64,000 bases of DNA, taken from the NCBI GenBank assembly GCA_963855995.1, contig OY979717.1, forward strand, positions 49,975,744 to 50,039,743, written 5' to 3'. The stretch comes from Muricea muricata. Its lineage: Eukaryota; Cnidaria; Anthozoa; Malacalcyonacea; Plexauridae. Made by a program: the position numbers and the translations under genes. A model generated the notes under the pieces. The model did no database searches and had not been told where the DNA came from. It saw only the letters and a list, made by a program, of their open reading frames with translations. Every line of letters begins with the position of its first letter. Within the stretch, counting starts at the first letter, position 1. Of this stretch, positions 1 to 64,000 are shown one piece after another.

Positions 1-94
1 GTTCTCTCTATACCAATGGGAATACTTAAAGTTCCGTAATGAAATTCGCGGCTAATTTGAATTTGAAAGGGCATCAGTTTTTTTTTACTCACCC

Positions 95-253
<159 letters not shown>

Positions 254-299
254 CATAAATATTTTATATATAAAGAGGGAAATCAAAAGAATGTGCGCA

Positions 300-1670
300 T
301 GGTATAGAATGCAGTGAAGAAGGTCTTCTCAAATGGACGTGTCTTTCATAAAGTTTTTATTTTTTGATTTGTGCATGCCTAGTGACAATCTTTAAAACAA
401 TCCAGTGTCGCGGTAAGGCTTTTAAATCAGAGTTAGTTTAGTTTACTGTTAGTTTACTTTAATGTTTACAAACTGCTGCTCATAAACAGCTAAAACTATG
501 TGGAAAAAACCCACCCCTTAGTTTTCAAAAAATAACACTTTTGGACCAAGTTCAAGATATCGTGAAAAGCAGTCCACTGCTGTAGCATATCAAATTGCAG
601 GAAAAAATATCACTGGGCATGCAGAAATCTGTAAATCAAGAGTCACTCATTCATCAATTTCTTTTTATAATTTAGCTACTCCTATATCAATATATATTCA
701 TCTACTCCTGCCTCCTGCAAGTGCTTACTGTATCATTTGTTCTCGTTTACCTGTTAATTGACGGCTCTTTATATCCTCTAAACCCGTCAATCATGTTTCT
801 TCTTCTCGTCATGCGTCTTCCGGCACACATAGTGAATGCTGGTGAGATCTGAGGGCTATCGGACGACACGTTGCTTGGAAATCGTGAAACTTCACTATCT
901 AGAAACGATACGGTTAATGTAAATCCAACAGCCCAACAAAATCAGAAATTCAGCATGTAAGCTATCAGTCTTAGGTCAGACTTGAATGGGAAAATAGCCT
1001 AACAATCTGGTTATGCTATGCAAATTTTAAATATTAATTATTCATTTATTCGGGAATAGTATTGTATTTAGCAAAAATACTTGCTATGTGTACATATCAA
1101 AGAAGTTGGGAAGTTTGGAAACAAAAAAAAGCTGTCTGAAGGTCAAAAACTGATCTATCATGCCGTGATGGGAATTATGCAGTTTTAATGTAATCAAACG
1201 GAAATGCGATTTATGTTTATGATGTCTGCCGCGTGTCATATCTCTTGATCAAAGTATATCAGTTTTGTTGATTATAAAGTAAGTTTCCATATTTTTTTGT
1301 TTATTTAGTGCTTTAGGAATATTCTCTCTAAATATTGCTGCAAAACTTTTTCCAGAATTTTCATTTGCAATTATGCATAATACTACACGTAATCCCAACT
1401 ATAGGCAGTGACTGACGACTTTCTTCTCTGCATTTTTCCATATAAACAGTTGTAGGAAACATTTTACGTGTTTTTATACAGTTCAAGAAGCCGTATTAAT
1501 TATGTGCTTCTAATTTAATTTAAAAACATTGAAAATCTTCAACTACTTTTTAAATATAGAGAGTACTGAAAGTGTGACAGGGAAATATGACATAATTCTA
1601 CACAATTAATTTCTCCAGATAAATTTATAGTATTACAACAAATCGACTTTGCACTTGATCTCTTCAAGTC
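300..1670. other. Intergenic stretch, nothing recognised
   Basis: AT-rich sequence with no convincing exon, RNA gene or terminal-repeat element on either strand. It lies downstream of the minus-strand coiled-coil gene and may hold its 3' UTR. Confidence 0.5.
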
Positions 1671-4600
1671 CTAGTCACAAATATGTACTAACACTCCCGC
1701 GTCAAGCATGCTCCAGCTGACTGTAACAAAGAGAAGAAAATACGTCACAAAGCACAGGCCTATATACAGACCAGTACAATAAAACGGCTGAAAGTATAAG
1801 TAAGCTCCTTGTAAGTTCTTTACACAAAATTATACTTTGTTTGAGTACACGTTTTCTTGCATGTCTTATATTAAGTTTACACTCCATGAGCAATCTATAT
1901 TTAATGTACCCTACCTTCAGGTGTGGATGCAAGCCGGCGTACTGCAATTCGTCTGTTTTCAACAGGAGAGCAATCTGGTGTAGAGTTCCATGTTATGGAT
2001 AGCTGGTTAGAATTATGTGCAGGGGAGCCTATATCCATTGAACCTATCCGGGCAGTGGAATCCTCAGTACAGTCATTTGAAATGTAATGGCAATCCATTG
2101 ATTCATGTGAAGCATTGAATGCTTCACTTTCGGACGGGGAATTTTGGGTGGAATTAAGAACAAGGTGGAAAACTGATTTCTCGAACGAGGAATTACGATC
2201 TTCAGTAGTACTCAGAAGTTGAGGTCCATTGCTACAGAGCCTTGAATCATCACTGGGATCAGGAGATGTCATCTCACAACTGTCAGAAGACGATGACGAA
2301 GAGGTAGGTGTTAGTTTAGTAATTGATAGTGCTGCTTCTTGGCTTCTCTGCATCGAGTCGTCACACGATATTTCTAATGGCACACTGTTGGGAGAAATTG
2401 AGTTATGTAGATGTCAATATACGGCACTGATCAAAATTACTAGAACACCTTGTTAATCCCTAATTGAAAAGTACCCGCCTGAAAATAGAGACTTCGTAAT
2501 ACAAAATTCAGACCGTCGAACACCAAAGGTATGTGTTGTATGAGAAACATCACTTTGTTTTTAGCAATAGAATCTTGCGTGACAAATGAAAGTCAAGCAT
2601 AAGAGAGAAAGTTCTTTTCTTTGTCAAATTGTTAAAGTTTTATTTCCTTAGATATTTTTTGCGGCATCTCTTTTAATCGTTTTTGCTTGTTGACCGCAAT
2701 GTATTCTGTCGTTTTTTCTGTTATGGTCAATTAGTTCTCTTTTTCTGCAATTTTGATCAATACTTAAATGTGTTCAATAAGATTACGGTGTGGGCTGGTC
2801 ATTCCAGGTTTTCAAAGCAGTCGTAAATCTTCTCGACGATCACTTTCAGTATCTCTACTAAAAAAAAACTTCCACAGTAAAAAGACCCTAAACTGAATAG
2901 TGAGATAGCACATTGACTGACAAGCATGTTATGATAAGTGATTTCTTTATCGTTTCATTACATTTGAGCGTTTTTAATCCGACACTGGCCATTTTAAGTT
3001 CGAGAAACTAGTCAGCACTATTATATATGTTCCATGATTTGCAAACTCATCGCCATACGCATGGCCTCGTCTAACGAAGCACAGTTACTCACCTCAAATA
3101 AACAGGACAATTTTCTTTTTCGCTGTCTTGTGAACAAGACATTCTCAATAATGTTGCCACTGACTTGTCCACTTCAGCGAGATAAACGGACGATTCCAGG
3201 AGTTTTTTTGTCGCTTTCTGCATCTTCGCACGCAGTGATTCACAAATTTCCTAATTAAAAGGAATTGTGATATTACAGTGAGGGCTACTTTTCGCATTCC
3301 CACATACAGTGCGCTCTGCAAGTGCTTAATTATTCTCCGTATAGAAATTAAACTTCTCTGTTTAATGATTTTAGCGATAGAAACAAAATCATTGGCCGTC
3401 AATGATTTTGCCAAGAAAAAAAAACTTGGTGATTGATGTTCAATGATTTTTTAGCTAACACGACTTGACGTTTGACTTGCGGTTTTTGATGTTTCAGGTT
3501 TATATTTGGATTGCCAGACCAATTATTTTCAGTTCACTGGGCCCGACATATTCACAGCGGTCCACGGCTAATCTGGATGCGAACGTTAAGCAAGAGAAAG
3601 TTTATGTTGTACCACAATGTGTCTTAATGCTGTTAAGCTGCACATAAAGGCACAGAACAGAGCCACTCGAGTCAGAATTCGAAACCGCGTGTTTGTTATG
3701 CATTACGCATGTTCGTTATGCATACAGGTTCTGGCTAATCAATCGTCTTTTCCGGCCAATAAAAACGCTTAACGTACTGTTCCGCCACTATTCTGGCGAG
3801 TCAATTTTATAAAAATAGGGGCTGGGGTACAGAGGGTGCCAAAAAAAGAGCTTCCTTCAAAAAAAAAGGTTCACTTGGTTTATAATGACTTAATGAGGAG
3901 AATGTTAACAAAAGTTGTGTTTTTGTACTTGCATATAAGTACCTGTGTGTAAGTACAAACAATAATTGCAATTCTTACTCAAATATTTGAAAAGTAGGTG
4001 CATTTGGTGAGTTTTTAAAATAAATTCAAAATGGCGGTTTTAAATCGGAAACTTGCTAATGCAGTTGAATTATTTCTTCAGCACGTGTCTTCTCTGCATG
4101 CATTAGTTGTTCGCAAACGACGAGGTGGGATGTGTCGACAAATGTATGCAAATTATTACTTTCGCTTATACTTTTGCTTAATACTTTTGCTTCAAGACCC
4201 AGATTTTTTGTTAACACAGCATTTGGATCACACTATGTCTACATCAGATACTGATACATCATACGGTAGGTCAACCAACTGACAAAAACATAAAGTAAGT
4301 GACAAAGTGTGGCCTTGGAGTTAACTTTGCCGATAAGAGAAGCACTTGCCTAAATGAATCGCATTCTAGAGCGTACTCCTCTGTACGTCGATACTTATTT
4401 TTCAATTCAGACATTTGAAGCTGTTTAGTTAAAAGACCTTTTTAATTGGTGGGTCAGCAACATTTATTTTATAAAAAAAACTTTATTTGGTGCCATTTCT
4501 ATATCGTCAATGATAATGACCGCTCGCTCGAAACATGTACCTTGAAAATCTTGTTGTCAATGGCTTGCTTTGCAGCGTTTTCGTCTTTCACTATCTGTAG

Positions 4601-5695
4601 CTGTTTTGACAGCGAATTGTATTTCTCCATTAACTCGTTTTGATTCCCTTGTAATTGAATTCTTTCATCTTCCAGTACCCTGATGCGCGATTTAGCTGTA
4701 TCTATAAATTACAAATATCTTCATTCTAGTCGACCAGAAAGATTTTATAGAGTTCCTTACAGAATTGTGTTGTAATTGGAGGCAGAAAAGGGAACAAAAC
4801 ATTTTAGCTTGACTAAAATATTAAGTCAAACATAAAATGCTTATTAATAATCTTTGGCACAGCATAATTGGACGAAAGTTATATGGTGTAACGTTGCTGG
4901 GGAAAACATCCCCGTTTCATTGTATCAAAGTATTGTAAAAACGTGCTGCTTTTATCACATCGCTTATAAGCCCTCCTTACAAGCCAAGCTCTCAAATAAT
5001 CTCTTAAAATATCCCTAGCCAACAAGCAGATGCAAAATTGTGCGGCAATTTCTGGTTTTGAATCTAAAACTCAAGACGTGCGATATCGGGTGTTGCCTTC
5101 AAATTTCAAGACCTACAACGTGTCTTCAATCTTTAATTCAAACCTAGAAATGCTGCTTTCTCAGTTCGCGCACTCCCCTATAAATATTTAAATGCTATAC
5201 CATATGAATCTTAAGCTAGCGGGTGCATTAATTAGTATATTTAATATAGGGAAAGCAACATATCATTTTTTTTAATAATTGTTGAACAAGAAATTCAAAA
5301 CGTTAAGGAACATATAGAAGTGAGTTTATATGTGACAATTGTGAAAGTAATATAAACATGACAAGTGTTTGGCTTTAAAACTTCTGGAAAATATCCGGAT
5401 GCATCTTTGCAGGAGGATGAGCTTGCCCGGACGATAACCGTTATTTTAATGAACTTCTTCTTCTTCTATCATAACTAGCTGCACTAACATGGACCATGGG
5501 AAGGCCCTACAATTAAGGCAACAATGGATACATTCCTACTATCTCTATATTCAAATCAGGATAGCATAGTGCAACATGTATTTTTCTTGTTTTATAGTTA
5601 CTAACCACCCACATATGAGCCTCACCACCATCCACACTTGCCTGTATGGCAATTGCCAGGGACCGTTTTTTCTTCTTCTTTACATCGGTTTTCAT
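1671..5695 (-). CDS. Coiled-coil, Ser-rich protein (five exons, possible shugoshin relative)
   Basis: Five minus-strand exons join without breaking frame: 5695-5626, 4701-4541, 3250-3093, 2384-1915 and 1720-1671, giving 302 residues. Each internal border is GT/AG and the phases match (1, 0, 2, 1). The start ATG at 5695 has an in-frame TGA just upstream. Residues 1-23 are very basic (five consecutive Lys). About residues 24-130 form heptad-rich coiled coil (for example RVLEDERIQLQ and SLSKQLQIVKDENAAKQ). The large exon 2384-1915 is rich in Ser, Asp and Asn and ends in a basic Arg-rich patch, RRIAVRRL. An N-terminal coiled coil, a disordered Ser-rich middle and a basic C-terminal patch recall shugoshins, the centromeric cohesin protectors, but no diagnostic motif is certain. 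The final exon is the least sure. Introns are 0.2-0.9 kb. Confidence 0.6.
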
Positions 5696-6169
5696 AAAAT
5701 AGGTTCACTGAGGGAATTTCGAACAAAGACATAATACGAGCACCGATGATTTTTCCTGTCCAGCTGCTGTATGCGTCAGCATGGCAAGGTGGTATATAGC
5801 GTTTCTCTTTCGTCTTCGTATCTCCTCACTTAAAGTTTTTTATTTTTGTCACAATGACCTCTTAATCATTTTTTAATTTTTACAAAAATTATTTGGGGAC
5901 AGCCATGTCTAGCAGCGAAGGTCGGATATCATCTAATATTGGTTTCATTAATAAAGACAGGTATAGAGGAAGTTAAATTCCTTTAGAGGGAATCTCTCGT
6001 TTGATTTGTTCCATTGAAACATGTGTGGGTTTATGCTCATCGGAAACAGGTGCGGTTCTCTTGCCATTTGACGGAGGACACGTGACCGTTACAAGTGAAG
6101 AACCCAGGTGTTATGTTCAAGTCTTGCGATGTCTATGAAATGTCTCCATCATTAACTTTTAGCACTGCT

Positions 6170-7700
6170 AAGTAGATGGCAAGAGCTACAGTTTCCCGCT
6201 TTACATATGTAATCTTTGGGCATCTGTCTCATATGGGCCCGTTTAAACATTCAGTTGGATTCTGGGTCAAGCCATGGTTGCATTTCTTTAACGAAGCTGA
6301 GTCAGCTACATGTAAGTTTCAGAATCTCTTTGATAGCCACACCAACTGTCCTTTCCTTTCAGGCAAAGATGATGCTGCGGGTTCTCTTCTGTTAAAGTGA
6401 CGTGGAGAAAGAGATGCCTTTACAGCGGTAGCCATTTCTTCGACAGAGACCTTAAGATTGACGTTTACAGCAAACGGTTAACCTCAAATACCTTGTCTGC
6501 GACTAAAACAAAAACATTGATTGTCAAATATTTTACCAAAAAGATTTATTGAAGTGATTGAAAATGCCGCTCACAGACGCCTTGTCTGACTACTGAAGTC
6601 TATAAGTTGATGTTCAATGATTTTCTGTCCACACAGCTTGACGTTTTACTTGTAGCATTTGAAGTTTGCAGTTTACAATTGGACGGCTACCCATGCTGAC
6701 AGCGGTTAATTTAAATGTTAACTGAAACGTCGAGCGATTACCTGAACTATTGCCCATTAGTGATAACTTTTCTGCGGTCATACACCGTGTCTTAATGAGC
6801 ATTTTTGATCATTTTAATAAGTCGTGCGGCATGAACAATTCACGGTTGATGATTTCGATTTTACAAAGGAACTTATCGAGGTTATAGTCGTTTGGCGCAA
6901 AAGGCAATCTTAGGGTTCCTATTATCAAGGTTTCCCCTTATTGCTAAAACCCTTATTACAACATTCATCTTCCCAGTAGTTACGCGAAAGTTAGGCGACC
7001 TTTTCCAGTCCTTGGCCATCTGAGAGTTGGCCATCTGCCTTTATTGGAACTCTATAGCCTGCGCAGTCTGCTTCCAACTCGCGTCTGGACATACCCGATG
7101 CACTCTAGTTTGCTGGATAATATACAGTACTCTCCATAAGGTTTGCTTTGAAGAATAGCAATATTGGTGGACGAAGCACCATCTCCAAGCAATTCTTTTT
7201 ATTTCAAACACCCTTGTTGTGCATGATCATCAGTTCAAAGCTGTCTTTCTGCAGCCAGAACTCCCCTTATGGTTGATCTTGCGTTGGTGGTTGGCATTCC
7301 ATTCTGGATACTTTGGGTCATTCTACCCATCGCTCCACTCAGGACACTGCTGGCACTTGTCAGACAGGACTTTAACATTAAGACACTTCTTTGTGACAAG
7401 GGAAATTGCCATAATGACACCAATGTGAGATGAATAACCACGCTTTTGCCATGTGCCATCTATGGATATTCAACATTCTTCAGCATCATTCTCAATAATT
7501 TCCTTGACATGCACAGCATTGTTGACCATGCTATCATTGGCACACTGCTTCGCAACCGGTAAAACCTTTTTATGTTGGATCTTTGAGAAGTTGGCACGTC
7601 TTGGTGTGGCAGGCATGTTGAGAACGTTGTCACTGCACTATGTGTCATTTACCAGTCTCTCCAAAGGGCGAGACTGTTCGAACACTCACTTAATAAGACT
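6170..7700 (-). pseudogene. Decayed Mutator-like (MULE) transposase
   Basis: Read on the minus strand and allowing frameshifts, this stretch yields consecutive blocks of the animal Mutator-like transposase family: VLNMPATPRRANFSKIQ near 7620, IDGTWQKRGYSSHIG near 7465-7415, DPKYPEWNANHQRKINHKG near 7320-7275, LECIGYVQTRVGSRLRRL near 7110-7050, DSWCGYQRD near 6360-6330 and NHGLTQNPTECLNG near 6290-6240. These are in family order, so the copy was once full length. In-frame stops (one just before IDGTWQ, one before NDPKY, another after ECLNGPI) and frame changes show that it is dead. Ends and target duplication were not located. It lies upstream of the minus-strand coiled-coil gene. Confidence 0.8.
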
Positions 7701-8399
7701 GTCCTTATTTCTTTGAAGTACTGAAACAATACCCCTAGTCACATGCCACGCACTGCAAAGAAATGTGATGAGCATATGCATGTTTTTTCTTTATGTCAGC
7801 ATCTAGCTTCGTTTAATCCCACACAGTCAGGACTTTTCAGAAATTTATCAAACACACTAAATAAGAATCCACAAAATAATACTGTTTCTTCCCTTACAGT
7901 ATCTATTTTTTCAGAAATTAGCACCAAAATTTGGTCTCTGGATACAGATTTTAGCTTCGAAAGGTCTAGTTCCTTTGTCACGAGGTTCGTCGCCATCTAT
8001 GAATTTCTTTGCCAATTTAGAAGGCGGATTCCAACCTGTTTTCTGCCTTCGTTCTGCGGATCTCCCATATATTTTATTAACTTTAACTTACAACCCAAAT
8101 AACAAAAGAAATCTTTGGGAAACTAGAGCAGCAACTTTTCGACTTAGAATGTTGAAAAAAAAACCAAGGTTTTTGTAGACGATTTCTAAGAAAAGCAACT
8201 TTGAGAGCTTTTTTCGCCTTGTCTATTATTTTTTGGGGAAAAAAACCATGTAGTTCTAAAGTATAATAGTACATGGCAAAATGGTCAAAAATTAGTTAAT
8301 AAGAGGAGATGACCACCGATGTGATATTGTAAAGTATTAGTCAACATATTTTGCCTGCAATCTTCAAGATTGGCACGGACCAGTGATTAAATTAACGTA
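7701..8399. other. Stretch without a recognised gene
   Basis: A minus-strand open frame of 66 codons (7996-7796, starting MATNLVTKELDLSKL) lies directly upstream of the MULE fossil and could be its N-terminal remnant, but no motif confirms this. Confidence 0.35.
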
Positions 8400-8407
8400 A
8401 AACAAAG

Positions 8408-8945
8408 TAGGGTTGGGCGATATTTAAAAAATTAACTCACGATTATTGTTATGGAAAATATCGCGATAATCGATAATATCGCGATTAATGAAATAGAAAA
8501 AAATGACCATTGTTTTCAAGTGCAATTAATATCAAAGCATGTATAAACTTGTATATAATCTTATATTAAAGACATATCAACAACAGATTAAAGTAATATG
8601 AAGGCTTTTCCTTCTCTAATATTTACTGTTCATAACTGTTGTAATATAATGTGTACTGTTCAATTTTATTCTATATTTTGTAGAAGGAAAACAACTACTA
8701 CAAAAAGCAATTACAATTTGCCTTGTTAATACACTTAGAGAGTATATTTGTTGCTGGAATGCAAAGATGCTTTCTACTTTTTTAGGATTCTGCAAGTTAT
8801 ATACATATTTCCAAGCAATATCACGATATTCATGGAACATGACGATAATTTCGATAAATCGTCACCCAAGTTTTTAGCTTCGATACGATAATCGCGATTG
8901 GAAATATCACGATTAATCAAAATATCGAAATATCGCGCAACCCTA
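8408..8945. mobile_element. hAT-type MITE
   Basis: The ends are near-perfect inverted repeats: TAGGGTTGGGCGATATTT on the left, and the complement of AATATCGCGCAACCCTA on the right. The element is flanked by the 8-bp direct repeat AAACAAAG (8400-8407 and 8946-8953), the target duplication size of hAT transposons. Sub-terminal ATCGCGATAAT motifs recur at both ends. It has no transposase and is therefore non-autonomous. Confidence 0.85.
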
Positions 8946-8992
8946 AAACAAAGCAGCATCTTCTGTTCTAGTGAAGGGCTTTATACTTTTGC

Positions 8993-11864
8993 CAAAGAGT
9001 AGAGACTACAGAGAGGTGTAACTTCAGTTAAAAAAGCGTAAGGTGCTGTCGTGATGATTCGTCATGGGCGCCATGTTCCTAGCCAGTGCCCTAAACAAAA
9101 GCATTTTCCCCCGGTAATAGTAACCATTTTTAATATTTCGGGGGGGGACTGCTCCTGTTTAGGGCACTGGCTAGGAAACATGGCACCCATGACGAATATT
9201 GAATGCTTGTCTCCCCGGGAAATATTAAAAATGGCTACTAATGCCGGGGGGGGGGAAATGCTTGGCTAGGAACTGGCTAGGAACATGGCGCCCATGACGA
9301 ATCATCACGACAGCACCTTACCAAAGATTAAGAAGTATAAAGATGGCTCACTCGCGGAATTTTCAGGTTATTTTGTGTCCCCCGCTTCTCGAAGTGCTAC
9401 GTCATTTCCACGCGCCACGCGAATTGCTCTGGTAAGTGCCGGTCGCCGAATTCCCTGATAAATAGATAGGAAAAACGCGTTCGAAGGACGAAAAATTGAT
9501 TTTTTAAAAAACTGGCGAATCCAATCCTCATCATTGGACTAAATTATTTGACATTATAGGTAAGTTGTTTAAAATATTTGGTTTTATTGTGTGTTGGTTC
9601 GTAGATTTTCAAAAAAAATGCGACTGCTTGTTATAACTTGGGACTTGTTATGACTTTTGCCAATTCTGCATACTAAACTCACACGTTTAGAAGACTGTCC
9701 AGTTTTTGCGATACGTTAGTTTCAAACTTTATTTATTTCAAAACTCATGTTTGTCAGGATCACTAAATCTTGAGATAAACTTTACAACAGCATGCATGAA
9801 ACAGAAAAAAATTGCCTAGAGCAAGGTGGCAACTAAATCTATGACTTCCCATGTTTACAAAGTATTCTTGCATAAAAATGGTGCACTCATGGTGGTTGCA
9901 ATATCACCAGGAGAAGCCCCCATTTGCCACATACTATGCCTGCAAATGTATTATTGTACTGTGCTTAAATAATTAAATTAGGGACTCATGTTTTTATGGC
10001 CTGAGCTGGCTTGCCAGTAGTGCAATCTTAGTTTTATAATTATAATTCTTTAATATGCCACACAAATTCTTTTGTATCATAGGAGTTTTTTATCTTTTGT
10101 TAGCTTTGAACTCAAGGTTATATTGCCAAGTAACAAAGTGATGGAAAAAAGAAAGTCTAGCATATACTCTAGTTATGTTTAATATTATTGTACTCATGTA
10201 AATATACATATTCAGTATAAGAGAAATGCTATACAGCTACACTTCTGGTACTTTTAAGTTATAATTGTATTACTCAAGTAAACAATCAAAAATGGTATAC
10301 CCTGTAGGCGTCAGGTAATAATTGTTTTGAAGGTTAGGCTTTAAATTATGTGATCAGTTGTATTTTTCAGAACCAATAGTTAAACCAGTAATTTTGAAGT
10401 TACCATTAATTTACTAGCATGAAGAAAGATACACACACATAATCATAAATCAATGATTTAGTAGCTAGAATATATAGTAAAATAATCTACAAACAGCCCA
10501 GCTTGCAGTTTGTTTAGTTAACAATTTGTTGCATTGTTGCAGCTAGGTATAATGCCACAAGATGTTACAGAACTGCACAACCTGCAAGCCTTGATGACAT
10601 TGTCCTTGATCTTAGAAATTTTTTGTCTAATGAACTAGAGATGTTCACTAAGGATATGTCATACAGCTATACACTTTGATTTAAACAATAGTGCAAAGTT
10701 TGTTCTTTGAATTTTTTGATGAACAGCTGCCATATAGATGGATTGCTTTTGAATGTTGTTCATCTGCATATTATGGTATTCATAGATATTCATAAATGCC
10801 ATTTAAGACAGTCCACAAGCTAAATTTCACAGGCTAAATTCTGAGACTAGTCTACAGGCTAGATTCTGAGAGAAAATAAATATTTCAAGCAAGCTACATA
10901 TGTTACAGAATAAAATTTATACACCTATCACATCATTCAATGATGATTATGCAACAAATGCATGGGAAGGATGTCAAAAATTCAATAAAGGCTTTCTGTA
11001 TGACATTTTCCTGAACCTACACAAATTTATTGGAATGGGTTATACCTTTGTTTTCTGACATAAAACACTTTGTTCTCGTTTGAATTTTAAAAAATTGTTA
11101 GTATTAATGACAGGAAATATTGGTGAAACAAGTGGGTCAGAACTGATAACAACCACTTTACCAGTCAGGACAGACAGGGGCAAAAACGAAAAACAGCACA
11201 ATAAAATTGTTTTAGGGCTAATGGTAAGTGGTCTTTTGTGCCGTAAACGTAGAATTAAAGTCCGTGCACGGGCTTTTTAAGGCAAATACAAGAAAGCTTC
11301 TTTGTAAAATATGAAATTATGTAAGTGAGTCTTGTCTGTTTCGTTTTCGTGCTAAAATGCTTAAACAACAGCCATTCACCTTTTCAGTTTTGAGAATCTA
11401 TGGTACTGCACAAACACAACACTAATTTCAAGGAGATTCTGATGTTTTTAGTGTTTTGTAAGTTAGTCTATTCGAAGCATTCTTTTTACAATTACAAAAA
11501 CTTCACTCCTCGCACCTTGTTTTCCGGTTTTGTGGCAGACCAATTGGTATTTTTGAAGCCATTAGTCGTTTAAAATATCGAGTTCTGTACGTTTTCAAAA
11601 AAATGAGCGCGACAAACAAATCGACCATATATTTTCTTTAAAATCGCAGTTTTTCTGCGGAATTTTTGTATTTTCCTATCTAATTCAATACAAAAATTTC
11701 GCCGTGCACTTACCAGAGGTTGGCGCATGCGCAGTATGGGGCAGATCACACGCAAGTACACGAGGGACAGAAATTTCCGCGAGTGAGCCATCTTTATACT
11801 CCTTAATCTTTGACCTTACGCTTTTTTAACTGAAGTTGCACCTTTTTGTAGTCTCTACTCTTTG
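8993..11864. mobile_element. 2.9 kb non-autonomous inverted-repeat transposon
   Basis: Inverted termini CAAAGAGTAGAGACTACA / TGTAGTCTCTACTCTTTG continue inward through AACTTCAGTTAAAAAAGCGTA and, more diverged, past GATGGCTCACTCGCGGAA, so the terminal repeat exceeds 150 bp. A 7-bp direct repeat CTTTTGC flanks it at 8986-8992 and 11865-11871. No transposase frame is visible inside; the longest plus-strand frame is 66 codons at 11080. The superfamily is not assigned. The left terminal repeat is interrupted by a second MITE at 9041-9318. Confidence 0.75.
9041..9318. mobile_element. MITE nested in the left terminal repeat
   Basis: Inverted ends AGGTGCTGTCGTGATGATTC / GAATCATCACGACAGCACCT are flanked by TA on both sides, fitting a Tc1/mariner-type target duplication. 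A second internal inverted pair (GGCGCCATGTTCCTAGCC near 9068) gives multi-stem folding. Comparison with the intact right terminal repeat of the host element (around 11810) shows that the host sequence continues on both sides. Confidence 0.75.
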
Positions 11865-11871
11865 CTTTTGC

Positions 11872-12685
11872 TGCTAAGCCATGCACCTTGACATTCATGG
11901 AAAACATGCCTTGTGCCCATTTCTTCTCAGTAGGTGGAGTGAACGCCCTGAGAATCTGGGTACGAGGGTGCTTTTAAACTATTATAACAACTTACTTAAC
12001 GCTGTGGCCAATTCTCGATTATTTTGTATCAGTGTTGGACTACTAGATTGCCATCTTTTTTCTAAAAAGCAATTTTGAACAAGATATTATACAAAGAGAA
12101 ATAGAAACTTAAAAATAACGGTAACACTAAAGTTTTCGGATTTCACTATAATATATACCGTAATAATTTCAACTCTACAGGGTGCTGAAAGTGGTAATTT
12201 AAAAAACAAGTATGGGTGTTTTATGTGCTATTTAATTCATGAGATGAAGCATTTTATTATATCTACAATGTGAGACGGAAAGAACATTTTTTGAGACACC
12301 ATGTACATTTCAGTATATCCAATCCATCAAAACCCTAAACAAACAGTAAATAGACATTTTTTGGGGGGAGGGGTTATAACTAACATTTAGGGGGTAGACC
12401 CCCCTGATAATTTGTCTATGAATTAAAGAATGGCTTATAGATGCACATCAATGAAAAGGCATTTTTAATAAATCATTGCTTATGCACATACAAGTGCAGT
12501 TTCAGATAATTTCTATTTTTACATGCTACAAAATAAGCAATCTCATAGACACTCATTATGTATAGGGTATTGGCTGAAAACCAGTCCATCATTTGAGAGA
12601 ATGGTCAGTACCGGACCCGCAGGGCTTTGTAACATCTATTCTTTAACTAATGAACTGGTTTGAGGATAATATCCAACTTAAAATC
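11872..12685. other. Intergenic, nothing recognised
   Basis: No supported exon or RNA gene. A G/C-run pair around 12360-12410 can form a small hairpin. Confidence 0.4.
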
Positions 12686-12687
12686 TA

Positions 12688-12967
12688 CAATCCTGGCAAA
12701 AATTACTGTGGGCAGCGTGCGCGCATTAAAATTTGAACGCGTCTTCTTCTAAATTAACTGAAAATCATTGGGTTTCCCCCACTCCCCCCTATCCAATGTT
12801 GACCATGATGATAACTGAGTGTAGTTGTTGTCAAATGACATTTTATTACTTAAAACATTGAAAGGGGGGAGCGGGGCGGGGGGGGGGGGGGGGGAGCGTG
12901 AGTCAAGAGAAAGTAGCTCTGCAATAGCTTATAAAGCTTACTGTCCACATAATTTTTGCCAGGATTG
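12688..12967. mobile_element. TA-flanked MITE (Tc1/mariner type)
   Basis: Inverted termini CAATCCTGGCAAAAATTA / TAATTTTTGCCAGGATTG are each bordered by TA (12686-12687 and 12968-12969). A long G run lies inside near 12866-12895. Confidence 0.75.
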
Positions 12968-12969
12968 TA

Positions 12970-14657
12970 GCTGTCCCTAATTAGTTTTATATTCATTCAA
13001 TATATGTGCAAGGTTTTGAGTACTTTAATACATCTGTACATTTTAAAAAAGTACATAATGTGTGCTTGTGTATTTTTGCGTAAATTTGCAAAGTTAAATT
13101 AAATATTTATACAGGACCATCTGATTAGCATTAGTGGTACAATATTTTTATAATTTTTCGTGTAATAGAAGGTCTATTCGAGGTAAATTATTAAATATAA
13201 TGGACAGCAAGAACAATGGAATAACTAATTAGCTGGATTTTAAGCAGTGTGATGTCACACATTGCATCATTTCAGAAATCTTGTTTGTATCAATGGTAGT
13301 AAAGGACCCAAAGTCTTAAAGTTAACAGATGTGTAGATACAGTTAGCAGTTAACGGTGGATTAAATTTTAACCTAGGGTTAGCGCTAGCCCAGTTTTGAA
13401 CAGCCGACCCCAGGTGTGGTGCTGGGCATGACAGTACCTGTCAAATCCAGTATAAATACCCAATGATATGGAGCAAACCATTGACTGGTGCATAATATTT
13501 ACTGGTTTTAGCTTATAACATACATAGTTGCCTTGTGCAACTATATTTACACCCAAAATACAAGGCATGTGTAAACAAACAAAATGATAAAATTTACCGT
13601 TGTTTTTTGCTGCCCTGGATGTGTGATTTGAATTGTTATTCGTGTTTGTTTTTATTGCTCTCGGAACGATACTTGTCCGTCTCTAAAAACACCAGATTAT
13701 TGTCGAAATAAGCTTACATTTTGAACGGATCAAATCGATACAATTCGTTGCTAAATTCGTAAAAAATACCTGCTTCTTGCTGCCTACACATGGAGTTGAG
13801 AGCTTCCGTTTTCCTTGCAAACATGTATCCATTTTCCTCGCTTAAAAACTTAGAAAAACACAGCTATATTTCTACAATTGGCCATATATATGGACGAAAT
13901 ATAAACAGAGTCAAACATCACATCAAAGTGAAAGCTCAGTTTTCTACCGCTTGAAGTTCATCGTTATTAAATTGTTTTGAAATTCGCCATATTTAAATTG
14001 TCGCGCGGTTTTGCGCGAAAATTTGGCACACGCGCGGAATATTTCGTCAAAACAACCTGGAATGTTCTCATGTAATGTCAAAGATCAAAATGTTCTGACA
14101 AATTAACCACTGGAGACTCCCACCCACCCACACAATTATAATATTCGCAAACACAAACAAACAGAGCCTGATTTAACAGCCTCACATTTAGATTTAACAC
14201 ATTTTGATTTGTTTTCTGAATTTAATCGAATCGAATGATATAACATATTTCTAAATTTAATAAATAACTGCTTCTCGAAAGAATAGTATTTCTTCATTAG
14301 GTTATTTATTTCATACGGTACAAAACGTTGTCAAATTTTATTGTTTGTGTAAGCAGTATTTTAAGAATAATATATTCATATTCGGCTATGATTTTGACAC
14401 GTGATTATATTAAATTGCTTAATACAAAAAAATCACCATGACAGTCGACTGTGAGAACAATGCAACCACCAATTTTAATCAACAAAGTAAAAGGAATTAT
14501 AATTTGAATCGGATAGCTTTGAATAATCGAGCTTCACCGGGTGACGTGGAGTTCATTTTGCATTGTTTTACATGTATTTTGTGCGTTTTTTTGACGCTTG
14601 TGATGTGCCAAATTGAGTGAATGAGAGGACACGACAGTTCACGTTCAATTAAGGAGA
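12970..14657. other. Upstream region of the CHPF gene
   Basis: No gene is supported here. The last 220 bases probably include the 5' UTR: an ATG in good context at 14438 opens a 60-codon upstream frame that stops at 14620, before the CHPF start and out of frame with it. It could act as an upstream ORF if it is transcribed. Confidence 0.4.
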
Positions 14658-17600
14658 ATGGCGACCGTAAAACAAGCATCACAGCGCCGATCGTCAATTC
14701 GTTTGCGGCAACTTTATCCAGCCATAATCGGCATTAGCCTGGGTTTTGCATTTTCGATGTTTTATATTCCTGTTACTGTAGTTGAAGAACAATGTGTTCT
14801 GGATATGCAAGTTACAAGAGAGAATACTAAAAGCCAGACTACAAATAAAGTGAAGCAGGACGAAAAAATCATGATTGGCGCTACTGTTAAACCAAAACTT
14901 TCAAAATACGGCCCATCGTTTCGGCCCTATTACGTGGCAAGCGAGATCACACAAAGAGATCGAATTCTTGTGGGTGTTTTGGCATCTGAATCCAACCTAG
15001 AAACTTTAGGTACGGCTATAAACAATACGTGGCTTTCAGACTTACCCAAAGTCATATTGTATGTACCATATTCTAAAGACCCAGACTTTCATGAGAAATA
15101 TAACAAAGTACTCGGGCTTCCCTTAGTCCAATTGGCTGGTGCTGAAGAAGATCACTCTTCAACCACCCGAGTCTCGTTTAAAATGTTGGAGCATATGCAC
15201 AAGAACTATCGGGATAAGTATGATTGGTTCATGAGGGTAGAGGAGGCCACCTATCTTGAGCCAAGTCATTTGATCAAACTGGTTAATATCATTAATAGTT
15301 CAATGAATGTGTATGTTGGTCTTCCTGCACCATACAGTGCTGTAGATGGTTCACAACCAACAGATCTTCATAATGCAGATCGGTACTGCCAAGGAGAGGC
15401 TGGGGTCATAATATCACGGACAACACTGAATGCTATTGTACCACACTTGGACTATTGCCTTGAACAGACGATTACTGACAAGGAAGATATCGAACTTGGA
15501 AGATGCCTTAATAAGCATTTGCATCTTCAGTGTACATGGAATTATGAGGTAAGGGGTGGATCCAGCAGTGTTTTTTTAGCATTTTCTGCAATTTGAACAT
15601 TGAATTATAAGCTTCAGCTTGACTTAAAAAAGAGGAAAAACCTTTGAGATTATACCATATTTCTGAGCTAAGTATCCTGTGTAATTTTCATGTAAGCTTG
15701 GCCAGAAAATGACTGGACAAGTAAAGCACGCTTACATGAAGCACATGCAATATTGAAAAGTTAAAATGGCGACAAATGTGGATTTTTAATATAAAACAAG
15801 ATGCTCTATGGAGCGTTTACTCGCTGGGGCTTGTACTGAAATGATTATGTGAGATATTGATCTGAGCACAGTTTCTATTTACTATGATCTGAGATACTTC
15901 AATATTCAGATTTCAGAACAAAATGATTGTCAGGAGTAATAAACATAAACTGGCTAATGATCTGTCCTCTCTGGCACAACTTGCTTGATTTTTGTAAATA
16001 GGCTATTTTTCACTTGCAAGCCTCGACAAGTAGCCTTTAATATAATATAAAACGATTTTGTTGTTTATATTTGAGTGTTTTTGATTGGTGTTTAACCATC
16101 TTTTAATTTATCTTTTCAATATTGAATGGTTATAATGATGGGCATTTACTGAGATCCGACATAATAAGTGCTACTCTGGTTTTTGTTAAATGAATGAAAT
16201 CACCGAACAAAGATTACATTCACGACCCAACGTTTCGACACTCCGGTCTAGTGTCTTCATCAGGGGTGGTCTGATGTTAAAACTCACGACCTTATATGCT
16301 GTCAAGGTGATGTCATTTACCAACAAGATGTAAATACTCTTGTGGTAAATGACTTCCGTCATCCTATTTAAGGCACAAGTGCTCGCATTGATATGCCAGG
16401 CTTCCAAACAAAGCCTTTGACCATAACGATTGTTAGTGGTAATGACTTTAGAATCTTCCCACGCAATGTTATGGCTTGTTTCACACACGTGTTCAGCCAA
16501 ACATTGCGTGGGAAGATTCTAAAGTCATTACCACTAACAATCGTTATGGTCAAAGGCTTTGTTTGGAAGCCTGGCATATCAATGCGAGCCCTTGTGCCTT
16601 AAATAGGGATGACGGAAGTCATTTACCACAAGAGTATTTACATCTTGTTGGTAAATGACGTCACCTTGACAGCATATAAGGTCGTGAGTTTCAACATCAG
16701 ACCACCCCTGATGAAGACACTAGACCGGAGTGTCGAAACGTTGGGTCGTGAATGTAATCTTTGTTCGGTGATTTCATTCATTTAACAAAAACCAGAGTAG
16801 CACTTATTATGTCGGATTATATACCTGGTTGCGATATAGTCACAAATTTCAGTTCATTTACTGAGATTATAGTAATACTGATTTTTTGCACCCTCCTTGC
16901 ACCCCTGTTGACCAAGGCCAACAGGGGTGCGCACCCCTGTGCACCCCTCTCGTAAATCCACCCCTGAGATATATTATATATGTAGAATTATAGAATACCA
17001 TGACCAGAGAGGTGGCTTGGAAGCTATATGACCTGGCCATGTGTTAGCAATGAAATAGGCATGTTATGTATTCCATATCTGTTTGCCTTATTCTGGGTAT
17101 CTTTTTTATGATTTTTTAAACTCTCATACATGGCAATGACACATAAAAGCAAGTTTCTGATTATATACCTTATATTAAGCTGACTTTAGCACTAACTTCC
17201 AGCCAGGATCATATCCCAGAGACCTCACTGCAGCACAAACTAAATACATGTTACTGGCTATGAAAAACTGTTCAAAGTTTTTCTTTCAAACGTCAAATAA
17301 AGAGATTAGGGATGGCGATGTCTTCGATTTAAGGGAAGCAAGTGTAGCCAGGTGCATGTGGCTAAGCATGCACATTAAAGCGCCCTAAGTTCTATTGTGC
17401 CTGCTTGCATCTCATGTGATTCGAATTGTCACAGTTGACCTGCGGCTGACACATTATTGAAAACTGCACCAGACATTAATATATTACAACAGGAATAATC
17501 AAATAAAGGATATTGATTTTGTCCACTGGAAAGCTTGTCAGAAATTGACTGTTTATACTTTTATAACTACCATGATTTGAGAATTAGCATTTTGGTCCTT

Positions 17601-20600
17601 AATATATTTTGTATTTAATTAAAGAACGATTAACCTAGAAGAACAGATTTTGATAGAAGTCTGTGAATAAACCCACAATTGCAAATTTTCCTGGGAAGTA
17701 AGATTAATATTTTGTATGATGACAATTACAATTCATCTGGCTTAATTCTTGCCTTGCTAAGCAGGGTATGAGCACACCCCTAAATCTCTGAATTGCCTAT
17801 ATATTAAATTATTTTCTTCCTTAATTTGTCATATAGATGGAACAACTATTTGTCAAAGTTCCAGATTCTCTGAGCAATCCAACATCGGCTAGTGTGAAAA
17901 GCTGGTTGGAAAATCCACAAATGGGCAAAGAAGTTGCACTGTTTCCTATGACCTCGGCAAAACTCATGTACTACATTCACCAGTATTACACTGAAGTGGA
18001 GCTAAAAAGGACCCAGCAAGAAACAAAAGAAATACAGGAAAAAGTTAAAAACTTATTGCCTTTCCTTCCTGATGGTACGTTAGAGTAATATTATGTATTA
18101 ATTTAAAATATATTTAAACACGTTCTTACATACAGTATGACACATACATTTTAGGACATTCATGTATATTACAGTTAGTGTGTTATGTTGAAGGTAAATT
18201 AATTTAATGCGGTGGGAATGAAACATGTTAAAATTCAATCCGGTAACTGTTATGAAAAATATGTGACCAGCTATAAGCCCTCCAACCAGGAATCAAACCT
18301 ATGCCTTTACGATGCCTGCACAATGTTCTGACCACTAAGCTACGGAGGCAGGAGTGAGCATACTGAATTTGTGTGTGTTTAGGGTAGTAATGTGTGCGAA
18401 TAGGCTTATTAATACAATTGGAAATCATACGCAAGTAGCATTAAAACTATCACTATTTTCCAAAACTACCTAGAAAATAGGAGCAGCTCTAGACACTAGG
18501 GGAGTGGGAGGGGTGCCCCTTCCTCTCCCCCCCCCCCCCACCATAAATTTCTGCCCTGTAAGAATCTCGTAATGAGACAATTTGCAAGCACATTATCTGC
18601 ATGTATAGGAAGCAGGCAATCACATTCACACCTACAAAACATAACCATGAATATGCTATCATGATTATCAAATAAAACTTATACTGGGCTAGAATACAAT
18701 ACATTTTGTATAATTGCTAGTTGCAGTTTATGTAAGACTCTGTGCAAGATCTATTGACGAAAAGGCCGAAAAATAAACATAAAATCCCGTGAAGTGTCCT
18801 GTTCGGTCTTGATAGAAAACGTAAGAACGATTTGGAAGGGATACAAACACAATATTTTTGCAACAATGTTTCTGTAGTTTGCTGAAGGCTTTACAAAACA
18901 CATGCATTATGGGTTTAATATTTTTCAGTCGTTTCACGCTTGAAATGTACATTCTGTGCATAGGTTTTGCTCAAAACAGAGAGGAACGTGTCCAAAATTT
19001 GCATCTTTAACTTTTTCTGAATTGGAACTCTGTTTCTTTTCATTGATGAACATAACAAAGTTCACTAGTTGGTCTGAGTGTGAAAGTTCAAAATGTAAAC
19101 TAAGCGTTTGGAATGCCTGCATTAAGCCCGTTTTCCACAAGGCGAATTTATTCGCGCGAACAGACAAAAAAGTAGGAACGCTTCCTACTTGTTCGCGGCG
19201 AATTTTTTCGCCAGCCAACTCTAACCAATCACGTTGCCGGATTCTTGTTTTCGCTTCGCGTCGCGCGAACAAATTCGCCTAGTGGAAAACGGGCTTTAAT
19301 TACGGATTTTATTACAGTATCTTGTGTTAGCTCTTCTGACCGTGAGTAAAAGGCCTGGAACTAGCTACCAAATAGAAATCCATTTTGCTGTTGTTAATCA
19401 CTTATATCTTTTGTTTTCCTTTGTGAAACTTGTTGAAACTTAGTAACTGTCTTTAAAGAAAATTTTAAGTCTGCCAGAAATTTAGAAACAAACTAAGTTA
19501 TATTACAAATTTGATAATTTGGATCGATAAATGGTTTTCTATTTGACAACTAGTGCCAGTACTTTTCTGTGTTTTCAGATCAACTGGTGACTAATCTTAT
19601 TGTGTCAACGTAATTATCTGTAGGTGTGATCGAAAAACGACCCACGTGGCCTATCGCATTTCCTCATCCTTACGTGCCGAAGACGCGATTTGGTGTGATT
19701 GGTTGGCAGTACTTTACCAGGACACACATATATGGCTTCAGTGATGACAATCCTGAAGTGAAACTTGAGGATGAATATAAGGAGGATGTTGAAGAGGTCT
19801 ACGAAACCTCCGTAAAAATGCTCCAGGAGGAACTGGGTAGCCAGTACAAAGTTTTTCGCCTTATTAACGGTTATCGTAAGTTTGACATGTTACGGGGAAC
19901 CGACTATCTGTTAGATATTGGCTTGAAGATTTCTGACGATTCTAAAGAGGAGATTAGAAAGCGTGTTCAGCTTCTTAGACCGCTGACTATTCTGGAAAGT
20001 GTCCATATGCCGCATCCAACTACACAGAGAGGCGTCTATCTTGTCCTACCAGTGTTACAGTAAGTTAGCTTTGTTAGAGTTTTAACTCGTGTCATTGTGC
20101 GTGAATAAATTAGATATTTTTAAGAAAAAAACACATTAGAATCACACCTAATTTGGCAAAATATCTGCATTCAGAGAACGGTTTAAAACTAATACGTTGC
20201 TAAACTAGTGCGTTGCTAGTTTAAATTAAAACTAGTTAGTTCGTTCGGTTTGTATGCATTTTAATTAATAACACGTGTATGTAGGTGCAACTTCAAGAAG
20301 TTGCATTGTTTACAAATGTAACCGGTGAACAAGTCGGAACAACTTGTTGAGAAGGTGTTTAACAAGCTTGTTGTTGTAAACACCTGGATGGTTCTGGTGG
20401 CTAGTTGCAAAGATTTCCTGACAATTCTGATACAGACCTGCCTGTACATTGTAACAAGTTGACAATACAACACTCTACAGCTGTTATACTATCATGACTG
20501 TAACAATCTTGTTGGAACAAACTTATAACTAGTCTGATAGTCCCATGAAGTTTGTTAAAAGTTGTTAACAGTCTTTTTTCTCTGTGTTGATTGTCCGGAG

Positions 20601-22218
20601 AAACAAAACGACCTAAAACGATTAGTGCAAACTTTAGTTTTAGATGTTTTCTTTTATCTAAAGTAGTGTTTGTTTTTGACGCTAGAAACGATGCTAAAAG
20701 ATTGGAGCGATTTCTTCAAATGTACCAGATGAATTGTCTTCAAACAGGCGAGAATGTTCTTCTGCTCACAGTGTTTGTCAATATACGTGATTCGTCACAA
20801 CCAAAAGAGAAAGACAATATTTTCGGCGTTGCTAAAAACATCTTGAAAAAGTAAGTCAATTGTAACACACACTTCAGGATCTCTTTCTACCGATTTTCCA
20901 GCAATAGACGACACTTTGTATAGAATGCACTTCAGACCCTCTCTTGTACACACAGAAAGATGGAAAATAAATGTTGCAGTGATGTGAACTGTGAGGCGGT
21001 GTGGTCATTCGAATTACAAGTCAGTGTAATTTTTTTTGCAGGCTCGAACTTTGTCGCATAATATCTGTATTACAAAGTCTGCTTTAGCGACACAACTGGC
21101 AGGGTAACTCACTAATATACCAGCTTTATAACGACCATTAGTTTTAATCCTATCTGTATTATGTTGCAGGTTTAAGAACAGATATAAATGGGCGCAAGTG
21201 CCGTGGATTCAAATTGGTGCAAAGCAATATTCCACCCGTTTGTTACTCGATATTGTGTCTATGAAACTTCCGGGTAGTGCGTTGATTTTCCTTGCACATC
21301 TCGACATTGATTTTACTGTCAACTTCCTTGGTCGTTGTCGCATGAACGCTGTTGATGCTGATCAGGTATATGTGTATAGAAATCTTAAGTTTTAATTGCA
21401 GAAAGTTAAAGAAATTTATTATTTCTGTGGACAGTGATTATGCTGACCTGAATGTGATACCCAGGTTTTCCCATGGTTCTGAAATACAATTGAAGCACTG
21501 CGCGACCTCAAAGACAAGTGTTATATTCGTCCACTGAAATTGGATAAGACTCTCTCTACGAATCCCAGTTGGCTCGATAGCCTAATTGGTAGAGCGATGG
21601 TCTAGAAACCCGAAGATGCGAATTCAAATCCCACCGGAGACAACGAATTTTCTGTTATTTTCTGCAGTGTCAGATTAATATGAATCTAGTTTATCATGTC
21701 CGCCGTGTATATTAGTGAAAAAAAATGTTTCGAAATTAAACGGTTTTGTATATATAAAGGCGAAACAGATATTACTATGCCTTTCACTAATTAGCGTTTA
21801 TTTATAGGTGTTTTTCCCGATTCCGTTTGCCTACTTTAACCCAGAGATAGCGTTTCGAAACAAGCCAAAACCTAGCAAGATAGAAGTGGGTAAGGACACG
21901 GGTATTTGGGACACGCAGGCGTACGACTTAATTTGCTTTCGAAACCAAGACTACAAAGAGCTCAGAGTCCATCGCGATTCCTTCCTTCAAGAGGGTGCTG
22001 TGGATGAAAAAGACGTGCTCAAGATATTCCAAGCGAGTCCGCTTCGTATTTTCCGTGCCACGGAACCAGAATTACGAAGAATTTTCGAAAAGAGATCCTG
22101 CCGTGGAATAACTGACCGTGTGGAAAACGAGAAGTGCATGGACTTCTTAAGAAAAAGAATGGGAACGAGATCACAGCTTTCTGCGATTTTACTGGAGAAG
22201 GAACCACAAATTCACTAA
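14658..22218 (+). CDS. CHPF: Chondroitin polymerizing factor (chondroitin sulfate synthase 2-like), six exons
   Basis: Exons 14658-15548, 17837-18074, 19624-20059, about 20644-20850, 21170-21365 and 21808-22218 join in phase to 792 residues, close to the roughly 770 of vertebrate CHPF/CHPF2. The start has a good context (GGAGAATGG). Residues about 20-42 form a type II signal anchor for the Golgi. An N-terminal beta-3-glycosyltransferase-like domain follows, with KYDWF and DRYCQGEAG blocks, then a chondroitin N-acetylgalactosaminyltransferase-like domain (GWQYFTRTHIYGF, RLINGYRKFDM, RVQLLRPL, RCRMNA, FFPIPFAYFNPEIAF, FRATEPELRRIF). The family member partners chondroitin synthase in chain polymerisation. 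The N-terminal metal site reads EEATY (residues about 195-199) instead of a DDD/DD motif, while LDID (about 636-638) could still supply a DxD. The exon 4 acceptor could instead be 20638. Confidence 0.93.
16222..16270 (-). ncRNA. Hammerhead-ribozyme-like motif, left arm
   Basis: This is the inverted copy of the motif at 16701-16749: CTGATGA box, six-pair stem II, GAAAC-GTT, and closing stem I, read on the minus strand. Confidence 0.55.
16701..16749 (+). ncRNA. Hammerhead-ribozyme-like motif, right arm
   Basis: ACCACCC (stem I) is followed by the conserved CTGATGA box, then GACACT...AGTGTC (a six-pair stem II with a 7-nt loop), GAAAC, GTT, and GGGTCGT, which pairs with ACCACCC at 6 of 7 positions. 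A very short or absent stem III is typical of the Penelope-type hammerheads, which are thought to work as dimers. One extra A sits between the first box and stem II. Confidence 0.55.
18277..18350 (-). repeat. tRNA-like SINE fragment or tRNA pseudogene
   Basis: On the minus strand there is an A-box-like GTAGCTTAGTGGTCAG and, after a plausible anticodon arm, a B-box-like GGTTTGATTCC. The acceptor stem halves (GCCTCC / GGAGGGC) only pair with a bulge, so a functional tRNA is unlikely. It lies in CHPF intron 2. Confidence 0.55.
19125..19295. mobile_element. Short MITE with TTA target duplication
   Basis: Termini AGCCCGTTTTCCACAAGGCG / CGCCTAGTGGAAAACGGGCT form inverted repeats flanked by TTA on both sides (19122-19124 and 19296-19298). 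A 3-bp TTA/TWA duplication is typical of PIF/Harbinger elements. Length is 171 bp; it lies in CHPF intron 2. Confidence 0.75.
20250..20570. repeat. ACTTGTTG/CAACAAG-rich imperfect repeats in CHPF intron 3
   Basis: Short imperfect palindromic words built on AACAACTTGTTG, AACAAG and GTTGT recur here, similar in style to the minisatellites at 53.1-54.3 and 56.8-57.1 kb. No element borders were found. Confidence 0.45.
21571..21641 (+). repeat. tRNA-like SINE head in CHPF intron 5
   Basis: GATAGCCTAATTGGTAGAGC fits a D-arm with A box, and GAATTCAAATCCC resembles a B box about 40 bases later. The acceptor stem does not close, which suggests a SINE or pseudogene and not an active tRNA gene. Confidence 0.5.
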
Positions 22219-22459
22219 TTCTTATATATTAATATATAGTTTTATCTTTGAGTGGTGAGACAATAATTTACAGATAAGCACAGCGAAAGCTGATATATTT
22301 TTTTACCACTTGAGATGAAATTTATATCTTCGCACCGCCATGTGATTACGTGCACATTATATTTATCTCGTAACTTAATTAAAGCAGGGATGCTCGGTAT
22401 ACCAATACATCAAAATTATCGGTTTTATAAATCCAATTTCAGAAACAACTATATACGGC

Positions 22460-22815
22460 AAGTTTTCGGAAAACGAAAACTTACATATGACTGAAATTCC
22501 TTCCGAAAACTAGTATCCACGTTGAGTGATTGTCTAATTAAATGGCCAAAAGCTGGCATCTTCTATACATCGGTATAATTCTACCGTTGCCAAAAACTTA
22601 CAGTTTTCCTTCCGAAAACTAATATCCACGTTGAGTAATTGTTTAATGACATGGTCAAAAGCTGGTATCTCCTATACATCGGTATAATTCTACCGTTGCC
22701 GAAAACTTACAGTTTTTCTTCCGAAAACTAGTATCCACGTTGAGTGATTGTCGAATGACATTGGCAAAAGCTGGTATTTCCTATACATCGGTATAATTCT
22801 ACCGTTACCGAAAAC
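22460..22815. repeat. About three copies of a 109-bp tandem repeat
   Basis: The unit contains GAAAACTAGTATCCACGTTG and TACATCGGTATAATTCTACC; the GAAAACTA phase recurs at about 22505, 22614 and 22723, i.e. every 109 bases. It starts about 240 bases after the CHPF stop codon. Confidence 0.85.
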
Positions 22816-23792
22816 TTTCTATGCCGGACATCCCTACTGCATAGGCCAAATTCCAGTCTACCAGGAAGCTATCAATTAGGAATGATGGATTGAAAAACTA
22901 AGAAAACCTTTTTGTTTCGGTCCATAAATTTTACTGAAACTGGCCTAAATAGTTCATTTTTCTATGTATATATTGGTATTGTAGTGTTAGATTACGATAC
23001 GTTTTCCTTGTCGAAAATATTAGCATTCTTGACTTGCAACTAACTATACTGGCGCACGATAATGGTATAGAATTACAAAAATCGCATGATCTTCCATAGG
23101 CTTTTTCTAAAATACAAAAACAAAGTGCATGATGGTCTAGCATCGGTACAAACAACTGCATATAAGGCGTGATGAATTAAAAGTTTGCTACCACAGCAAG
23201 ACCACTATGCACTACGATCTGGCCAGTTCAGAAAAGGACTTTTGTATTTGTCACCACTGAACATGGTCGCCATAAACACGAGAAATGGTTTTTTACATTG
23301 TATAGTGCTAGACGTGCCATGTTATAGTGTGTCGCGTTAATTTATCAGGAATAAAAGGGCTGCTACCGTTTTAATTACCTTTCTGTTTTGGTTATAAATT
23401 ATTATTGAGTGTTTTAATGTTCTTCAACTCTCATGTCAAGGTACTGGTTGCAAGTCGAGAATAGGAGAACTATGTATTTTGTTGCTGATACAAGTCAGCT
23501 ATTTGTACAGTAATTATGTCGTGGTAATTTAATAAAAGAACACGGTCTCCATTGCACTTTAAATTTGATGGCTCAAATTTTTTTTCATGTTATATTAGAC
23601 ATGAAAGCAAATATTTAACAATTATTCGCCGAAGGCGGAGGAATTATTGGTGAAAATTTACCATAATGAATATCAATGCGCGAGAAAAAAATATAATGCA
23701 CGAAAAGTATGTGGTAGCACTACTTGACAAATTGTTTTAAAATCAAAGTAATACGTTTCTCACGCAATGTTAAGCACCTAAAACAAATGTGG

Positions 23793-24495
23793 TTAAGGTG
23801 GCTCGATATAGTAATGCTCACAAATAAAGACGGCATGCGCCAAATTTAATGTTATTCATACAAATCTTCTTATATATCTCTTTACAACAAATAGATACGT
23901 AAAACGTCGAATATTGCATGTCATGTGAGATGCTGACGCCATTTCGCGCGTAAAAAATGCAAACTGAATGCGGATTTACTAATTGCTGACGTCATTAGAA
24001 AATGCAATTTTTAAAAAACAATCCACAGTATCTCCTTATTTTGTACGGTGACCTATCTTGAAATTTTGCATGCAGCTTTGCGCCACAAATATCGTTCTAT
24101 ATAGAAAAAATAAAAAAATTCTGTAAAGCCAAAAAAAAATATTTAGAAAAATAGCATTTTTGAATTTTGACAAAGATTGGCCTTACAGATTTTTTTTAAC
24201 CTTTGCTTATCTTTAGCTTATTTTGTAAGAAAAATAGTCCGCAAAAAATAATTGGGGGTCACCGTGCTTATTTTTCACTTATGCAGCAAAATACACCGTT
24301 TTTAAGCAAATTTCATACGCAAGTGTTGCCATAGCAACGGGGCATTGGTCATCAAAACTGCCATAGTTTGAAAGAAAATATGTTAAAATACATGAAAAAT
24401 TCAATACGGACTTATTTAAATTTAACAGTGCAAAAATTAAAAGTGTTAAGTAAACTATAGCTTAATTTTTTGAAAACTGTATCAAGCCACCTTAA
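23793..24495. mobile_element. TTAA-flanked MITE, copy 1
   Basis: Ends TTAAGGTGGCTCGATA / TGTATCAAGCCACCTTAA are inverted and bounded by TTAA. A second copy of the same family lies at 33734-34434 with similar length and interior (for example GACCTATCTTGAAATTTTG). A TTAA target fits piggyBac or Kolobok elements. Confidence 0.8.
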
Positions 24496-26573
24496 ACAGT
24501 ATATTAAACTGATCCAGAAATGACTCAAAATATCCATTGCAATAGCTACAGACTGATTTGCGAAAAGAATCCATTTGGACTTAAAATGAGTTAAGCAAGC
24601 AAAATAAAATGAGTTGGCAATTGAGTACATACCTTTCTGGATCTAAACGAAGATTAATTTCTTCTATCTGATTCGTCATCACAATTCATTGTTTGATAAT
24701 GGCGTGACCGTAACGCATGCCATGAAGCTGACAATGTATACGAAACTTCATTGGTTTAAACGACTGGGAACATTGGTTACGTTAATCTTCCAGTATTACA
24801 AGATAAGCTATGTCCTTGACTATGACAATCATTCAAGGATACAAGATTTGAGCCATGGTGTATCAAAATTATGTATACATTTGATATTTTCCATACATTG
24901 TGTGCATTTATCATTCTAGGTAGAAGGATAATATTTAGAGTCTAAAATGCAACAACTTTGTGCACTTGTAATATGAAGCAGTCATGATATTACAATGCAG
25001 CCCAATTGTGTTGTGACAATTCACAGTGGTTGGGGCAGATATTTCTGTCAAGTTTGTTACAAGTTGTCGGCAGTTGCTGGATCCACACACGTAAGTTTAT
25101 TATGTGTGTTGCTGCTTTCTTAAATATGGCGTCGGGACGATCCACGGCATAGCAGCGAGGATAAGGTACTTACCCATCAAGCCTGAATAACCGCTGACTA
25201 AAACTCATAAAGAACGAGATTGAACGAGACATGAATGTCAACCGATCAGCACGTTGTAACCCAACAAGATTACACTGGATACAAATATTTTGACAAGCGT
25301 GTGGATTGATTGTGTACACGGCAAATAACGAACAGCATCTTACAATGTCGATGAAAACATGACAGGACAATGTTTTGTTGCTAACATTGTTAACAGTTGT
25401 CAGCATTGACAGCTATGAACAATGTGGGCAGCAAAACATTGTTCGATTGCAATCGTGTTATTTTGCAGGCTCGAAATAATGGCCTTGAAACACCATCACA
25501 AAAGAAACCGTTGAGTTTTTTCAAGAAAATAAAACCTCTTTACCCCTTAGTCCTTCTTATCACAAATCCACATGCTTGTAACATTCCTGAATATGTGTGG
25601 TTTTTTCTTACTTTAAAATCCTGCAGGACATTAACATATATTTGTTCCTCAAAATACCAATTTCCAAGATTGGGTGCATTGAATGATATTTCTATGAATC
25701 GAGGTTAAAAGATCTTAACGTTCATTTGTTTTATAACAGTATTCTTTTATACCATACTATAAGCCAAATGATACGCTTCTCCTGCCATGCATGCATGCAG
25801 CTCCAATTTTTTAAAGTTAAATAAATTAAAGTTAAAGTTTTCAAAAATATTTTGAGACATAAAATATATGTCTCTTGCCTCTTAGTCGTGTTCAAAATTA
25901 AGTGATGACAATCAAGAAATTCAATTACTTTATGGCCTAAAAAGGTCACCTCTGTCTGGCAATCCTCGCTGACACTTCCAATGGATGTAACAGCCTCTTA
26001 ACACTAACCTGGAAATTGTCGCAACTAAGGGGGGATCAGTCATTTTTATACGATTGTCATTTCTTCAATTAACTTATCATTAAAAAAATGAAAGGAAAAT
26101 AGTTTGTAACTAAATGTGATTGCATAGTTTGTTTTTACTACTTTTGTAAGAAAAAAATTTGTAACTTAAAATATTTGTATACTAACGGCAAGAAGTTACT
26201 TCTCAATAAATTCATATAGGCTTTTATAGCACTATTCAACACTGTTTGGTGTTTGCTTCATGCACTGACACTTATAATAAAACGGCAATACATCACCTGT
26301 TGGTGCGACGTGTAACCAGTGAATGGCACGGGGTTTGAATAAGTCATTTTAAGCTGCCGTATTGATACGGTTATATCAGAAGTCATCTCGTATGTGGCAA
26401 TTTACAGACGTTTTTAGCGATTGTATTTGATAAAAGAATCACCGGATCAGTCATGTTATTTATTAGACGGGTATACATGTCGAAGGCTGAGTTGTTTAGA
26501 ATATGTACTTGATTATTTACACTTACATGTATTCAACTACTTCAACAAAGCCAAAAGATAAAGGCTCGATATT

Positions 26574-29500
26574 ATGGGTTTGAGTACAAAACGACGTTTA
26601 TATTCAACGACCTTTCTTGCTATCATAGTAACTGTATATATAATCGCGCTTGTGCTGTTTTTCCTGCCTGTTCCAGAGAACGAAACGTCGGTGGATGAGC
26701 ACGAACGATTCGAGACGCGTTCCGAGGAAGATAAAAACGCAGCAAAAAATAGCAGGTCAAGTATACGAGCTTTTGAAAGCAGCTACGTGGCTGTAAAACC
26801 GCACAAAAGTAAAGAAATCGACGAGGACTACGAGACTAAAGATGTAGTCGCATTAAAAAAGAAACGTTTTAAGAAGTATAGCTTTAATGAGCTTAAAAGT
26901 TCTAAAATTGGACTTGATAGAAAAATACCTGACAATAGACAAAAACAGTAAGTATAACCGACTGTTGTTCTCCGCTTTTTCCCGTTTATGTCGATATGCT
27001 ACCATCTAAGATTTGGGAAAGAAAACGGTATTATAACTCCTGCATTGTTTACGTTATACATGGTACTTAATTGCTTTGATAAGATTGTTTTGACCTCTTC
27101 ATTTGCTTTAATTATATTATGCTTGCTTCATGAAAATCAGTTGCCATGAGTAATGAATCAGGACGCGACTTCACGATGCTTACCGAATCTAAAGCACAGT
27201 ACTCGGTGAAACACACACTATCCCGTTTCTTAGCTATCTAAAATATTTATTTTAGATATTTGATTAAATCAGTGATCAGGCGTAGTTTAAAAAGCGCTTT
27301 ACGATATGAGAGTTATACAGTATTACAGTATTACACTATAACCTATAGATTTTTAAATTTTTTTTTCAAAAACGTTGACCATGAAATTTTAAAAATAAGC
27401 TGGCGCCTGATATACGAAATCAGGATCCAGAAGCATGTCCCCAAGAAAATTAAGGGTTTTCTTGAAGCTTCGATATTGTAGAGTTTTGAGAAGTGTTTAT
27501 GAGGAACGAAAAAATTTATCCTAATGAGAAGAACCGACTCAAAAGATTTCCTATTATGATCGATATATGATTATGATTCAATTATGATCGATATAGGTGA
27601 GGCATTGTTGCGGTACAAGTTAATCATTGCAGAACGCAAAAGTGCATCGATTTTATACTTCTTGCATGGCTACGATTGTACTAATTAATTGTTCTGGTAT
27701 TCAGTTGTAGGAAGTTTCTATTTAGTTGTAGGAAGTTTCTATCGACGCTAACTAGTCAGTTGCTTAGGGGCCTGGCCCACAAAGCATTCGTATATTCTTT
27801 GCTTTGAGTCGTTGCTATTTGCTCCTGCGTTTTGTAAACCTTTTAAATTTATCCAAAATTTAAACGGGTAAAAACTGTGCAAAAGCAGACATATGTCTGT
27901 ACAGAACTGGTTAAAGTTTTGGAAAGTCGGCAGCACTTAGAAAACAATAAAATTTACAAGAAATCTGCAGTAAGTTCAGTAAGTACTATAATATCACAGA
28001 TATTTCAGCTGAGAATATCTAATCACTATTACAAGCCTCTTTGTAGCAGGTATAGTAGACGACTGCATTTGTTCTTTAATGGTTCACGCATGTGACCTGT
28101 CGTTTTTATCAAGATTCTGATTATACTAGCTAAAAAATTGTTAAGATTCTCTTAATGACCTTAATTTCTTTATCGCGATCTTAAGCCCAAAGATGTTTCG
28201 TAAAACACGCCTATACAATGGCGATTTTTATCTTTTCAAGTGTACAACAGCTGCTCAAAATGAACTGAATAGAGATTACGGACATCTTTTTAAGCAGCTA
28301 CGATGCACGTGCTGCATAACTAGAACATCTCCCCCCCCCCCTAAACAGGTTTAGAGCTGGCTAACCCCCTGCATCGCAACATTTTTTCGCACGTTGGATT
28401 CCTCTGATCATACAGGCCTTTAAAGTGCTTATGCAACGAAATTTCACCCCGACGTTTTTGACCTCAGTCTAGAGATAACGTAAAATGGGTTGGTAACTTC
28501 TTTTACAGAAGTTCATTGTCTGGCTTCTTTCGTGAGAAATTTAGCTTTGAATAACATGCAAATATCATACTTATGACATCATAGTGCATAATGTATTTTA
28601 ATACAACATGTATTTTTCAAACAATTTAATTTTGTAGGACAAAATTCCAAAATTATAACTTATAAATTGTGATTTACTGTATTTTAGTGCAACTTTTGGA
28701 AATTTATCATGGATACTGTAAGAGAAATTCCTACAACATTAAAAACTCATTATGCACTGTGATGTCATAAGTATGATATTTGCATATTATTCAAAGCCAA
28801 ATTTCTCACGAAAGAAGCAAAATGATGAACTTCTGTAAAAGAAGTTACCAACCCATTTTACGTTAACTTTACATTGAGGCCATAAAACTTTGGGGTGAAA
28901 TTTCGTTGCATAAACACTTTAAATGGTTTTTTACCCCTGGCTAGACCACGATGCAACGCGACTCGAGATAGGTTGTTAATCAATGAAAGGTTAATAATTA
29001 TGATGATGACGATGCATGTACTTTGAGCCGAAAATAGATTGTATTTATCAGCCCCACCTATGCCCAGATTGAAATTCTATGTGTATTTTACAGGTGTTTT
29101 AACATTGAATATCCAGTTTTCTTACCATCAGCGAGTGTGATAATTATATTTCACAACGAAGCCTGGTCAACATTACTTCGAACAATTCACAGCGTTTTGT
29201 CAAGATCACCTCCGACATTCTTGAAACAAATCATTTTGGTTGACGATTACAGTGATACTGAGCATACTTTTAGTAAGTTTATACGTGCGCATCGGTGAAA
29301 ACTTCATATCCCTAAGAGGTGTGCGTATGCATCGGTGAAAACTTCATATCTCTAAGGAGTGTCCAATTCATACCGAGGGGGAAGGGCTGGACGGCAATCT
29401 GGTAGGCCGTTAAACCATTTCTGAAAATGTTGCAGGCTGTGGAAAAATGTTTGACATGATGACGGGCTATGTATGAAACTTTTCACGTTTGCGCGCTAAA

Positions 29501-32500
29501 TATATCTGTAAATGTAAATTTTAGTGAATTCTACCACCCCTAACCTAACTCTCATTAGGGTATGTTGATTTTTATATACAAATTATAAGACCAACATAAT
29601 CATGGTAACGCGGTCGATAAATGAAAAAAGACCTTTGCTTTTTTAGATGCGAGACTTTTATACACATCTTTTACATTTTATATTCGACAGGACACTTGGG
29701 ATCAAAACTTGACGAATACCTACAATCTCTGCCTAAAGTTCATTTATTGAGGTCTCCAAAACGCGAGGGGATTGTAGCAGCTCGTTTGCGCGGAGCCGGC
29801 CTAGCACAAGAAAAGGTACTCGTCTTTCTTGACTCTCACTGCGAGGTCAATCATGGATGGCTAGAACCGCTGTTGGCCAGAATAGCGGAAGATAAGAAAC
29901 ATGTAGTTACGCCGGATATTGAGGTGATCGACTCAGAGACGTTTGAGTATTTTCAGCGACGCGATCCTAGTATTGGAGTATTCAGTTGGGAGATGCTTTT
30001 TAAATGGCGCAAAATGAACGCCAAAGAGAAAATGAAGGAGGTCCAGGGATTACCATTGAGGTAACGCAGTAAGACATCTTGCATGTTTTGAAAATGTAAC
30101 GATCTGCATGATCCAATCCTGATAAAGATGATCCGCAGGGGCGTAGCCAAGGGGGGGGCGGTCGCCCCCCCCAATCATCCGAGAAACCATTTTTTCAAAA
30201 CGTTGAAATCCGGGTAGAAAATTGTTGGGGGGATTATTTGATGATGAAAGAAGACCAGTTTACCAAAAAAAGAGGAAAAAACACCTGATTTAATTTATAT
30301 ATTTTGAAATACTAAAAAGTCATTTCTATTTTCTATCAACTTGATGGTCTCGTAAATTCTTCTTGCCCAAACTTCCAGAATGGGGAACCCTTATTTTTCT
30401 GAATTTCAGAAACCCTATATAGAATGTTAAACTTCTTCGGTGGGGATGTCGCCCGACACCTCTTAAATGAGCTCGCCCCTCCAAAGTCAGGGCCCTGGCT
30501 ACGCCCCTGATGATCCGATACCAAAATTTATCAATATTTATATGCTGATATGGCAGCACCTACTCGAAAAAATGAACTCACCCATGCAATAGGAAAAAGT
30601 TCTGTTGCTTGATTGGCTATCTACTTGGTATCTATCATGGTATCTCGAGATTCTGAGGGCGAAGTCCGAATCAACTATCGACGCATAGAGAGCGAGTAGT
30701 TTAATTGTTTTAGTAGAATCTGAGATAAAAAATGATTTTCAAGTCATTTTGCTAAACAAAATTTTGCACATTGTCTTTGAACTGAAAAAATACACCAGAA
30801 AAATTATTGTTTTGCTACTTCCTATCTATCGAGCAATAGATAGCAAGTGGCTAGCAATTTCCGATCGAGGTGACTATTTTTCCTCCATTCTGATTCGCCA
30901 AGATTCATTGTCTCTGAAGTGATAGTCACTTAAAGTGACTATAGCTTTTTGCCTTGTTGCTTTTTTATGCAGTGATAAATTTGAAGTGAATTTTGACAAA
31001 GTTGCCTTGATAATTATTTGTAAACACCTGAAAATTTATAATAAAACTATTGGTCTCCTCGATCAGGCTCGGTGATTACAAACCTAGCTATATTCACTAC
31101 AAGCTTATATTACACGCCTTTGGCTCAGTGAAAATAAGCTTGTAATCACCTCGCCTTCGGCGACTAATAGTTAAAGTGATAGCCAGTAGCCATGGCAAAA
31201 CAATCAATTAATAAAACTTAATAGATTCTTGAACTAGGAAAATAGCATTTGAATTGTTTTGTCATATGTTTAATATCATATCATATGTTTAATCTCATAT
31301 GTTTGATCACTTATTCTACTAAAAGAAGTAAGTTACTTGCTCTCCATTTTCATGAGAGAATTGCTGATTTGAGCGTCGCCCTCATCAACTATCATTTCGG
31401 CGATTTCGCAGAAATCTTGAGCCCGCAATAAAAATTCTAAAGAGCTGAAGAATCATTCATTGAAGTATATCACAAAGGAATAAATCAAGCATACACTGAG
31501 GAGTTCTTAGTTCTTAAAATTAAACAGTTGATATTTTACATATTTAAATAAACGTGAGAGCGCGAAATTCATTGCAGAATTATTCACTCTACTATTATCA
31601 TCAATTGGCAAACTCAGGTCCTAAGAATTTCGTATGACATCCTACGAAATGATGTTGAAGAAATGCTAAAAATTAGGGTAGGGTGCGGTACGTAGTCCCT
31701 GAATTTGTAGGATACTTTTCTATCAAACAGGATGACAGATGCAATTTTAGTTGGAACTTTTCCTATATCTTTCCCAAATCGTTTATCAAATATTTATATT
31801 TTCGCAATTTCTAGGTCTCCAACTATGGCAGGTGGTTTATTTGCTATATCCAAAAGATTCTTTTACGAGTTGGGATCTTATGATACTGGAATGTCATATT
31901 GGGGAGGAGAAAACTTGGAGCTCTCATTCAGGGTGAGGAGTTTACTACTTTACCGATGCTTTTCAGTCTAATATTCTTTTTAATCTTGTTATTTTCTTCT
32001 TATTTTCACAAAATGCTGTCAAATTATCACATGTACATGTATCGATAAAAAATTCAATTTTACAATTGTTCGATCCTATTCACTGGATAGTAATTTTTCC
32101 TTTTTATTTGGTTGTTTTTTCATGGTTCATTTGTAAAACTGAGAATTGATTAGTATTAGAGCTCAAACTCAGAGAAGAACTTTTCAGACGAAAAAGATGG
32201 GCATATGACATTTAGGGATGGCTGGTGGTAAAAATATAGCGTAAGTATGGAAAGGAAGTCATTGAGTAAAATTCAACCATCTGTAATGTCGACTATGTCG
32301 ACTACACCTTTAATTAATACGACGATATTAATTAATATGGAAAGTTTGACTATCTGAGTGGCCACCAGCCTATAGTAACAGGTTTGTGTAGGGTTTGTCA
32401 TAAGAGCAAAAGACAATACACTTGGTTTTTATTATTGGTTGGTATTTACCCAACTATCTAGTGCATAAGTTTTGCATGACGCATTCTATGTTCGTATTCA

Positions 32501-35500
32501 AGGTTCTCCCCAGTAAATACAACATTCAGCCCTGATAAAATGAGAACGCAAGTCATCCCAAGTTTCATTGCGTCGACTTGTCATGACCTGTGATGCGAGT
32601 GATCAAACCATGTTCAAATACTAGCAAGGAATCCAAAAAAAAACTTGAAACAAAGTTTGATAGAACTTAAAACGTAACATAATAACGCGAGTCAACGCAG
32701 ACTAACACAAGTTGGTGGTCAAACAGGGCAAAGTCAACGCAAACGTATTATGATGACTTGCATTCTTGTTTCATCAGAGCTATCTGATATTGCAGATATG
32801 GATGTGTGGTGGCACGATAGAAATCCTACCGTGTTCAAAAGTTGGTCATGTTTTTCGTGATACTATGCCGTATACGACAGCCCGAGGCACAACTGAGAGA
32901 AACATCAAACGGCTGGTCGATGTTTGGTTAGATGATTATAAGACATTTGTGTACTCAATGAAGTCTCGAACATTTCTGACCATGGACGCAGGTGACATGT
33001 CTCAAAGACAGGCATTAAGGGAAAGATTAAAATGCAAGAATTTCTCATGGTATCTCCAGAATATCATTCCCGAATTACGCATTCCAGATCTCAATCCTTT
33101 GGGGAGAGGAGAGGTTAGTGTGCTACTTGCAATGAGTTTATCATATTTATTTTAGCGTAAATGCAGCCAAATAGAGCTATACATACTATTCCATAGTGGA
33201 TATTCAAACCAAAGCTGCAATTTTGAACAAAACTTGCTGAGACACTCATGCATTGAAATGTGGAAGTGAAAATGCGCGTGTTATTTTGAAATGGTTAGAA
33301 TATTCACAATTTTCATTGTAAACCCCCTCACCGCTAAAATGTGTCAACAATTTTTCCTATTTTTGCTAAATTTATACGCAAGTTAATGCCTGATAACATC
33401 AATTCAACAAATTTGACCTTGGTTATTAGTTTGACCAAAGCTATCATTACCGATTGAAAATTTCTAAATAGTTAAAAGATCGTAGCCAGTTATTATACAG
33501 GGTGTCCCAAAAAAGCCAAAAACTATTGAAATCACCTATTGTTGACATTTGAATGCCCCAGCACTTGTTAAAAAATTAAAATATCTTTGTAAAGTACGTT
33601 TGTTTTGCTCATGGGAATTTACATTTGTAAATTGTATTCTCTAAACTCTAAAAGAAAATCAGGCTTAGAAAAAATGAAAACAATACTATCTTGTTAGCTT
33701 GTTTGATGTCGTCATTTTCCCGGCTGAAACAACTTAAGGTGGCTCGATATACTAATGCTCCGTAAAGACGGCATGTGCCAAATTTAATGTTATTCACACA
33801 AATCTTTTTATATATCACGTTTACAACAAATAGATACGTAAAACATCGAATATTGCATGTCATGTGGGAGGCTGACGCCATTTCGCACGTAAAAAATGCA
33901 AACTGGATGCGGAATTACTAATTGCTGACGTCATTAAAAAATTCAATTTTTAAAACTGAATGTGCTAAATCTCCTTATTTTGCACGGTGACCTATCTTGA
34001 AATTTTGTAGGCAGTATCGTACCACAAAAGTCTTGCATTATACAAAAATCAAAAAAATTCTGTAATGTGGGAAAAATGTTTTTCAAGACAACAGTATTTT
34101 CGTAGTTTTAAAAAAATTGGCGTAACAGAATTTTTTTAAATTTTGCACAATGTTAGTCTATGGTGTTTGTAACATGATGCGACGAAAAAATTCGGGGTCA
34201 CCGTGCTTCTTTCAGACTTGCGCAGCAAAATAGATCGTCTCTGAGTAAATTTGATACGCAAGTGTTGCCATAGCAACGGAGCATTGCCCATCAAAACTGC
34301 CACAATTTGAAAGAAAATATGCTAAAATGCATGAAAAATTCAATACGGACTTATTCAAATTTAACAGCGCGAAAATTGAAAGCAATAAGTAAACTATAGC
34401 TTAATTTTTTGAAAACTGTATCGAGCCACCTTAACAGAACAATGCAGTCAATGGAAATCGGCAAAATAGATCTGTGTACTTTGTGAAAAGAATTGGCTTT
34501 AAGAGTTGGGTCTGTCGGGCTTGAACTGAACATGAAGGCTGAGTAACAGGCATGGGCTGACGAAGATGCGTCGCACAGCTTTGACCGTCAGGTTGGATTT
34601 GGTATGAACTAAAAACCACGTACAGTACTAGTTGGAACTGGAACGGACAAAGGAGCTATCGACTGTTTAATAACACAAAAGACTGCAATGGTGGTTGACT
34701 GGTTTTTACTCTCGTCGGCAAACCAAATATACCCCAAAAAAGTCCTTTAAAAATCACTTTATTGTTATTAAATGTGTGCTATTATATGCCTCTGGGAATT
34801 TAAACGAATTGCCTACATCAATGGCAGAAGTATTTTCATTGTTATAATTTGACGTAATTATTGTGTTGCTGTCGTTTTTACATGTAGAAGATAATTTAAA
34901 TAAGAAGCATAATAACGCACATTTAACAACAATAGTGTAATTTCTAAAGGAGACTTTTTTCTGGGAGACACTGTAGAAAGTGACTATAGCATTTAAACGT
35001 TAGTTTGGCTTCAGATATAGTGGCCAAGTTATCGCTGAAGTCCAATTCTAATTAGCGTTAACCGCATTGTGTATTTGAGTAGGGAACGGCATTCAGGGCG
35101 TTTGAATACAAAATCTATTGACTTTTTTAATGTGACTTGTCTTTTATTTGGCATATTTTCAGCTGATCAATGTGTATAGTGAGATGTGCATGGACACACT
35201 GGGACACAACAAAAATGAAGGAAAACTTGGAGTATATACATGCCATGGACTAGGAGGGAATCAAGTAAGACTGCTGTAATATATACAGTATTATAAAACA
35301 GATGAGTATCCTAAAGCTATGGGATTATTACTATGTACAGTATGCAAATTCTGAGGATTTTCAGAAAATGTCCAATAATCTCTGACCTGGATCACACAAG
35401 CCAACGAAAATGAGGAGCTTAGCAGACGAAGATAGCGGACGTTCAGCATTCAAAAACAAAAATTAATAAACTTCCTCAGCAAAGTGAAAATGTTGCTTAA

Positions 35501-38500
35501 AAGTTTGCTGTTAGACTCACAAAAACACTAGACCCGGATATATAGACGCGTGGAATGAACTTCAAAATTTGATTGGGATGCGTTATCCAGAATTCACAGG
35601 ATTGGTTCACATAATTCTTATATATCGTCATGCGACATTTCTTTGATCCAAATCCCATTGTGAACGCTGGTATTTATGACGTGCTAGTGTCTGTACCATA
35701 CCAATATTCAGGATTTCAGGTTGTCCCAAAAAATGCCCCTCCCCAAACTTTAAGGTTTATTTCTCAAAGTCTAAACACAGTCTATACATTGTTGTCTAGC
35801 AAGCGAAAGTCTATTACGATGTTAGTTCTTCTGCAAGTTTTTGGGTGAAAATATTGAAACATGTGTTTCTGTAGCAATCTAAAGGGACAAGACAAAAATC
35901 TGATTTGTCCACGTTTTGCTACAGGTCACCCGGAATGCGCAAAAGCTCTAATATAGCGTTCAGTGGGACAGCATCTGTTACATAATGTATATATTAACAC
36001 AAAGGTTGGCAAGTAAATACAAATTTGAACACTCGTACAGAATTTAAACCACCAAAAAATTTGCAAAAAGACTTATTCATTACGATATTCATTTAAAAAC
36101 ATACACACATTGAGAAGACATAACTGAAAAGCATATACGTTGTATTTTTATGTCAATTCAACATTTTTTACCTGACAAAATTCGCGAAAAGTCATCAAAT
36201 TGTTGGTTGATTTTCGCTAAAACTATGCGCGATGCCGGCTGCCTGCCTTACGTCACAGGAAAAAGCTCACTGATTGGCTTGGTGAAAACTCAATTTTTTT
36301 ACCGCGAAAGCAAAACTGAGGAGCTACGTAATATACAATGAATATACAATGTTTCTTCGTTGCACCTCTTCACATCTTTAGCACTTCAGTTTTCGCAGTT
36401 GTTAGCATTTGTTACTGAGTTGTTGTTTTTAAAAAAGCTTTCACTTCAAATTTCCCTCCGCAGCGTTGGCGTAGCTCTTTGAAAATTTTAACATTTCTCC
36501 CCCCGGTTTTGCTTTCGCGGTAAAAAAATTGAGTTTTCACCAGGCCAATCAGGGAGCTTTTTCCTGTGACGTAAGGCAGGCAGCCGGCATCGCGCATAGT
36601 TTTAGCGAAAATCAACTAAAAGTTTGATGATTTTTCGCGAATTTCGTCGGGTAAAAATGTTGAATTGGCACAAAAATACAACGTATATGCTTTTCAGTTA
36701 TGTCTTCTCAATATGTGTATGTTTTTAAATGAATATCGAAGTCTTTTTGCAGATTTTTTTTGTGGTTTATTATGTAACAGATGCTGTCCCACTGAACGCT
36801 ATATTAGAGCTGTACGCATTCCGCGTGACTGTGGTTTTGCATTATCACACATATGTACCACGAAATATTTTTGTTGGGATACATCAAAGGCCAAGTTTAC
36901 AAAACACCATTTCAACAGGATAACGTTTATGAGCTAGACAGTAACTGACCTCTTATGAGTTTGTAGAACTGTGAAAAACAAGGATCTGGTGAGGCGGACC
37001 GTGTGAGACATGCGAAACAGAGCATGCTTAGAACGTTAAAGAGAACATGCTGAAGGAAGAATATCAGTGATGTTACGACATTCAAACTTGTTCTAGTTCG
37101 GTTACTGTCATTTTAAATCTTATCCATTAAATGCGTTACTAAGCAAATAAAAGTAAAATATTGTTATGCAATTGTTGGCAAGTCAAAATTTTAGTTCGTC
37201 TTCTTTGGATTAATTTGAAAATTTAACCCTTTGGTATGAAAATTTACACTAAGAAAGATGTGATGTTGAACTTTTCTTAGATTGTAAACATTTACAATTA
37301 TCTCAGCTTTTGCTTAAATAAGTATACTCTAAAGTCTAATAGGGGTGGGTGATGGTTGGGATACCTTGTATTTACAAAACACGAAAATTGTAGCAAGAAG
37401 AAAACGCCCATTTCGTGGATAAAAGTATTTATAAATGTTCGTTTTGTTTGTTAACATTCTTTTCCTCTGTATTTTAGTTTTTCCTCTACACAAAAGAAAT
37501 GGAATTATGGCACAATGATTACTGCATGAGCATTACTAAACCACCACAAATAGGAATACAAGTCGTTTTGTACAAATGTCGAAGCAAAGGCATTTTGCAA
37601 AAGTGGGAACACACAAGGGTAAGTCAGCGGGTTTTTCAGACCTGCGAAAGCCGTTAGTCATAATTTTTAATTAATTTCTTTCTTTAAAGAAATAAGTAAT
37701 GATGATTTAAAATTGCATAGCATGACCAAATTGTCGGGCTGGCTTCGCTACTGCTTTTATATTGTGACCTGTGTATATCAAAAATGCTGCATGATGAGAA
37801 CAAAATACGAAAACACTGTAATTGCCGAATCTGGAATTCCTACAACTCTCCTCTGAACTTAACTTAAGTTTTATTTTAGTGTTGTGGCATAGTTGTCAGT
37901 GATAAGTTTTAATTACCCTGTGAGCAGAGGCTGGAGCCTGGTTTTCCTAATTTTTTTAGAACTGGGGGAGCGAGAAAATAATGTTCTGCAGCATTTGCAT
38001 TCCGCTTCGTCCATGATTTTGGAAGTAAACTAGTTTAATCTGGTTAAACCGGTATCGGATGGACGGGTAATTACTTCATTTCTTCGTGCTGAAGTGGATC
38101 CGTGCACGAAACTTAATATATGTATACTGCCTCGTTCTTAAAAAAATCCACTCAGCCCGGGAAAATGAAGTACTTACCGATGCGCGCGATTACTATTTGA
38201 CGATCAACCGTTGACTAAATGCGAGCCTACGATGCAAACAAATTAGGGTAGGCATTATTCATGATAATTAGACCAAATCTTTAAGAATGCTCTTTGTCTT
38301 TTATTGTTCAGGCCTTTTGTTTCCTTTATTTCTAATGGAAACTAATGATGCTTTGACCTAATTATCATGGAAACTACCAACCCTGATTGTCTAACAAAAT
38401 AAAATATCTGTAATGGAAATTTGTAGGTTTTGAGGCATAGAACGTATGTTCAGATTTATTGACGTTTTTCGTAATTGAGTTCTTGTAATTGGTCCAAATT

Positions 38501-39081
38501 CCAAAAGACGTTCGCAAGTACACAATTTATTTTGACTTCGCACAAGACAGTTGCACAAAATAATTTGCATTGAAAAAGAAATTTTGATGTTGCCAAGCAA
38601 CCAAATGCAGAGCATTCGAGCATGCGCAATGAAAGACGAATGCGAATACTGCAGAGACTTATTTTCTCGCTACTCTAACGGAAAACAAACGAATATATAA
38701 GGTTCTGCTCACAGGGTACATTTTAACGTGTTCTTTACAAAACAGCTTATTATGTACGTATTTTGTGCCAAGTGCCTACACTAAGACTACAAATAGAGAA
38801 AGAATCTGTTCTATTTTAAATTTGATGTAAAGGGATACAGCAGTCATTATGAACCAGTAAATTGTGTAGCCCTGAAAATACGTGGAATTCCCCTGGAATC
38901 ATTGTTTCTTATTTTTTCACAACATCTTATCTAGAACGATATCATTCGTCTCTCAGGACACAATTTGTGCATGGAAGCCATTGGACGTGATATTGTACTA
39001 AAACCATGTACGAAGAACATAGAGCAAAAATGGACATTCTCGTCCTACCCATACTACGAAAATACTCAATCAAAACACTAA
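26574..39081 (+). CDS. Polypeptide N-acetylgalactosaminyltransferase (GALNT family), eight exons
   Basis: Exons 26574-26947, 29094-29272, 29691-30060, 31815-31932, 32796-33113, 35163-35264, 37478-37618 and 38935-39081 join in phase to 582 residues, the usual GALNT length. It transfers GalNAc from UDP-GalNAc to Ser/Thr and so starts mucin-type O-glycans in the Golgi. Residues about 12-30 form the type II membrane anchor; a charged stem follows. The GT-A fold shows [15 protein letters not shown], the metal-binding DSH (about 232-234), [10 protein letters not shown], the WGGEN acceptor loop (about 337-341) and HVFR (about 365-368, third metal ligand). A ricin-type beta-trefoil lectin domain fills about 450-582, with CMDT and a final QKW. 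All catalytic motifs are present, so the enzyme should be active. The exact paralogue is not assigned. Confidence 0.95.
28419..28923. mobile_element. Foldback element in GALNT intron 1
   Basis: Inverted arms begin TTTAAAGTGCTTATGCAACG and end with its near complement TTGCATAAACACTTTAAA. The arms also share AACGTAAAATGGGTTGGTAA and GACATCAtAGTGCATAATG blocks. Total length is 505 bp with no coding content. Confidence 0.7.
29284..29364. repeat. Tandem duplication of about 41 bp
   Basis: GCATCGGTGAAAACTTCATA followed by a CTAAG-containing tail occurs twice in a row, directly after the donor site of GALNT exon 2. Confidence 0.8.
30136..30509. mobile_element. hAT-type MITE in GALNT intron 3
   Basis: Termini CAGGGGCGTAGCCA / TGGCTACGCCCCTG are inverted. 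A perfect 8-bp direct repeat ATGATCCG flanks the element at 30128-30135 and 30510-30517. It is 374 bp long and non-coding. Confidence 0.88.
33734..34434. mobile_element. TTAA-flanked MITE, copy 2
   Basis: Same family as 23793-24495: TTAAGGTGGCTCGATATA at the left, TGTATCGAGCCACCTTAA at the right. It is located in GALNT intron 5. Confidence 0.8.
35925..36829. mobile_element. Foldback element in GALNT intron 6
   Basis: Arms are near mirror copies: for example AGCGTTCAGTGGGACAGCAT at 35958 and its complement near 36782, and CGCGATGCCGGCTGCCTGCC with its complement near 36575. The whole 905 bp unit would fold into one hairpin. The frames inside are repeat artefacts. Confidence 0.75.
37916..38716. 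mobile_element. TA-flanked MITE in GALNT intron 7
   Basis: A 13-bp perfect inverted terminus CCCTGTGAGCAGA / TCTGCTCACAGGG is bordered by TA on both sides (37914-37915, 38717-38718). Sub-terminal GAGAAAATAATGTTCTGCAG is also mirrored at the right end. Confidence 0.75.
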
Positions 39082-39283
39082 AGAAAAAAAAGATTTCCTC
39101 AAAGCTGTTGCTGGTGTAAGATGGGTTGGCCATAAATGGAAGCGATCAAAAAGCTAGTACGCTTAAGTTCATTTTATGCCGTTGAAATGGCACTTCAACC
39201 TAAAAGAAACAAGCTCTGTGAAAAACACTGATTACATAAATATGTTTTGAGCATGTTTTTCAAAAACTGGCTACTAGAGTTAA

Positions 39284-39289
39284 AATAAA
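39284..39289 (+). terminator. Candidate GALNT poly(A) signal
   Basis: AATAAA lies 203 bases after the GALNT stop codon; another AATAAA is near 39384. This is positional evidence only. Confidence 0.45.
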
Positions 39290-40776
39290 GTTGGAGCAAA
39301 TTACCCAACATCTTAATTAAGTGGCAATGTTTCATGATGATCATAAATTTCGTCGGGCCAATAATTAAAGTTTTGTTTTCTGCAATAAACGGACATACAG
39401 CAATACAGAAACTAAAAAAGGTTGATTAAAATAATTAAAAGATATGGCAATAAAGATATTTTTGTAATCGATAAGAAATTATAAAATCCGTTGCAATTGC
39501 TTTTTTAACATGTTTTGTATCTAAAATATTAGCCATCTGGTTCTATAACTAAGTCTATTTCAAAAGCGTGGCATGCAGAGTAGACTGCATAAAACTTGCC
39601 AAAGAAATTTTTTTCAACACTTCCTGATTTAAGATATCTATGGCCACTACTGACTAGCAAACAGGCATGCTCAAGGAGGGAAAAGTGTAAAGAAAATTCA
39701 TAAACGCACATACTGTAGAGGCATAAAATCTTGACCACCTGACACAAAAGAATTTGACGTTTTGAAATGTCAAATTTTGTTAATGTCGCTTCAGGTTAGC
39801 CTCGTCCTCAGCGCTTTGATGTTCTATGGCGGATGCACACACGTGGGAGATAATGAGAAAATTGTCGGAGAAGCGCCTGGCAGAAACCGTATTCAAAATT
39901 GCAGATGTACAAATATGCTAATATGAGCCTTCACGAAGATATTAACTCGGTGCTTATCGTGGCGATTATTGGCTTAGAAAGGCCAGTCCTCCAGACCTTT
40001 GGAAATGAGAAAAGGGTGTTCTTAACGATGGTTGTGTTGAAAAGATGACTTTTTCGAACGCAATGACATCGTCGCATTGAGCTCGGATCTTCATCCGCAG
40101 AGCTGTCACTAAAGTCAGTTAAATATCGCCAAAAATTGAACCTCTTCCCCCAATATTTTCACTACTTTTACGAGTACACAAAAAATATATAAAACATAGT
40201 CCCAATTATGTACAATAGTAGTATTACCCCCCGTATGGCGCCGGAAGTAATTAGTATGCAAGCCTGTATGTAGAGAAATGACGATGGCATTGCTTTTCTT
40301 CTATACCGTTTTCCGATAGTATACCAAATAGATGGATTATAGCTGTTGGCAAAATAACGCCTGGTGAAGGTAAAGCTCCAACTGTTTCCATTTTCGGATG
40401 TTGATGTCTTCAAGCGTATTATAAAAAAGACTGGACAGGTGGTTCACGTATGGTTCATGAAAAGGGAGATAAAGGGGGTATGACGAATACGAAATCGTAC
40501 TGATTTTGGAGAAAAATATTAGAGCGTTTCTTGGTTTGCATAAATTAACACACGGATTAACGTTTGGAACAATTTATTTTTGTAAGTATTACAGACAGTA
40601 GAGCTATATTTTGTTAGTCTCGTACAAGTTTATGCGATGAGCAGATGAGCATCTGCTCATAACTGCTCATGAGCACATGCTCATACACTCATAAGGCCCT
40701 ATGTGGCCCGATGGCCGAGCACATATGAAACATACCATATTAAAATCTGATTGGTTTTTAGTTATCCTGCTAATAG

Positions 40777-40784
40777 TATAAAAT
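40777..40784 (+). promoter_or_regulatory. TATA-box candidate for the left-arm coiled-coil gene
   Basis: TATAAAAT lies 73 bases upstream of the ATG at 40857 and is mirrored at 43108-43115 for the right-arm copy. A start site about 30 bases downstream would leave a short 5' UTR. Confidence 0.5.
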
Positions 40785-40856
40785 GATAATTTTGAGTCGG
40801 TAAGAGCATGCCGCTTGCAGCGCTCACAGAGATAAGACTTTTAGATTGCCAATTTA

Positions 40857-41177
40857 ATGGAGGAGAACTTATCGCGGTTACATGACCTGAACTTATCGCG
40901 GTTACATGACCTGAACAAGCGTGTGGCAGAGGCAAGAAAAAAAGTTGAATATTTGAAAAAAAAGAGAAATGCTTTATACCTTCGCAAAAGGACGGTTGAC
41001 GTACAAACCTGGATGTTAAACAATTTGGTAGACGATGCATGCCGTGGCCTCAAAGAAATGAGAAGACTTAGAAACAACCAGGGAACGCTGTGCTTATATT
41101 TGTTATGTAGGATAGATCAAATAGAAATTCATCATCTAATGAAAAGCTGTAGTACAGCTTCTAATGAAAAGCTGTAG
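40857..41177 (+). CDS. Small coiled-coil protein, left-arm copy
   Basis: An intact 106-codon frame. Residues 4-19 hold an exact duplication of LSRLHDLN, encoded by a 24-bp direct repeat. Residues about 20-45 form a basic coiled coil (KRVAEARKKVEYLKKKR), followed by a mixed helical part with VDDACRGLKEMRRLRNN and a short hydrophobic LCLYLL. A TATA-like box lies upstream, and an AATAAA overlaps the region immediately after the stop, giving a compact gene typical of mobile elements. The mirrored copy at 43035-42715 differs by two residues (AEARKK versus AETRKR), so the frame has been kept in both arms. The family is not recognised; a DNA-binding or structural role would be a guess. Confidence 0.65.
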   Translation: MEENLSRLHDLNLSRLHDLNKRVAEARKKVEYLKKKRNALYLRKRTVDVQTWMLNNLVDDACRGLKEMRRLRNNQGTLCLYLLCRIDQIEIHHLMKSCSTASNEKL

Positions 41178-41403
41178 TAAATAAAGGATACAAACCTGTT
41201 GAGTTTGTAGACGTTGTTTTATTTGCTTGTTCTTAATACATTCACCCCACACCGGTCTCACATTGACCAAACATAGACTTTTGTCGGCCCCACACCACCC
41301 TCTAATCAACCTCGTATAAGCAGATGGTCATCTGCATATACCAATAGTTGGGATCTACACAATGGTTATAGCTGTCAATACCTAACAGTTAGGGCCTTAT
41401 CAG

Positions 41404-41576
41404 CATTTGAGCACCTGCTCATAACTGCTCATGAGCACATGCTCATACGCTCATAGGTCCCGATGTGGCTAGCCAAGTTAGTATAGCTATATTTTGTTAG
41501 TCTTGTACAAGTTTATGCGATGAGCAGATGAGCAGGTGCTCATAACTGCTCATGAGCACATGCTCATACGCTCATA
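41404..41576. repeat. TGAGCA/TGCTCA palindrome clusters
   Basis: About 45-60 bp tracts of TGCTCATAACTGCTCATGAG type occur at 41404-41457 and 41519-41576. They are mirrored at 42316-42374 and 42435-42489; further copies sit at 40636-40694 and 43198-43256. So six tracts flank all three genes of the palindromic element. They could be protein-binding arrays or replication or recombination sites; nothing in the sequence decides which. Confidence 0.8.
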
Positions 41577-41648
41577 CGTCCCTATGTGGCCCGACAGTTG
41601 TAACCCTCCCACATATTAAAATAATATCAAACTCGGTATGTATATATA

Positions 41649-41656
41649 ATTTTATT
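41649..41656 (-). terminator. Poly(A) signal of the C2H2 gene
   Basis: Minus-strand AATAAA about 30 bases past the stop codon of the zinc-finger frame. Confidence 0.5.
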
Positions 41657-41684
41657 GAGAACAATATGACAAATATTAATGTAG

Positions 41685-42296
41685 TTAATAATCTTCTTCA
41701 TCATCACTGTCCTCAGTGAAACTGTAGTCTTTCAAATGCCATTTAATTAGAAATTTTCTCTTATTGACAGCTGCTTCCATAGCCTCTTCTGGATCAAAAT
41801 GATCATCGTTCACGAGCGCATCCTTTGTTTCCATTATTTTCTTATGCACTGGATCTTTCTTTAGTTGTTGTATCCATTGGAGACGCTGCAAATAGATACT
41901 TTCCAATTCCTTTTGGAGCTCAGGCAGAATATTAGAGTAAGCTGTTTCCCCAGCGGTTTCCTCATCCAGACCACTTTGAGTCAAATTCATCTTCATCTCC
42001 TGAAAAGCCGCCTTATGCTTTTGCATCGCTTCTTCTACCATAGGCATCCAAGGATCCGCTTCTTCCTCCTCAGTCTCCGAGTCTCCTGTTATCGAACTCT
42101 GAGACCCGTCAGTTGCAACGCTCGAAGCATCATCTTCTGAGCTCTGAATTTCTGTTTCTGACATTTCTCTCTCCTCGCTTTTCAGCGGACAATGCTCGTT
42201 TTCGTGTCGACGGAGATTGAAACCACGATTAAATGCTTTCCCGCAAAATTTACAGCTCATTCCGCTAGAACTGACTGTGTAGAAATGCCTTGTCAC
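41685..42296 (-). CDS. C2H2 zinc-finger protein with acidic and helical tail
   Basis: A single-exon 203-codon frame in the unique centre of the palindromic element. One classical C2H2 finger lies near the N-terminus (Cys15, Cys18, His31, His35; GKAFNRGFNLRRH). Residues about 45-85 are strongly acidic and Ser-rich (SETEEEEADP), then a helical region about 90-190 follows (LPELQKELESIYLQRLQWIQ), ending in an acidic DSDDEEDY. A methionine at residue 13, just before the finger, is an alternative start. A poly(A) signal follows the stop. A finger plus acidic region fits a DNA-binding regulator or an accessory protein of the element. The intact frame within decayed surroundings suggests recent activity. 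The family is not named with confidence. Confidence 0.75.
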   Translation of the reverse strand: MTRHFYTVSSSGMSCKFCGKAFNRGFNLRRHENEHCPLKSEEREMSETEIQSSEDDASSVATDGSQSSITGDSETEEEEADPWMPMVEEAMQKHKAAFQEMKMNLTQSGLDEETAGETAYSNILPELQKELESIYLQRLQWIQQLKKDPVHKKIMETKDALVNDDHFDPEEAMEAAVNKRKFLIKWHLKDYSFTEDSDDEEDY

Positions 42297-42714
42297 TGAG
42301 CAGCACTGTATTTTTATGAGCGTATGAGCATGTGCTCATGAGCAGTTATGAGCACCTGCTCATCTGCTCATCGCATAAACTTGTACAAGACTAACAAAAT
42401 ATAGCTATACTAACTTGGCTAGCCACATCGGGACCTATGAGCGTATGAGCATGTGCTCATGAGCAGTTATGAGCAGGTGCTCAAATGCTGATAAGGCCCT
42501 AACTGTTAGGTATTGACAGCTATAACCATTGTGTAGATCCCAACTATTGGTATATGCAGATGACCATCTGCTTATACGAGGTTGATTAGAGGGTGGTGTG
42601 GGGCCGACAAAAGGTCTATGTTGGGTCAATGTGAGACCGGTGTGGGGTGAATGTATTAAGGACAAGCAAATAAAACAACGTCTACAAACTCAACAGGTTT
42701 GTATCCTTTATTTA

Positions 42715-43035
42715 CTACAGCTTTTCATTAGAAGCTGTACTACAGCTTTTCATTAGATGATGAATTTCTATTTGATCTATCCTACATAACAAATATAAGC
42801 ACAGCGTTCCCTGGTTGTTTCTAAGTCTTCTCATTTCTTTGAGGCCACGGCATGCATCGTCTACCAAATTGTTTAACATCCAGGTTTGTACGTCAACCGT
42901 CCTTTTGCGAAGGTATAAAGCATTTCTCTTTTTCTTCAAATATTCAACTCTTTTTCTTGTCTCTGCTACACGCTTGTTCAGGTCATGTAACCGCGATAAG
43001 TTCAGGTCATGTAACCGCGATAAGTTCTCCTCCAT
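42715..43035 (-). CDS. Small coiled-coil protein, right-arm copy
   Basis: Mirror copy of the 40857-41177 gene with 104 of 106 residues identical and the same LSRLHDLN duplication. It is transcribed toward the central zinc-finger gene, again with a TATAAAAT upstream (43115-43108) and AATAAA at the stop. Confidence 0.65.
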   Translation of the reverse strand: MEENLSRLHDLNLSRLHDLNKRVAETRKRVEYLKKKRNALYLRKRTVDVQTWMLNNLVDDACRGLKEMRRLRNNQGTLCLYLLCRIDQIEIHHLMKSCSTASNEKL

Positions 43036-43647
43036 TAAATTGGCAATCTAAAAGTCTTATCTCTGTGAGCGCTGCAAGCGGCATGCTCTTACCGACTCAA
43101 AATTATCATTTTATACTATTAGCAGGATAACTAAAAACCAGTCAGATTTTAATATGGTATGTTTCATATGTGCTCGGCCATCGGGCCACATAGGGCCTTA
43201 TGAGCGTATGAGCATGTGCTCATGAGCAGTTATGAGCAGATGCTCATCTGCTCATCGCATAAACTTGTACGAGACTAACAAAATATAGCTCTACTGTCTG
43301 TAATACTTACAAAAATAAATTATTCCAAACGTTAATCCGTGTGTTAATTTGTGCAAACCAAGAAACGCTCTAATATTTTTCTCCAAAATCAGTACGATTT
43401 TGTATTCGTCATACCCCCTTTATCTCCCTTTTCATGAACCATACATGAACCCCCTGTCCAGTCTTTTTTATAATACGCTTGAAGACATCAACATCCGAAA
43501 ATGGAAACAGTTGGAGCTTTACCTTCACCAGGCGTTATTTTGCCAACAGCTATAATCCATCTATTTGGTATACTATCGGAAAACGGTATAGAAGAAAAGC
43601 AATGCCATTTCTGTTTTGAAGCTATCTAGGCCGAAGAGGTACTCGCT

Positions 43648-43818
43648 ATGAATACACCGTGTTGTCACCAAGGTGCTCACTGTGAGTGTTTTAGACATTG
43701 GGCAGCATCGTCCGTGGTCGACGGGACAGTACGTTGTGGCTATTGCTGGACATTATTCCCGGACAATCAACTATGTTTTTTATGTTTGGAAAAAAGAGCG
43801 ACAACGAACAGCTTATGA
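43648..43818 (+). CDS. Cys-rich mini-protein (possible zinc-binding)
   Basis: A 56-codon frame starting MNTPCCHQGAHCECFRHW and continuing RCGYCWTLFPDNQLCFLCLE has eight Cys and three His spaced as in small zinc-binding folds. It lies in the segment present only in the right arm of the palindromic element. Shortly downstream (43872-43940) another frame gives ECGQVTYCGCLW, also Cys-rich, so this may be one broken or spliced gene. No family is recognised, and chance cannot be excluded at this length. Confidence 0.35.
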   Translation: MNTPCCHQGAHCECFRHWAASSVVDGTVRCGYCWTLFPDNQLCFLCLEKRATTNSL

Positions 43819-44085
43819 TAACTAATTGTTGACACACAACAGTGCACGCAGAATGTATAATGCTAGCCCGATCAGTGCTTTGACGTCGTCCTGGAATGCG
43901 GACAAGTTACATACTGTGGGTGTCTTTGGACTGATGTGTGAACATCATAAGACCAGCAGGACAAACAGTATCTAATATCTAAAACAAACAGTATCTAAAC
44001 CTATATATGTATACTTATACTTAAGGTAACGTAAAATTTTCATTTTGTCAATACATCTTTCTAAAAACGTGTTTTTTCCGAATAC

Positions 44086-44256
44086 CGCCGTGCGCACATC
44101 CTCGTGTGGATCGAATAATGCGCACATCCTCGCGTGCATCCGGATAGTGCGAACATTCTCGCGTGTATCGGATAGTGCACAAATCCTCACGTGCATCGGG
44201 ATAGTGCACACACCCTCGCGTGTATCGGGATAGTGCGCACCTCCTAGCGTGCGCAT
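44086..44256. repeat. Tandem repeat of about 32 bp
   Basis: Five to six imperfect units with the core GATAGTGCGCACATCCTCGC and GTGTATCGG. They lie in the right-arm-only segment; the open frames over them are repeat artefacts. Confidence 0.8.
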
Positions 44257-44734
44257 ATCCTTGCAATGACGTCATTTCTCTACATACAGGCTTGGATACT
44301 AATTACTTCCGGCGCCATACGGGGGGGGGGGGGGGTAATGCTACTTACAATAATCGAGGAAAATCAGAACAATAATAAGATATATTTATATCCTATGCCA
44401 TGTAATCAATCTTGACCGGCAACACGCAAAGATAATGTTTATAAACCTATTTGAATATTTATAAGAAGAAATTGCATGAGTTTGCCTACTGTGGATATTG
44501 TTTCAAAGAATCCTCGATATTTTCCATTTCTAGTAAAAATTAGATCGTCTCCGGCCAGCAATTTGAAAATAATACGTCCGCTCCACTTTTGAAGATGCGC
44601 TCCAGTTTTTAATACGTTTTCTGCCAGGCGCTTCTCAACGCACATATGCATAACAAATAATTGCGCGCGCATGACTCGCGCCACCAGTGAACTCAATATA
44701 ACTGGAAGGCTACCTGAGGCGGGAAATTTGAAGC

Positions 44735-46130
44735 CTTATCCCATATGTGTCATGAAAGCGGGCTTCTGATTGGTTCTCAGCAGGTAAGTTTTTTTCGAAC
44801 TAACCTGCTTTTCCGAACTTACCCGCTTTTCTCTTTATCGATAAAACCGGCTTTCTGATTGGTTACAAAAACCCGAACTTACCTGCTTGCTGCTTACGCT
44901 GCCGTCCGCCTCAAACTGCTCAACAACAATGGCGAACAAAATTTAGCTGATGATTAAACCTACACTTTAAAGAACATTTTTGGGCTAAAGACGTCACAGA
45001 AACCAAGCAAAAAGAAACGGAAAATTGTAAACTAAAGACAATAGAGAGCCTGATAAAGAAATATTAAGAGACCAATAAGTTTAAGAAGAGAAAATGTTGA
45101 CAAAATACATCGGCGACTCGGCGAGAATCGGAAAACAACACAAGAAGATAAGTCTAGTATGGGATAAAAACCCAACTAACTTGCAGGTTCGGTTGGTTCG
45201 GGATTAACGCACCTCGGGGTCTGACAGCTGTCCGAACCTACCTCGCTTCGCTCGGTAGGTTCGAACAGCTGTCAGACCCCTCGGTGCGTTAATCCCGAAC
45301 CAACCTCCCTGCAAGTAAGTTTGTTATAAAACATCACCAGGCATCACCAGGCCCCCACCAGAAAAACCATGCGCGGTCATCTAAGGAATGTATACAAAAG
45401 CCATCCGATAACTGTCAAAAATGGGCTGAAACACTTCTAAAGTTTTAACAAAATATAATCAAAACAATGGTCAAATGACTATCTTTTAAACTTAACCTTC
45501 GTGACCAAATTCATTTAAATAAAAAGCAATTTTTACGCGAAAGCGTACAGCCAAGAGTGGCGATCGTCACGGCAGCCAAAGTTATTTCGTTTTCGAAGTT
45601 ATTTTTTCCTTTTAATTATTGTAGCTTATACGCATTCCAAGTGCTCCAACCAACATAAGCACAGTTTTGACTACTCATATTTAATAATACAAAATTTTAC
45701 AAACCGCGATTACTTTTTCCGACATTCTGAAAAATATTACAAGACTTTTCGATGCGAGTTTTCGAAAACGTTTTACTCTTTTCGCACATCCATGGCTCGG
45801 TTATCCAGAAACTTCATTGATTTAAGTCTAAGATCGGCAAAAATTCTTTTCCAAAAGTTCCAAAAGGCAAATATTCAAATATCCGAAGTACAAAAACTTT
45901 GTTGAAATAATCCCAATATTTTGAACTGACCTGAGGTCTTTTCGAGCTCCTGTTTCCACATTACAACTTATCATCATAAGAAACTTGATTTCTCTTTATC
46001 ATTCCGGTATCAACGCAGAATATGACTTGCTTTCAGGCCAAAAAAGAACTTTTCATAGTGAAAAAAATACCAGTTTGTAATTCATCACTCCTAGGCCTTG
46101 TAATTAGCACGCGGGACTGTCGCGAAGCTG
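44735..46130. other. Spacer between the two palindromic elements
   Basis: No gene recognised. It contains a repeated CTTCTGATTGGTT / CCGAACTTACC word pair near 44765-44890 and the hairpin at 45180-45314. Confidence 0.45.
45180..45314. repeat. 135-bp near-perfect hairpin
   Basis: CTTGCAGGTTCGGTTGGTTC and GGATTAACGCACC on the left arm are complemented on the right; the arms also share GGTCTGACAGCTGT. The loop lies around TCGCTTCGCTCG near 45243. No coding content; it may be a MITE or a replication-stalling palindrome. Confidence 0.85.
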
Positions 46131-46134
46131 AGCT

Positions 46135-46180
46135 CGCGTGAGATGACCCCCAGACACGCGTGTCTGGGGGTCATTTCACG
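46135..46180. repeat. 46-bp palindrome just outside the giant element
   Basis: ATGACCCCCAGACACG and its exact complement meet with no loop, with nearly matching outer flanks (GCGTGAG / TTCACGC). It sits about 35 bases before the terminal motif at 46214. Confidence 0.85.
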
Positions 46181-46213
46181 CAAAATTTGGCTTCAAATCC
46201 AACAGCTGGGCAG

Positions 46214-46252
46214 GTATGTACTTTATCTTATGCGACTGGAATGGATCCGCGT
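46214..46252 (+). repeat. 39-bp motif before the outer satellite
   Basis: GTATGTACTTTATCTTATGC plus GACTGGAATGGATCCGCGT matches 57278-57316 at about 36 of 39 positions, and its mirror at 62299-62337. Both plus-strand copies are followed within about 100 bases by a 9-bp satellite. Confidence 0.85.
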
Positions 46253-46331
46253 TACAATTCCATGACATATAGGCGCCAGTTCACATAGGTCAATAAACGA
46301 TGTATCTATAAATACCATAACCAATATACAC

Positions 46332-49300
46332 ACTATAGGTTCTATAGGTACTATTATTATAGGTTTTATAGGTACTATAGGTTTTATAGGTACTATAGGT
46401 TTTATAGGTACTATAGGTTTTATAGGTGCTATAGGTTTTATAGGTACTATAGGTTTTATAGGTTCTATAGGTATTATAGGTTTTATAGGTACTATAGGTT
46501 TTATAGGTACTATAGGTTTTATAGGTACTATAGGTACTATAGGTTTTATAGGTGCTATAGGTTTTATAGGTTTTATAGGTGCTATAGGTTTTATAGGTAC
46601 TATAGGTTTTATAGGTACTATAGGTTTTATAGGTTCTATAGGTACTATAGGTTTTATAGGTACTATAGGTTTTATAGGTTTTATAGGTGCTATAGGTTTT
46701 ATAGGTACTATAGGTTTTATAGGTACTATAGGTTTTATAGGTTCTATAGGTACTATAGGTTTTATAGGTACTATAGGTTTTATAGGTACTATAGGTACTA
46801 TAGGTTTTATAGGTACTATAGGTTTTATAGGTACTATAGGTTTTATAGGTACTATAGGTTTTATAGGTACTATAGGTTTTATAGGTACTATAGGTACCAT
46901 AGGTTTTATAGGTACTATAGGTACTATAGGTTTTATAGGTACTATAGGTTTTATAGGTACTATAGGTTTTATAGGTACTATAGGTACTACAGGTTTTATA
47001 GGTACTATAGGTTTTATAGGTACTATAGGTTTTATAGGTTCTATAGGTTTTATAGGTTTTTTAGGTACTATAGGTACTATAGGTTTTATAGGTGCTATAG
47101 GTTTTATAGGTACTATAGGTTTTATAGGTGCTATAGGTTTTATAGGTACTATAGGTTTTATAGGTACTATAGGTTTTATAGGTACTATAGGTACTACAGG
47201 TTTTATAGGTACTATAGGTTTTATAGGTACTATAGGTTTTATAGGTGCTATAGGTTTTATAGGTGCTATAGGTTTTATAGGTACTATAGGTTTTATAAGT
47301 ACTATAGGTTTTATAGGTACTATAGGTTTTATAGGTACTATAGGTACTATAGGTTTTATAGGTGCTATAGGTTTTATAGGTTTTATAGGTGCTATAGGTT
47401 TTATAGGTACTATAGGTTTTATAGGTACTATAGGTTTTATAGGTTCTATAGGTACTATAGGTTTTATAGGTACTATAGGTTTTATAGGTTTTATAGGTGC
47501 TATAGGTTTTATAGGTACTATAGGTTTTATAGGTACTATAGGTTTTATAGGTTCTATAGGTACTATAGGTTTTATAGGTACTATAGGTTTTATAGGTACT
47601 ATAGGTACTATAGGTTTTATAGGTACTATAGGTTTTATAGGTACTATAGGTTTTATAGGTACTATAGGTTTTATAGGTACTATAGGTTTTATAGGTACTA
47701 TAGGTACCATAGGTTTTATAGGTACTATAGGTACTATAGGTTTTATAGGTACTATAGGTTTTATAGGTACTATAGGTTTTATAGGTACTATAGGTACTAC
47801 AGGTTTTATAGGTACTATAGGTTTTATAGGTACTATAGGTTTTATAGGTTCTATAGGTTTTATAGGTTTTTTAGGTACTATAGGTACTATAGGTTTTATA
47901 GGTGCTATAGGTTTTATAGGTACTATAGGTTTTATAGGTGCTATAGGTTTTATAGGTACTATAGGTTTTATAGGTACTATAGGTTTTATAGGTACTATAG
48001 GTACTACAGGTTTTATAGGTACTATAGGTTTTATAGGTACTATAGGTTTTATAGGTGCTATAGGTTTTATAGGTGCTATAGGTTTTATAGGTACTATAGG
48101 TTTTATAAGTACTATAGGTTTTATAGGTACTATAGGTACTATAGGTTTTATAGGTACTATAGGTACTATAGATTTTATAGGTACTATAGGTTTTATAGGT
48201 ACTATAGGTACTATAGGTACTATAGGTTTTATAGGTACTATAGGTTTTATAGGTACTATAGGTTTTATAGGTACTATAGGTTTTATAGGTACTATAGGTT
48301 TTATAGGTACTATAGGTTTTATAGGTACTATAGGTGCTATAGGTTTTATAAGTACTATAGGTTTTATAGGTACTATAGGTTTTATAGGTACTATAGGTTT
48401 TATAGGTGCTATAGGTTTTATAGGTGCTATAGGTTTTATGGGTACTATAGGTTTTATAGGTACTATAGGTTTTATAGGTACTATAGGTTTTATAGGTACT
48501 ATAGGTACCATAGGTTTTATAGGTACTATAGGTACTATAGGTTTTATAGGTACTATAGGTTTTATAGGTACTATAGGTTTTATAGGTACTATAGGTACTA
48601 CAGGTTTTATAGGTACTATAGGTTTTATAGGTACTATAGGTTTTATAGGTTCTATAGGTTTTATAGGTTTTTTAGGTACTATAGGTACTATAGGTTTTAT
48701 AGGTGCTATAGGTTTTATAGGTACTATAGGTTTTATAGGTGCTATAGGTTTTATAGGTACTATAGGTTTTATACGTACTATAGGTTTTATAGGTACTATA
48801 GGTACTACAGGTTTTATAGGTACTATAGGTTTTATAGGTACTATAGGTTTTAAAGGTTTTTTAGGTACTATAGGTACTATAGGTTTTATAGGTGCTATAG
48901 GTTTTATAGGTACTATAGGTTTTATAGGTACTATAGGTTTTATAGGTGCTATAGGTTTTATAGGTACTATAGGTTTTATAGGTACTATAGGTTTTATAGG
49001 TACTATAGGTTTTATAGGTACTATAGGTTTTATAGGTACTATAGGTGCTATAGGTTTTATAAGTACTATAGGTTTTATAGGTACTATAGGTTTTATAGGT
49101 ACTATAGGTTTTATAGGTGCTATAGGTTTTATAGGTGCTATAGGTTTTATGGGTACTATAGGTTTTATAGGTACTATAGGTTTTATAGGTACTATAGGTT
49201 TTATAGGTACTATAGGTACCATAGGTTTTATAGGTACTATAGGTACTATAGGTTTTATAGGTACTATAGGTTTTATAGGTACTATAGGTTTTATAGGTAC

Positions 49301-52300
49301 TATAGGTACTACAGGTTTTATAGGTACTATAGGTTTTATAGGTACTATAGGTTTTAAAGGTTTTTTAGGTACTATAGGTACTATAGGTTTTATAGGTGCT
49401 ATAGGTTTTATAGGTACTATAGGTTTTATAGGTACTATAGGTTTTATAGGTGCTATAGGTTTTATAGGTACTATAGGTTTTATAGGTACTATAGGTTTTA
49501 TAGGTACTATAGGTTTTATAGGTACTATAGGTTTTATAGGTACTATAGGTGCTATAGGTTTTATAAGTACTATAGGTTTTATAGGTACTATAGGTTTTAT
49601 AGGTACTATAGGTTTTATAGGTGCTATAGGTTTTATAGGTGCTATAGGTTTTATGGGTACTATAGGTTTTATAGGTACTATAGGTTTTATAGGTACTATA
49701 GGTTTTATAGGTACTATAGGTACCATAGGTTTTATAGGTACTATAGGTACTATAGGTTTTATAGGTACTATAGGTTTTATAGGTACTATAGGTTTTATAG
49801 GTACTATAGGTACTACAGGTTTTATAGGTACTATAGGTTTTATAGGTACTATAGGTTTTATAGGTTCTATAGGTTTTATAGGTTTTTTAGGTACTATAGG
49901 TACTATAGGTTTTATAGGTGCTATAGGTTTTATAGGTACTATAGGTACTATAGGTTTTATAGGTACTATAGGTTTTATAGGTACTATAGGTTTTATAGGT
50001 ACTATAGGTTTTATAGGTACTATAGGTTTTATAGGTACTATAGGTACCATAGGTTTTATAGGTACTATAGGTACTATAGGTTTTATAGGTACTATAGGTT
50101 TTATAGGTACTATAGGTTTTATAGGTACTATAGGTACTACAGGTTTTATAGGTACTATAGGTTTTATAGGTACTATAGGTTTTATAGGTTCTATAGGTTT
50201 TATAGGTTTTTTAGGTACTATAGGTACTATAGGTTTTATAGGTGCTATAGGTTTTATAGGTACTATAGGTTTTATAGGTGCTATAGGTTTTATAGGTACT
50301 ATAGGTTTTATAGGTACTATAGGTTTTATAGGTACTATAGGTACTACAGGTTTTATAGGTACTATAGGTTTTATAGGTACTATAGGTTTTATAGGTGCTA
50401 TAGGTTTTATAGGTGCTATAGGTTTTATAGGTACTATAGGTTTTATAAGTACTATAGGTTTTATAGGTACTATAGGTACTATAGGTTTTATAGGTACTAT
50501 AGGTACTATAGATTTTATAGGTACTATAGGTTTTATAGGTACTATAGGTACTATAGGTACTATAGGTTTTATAGGTACTATAGGTTTTATAGGTACTATA
50601 GGTTTTATAGGTACTATAGGTTTTATAGGTACTATAGGTTTTATAGGTACTATAGGTTTTATAGGTACTATAGGTGCTATAGGTTTTATAAGTACTATAG
50701 GTTTTATAGGTACTATAGGTTTTATAGGTACTATAGGTTTTATAGGTGCTATAGGTTTTATAGGTGCTATAGGTTTTATGGGTACTATAGGTTTTATAGG
50801 TACTATAGGTTTTATAGGTACTATAGGTTTTATAGGTACTATAGGTACCATAGGTTTTATAGGTACTATAGGTACTATAGGTTTTATAGGTACTATAGGT
50901 TTTATAGGTACTATAGGTTTTATAGGTACTATAGGTTTTATAGGTACTATAGGTTTTATAGGTACTATAGGTGCTATAGGTTTTATAAGTACTATAGGTT
51001 TTATAGGTACTATAGGTTTTATAGGTACTATAGGTTTTATAGGTGCTATAGGTTTTATAGGTGCTATAGGTTTTATGGGTACTATAGGTTTTATAGGTAC
51101 TATAGGTTTTATAGGTACTATAGGTTTTATAGGTACTATAGGTACCATAGGTTTTATAGGTACTATAGGTACTATAGGTTTTATAGGTACTATAGGTTTT
51201 ATAGGTACTATAGGTTTTATAGGTACTATAGGTACTACAGGTTTTATAGGTACTATAGGTTTTATAGGTACTATAGGTTTTATAGGTTCTATAGGTTTTA
51301 TAGGTTTTTTAGGTACTATAGGTACTATAGGTTTTATAGGTGCTATAGGTTTTATAGGTAATATAGGTTTTATAGGTGCTATAGGTTTTATAGGTACTAT
51401 AGGTTTTATAGGTACTATAGGTTTTATAGGTACTATAGGTACTACAGGTTTTATAGGTACTATAGGTTTTATAGGTACTATAGGTTTTAAAGGTTTTTTA
51501 GGTACTATAGGTACTATAGGTTTTATAGGTGCTATAGGTTTTATAGGTACTATAGGTTTTATAGGTACTATAGGTTTTATAGGTGCTATAGGTTTTATAG
51601 GTACTATAGGTTTTATAGGTACTATAGGTACTATAGGTTTTATAGGTACTATAGGTGCTATAGGTTTTATAAGTACTATAGGTTTTATAGGTACTATAGG
51701 TTTTATAGGTACTATAGGTTTTATAGGTACTATAGGTTTTATAGGTGCTACAGGTTTTATAGGTACTATAGGTTTTATAGGTACTATAGGTTTTATAGGT
51801 ACTATAGGTACTATAGGTTTTATAGGTACTATAGGTGCTATAGGTTTTATAAGTACTATAGGTTTTATAGGTACTATAGGTTTTATAGGTACTATAGGTT
51901 TTATAGGTGCTATAGGTTTTATAGGTGCTATAGGTTTTATAGGTACTATAGGTACTATAGGTTTTATAGGTACTATAGGTTTTATAGGTACTATAGGTTT
52001 TATAGGTACTATAGGTTTTATAGGTACTATAGGTTTTATAGGTGCTATAGGTTTTATAGGTGCGATAGGTTTTATAGGTACTATAGGTACTATAGGTTTT
52101 ATAGGTACTATAGGTTTTATAGGTACTATAGGTTTTATAGGTACTATAGGTACTATAGGTTTTATAGGTACTATAGGTTTTATAGGTACTATAGGTTTTA
52201 TAGGTACTATAGGTACTACAGGTTTTATAAGGTACTATAGGTTTTATAGGTTTTATAGGTACTATAGGTTTTATAGGTACTATAGGTTTTATAGGTACTA

Positions 52301-52872
52301 TAGGTACTATAGGTTTTATAGGTACTATAGGTGCTATAGGTTTTATAAGTACTATAGGTTTTATAGGTACTATAGGTTTTATAGGTACTATAGGTTTTAT
52401 AGGTGCTATAGGTTTTATAGGTGCCATAGGTTTTATAGGTACTATAGGTACTATAGGTTTTATAGGTACTATAGGTTTTATAGGTACTATAGGTTTTATG
52501 GGTACTATAGGTACTATAGGTTTTATAGGTACTATAGGTTTTATAGGTACTATAGGTACTACAGGTTTTATAAGGTACTATAGGTTTTATAGGTTTTATA
52601 GGTACTATAGGTTTTATAGGTACTATAGGTTTTATAGGTTCTATAGGTACTGTAGGTTCTATATGTACTATAGGTTTTATAGGTACTATAGGTACTATAG
52701 GTTTTATAGGTACTATAGGTTTTATAGGTACTATAGGTTTTATAGGTACTATAGGTTTTATAGGTACTATAGGTTTTATAGGTACTATAGGTTTTATAGG
52801 TAGTATAGGTCTTATAGGTGCTATAGGTTTTATTGGTACTCTAGGTACTATTGGAACAATAGGTTTTATAGC
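46332..52872. repeat. 6.5 kb satellite of 9/18-bp unit (TATAGGTAC TATAGGTTT)
   Basis: The array alternates 9-bp words TATAGGTAC and TATAGGTTT with rare variants (GCTATAGGT, ACTACAGGT, TTTTTTAGG, TTTATAAGT). Higher-order copies exist: 46561-47325 recurs 810 bases on, and 47581-48590 recurs 2340 bases on, both without a visible mismatch. Both offsets are multiples of 18. Because the unit is a multiple of three without stops, frames of over 1300 codons stay open on both strands (GTIGFI on plus, PIVPIK on minus). These are treated as repeat artefacts. Two single-base insertions (TTATAAGG near 52228 and 52572) shift the frame at the right end. Confidence 0.95.
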
Positions 52873-53159
52873 CAATATATTTGCTAAATAGGTTAAGGTA
52901 TTTGTTAAATAGGTTATTCCCCACTGATCAATACGCATACAGTCAACCTAGATCAATTAGTCTGCCTCGTTCCCAGAAAAGGCCCTGGGGGCGAGGATGG
53001 TATACAATCAATTTATGGTAATAAGTCAGGTACACGGCCAAAAATTGAACAGGTTGTTGGCGCATGATGGTTGAACAACACCGGAACAATGTTGTTATCA
53101 TGGTTGAACAGTACTGTTGAAACAACACTGTTGAACAATATTGTTGTAACAATATTGTT

Positions 53160-53870
53160 TGGGCTTGATGGTTGAACAATGCTGTTCCACGTTGTTGGAA
53201 CAAGGGCTTAACAATACTGATAAAACAACGATGTTAAATGTTGTCAGAACAATATTGTTAGGCATTGTTGTTTTATCATGCCTCGACAATATTGTTATAA
53301 CAATATTGTTCGGACTTGATGGATGAACAATGCTGTTCGATGTTGTTGGAACAAGGCTTAACAATACTGATAAAACAAAGATGTTAAATGTTGTCAGAAC
53401 AGTATTGTTAGGCATTGTTGTTTTATCATGCCTCGACAATATTGCTGTAACAATATTGTTCGGACTTGATGAATGAACACTGATGTTCGATGTTGTTGGA
53501 ACAAGGCTCAACAATACTGATAAAACAAAGATGTTAAATGTTGTCAGAACAATATTGTTAGGCATTGTTGTTTTATCATGCCTCGACAATATTGTTATAA
53601 CAATATTGTTCGGACTTGATGGATGAACAATGCTGTTCGATGTTGTTGGAACAAGGCTTAACAATACTGATAAAACAAAGATGTTAAATGTTGTCAGAAC
53701 AGTATTGTTAGGCATTGTTGTTTTATCATGCCTCGACAATATTGCTGTAACAATATTGTTCGGACTTGATGAATGAACACTGATGTTCGATGTTGTTGGA
53801 ACAAGGCTCAACAATACTGATAAAACAAAGATGTTAAATGTTGTCAGAACAATATTGTTAGGCATTACAC
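53160..53870. repeat. 150-bp minisatellite in 300-bp higher-order units
   Basis: The word TTTTATCATG recurs at 53271, 53421, 53571 and 53721. Alternate copies match (ATTGTTATAAC versus ATTGCTGTAAC types), giving a 300-bp dimer. Units are full of AACAATATTGTT palindromes. The 288-codon minus-strand frame here is a repeat artefact. Confidence 0.9.
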
Positions 53871-53877
53871 AGCCAGA

Positions 53878-54345
53878 AACGCCACAGACTTGCTGCAAGT
53901 TGTGGACTTTACCGGCTTGCTGCAAGTTGTCATCAAGTTGCAGCAAGCCTGTTGACTTCATCAAGTTGCAGCAAGTCTGTGAGTATCAGACTTGCTGCAA
54001 ATTGATATTTGCAGACTTGCAAAGCTTGTGGATAGCTTGTGGATATCAAGTCTTGACAAGTCTGTCGTAGCAACTTGCAGCAAGTCAGTTGAACGCATCA
54101 ATGCTGATGCAAGTTGCGAAAATCAGACTTGCTGCAAGTTGATTTTTCAGATTTGCTGCAAGTTGTTCAAACACCTTGCAGCAAGTCTGATTTTCACAAA
54201 TTGCATCAGGCTTGGTGCGTTCGTCAGACTTGCTGCAAGTTGATAATTTCAATCTTGCTGCAAGTTGATATTTTCAGATTTGCTGCAAGTTGATATCACA
54301 GACTTGCTGCAAGACTGCTGCAAATTTGCAGTGAAAATCAGACTT
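53878..54345. repeat. GACTTGCTGCAAGTTG palindrome cluster
   Basis: More than a dozen copies of ACTTGCTGCAAGT or its complement CTTGCAGCAAGT in both orientations, with irregular spacing. A few further copies occur at 56655-56720. Confidence 0.85.
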
Positions 54346-54641
54346 GATGCGATTTAATATTTCAATGCAGTCTTTCTGCCGCTTTCTGCAATGTTATTGA
54401 AAAAACTTGCTTGTGAATAACAAGTCAAAGCTAGCCTGTATTTATATATAAGGGCTGACAGACCTAACAGTCGTGAGCGTAAAAATAATTGAAATTTATC
54501 CTCAAACATTGCCATTGGTTGGAAAATGTTAAAAATACGTAAGAAAAACTATTCTTGACATTTAAAATAAAGCGACACTAAAATCATATGCTAGAATTAA
54601 ATTTTCGCTGCAGTGACTTTATTTATTTTGGTTAATGACAA

Positions 54642-55380
54642 ATTTTGTCACAAATGAAAGCGATAATAAATTAATTTTATTTGAACGACGTTTCGATGTC
54701 ATCTTTATACATCATTTTCAAGTTCATTTAAAGTTCGTTACTATTAGTGTGTTCATATGGCGAGTTCATGATTGCGTAAGCAACTAATTACATGAAAAGG
54801 GCGCGTGCAACTAAAACGCGGCAAAATAAAATGCTTTAGAAATTACAATTATACTCTACAATTATATTACATATATACATATATAAATTAGTAATTAAAC
54901 ACATACATAACAATTACATACAAACATGTTAAACAAATACTTTAGCAAATACAAAGGATCGTAAACTGTTTCTCAGTTTTAAGGAAGTGTCAGGGAAAGT
55001 ATGATTGCTTACTGTATGAGATGCTGTACATTAAACAACACAAGCCCAGTCTCAACACACAGTCTGACTCGATTCAGGCTAAAGTATTTGTTTAACATGT
55101 TTGTATGTAATTGTTATGTATGTGTTTAATTACTAATTTATATATGTATATATGTAATATAATTGTAGAGTATAATTGTAATTTCTAAAGCATTTTATTT
55201 TGCCGCGTTTTAGTTGCACGTGCCCTTTTCATGTAATTAGTTGCTTACGCAATCATGAACTCGCCATATGAACACACTAATAGTAACGAACTTTAAATGA
55301 ACTTGAAAATGATGTAAAGATGACATCGAAACGTCATTCAAATAAAATTAATTTATTATCGCTTTCATTTGTGACAAAAT
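54642..55380. mobile_element. Penelope-like element fragment with 303-bp inverted arms
   Basis: Arms 54642-54944 and 55078-55380 are mirror copies. The centre encodes the C-terminus of a Penelope-like protein (next entry). Each arm has a degenerate hammerhead-like tail: GATGTAAAGATGACATC followed by GAAACGTC and a short pairing stem TTGAA/TTCAA, but with ATGATGT in place of CTGATGA. Confidence 0.75.
54979..55095 (+). pseudogene. C-terminal remnant of a Penelope-like GIY-YIG retroelement protein
   Basis: The frame LRKCQGKYDCLLYEMLYIKQ, HKPSLNTQSDSIQAKVFV, stop matches the typical C-terminal end of Penelope-like elements, where the endonuclease domain ends in an LKPSLNxQSDSI-like block. No reverse transcriptase is present; the frame breaks upstream. 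Confidence 0.7.
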
Positions 55381-56640
55381 GTATGTCGAAAGCTTTCCTA
55401 ATCATAATGACAAATTGTCACGAATAGTCGATATAGCGATTGGCTTTTATAATTTAAGAACAATCTAACAACCAATCAAATCAAGATCAGACCGTATTCG
55501 TCATTTTTTGACAAACAGCAAGCTACAGCAGGCAACAGCAAGAAAGATATTAAAAAACAAAACAACAAAAGATGTCAAGTCTTTGAAAGGTTGAATAGAG
55601 ATTGAAGCGCTTTACTTGGTGTACAGATAGGAGTTTAGACTAAAAATGACATTTTAATCATGTTTCTTACCATTTTCATAGGCGAAAAGACATTTCGTGT
55701 TTCGGATATTTATAAAGACATTCAACAGTATCCCAGCGAAAACGACGAAGAAAAGTCAAGCTTGCATGTGGCACTACTGCACCATACATAAGGTAATTGT
55801 AATCTCAACGTGTTCTCTATTTAAAACGTGTACAAGTTAGAATAGCTCTAATAGTGTTGAGAGCATTTGCGAAAAGCAGATCGTTTCGGACTTTTGTTGT
55901 TTTTTTGGGCAGTTTTGATAATGCATGCATCTGCAAAATAAATTTCTGCGTCAATATATAGAGGATATTACACTGCGGTGCGAAGATATGAATTTTATCT
56001 TCGAGTGGTTAATGGTTTCTTGTATTATTTCCATTTTTTTCGGAACAATCATGTAGTTTTTTTCTTTAAACAAAGGTGAAAATTGGTTTGCTGTTCTTAC
56101 AAAACATCGCCATTTTGAAAATACAAAATTATTGGCGAGAAATGATCACGTGATCGATATCTTCACTAGTGAAGATATGGAAAATATCTTACGGTGTATT
56201 TTCAGTATCCTACTGTCAACTATATAATAAAGATAATATACTTGACTAAGATATAAAATACTTAGCTAGAAAAGATTCAAACTTTACAGTACTATCCACT
56301 GAGATTAAAAATTCTATTTGAAATTTCTCTGTAGAATTTTAAGGAATTAAAAGTGATGCATATGATCTTAGACTTGACCATCCTACGCAAGTGAAATATT
56401 GACATTATATGGAGGAACATACTAAAAAATATTAAAAAGAAGAAGACTGTGCTAACAGATGACAATGTTTTAGCTAGCCTGCTGATAATAAAATGGTACT
56501 TAACGGTTTTTAATGTTAATATTTTTTAACGGTTTTTAATGTTAATGTAAATGACAAATGTATACGAGTATATACTGTAAGGCGGATAAAATAAAGCAAT
56601 TCATTTATTTCCTGAGTTTTTTATGGTTTTGTCAATATGA
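55381..56640. other. Unassigned part of the 4.2 kb insert
   Basis: AT-rich, with a small symmetric motif TATCTTCACTAGTGAAGATA near 56158. No gene recognised. Confidence 0.4.
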
Positions 56641-56789
56641 TATGCAACCTTGATTTCGACAACTTGCAGAAGTCTGCAGTTCGCAACTTGCTGCAAGTCT
56701 GCCGCTCGCAACTTGCAGTTGTTTTAACAAGATTGTTCAAAGTTGTTGTCAGCAAAAAACATTTCTGTTATCATGTTTATTTTAGTTGT

Positions 56790-57135
56790 TCTAACAGCAT
56801 TGTTTAGGCTTGTTGAGTCATCAACCGGGAACAGCATTGTTCCAACAACCGAGAACAGCACCGTTGTTTGAACAACCAGGAACAGTATTGTGTCATCAAC
56901 CGGGAACAGCATTGTTCTGACAATCGAAAACAGTACTGTTGTTTGAACAACCAGGAACAGTATTGATTCATCAACCGGGAACAGTACTGTTCCAACAACC
57001 GAGAACAGCACTGTTGTTTCAACAAGCAGGAACAGTATTGTGTCATCAACCGAAAACAGTACTGTTGTTTGAACAACCAGGAACAGTATTGTCTCATCAA
57101 CCGGGAACAGCATTGTTCTGACAACCGGGAACAAA
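56790..57135. repeat. Minisatellite of CAACCGGGAACAGTATTGTT type
   Basis: About 20-22 bp words (CATCAACCGGGAACAG, TTGTTTGAACAACCAGGAAC) repeat about 15 times with irregular higher order. The open frames on both strands are repeat artefacts. Confidence 0.85.
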
Positions 57136-57277
57136 TTGATAACCTGGGTTGTTGAATGCTGCCCCAACAACATTGCTACATCCTGATCTCAACAGGCGTT
57201 GAACAACTTGTTGACAGCTTGCAACAACATGATGATTTTTACGCGTGTAATAAGTTGTATAGCTTGCTATAAACAGT

Positions 57278-57316
57278 GTATGTACTTCATCTTATGGGAC
57301 TGGAATGGATCCGTGT
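57278..57316 (+). repeat. 39-bp motif before the inner satellite, left arm
   Basis: GTATGTACTTCATCTTATGG plus GACTGGAATGGATCCGTGT, related to 46214-46252 and mirrored exactly at 62299-62337. Confidence 0.85.
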
Positions 57317-57359
57317 GACCAGTGCTAATATATACAGTAGTGATATCCGTTTAGTAGTT

Positions 57360-57635
57360 ATTGCCGTTATGGCGTCATTCGTGTTATTGGTGTTATTGCC
57401 GTTACTGGTGTTAATGGCGTTATTGGCGTTATTGCTGTTATTGGCGTTGTTGCCGTTATTGGTGTTGTTAGTGTTGTTGCCGTTATTGCTGTTATTGCCG
57501 TTATTAGTGTTATTGCTGTTATTGCCGTTATTGCTGTTATTGCCGTTCTTGGTGTTATTAGAGTTATTGCCGTTCTCGCTGTTATTGGCGTTATTGCTGT
57601 TTTTGCCGTTATTAGCGTTATTGCTGTTCGAAATT
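57360..57635. repeat. 9-bp satellite GTTATTGCC/GTTATTGCT, left arm
   Basis: About 30 imperfect copies of a 9-bp unit. It has the same period as the outer TATAGGT satellite but a different sequence. Mirrored at 61980-62255. The Leu-rich and Thr/Ala/Ile-rich frames are artefacts. Confidence 0.9.
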
Positions 57636-57989
57636 TTCCGTGTTTACATCGAGTTATATCAACACGGCTCTTAGCCAATCAGTGTTCAGGATTTACAAAT
57701 GCTATATTATAAAATTGTACAACGGGCTTGTAAATAAAATTGTATTGAGTCGAATTGCTCATTTGTTTTTACTGTACGACGGGCTTCAAGATGCTTCACT
57801 ACATGCTTGTGCTGTCACAACTAATTACTCTTACTAAGGGAGTGTATATTGATGAAAAAGCCGAGAATATCCTGCATCTATTGCTCGCAGAATATGAAAA
57901 GAATCCTGCTGATGGTAAATACGATAACATCATATTAACTTCGAAAAGTTTTTATTTGGTGCCCGATTAGTCATTTTACACTACCATTA

Positions 57990-59853
57990 ATGTGTCCCAT
58001 CCATAATGTGCAACTAGTTTGTAAAAAATGGCAATCCGTGCTTTCTAAAGAAAATTATTTAAATCCACGTATGGTATATGATACTGGTGGAAATGTTGTA
58101 TTCATTCAGAGATATTACGAATGTGCTTCGTCTGGAAGTTCAACGTGGATGAAACACACCTTTCTTTCAGCATCAAAATCCATTATGGATGCTATTCCAC
58201 GAAATTTGGCAAATAAGCTCCCAATTATTTTACATTACAAAAGTGCATTGACACATGACCTGCTTGATAATCTCTGGACAAGCATTGAAATAGGACAAAA
58301 TTTTGTTAAAATTACCGAGCGCTTGGCATCGTTAAACTACCGCAATTTTCAGCGAAGAAAGTTAATTCTTGGAGAGCATACTAGTAATGCAGCTGACCTA
58401 CAGTCGTTTTATGGAAATGTCTTATATTCTTTTCCTAGTAACGATAAACTGATGCACATATTCCTATGCCATTATGAAGAAACTAAACACATTTTTCATG
58501 CTGAAATGCAGAAGTTGACTGGCACCGTAATGTCATTTGACCACACTTTTAAAGTCAGCAAGCATATCGGAATTGTAAGAAATGACAATTCTTTTGTTAA
58601 ACAATTTGATGGATGTTTTTTCGGGATGAATGGATATGGCGAGGTGGTTGCATGGCGTTTGACAAAGACAACGGGTTTTAAGGAAATAGAAGACTTATTG
58701 TTTGACTTAAAAGAACGAATGCTAAACAGCGGCATTAATTTGGAAGTTATAATTCTCGACGACTGTTGTAAAATGCGCAATAGCTATCAAAACGTTTTCG
58801 GCGGTAACGTAAAAATTAAACTTGATCTTTTTCACGCGTGTCAACGCGTTATACAAACATTAGATCATGATGGAATAAAAAATCAATTTTCAAGAGAGTT
58901 CGGTTTGATATTTAGAGTGGATGGTGACGTTGGCGAAGAAAGAGAAATGACCACACCAGAGCCTGAAGTAATAATTGCAAATCTTGAGCAACTCCTTTGT
59001 CGTTGGCAAGGTCAACTCAATGCAAAAACGCTGAAATCGGTTGATGACCTTAGAAGGCACATAAATAAAGGATGCTTGTCAGGAATTTTGCCGGGGGAGG
59101 GAACAGAAAAAAATGAGCGTTTACACCGACATTTGCGAAAGTCGCTGTTGGTTGGAGCTAATACAATTTCCCCTGAACTAGCTATTGCATGCCTCACATT
59201 AGCATTATACGTATGGAATAACAGGAAAAAAAGTGTCAAACACATAAAAAATCAGAGAGTTGTACCTATTATTCCAGCTGAATATTCAGAAGATATTTCT
59301 AATAACTGCGCTTCTTCAACAGCCCTGCCGTTCAAAGTGAACAATGACGCGTCCAAAGAAATTCCACCACCTTTTGCAGATAAAACCAAGGAAAGACTTG
59401 CCATGGGACCAACTGAACAAGATGCTGATCAGTGTGGTAACACCTTTCTGCACGTTACTGTTCTTGATGACTTGCTTAACAGCTCAACTGTGATGTATAT
59501 CATCGAAAGAACTTTGCAACTGTACGAGACTGTTCAAAAGATAAACAATCAATGTGCAATACGTAGCTTGAATCTCCTTGACTTTCCCTTATTATCAGGT
59601 TTTAAAGAGCACGCCTCTCTAATACGATGCTCTGACTACGACAATATAAATAATTTAGATGTAGACAAATTTGCATCAGTTGAGGAGGGCAAAAACAAAG
59701 AAACCCTAAAAAGAAACTTAAACTCTTTCAATTTGGATGTGGATACTGTGATCGGAGATGGTAATTGCTGTTTTCACAGTATTGCGCTCCAGCTGCACAA
59801 GTTATTTCCATTCTCAACAGAAGAGCTCTGCGATACTGATGACTCCGCGCATA
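57990..59853 (+). CDS. DDE-type transposase with start of an OTU-like domain, left-arm copy
   Basis: A large frame from ATG 57990; about 620 codons belong to the gene before it runs through the centre into the opposite arm (stop at 59897). N-terminal residues 2-45 (CPIH, PRMVYDTGGNVVFIQ, YYEC) look like a Cys/His DNA-binding module. The RNase H-like core has MSFDHTF (Asp184), VIILDDCC (Asp257/258), KLDLFHACQRV and GTEKNERLHRHLR (Glu373/376), an order resembling Mutator-like transposases, though the superfamily is not certain. At about 588-600, IGDGNCCFHSIALQL is the start of an OTU-like cysteine protease (Asp590, Cys593). The catalytic His region is absent, so the gene is 3'-truncated. A 71-codon frame at 57755-57970, kept in both arms, may be an upstream exon. 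Confidence 0.75.
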
Positions 59854-59875
59854 TATATATATGTATACGTATAAG
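59740..59875. other. Unpaired 136-bp centre of the giant palindrome
   Basis: The first 114 bases continue the left-arm gene into the OTU-like segment; the rest is ATATATATATGTATACGTAT. The right arm starts immediately after, at CATCCAAATTG. The OTU start is therefore single-copy. Confidence 0.8.
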
Positions 59876-61625
59876 CATCCAAATTGAAAGAGTTTAAGTT
59901 TCTTTTTAGGGTTTCTTTGTTTTTGCCCTCCTCAACTGATGCAAATTTGTCTACATCTAAATTATTTATATTGTCGTAGTCAGAGCATCGTATTAGAGAG
60001 GCGTGCTCTTTAAAACCTGATAATAAGGGAAAGTCAAGGAGATTCAAGCTACGTATTGCACATTGATTGTTTATCTTTTGAACAATCTCGTACAGTTGCA
60101 AAGTTCTTTCGATGATATACATCACAGTTGAGCTGTTAAGCAAGTCATCAAGAACAGTAACGTGCAGAAAGGTGTTACCACACTGATCAGCATCTTGTTC
60201 AGTTGGTCCCATGGCAAGTCTTTCCTTGGTTTTATCTGCAAAAGGTGGTGGAATTTCTTTGGACGCGTCATTGTTCACTTTGAACGGCAGGGCTGTTGAA
60301 GAAGCGCAGTTATTAGAAATATCTTCTGAATATTCAGCTGGAATAATAGGTACAACTCTCTGATTTTTTATGTGTTTGACACTTTTTTTCCTGTTATTCC
60401 ATACGTATAATGCTAATGTGAGGCATGCAATAGCTAGTTCAGGGGAAATTGTATTAGCTCCAACCAACAGCGACTTTCGCAAATGTCGGTGTAAACGCTC
60501 ATTTTTTTCTGTTCCCTCCCCCGGCAAAATTCCTGACAAGCATCCTTTATTTATGTGCCTTCTAAGGTCATCAACCGATTTCAGCGTTTTTGCATTGAGT
60601 TGACCTTGCCAACGACAAAGGAGTTGCTCAAGATTTGCAATTATTACTTCAGGCTCTGGTGTGGTCATTTCTCTTTCTTCACCAACGTCACCATCCACTC
60701 TAAATATCAAACCGAACTCTCTTGAAAATTGATTTTTTATTCCATCATGATCTAATGTTTGTATAACGCGTTGACACGCGTGAAAAAGATCAAGTTTAAT
60801 TTTTACGTTACCGCCGAAAACGTTTTGATAGCTATTGCGCATTTTACAACAGTCGTCGAGAATTATAACTTCCAAATTAATGCCGCTGTTTAGCATTCGT
60901 TCTTTTAAGTCAAACAATAAGTCTTCTATTTCCTTAAAACCCGTTGTCTTTGTCAAACGCCATGCAACCACCTCGCCATATCCATTCATCCCGAAAAAAC
61001 ATCCATCAAATTGTTTAACAAAAGAATTGTCATTTCTTACAATTCCGATATGCTTGCTGACTTTAAAAGTGTGGTCAAATGACATTACGGTGCCAGTCAA
61101 CTTCTGCATTTCAGCATGAAAAATGTGTTTAGTTTCTTCATAATGGCATAGGAATATGTGCATCAGTTTATCGTTACTAGGAAAAGAATATAAGACATTT
61201 CCATAAAACGACTGTAGGTCAGCTGCATTACTAGTATGCTCTCCAAGAATTAACTTTCTTCGCTGAAAATTGCGGTAGTTTAACGATGCCAAGCGCTCGG
61301 TAATTTTAACAAAATTTTGTCCTATTTCAATGCTTGTCCAGAGATTATCAAGCAGGTCATGTGTCAATGCACTTTTGTAATGTAAAATAATTGGGAGCTT
61401 ATTTGCCAAATTTCGTGGAATAGCATCCATAATGGATTTTGATGCTGAAAGAAAGGTGTGTTTCATCCACGTTGAACTTCCAGACGAAGCACATTCGTAA
61501 TATCTCTGAATGAATACAACATTTCCACCAGTATCATATACCATACGTGGATTTAAATAATTTTCTTTAGAAAGCACGGATTGCCATTTTTTACAAACTA
61601 GTTGCACATTATGGATGGGACACAT
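59876..61625 (-). CDS. DDE-type transposase, right-arm copy, truncated at the axis
   Basis: Mirror copy of the 57990 gene from ATG 61625. It is collinear for 583 residues with one visible amino-acid change (YEIVQ versus YETVQ). It keeps the same Asp, Asp and Glu motifs but ends at NSFNLD at the palindrome axis; the frame then reads through the centre to a stop at 59814 and lacks the OTU-like start. The two copies converge, so their transcripts would be fully complementary. Confidence 0.75.
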
Positions 61626-61979
61626 TAATGGTAGTGTAAAATGACTAATCGGGCACCAAATAAAAACTTTTCGAAGTTAATATGATGTTATCGTATTTAC
61701 CATCAGCAGGATTCTTTTCATATTCTGCGAGCAATTGATGCAGGATATTCTCGGCTTTTTCATCAATATACACTCCCTTAGTAAGAGTAATTAGTTGTGA
61801 CAGCACAAGCATGTAGTGAAGCATCTTGAAGCCCGTCGTACAGTAAAAACAAATGAGCAATTCGACTCAATACAATTTTATTTACAAGCCCGTTGTACAA
61901 TTTTATAATATAGCATTTGTAAATCCTGAACACTGATTGGCTAAGAGCCGTGTTGATATAACTCGATGTAAACACGGAA

Positions 61980-62255
61980 AATTTCGAACAGCAATAACGC
62001 TAATAACGGCAAAAACAGCAATAACGCCAATAACAGCGAGAACGGCAATAACTCTAATAACACCAAGAACGGCAATAACAGCAATAACGGCAATAACAGC
62101 AATAACACTAATAACGGCAATAACAGCAATAACGGCAACAACACTAACAACACCAATAACGGCAACAACGCCAATAACAGCAATAACGCCAATAACGCCA
62201 TTAACACCAGTAACGGCAATAACACCAATAACACGAATGACGCCATAACGGCAAT
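61980..62255. repeat. 9-bp satellite, right-arm mirror
   Basis: GGCAATAAC/AGCAATAAC units, the complement of 57360-57635. Confidence 0.9.
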
Positions 62256-62298
62256 AACTACTAAACGGATATCACTACTGTATATATTAGCACTGGTC

Positions 62299-62337
62299 AC
62301 ACGGATCCATTCCAGTCCCATAAGATGAAGTACATAC
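62299..62337 (-). repeat. 39-bp motif, right-arm mirror
   Basis: Exact complement of 57278-57316. Confidence 0.85.
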
Positions 62338-62520
62338 ACTGTTTATAGCAAGCTATACAACTTATTACCTGACTTATTACCATAAATTGATTGTATACCA
62401 TCCTCGCCCCCAGGGCCTTTTCTGGGAACGAGGCAGACTAATTGATCTAGGTTGACTGTATGCGTATTGATCAGTGGGGAATAACCTATTTAACAAATAC
62501 CTTAACCTATTTAGCAAATA

Positions 62521-64000
62521 TATTGGCTATAAAACCTATTGTTCCAATAGTACCTAGAGTACCAATAAAACCTATAGCACCTATAAGACCTATACTACCT
62601 ATAAAACCTATAGTACCTATAAAACCTATAGTACCTATAAAACCTATAGTACCTATAAAACCTATAGTACCTATAAAACCTATAGTACCTATAAAACCTA
62701 TAGTACCTATAGTACCTATAAAACCTATAGTACATATAGAACCTACAGTACCTATAGAACCTATAAAACCTATAGTACCTATAAAACCTATAGTACCTAT
62801 AAAACCTATAAAACCTATAGTACCTTATAAAACCTGTAGTACCTATAGTACCTATAAAACCTATAGTACCTATAAAACCTATAGTACCTATAAAACCTAT
62901 AGTACCTATAGTACCCATAAAACCTATAGTACCTATAAAACCTATAGTACCTATAAAACCTATAGTACCTATAGTACCTATAAAACCTATAGCACCTATA
63001 AAACCTATAGCACCTATAAAACCTATAGTACCTATAAAACCTATAGTACCTATAAAACCTATAGTACCTATAAAATCTATAGTACCTATAAAACCTATAG
63101 TACCTATAGTACCTATAGTACCTATAAAACCTATAGCACCTATAAAACCTATAGCACCTATAAAACCTATAGTACCTATAAAACCTATAGTACCTATAAA
63201 ACCTATAGTACTTATAAAACCTATAGCACCTATAGTACCTATAAAACCTATAGTACCTATAGTACCTATAAAACCTATAGTACCTATAAAACCTATAGTA
63301 CCTATAAAACCTATAGCACCTATAAAACCTATAGCACCTATAAAACCTATAGTACCTATAAAACCTATAGTACCTATAAAACCTGTAGTACCTATAGTAC
63401 CTATAAAACCTATAGTACCTATAAAACCTATAGTACCTATAAAACCTATAGCACCTATAAAACCTATAGCACCTATAAAACCTATAGTACCTATAAAACC
63501 TATAGTACCTTATAAAACCTGTAGTACCTATAGTACCTATAAAACCTATAGTATCTATAAAACCTATAGTACCTATAAAACCTATAGCACCTATAAAACC
63601 TATAGCACCTATAAAACCTATAGTACCTATAAAACCTATAGTACCTATAAAACCTATAGCACCTATAAAACCTATAGTACCTATAAAACCTATAGTACCT
63701 ATAGTACCTATAAAACCTATAGTACCTATAGTACCTATAAAACCTATAGTACCTATAAAACCTATAGCACCTATAAAACCTATAGTACCTATAGCACCTA
63801 AAAAACCTTTAAAACCTATAGTACCTATAAAACCTATAGTACCTATAAAACCTGTAGTACCTATAGTACCTATAAAACCTATAGTACCTATAAAACCTAT
63901 AGTACCTATAAAACCTATAGTACCTATAAAACCTATAGCACCTATAAAACCTATAGTACCTATAAAACCTATAGCACCTATAAAACCTATAGTACCTATA
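62521..64000. repeat. Outer 9/18-bp satellite, right arm, runs off the window
   Basis: CCTATAGTA/CCTATAAAA units, the complement of the right end of the 46332-52872 array. The order of variant units is kept near the junction, including the diverged first 100 bases and the frame-shifting TACCTTATAAAACC. Some 18-bp units differ in number from the left arm. Confidence 0.93.

Follow-up and report, generated by a model that had tools for sequence, protein, structure and literature searches.

How foldback transposons originate is debated; among the published proposals are that an element loses its transposase while its ends lengthen, and that the ends recruit inner sequence (PMC4079207, PMC3573991). 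Tm1 of Meloidogyne and Tetris of Drosophila virilis are described with long inverted ends that carry variable tandem repeats, and with target duplications of 8-10 bases (PMC3169594, PMC4079207). The transposase gene of Tm1, if present, lies between the arms, and none has been found for Tetris. In Galileo, a member of the P superfamily, the inverted ends of the 2RT and E-subfamily forms have been extended with inner sequence, and a centre with 441 inverted bases of the F1 spacer is common to many copies (PMC3573991). The longest Galileo copy described measures 9,021 bases, contains tandem repeats and has ends that are 4,246 and 4,680 bases long (PMC4168063). In maize, Mu killer carries the 5' part of a Mutator-type transposase gene and its terminal repeat in inverse duplication, and is treated as one dominant locus that silences MuDR (PMC3440606). 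Foldback priming at double-strand breaks has been proposed as a route to inverse duplications in yeast, where it yields chromosome rearrangements (PMC10622511).

The element described here, from Muricea muricata, resembles Tm1 and Tetris in its long inverted ends with variable tandem repeats and its 8-base target duplications, but the 5' part of its transposase gene lies inside both arms, and it has a full-length relative in the same genome at near identity. It shares with Galileo the extension of the inverted ends with inner sequence, and the E subfamily, with its common centre and 441 inverted spacer bases, is a partial precedent. Galileo differs in its transposase superfamily and its 7-base duplications (PMC3573991), and it mirrors a spacer, its longest copy being described without a transposase segment, whereas here the transposase gene itself is mirrored. 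Arm-to-arm conversion is not named as such in two Galileo papers (PMC3573991, PMC4168063). The likeness to Mu killer lies in what has been inversely duplicated; here, however, the duplication is two-ended and dispersed, and in contrast to the yeast rearrangements its product would be a transposon. We recognised no precedent, in the open-licence literature searched, for a dispersed palindrome with mirrored transposase halves. What is new is a Mutator-type foldback that holds the 5' half of the putative parent's transposase gene in its arms, caught beside a full-length relative. As the two occur in one genome at about 0.14% divergence, and the turning point can be read to the base, birth by a single inverse duplication becomes directly testable.

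We analysed a window of 64,000 bases (C2:49975744-50039743) of the 453-Mb genome, and all counts come from this one assembly. The initial annotation had proposed a giant foldback transposon built as an inverse repeat around a 136-bp axis. The repeat and the axis are as it described: the arms at 57247-59739 and 59876-62368 are inverse copies with 3 substitutions in 2,493 bases (at 57879, 58934 and 59530) and no indels, and 136 bases (59740-59875) separate them. The mirror also continues, as had been claimed, through a block near 53 kb into the satellite. A 162-base block at 52871-53032 recurs without a difference at 62366-62527, and the first 365 bases of the adjoining 18-base satellite are identical between the two arms of the window copy. 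The left arm is broken by a nested, TA-flanked insertion of 4,210 bases (53035-57244) for which the right arm has the empty site. The right end had been expected near 69 kb; it lies at 65405 on the window's scale, because the right arm has no insertion and a shorter satellite. The copy spans 46213-65405, 19,193 bases including the insertion, and ends 1,405 bases beyond the window. Its parts are as follows.

46205-46212, no strand: left target-site duplication GCTGGGCA, found on both sides of the copy; the right one is at 65406-65413, beyond the window
46213-46335, plus strand: outer terminus, 123 bases, starting GGTATGTACTTTATCTTATGCGACTGGAATGGATCCG; its inverse copy ends at 65405
46332-52871, plus strand: left 18-base satellite, unit ACTATAGGTTTTATAGGT
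52871-53032, plus strand: 162-base block at the junction of satellite and arm, identical in both arms
53035-57244, no strand: nested 4,210-base TA-flanked insertion, foreign to the element
57247-59739, plus strand: left mirror arm
57278-57319, plus strand: internal copy of the terminal motif, 90% identical to 46214-46255
57357-57628, plus strand: 9-base subterminal array, GTTATTGCC
57939-59897, plus strand: open frame of 652 codons with DUF6729-like and DDE regions and the start of an OTU domain
59740-59849, plus strand: first 110 bases of the loop, continuing the OTU coding sequence as in the full-length copies
59850-59875, no strand: last 26 bases of the loop, an AT-rich filler absent at this place from the full-length copies
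59814-61676, minus strand: mirrored open frame of 620 codons
59876-62368, minus strand: right mirror arm
62366-62527, minus strand: mirrored 162-base block
62527-64000, minus strand: right satellite, running on to about 65283 beyond the window

The internal copy of the terminal motif sits in each arm and in the full-length copies, and is perhaps a former element end. The nested insertion has tandem arrays of its own, of the AACAATATTGTT and GACTTGCTGCAAGTTG types, and an inner inverted repeat (54642-54946 and 55078-55380). Adjoining the start of the right arm, at 62360-62381, is a 10-base direct repeat (GGTAATAAGT, other strand) with a 2-base gap, which resembles a target duplication with an excision footprint.

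Two checks suggested in the initial annotation were run. Beyond position 64000 the terminal motif returns inversely and is followed by other DNA, with the 8-base target duplication, and the motif followed by satellite occurs at other loci in the genome. The outer end, from window position 46213, is matched at at least 40 places (40 scored of 114 candidates), and head-to-head arms occur at many loci (at least 47 matches, 40 scored of 1,303 candidates); the counts of copies and ends are lower bounds. There are at least 22 mirrored copies, 20 of them read over arms and axis, with most arms complete and some deleted or partly covered, and two (C9 and C10) read at the axis only. In all 22, at least one arm ends at the same last base and the loop start follows, the loop lying in either orientation. 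Both ends were read in 19 copies; the target duplication is a perfect 8 bases in 17 of these and imperfect in E7 (7 of 8 bases) and E13 (6 of 8). The 22 dispersed mirrored loci and their 8-base duplications sustain the view of the element as a giant foldback transposon: long inverted ends with tandem repeats, a short middle, and dispersed copies with target duplications are all present.

Assembly and read-hairpin artefacts typically show near-identical inverse arms around a short spacer, as this palindrome does. The same mirror was read at 22 loci, which excludes a chance origin; together with the target duplications and the 4.2-kb insertion facing an empty site in the other arm, this repetition makes an artefact hardly conceivable. 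Head-to-head joining of two alleles was rejected, since a single target duplication spans the unit.

The copies vary widely in length, from about 7.2 kb (E14) to 23.96 kb (E8). In ten copies measured, the satellite arms are 0.95-8.1 kb long and unequal between the two arms of a copy; one arm of E8 reaches 14.1 kb, of which just 44% is satellite. The loop is tandemly duplicated or rearranged in six of the 22 copies (E5, E6, E14, E23, E24 and C10). Some pairs of copies are inserted in copies of one repeat, even at the same base (E4 and E12, in opposite orientation; E16 and E23). A copy on C12 (L065, C12:3067300-3069000) is one-armed, the second arm having been lost at the axis, and its loop match ends after 120 bases.

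The transposase has the IS256-type fold of the Mutator/IS256 superfamily. Target duplications in this superfamily are 8-11 bases long, and those found here fall within that range, not at the 7 bases of Galileo and the P superfamily (17 of 19 copies have 8). Across 61 relatives, conservation of the candidate catalytic residues D201, D274 and E393 is complete or at least 90%; DUF6729 is matched in 46 and OTU in 44, several of the relatives being partial sequences. The Pfam MULE profile matches one of the 61 (E 0.0047) and DDE_Tnp_ISL3 six, and for FLYWCH, the zinc finger that precedes the MULE domain in the Phantom subclass, no match is listed among them at E 0.01. We found no mention of DUF6729 in the open-licence literature searched. 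Viral contigs gave two pattern matches and no confirmed relative, in a collection from which records near this genome may be omitted. The element is a Mutator-type foldback whose arms hold the 5' half of the transposase gene of its full-length relative.

The mirrored transposase genes of the initial annotation do exist in both arms, but they are incomplete and bear no sign of purifying selection. It might be supposed that the mirrored element is autonomous, its arm frames making a transposase truncated at both termini that moves the element with or without help. The window copy and some others do retain a long open frame, most arms have no in-frame stop over the part compared, and the three catalytic candidates are conserved as described. 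Against this, the upstream part of the 652-codon frame is out of frame, owing to a 23-base deletion relative to the full-length copies that is found in every readable arm except E10B, and the C-terminal part is cut by the axis within the OTU domain that 44 of the 61 relatives have. Frameshifting indels are common in the arms, and a 1-base frame-shifting length variant occurs in 16 of 40. The coding changes among the 40 arms (76 replacement, 23 silent and 5 stop) lie near the neutral expectation of 0.688/0.276/0.036, for which a transition weighting was assumed, and there is no excess of synonymous change. In view of the lack of purifying selection we rejected a functional mirrored transposase; autonomy of the element is very improbable, although some copies might still make an active truncated protein. 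The mirrored genes appear not to be maintained, and movement in trans, with the transposase of the full-length relative, is likely for this reason.

A genome search with a relative's protein identified two stop-free frames of 846 codons (C3:44722846-44725305 and C14:7291734-7294193; 56% identity to the query). Both of these full-length copies share their outer 5' end with the mirrored ones, and also have a satellite (about 1.3-1.4 kb long), the 162-base block, the arm and the loop's first 110 bases. They then run straight through the turning point: the open OTU frame continues, and the continued frame matches OTU above the Pfam cut-off. A further open frame downstream has a weak match to MSL2-CXC (E 0.0032, below the cut-off) and is presumably a second exon of CXC type. 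The flanks common to the two copies, 99.8% and 98.2% identical on the two sides, mean that they count as one duplicated locus. Their 3' end was not found within 18 kb. A long satellite lies about 14 kb into the locus on C3 (L061/L063, C3:44710001-44728000); it weakly resembles the arm's 9-base array in inverse orientation (67%) and may belong to the missing 3' side.

Compared with a full-length copy, the left arm and loop of the window copy show 7 substitutions over 2,203 bases and a single gap of 23 bases. The majority sequence of the arms differs by only 3 substitutions (about 0.14% over the unique part of the arm) and the same 23-base block, which lies in the N-terminal region. E10B, the one arm with this block, carries two further parental alleles, as if a parent-type copy had donated a tract to it.

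Taken together, these observations make it likely that the mirror was made once, when a full-length DUF6729-DDE-OTU-CXC transposon had its 5' half duplicated inversely, and that the resulting element moves with the transposase of the full-length copies. As the axis is common to all 22 copies, the mirror was most simply formed once and then multiplied. Wherever both ends were read (19 copies), both termini are of the parent's 5' type. The transposase must therefore be capable of pairing two left ends, and the target duplications show that units with two left ends have moved. The event itself may have begun with a broken or stalled 3' end that folded back within the OTU codons and served as a primer for copying its own strand, which would leave the 110-base loop and the 26-base filler. 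The product would have had two left ends, suitable for pairing and mobilisation by the transposase. Once inserted, its arms would exchange sequence by gene conversion, crossovers would flip the loop, and the satellites would lengthen and shorten independently of each other. No microhomology was seen at the turning point. A local source for the filler was not found, with no match of 12 bases or more in 18 kb around one full-length copy, and within the rest of the window its longest matches, of 13 and 17 bases, both lie in AT-rich runs.

Alternatively, the inverted repeats could have grown stepwise by recruiting inner sequence. Such recruitment into inverted ends is on record for Galileo, whose centre with 441 inverted bases has spread widely (PMC3573991), and the satellites of the present copies vary freely in length. 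Stepwise growth is nonetheless doubtful in the extreme here, as axis and loop are common to all 22 copies, the shorter arms are deletion derivatives and not steps of growth, and the arms match the parent across its entire 5' half.

The 22 palindromes of the family can be used as replicates to measure gene conversion and crossover between arms. We compared the arms of 20 copies over their unique part, from window position 57646, leaving out the first 400 bases with the 9-base array. No site among the 126 that vary separates A from B arms. Variants confined to one arm of one copy account for 73 sites (68 with a readable partner arm), and at 32 the variant is present in both arms of one copy and in no other copy. 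The remaining sites comprise 7 with the variant in both arms of several copies, 7 with a same-side one-arm variant in two copies, 6 mixed, and 1 with one-arm variants on different sides. Arms differ on average by 0.22% within copies and 0.51% between copies, and between copies it makes little difference whether they are on the same side (0.523%) or on opposite sides (0.526%). Only 27 of 40 arms, however, are closest to their own partner, and 6 of these 27 are ties. The stretch of exact identity reaching into the satellite, followed in ten copies up to a limit of 400 bases, is 10-400 bases long within copies; between copies it averages 78 bases and is 286 at most. This pattern shows that the two arms of a copy evolve together, and suggests that exchange between them keeps them symmetrical. 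A gradient of conversion with distance from the axis was rejected (none seen, p=0.41), as was GC-biased conversion, since the both-arm variants comprise 10 W>S and 10 S>W changes.

Exchange appears to be weaker at the outer ends than inside the arms. Of 19 copies, 14 have C at one outer end and T at the other at a single marker (one-sided p=0.032, tested against an even chance); for E20 the right-end allele was taken from the alignment. The C end lies on the loop's A side in 7 and its B side in 6 of the 13 copies of known orientation, and this random orientation of the loop against the marker, a single site, suggests arm-to-arm crossover.

The likeness of the arms could instead result from each transposition rebuilding one arm off the other through a single-stranded hairpin, and not from ordinary gene conversion; the 32 sites private to one copy and present in both its arms would fit. 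Yet E10 and E12, which have different insertion sites and target duplications, have four one-arm variants and a 124-base one-arm deletion in common, and E3 and E13 share a one-arm deletion. Unequal arms thus survive transposition, and we give rebuilding at each transposition little credence. The one-arm variants common to E10 and E12 also show that homogenisation by exchange between the arms is incomplete.

In each mirrored copy, the upstream region and the 5' gene half of the parent are present in both orientations. A transcript that began in one arm and continued across the loop is predicted to fold into a hairpin of about 4 kb that would match the transposase mRNA of the parent. By analogy with Mu killer, the element could be its mobile animal counterpart, a self-spreading silencer whose hairpin RNA would shut down the parent whose enzyme it uses, conversion and flipping keeping the hairpin near perfect. 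We put this forward tentatively and consider it possible but rather unlikely. Poly(A)-like signals are present inside the arm and could end a transcript before the axis, which speaks against the hairpin. The family nevertheless lends itself to testing for silencing of the parent by inverse duplications in animals, of the kind described for Mu killer in maize.

The window holds a second, unrelated palindrome at 40227-44326, with 1.3-kb arms (98.9% identical), mirrored frames of 110 codons, and an acidic, C2H2-like zinc-finger-like frame at its centre. Among the matches listed, both of its arms occur together at at least 16 loci, 732-846 bases apart, and at 14 of the 16 the spacing is 746-748 bases or, in the window, 738; the arm scores are equal in five pairs and somewhat unequal in others. 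The genome thus holds at least two dispersed mirrored families. As a part of the silencer reading, the second family suggests that mirroring is a recurring route of transposon evolution. Self-complementary stretches are also present in the window at 16154-16817 (96%) and 28419-28923 (80%).
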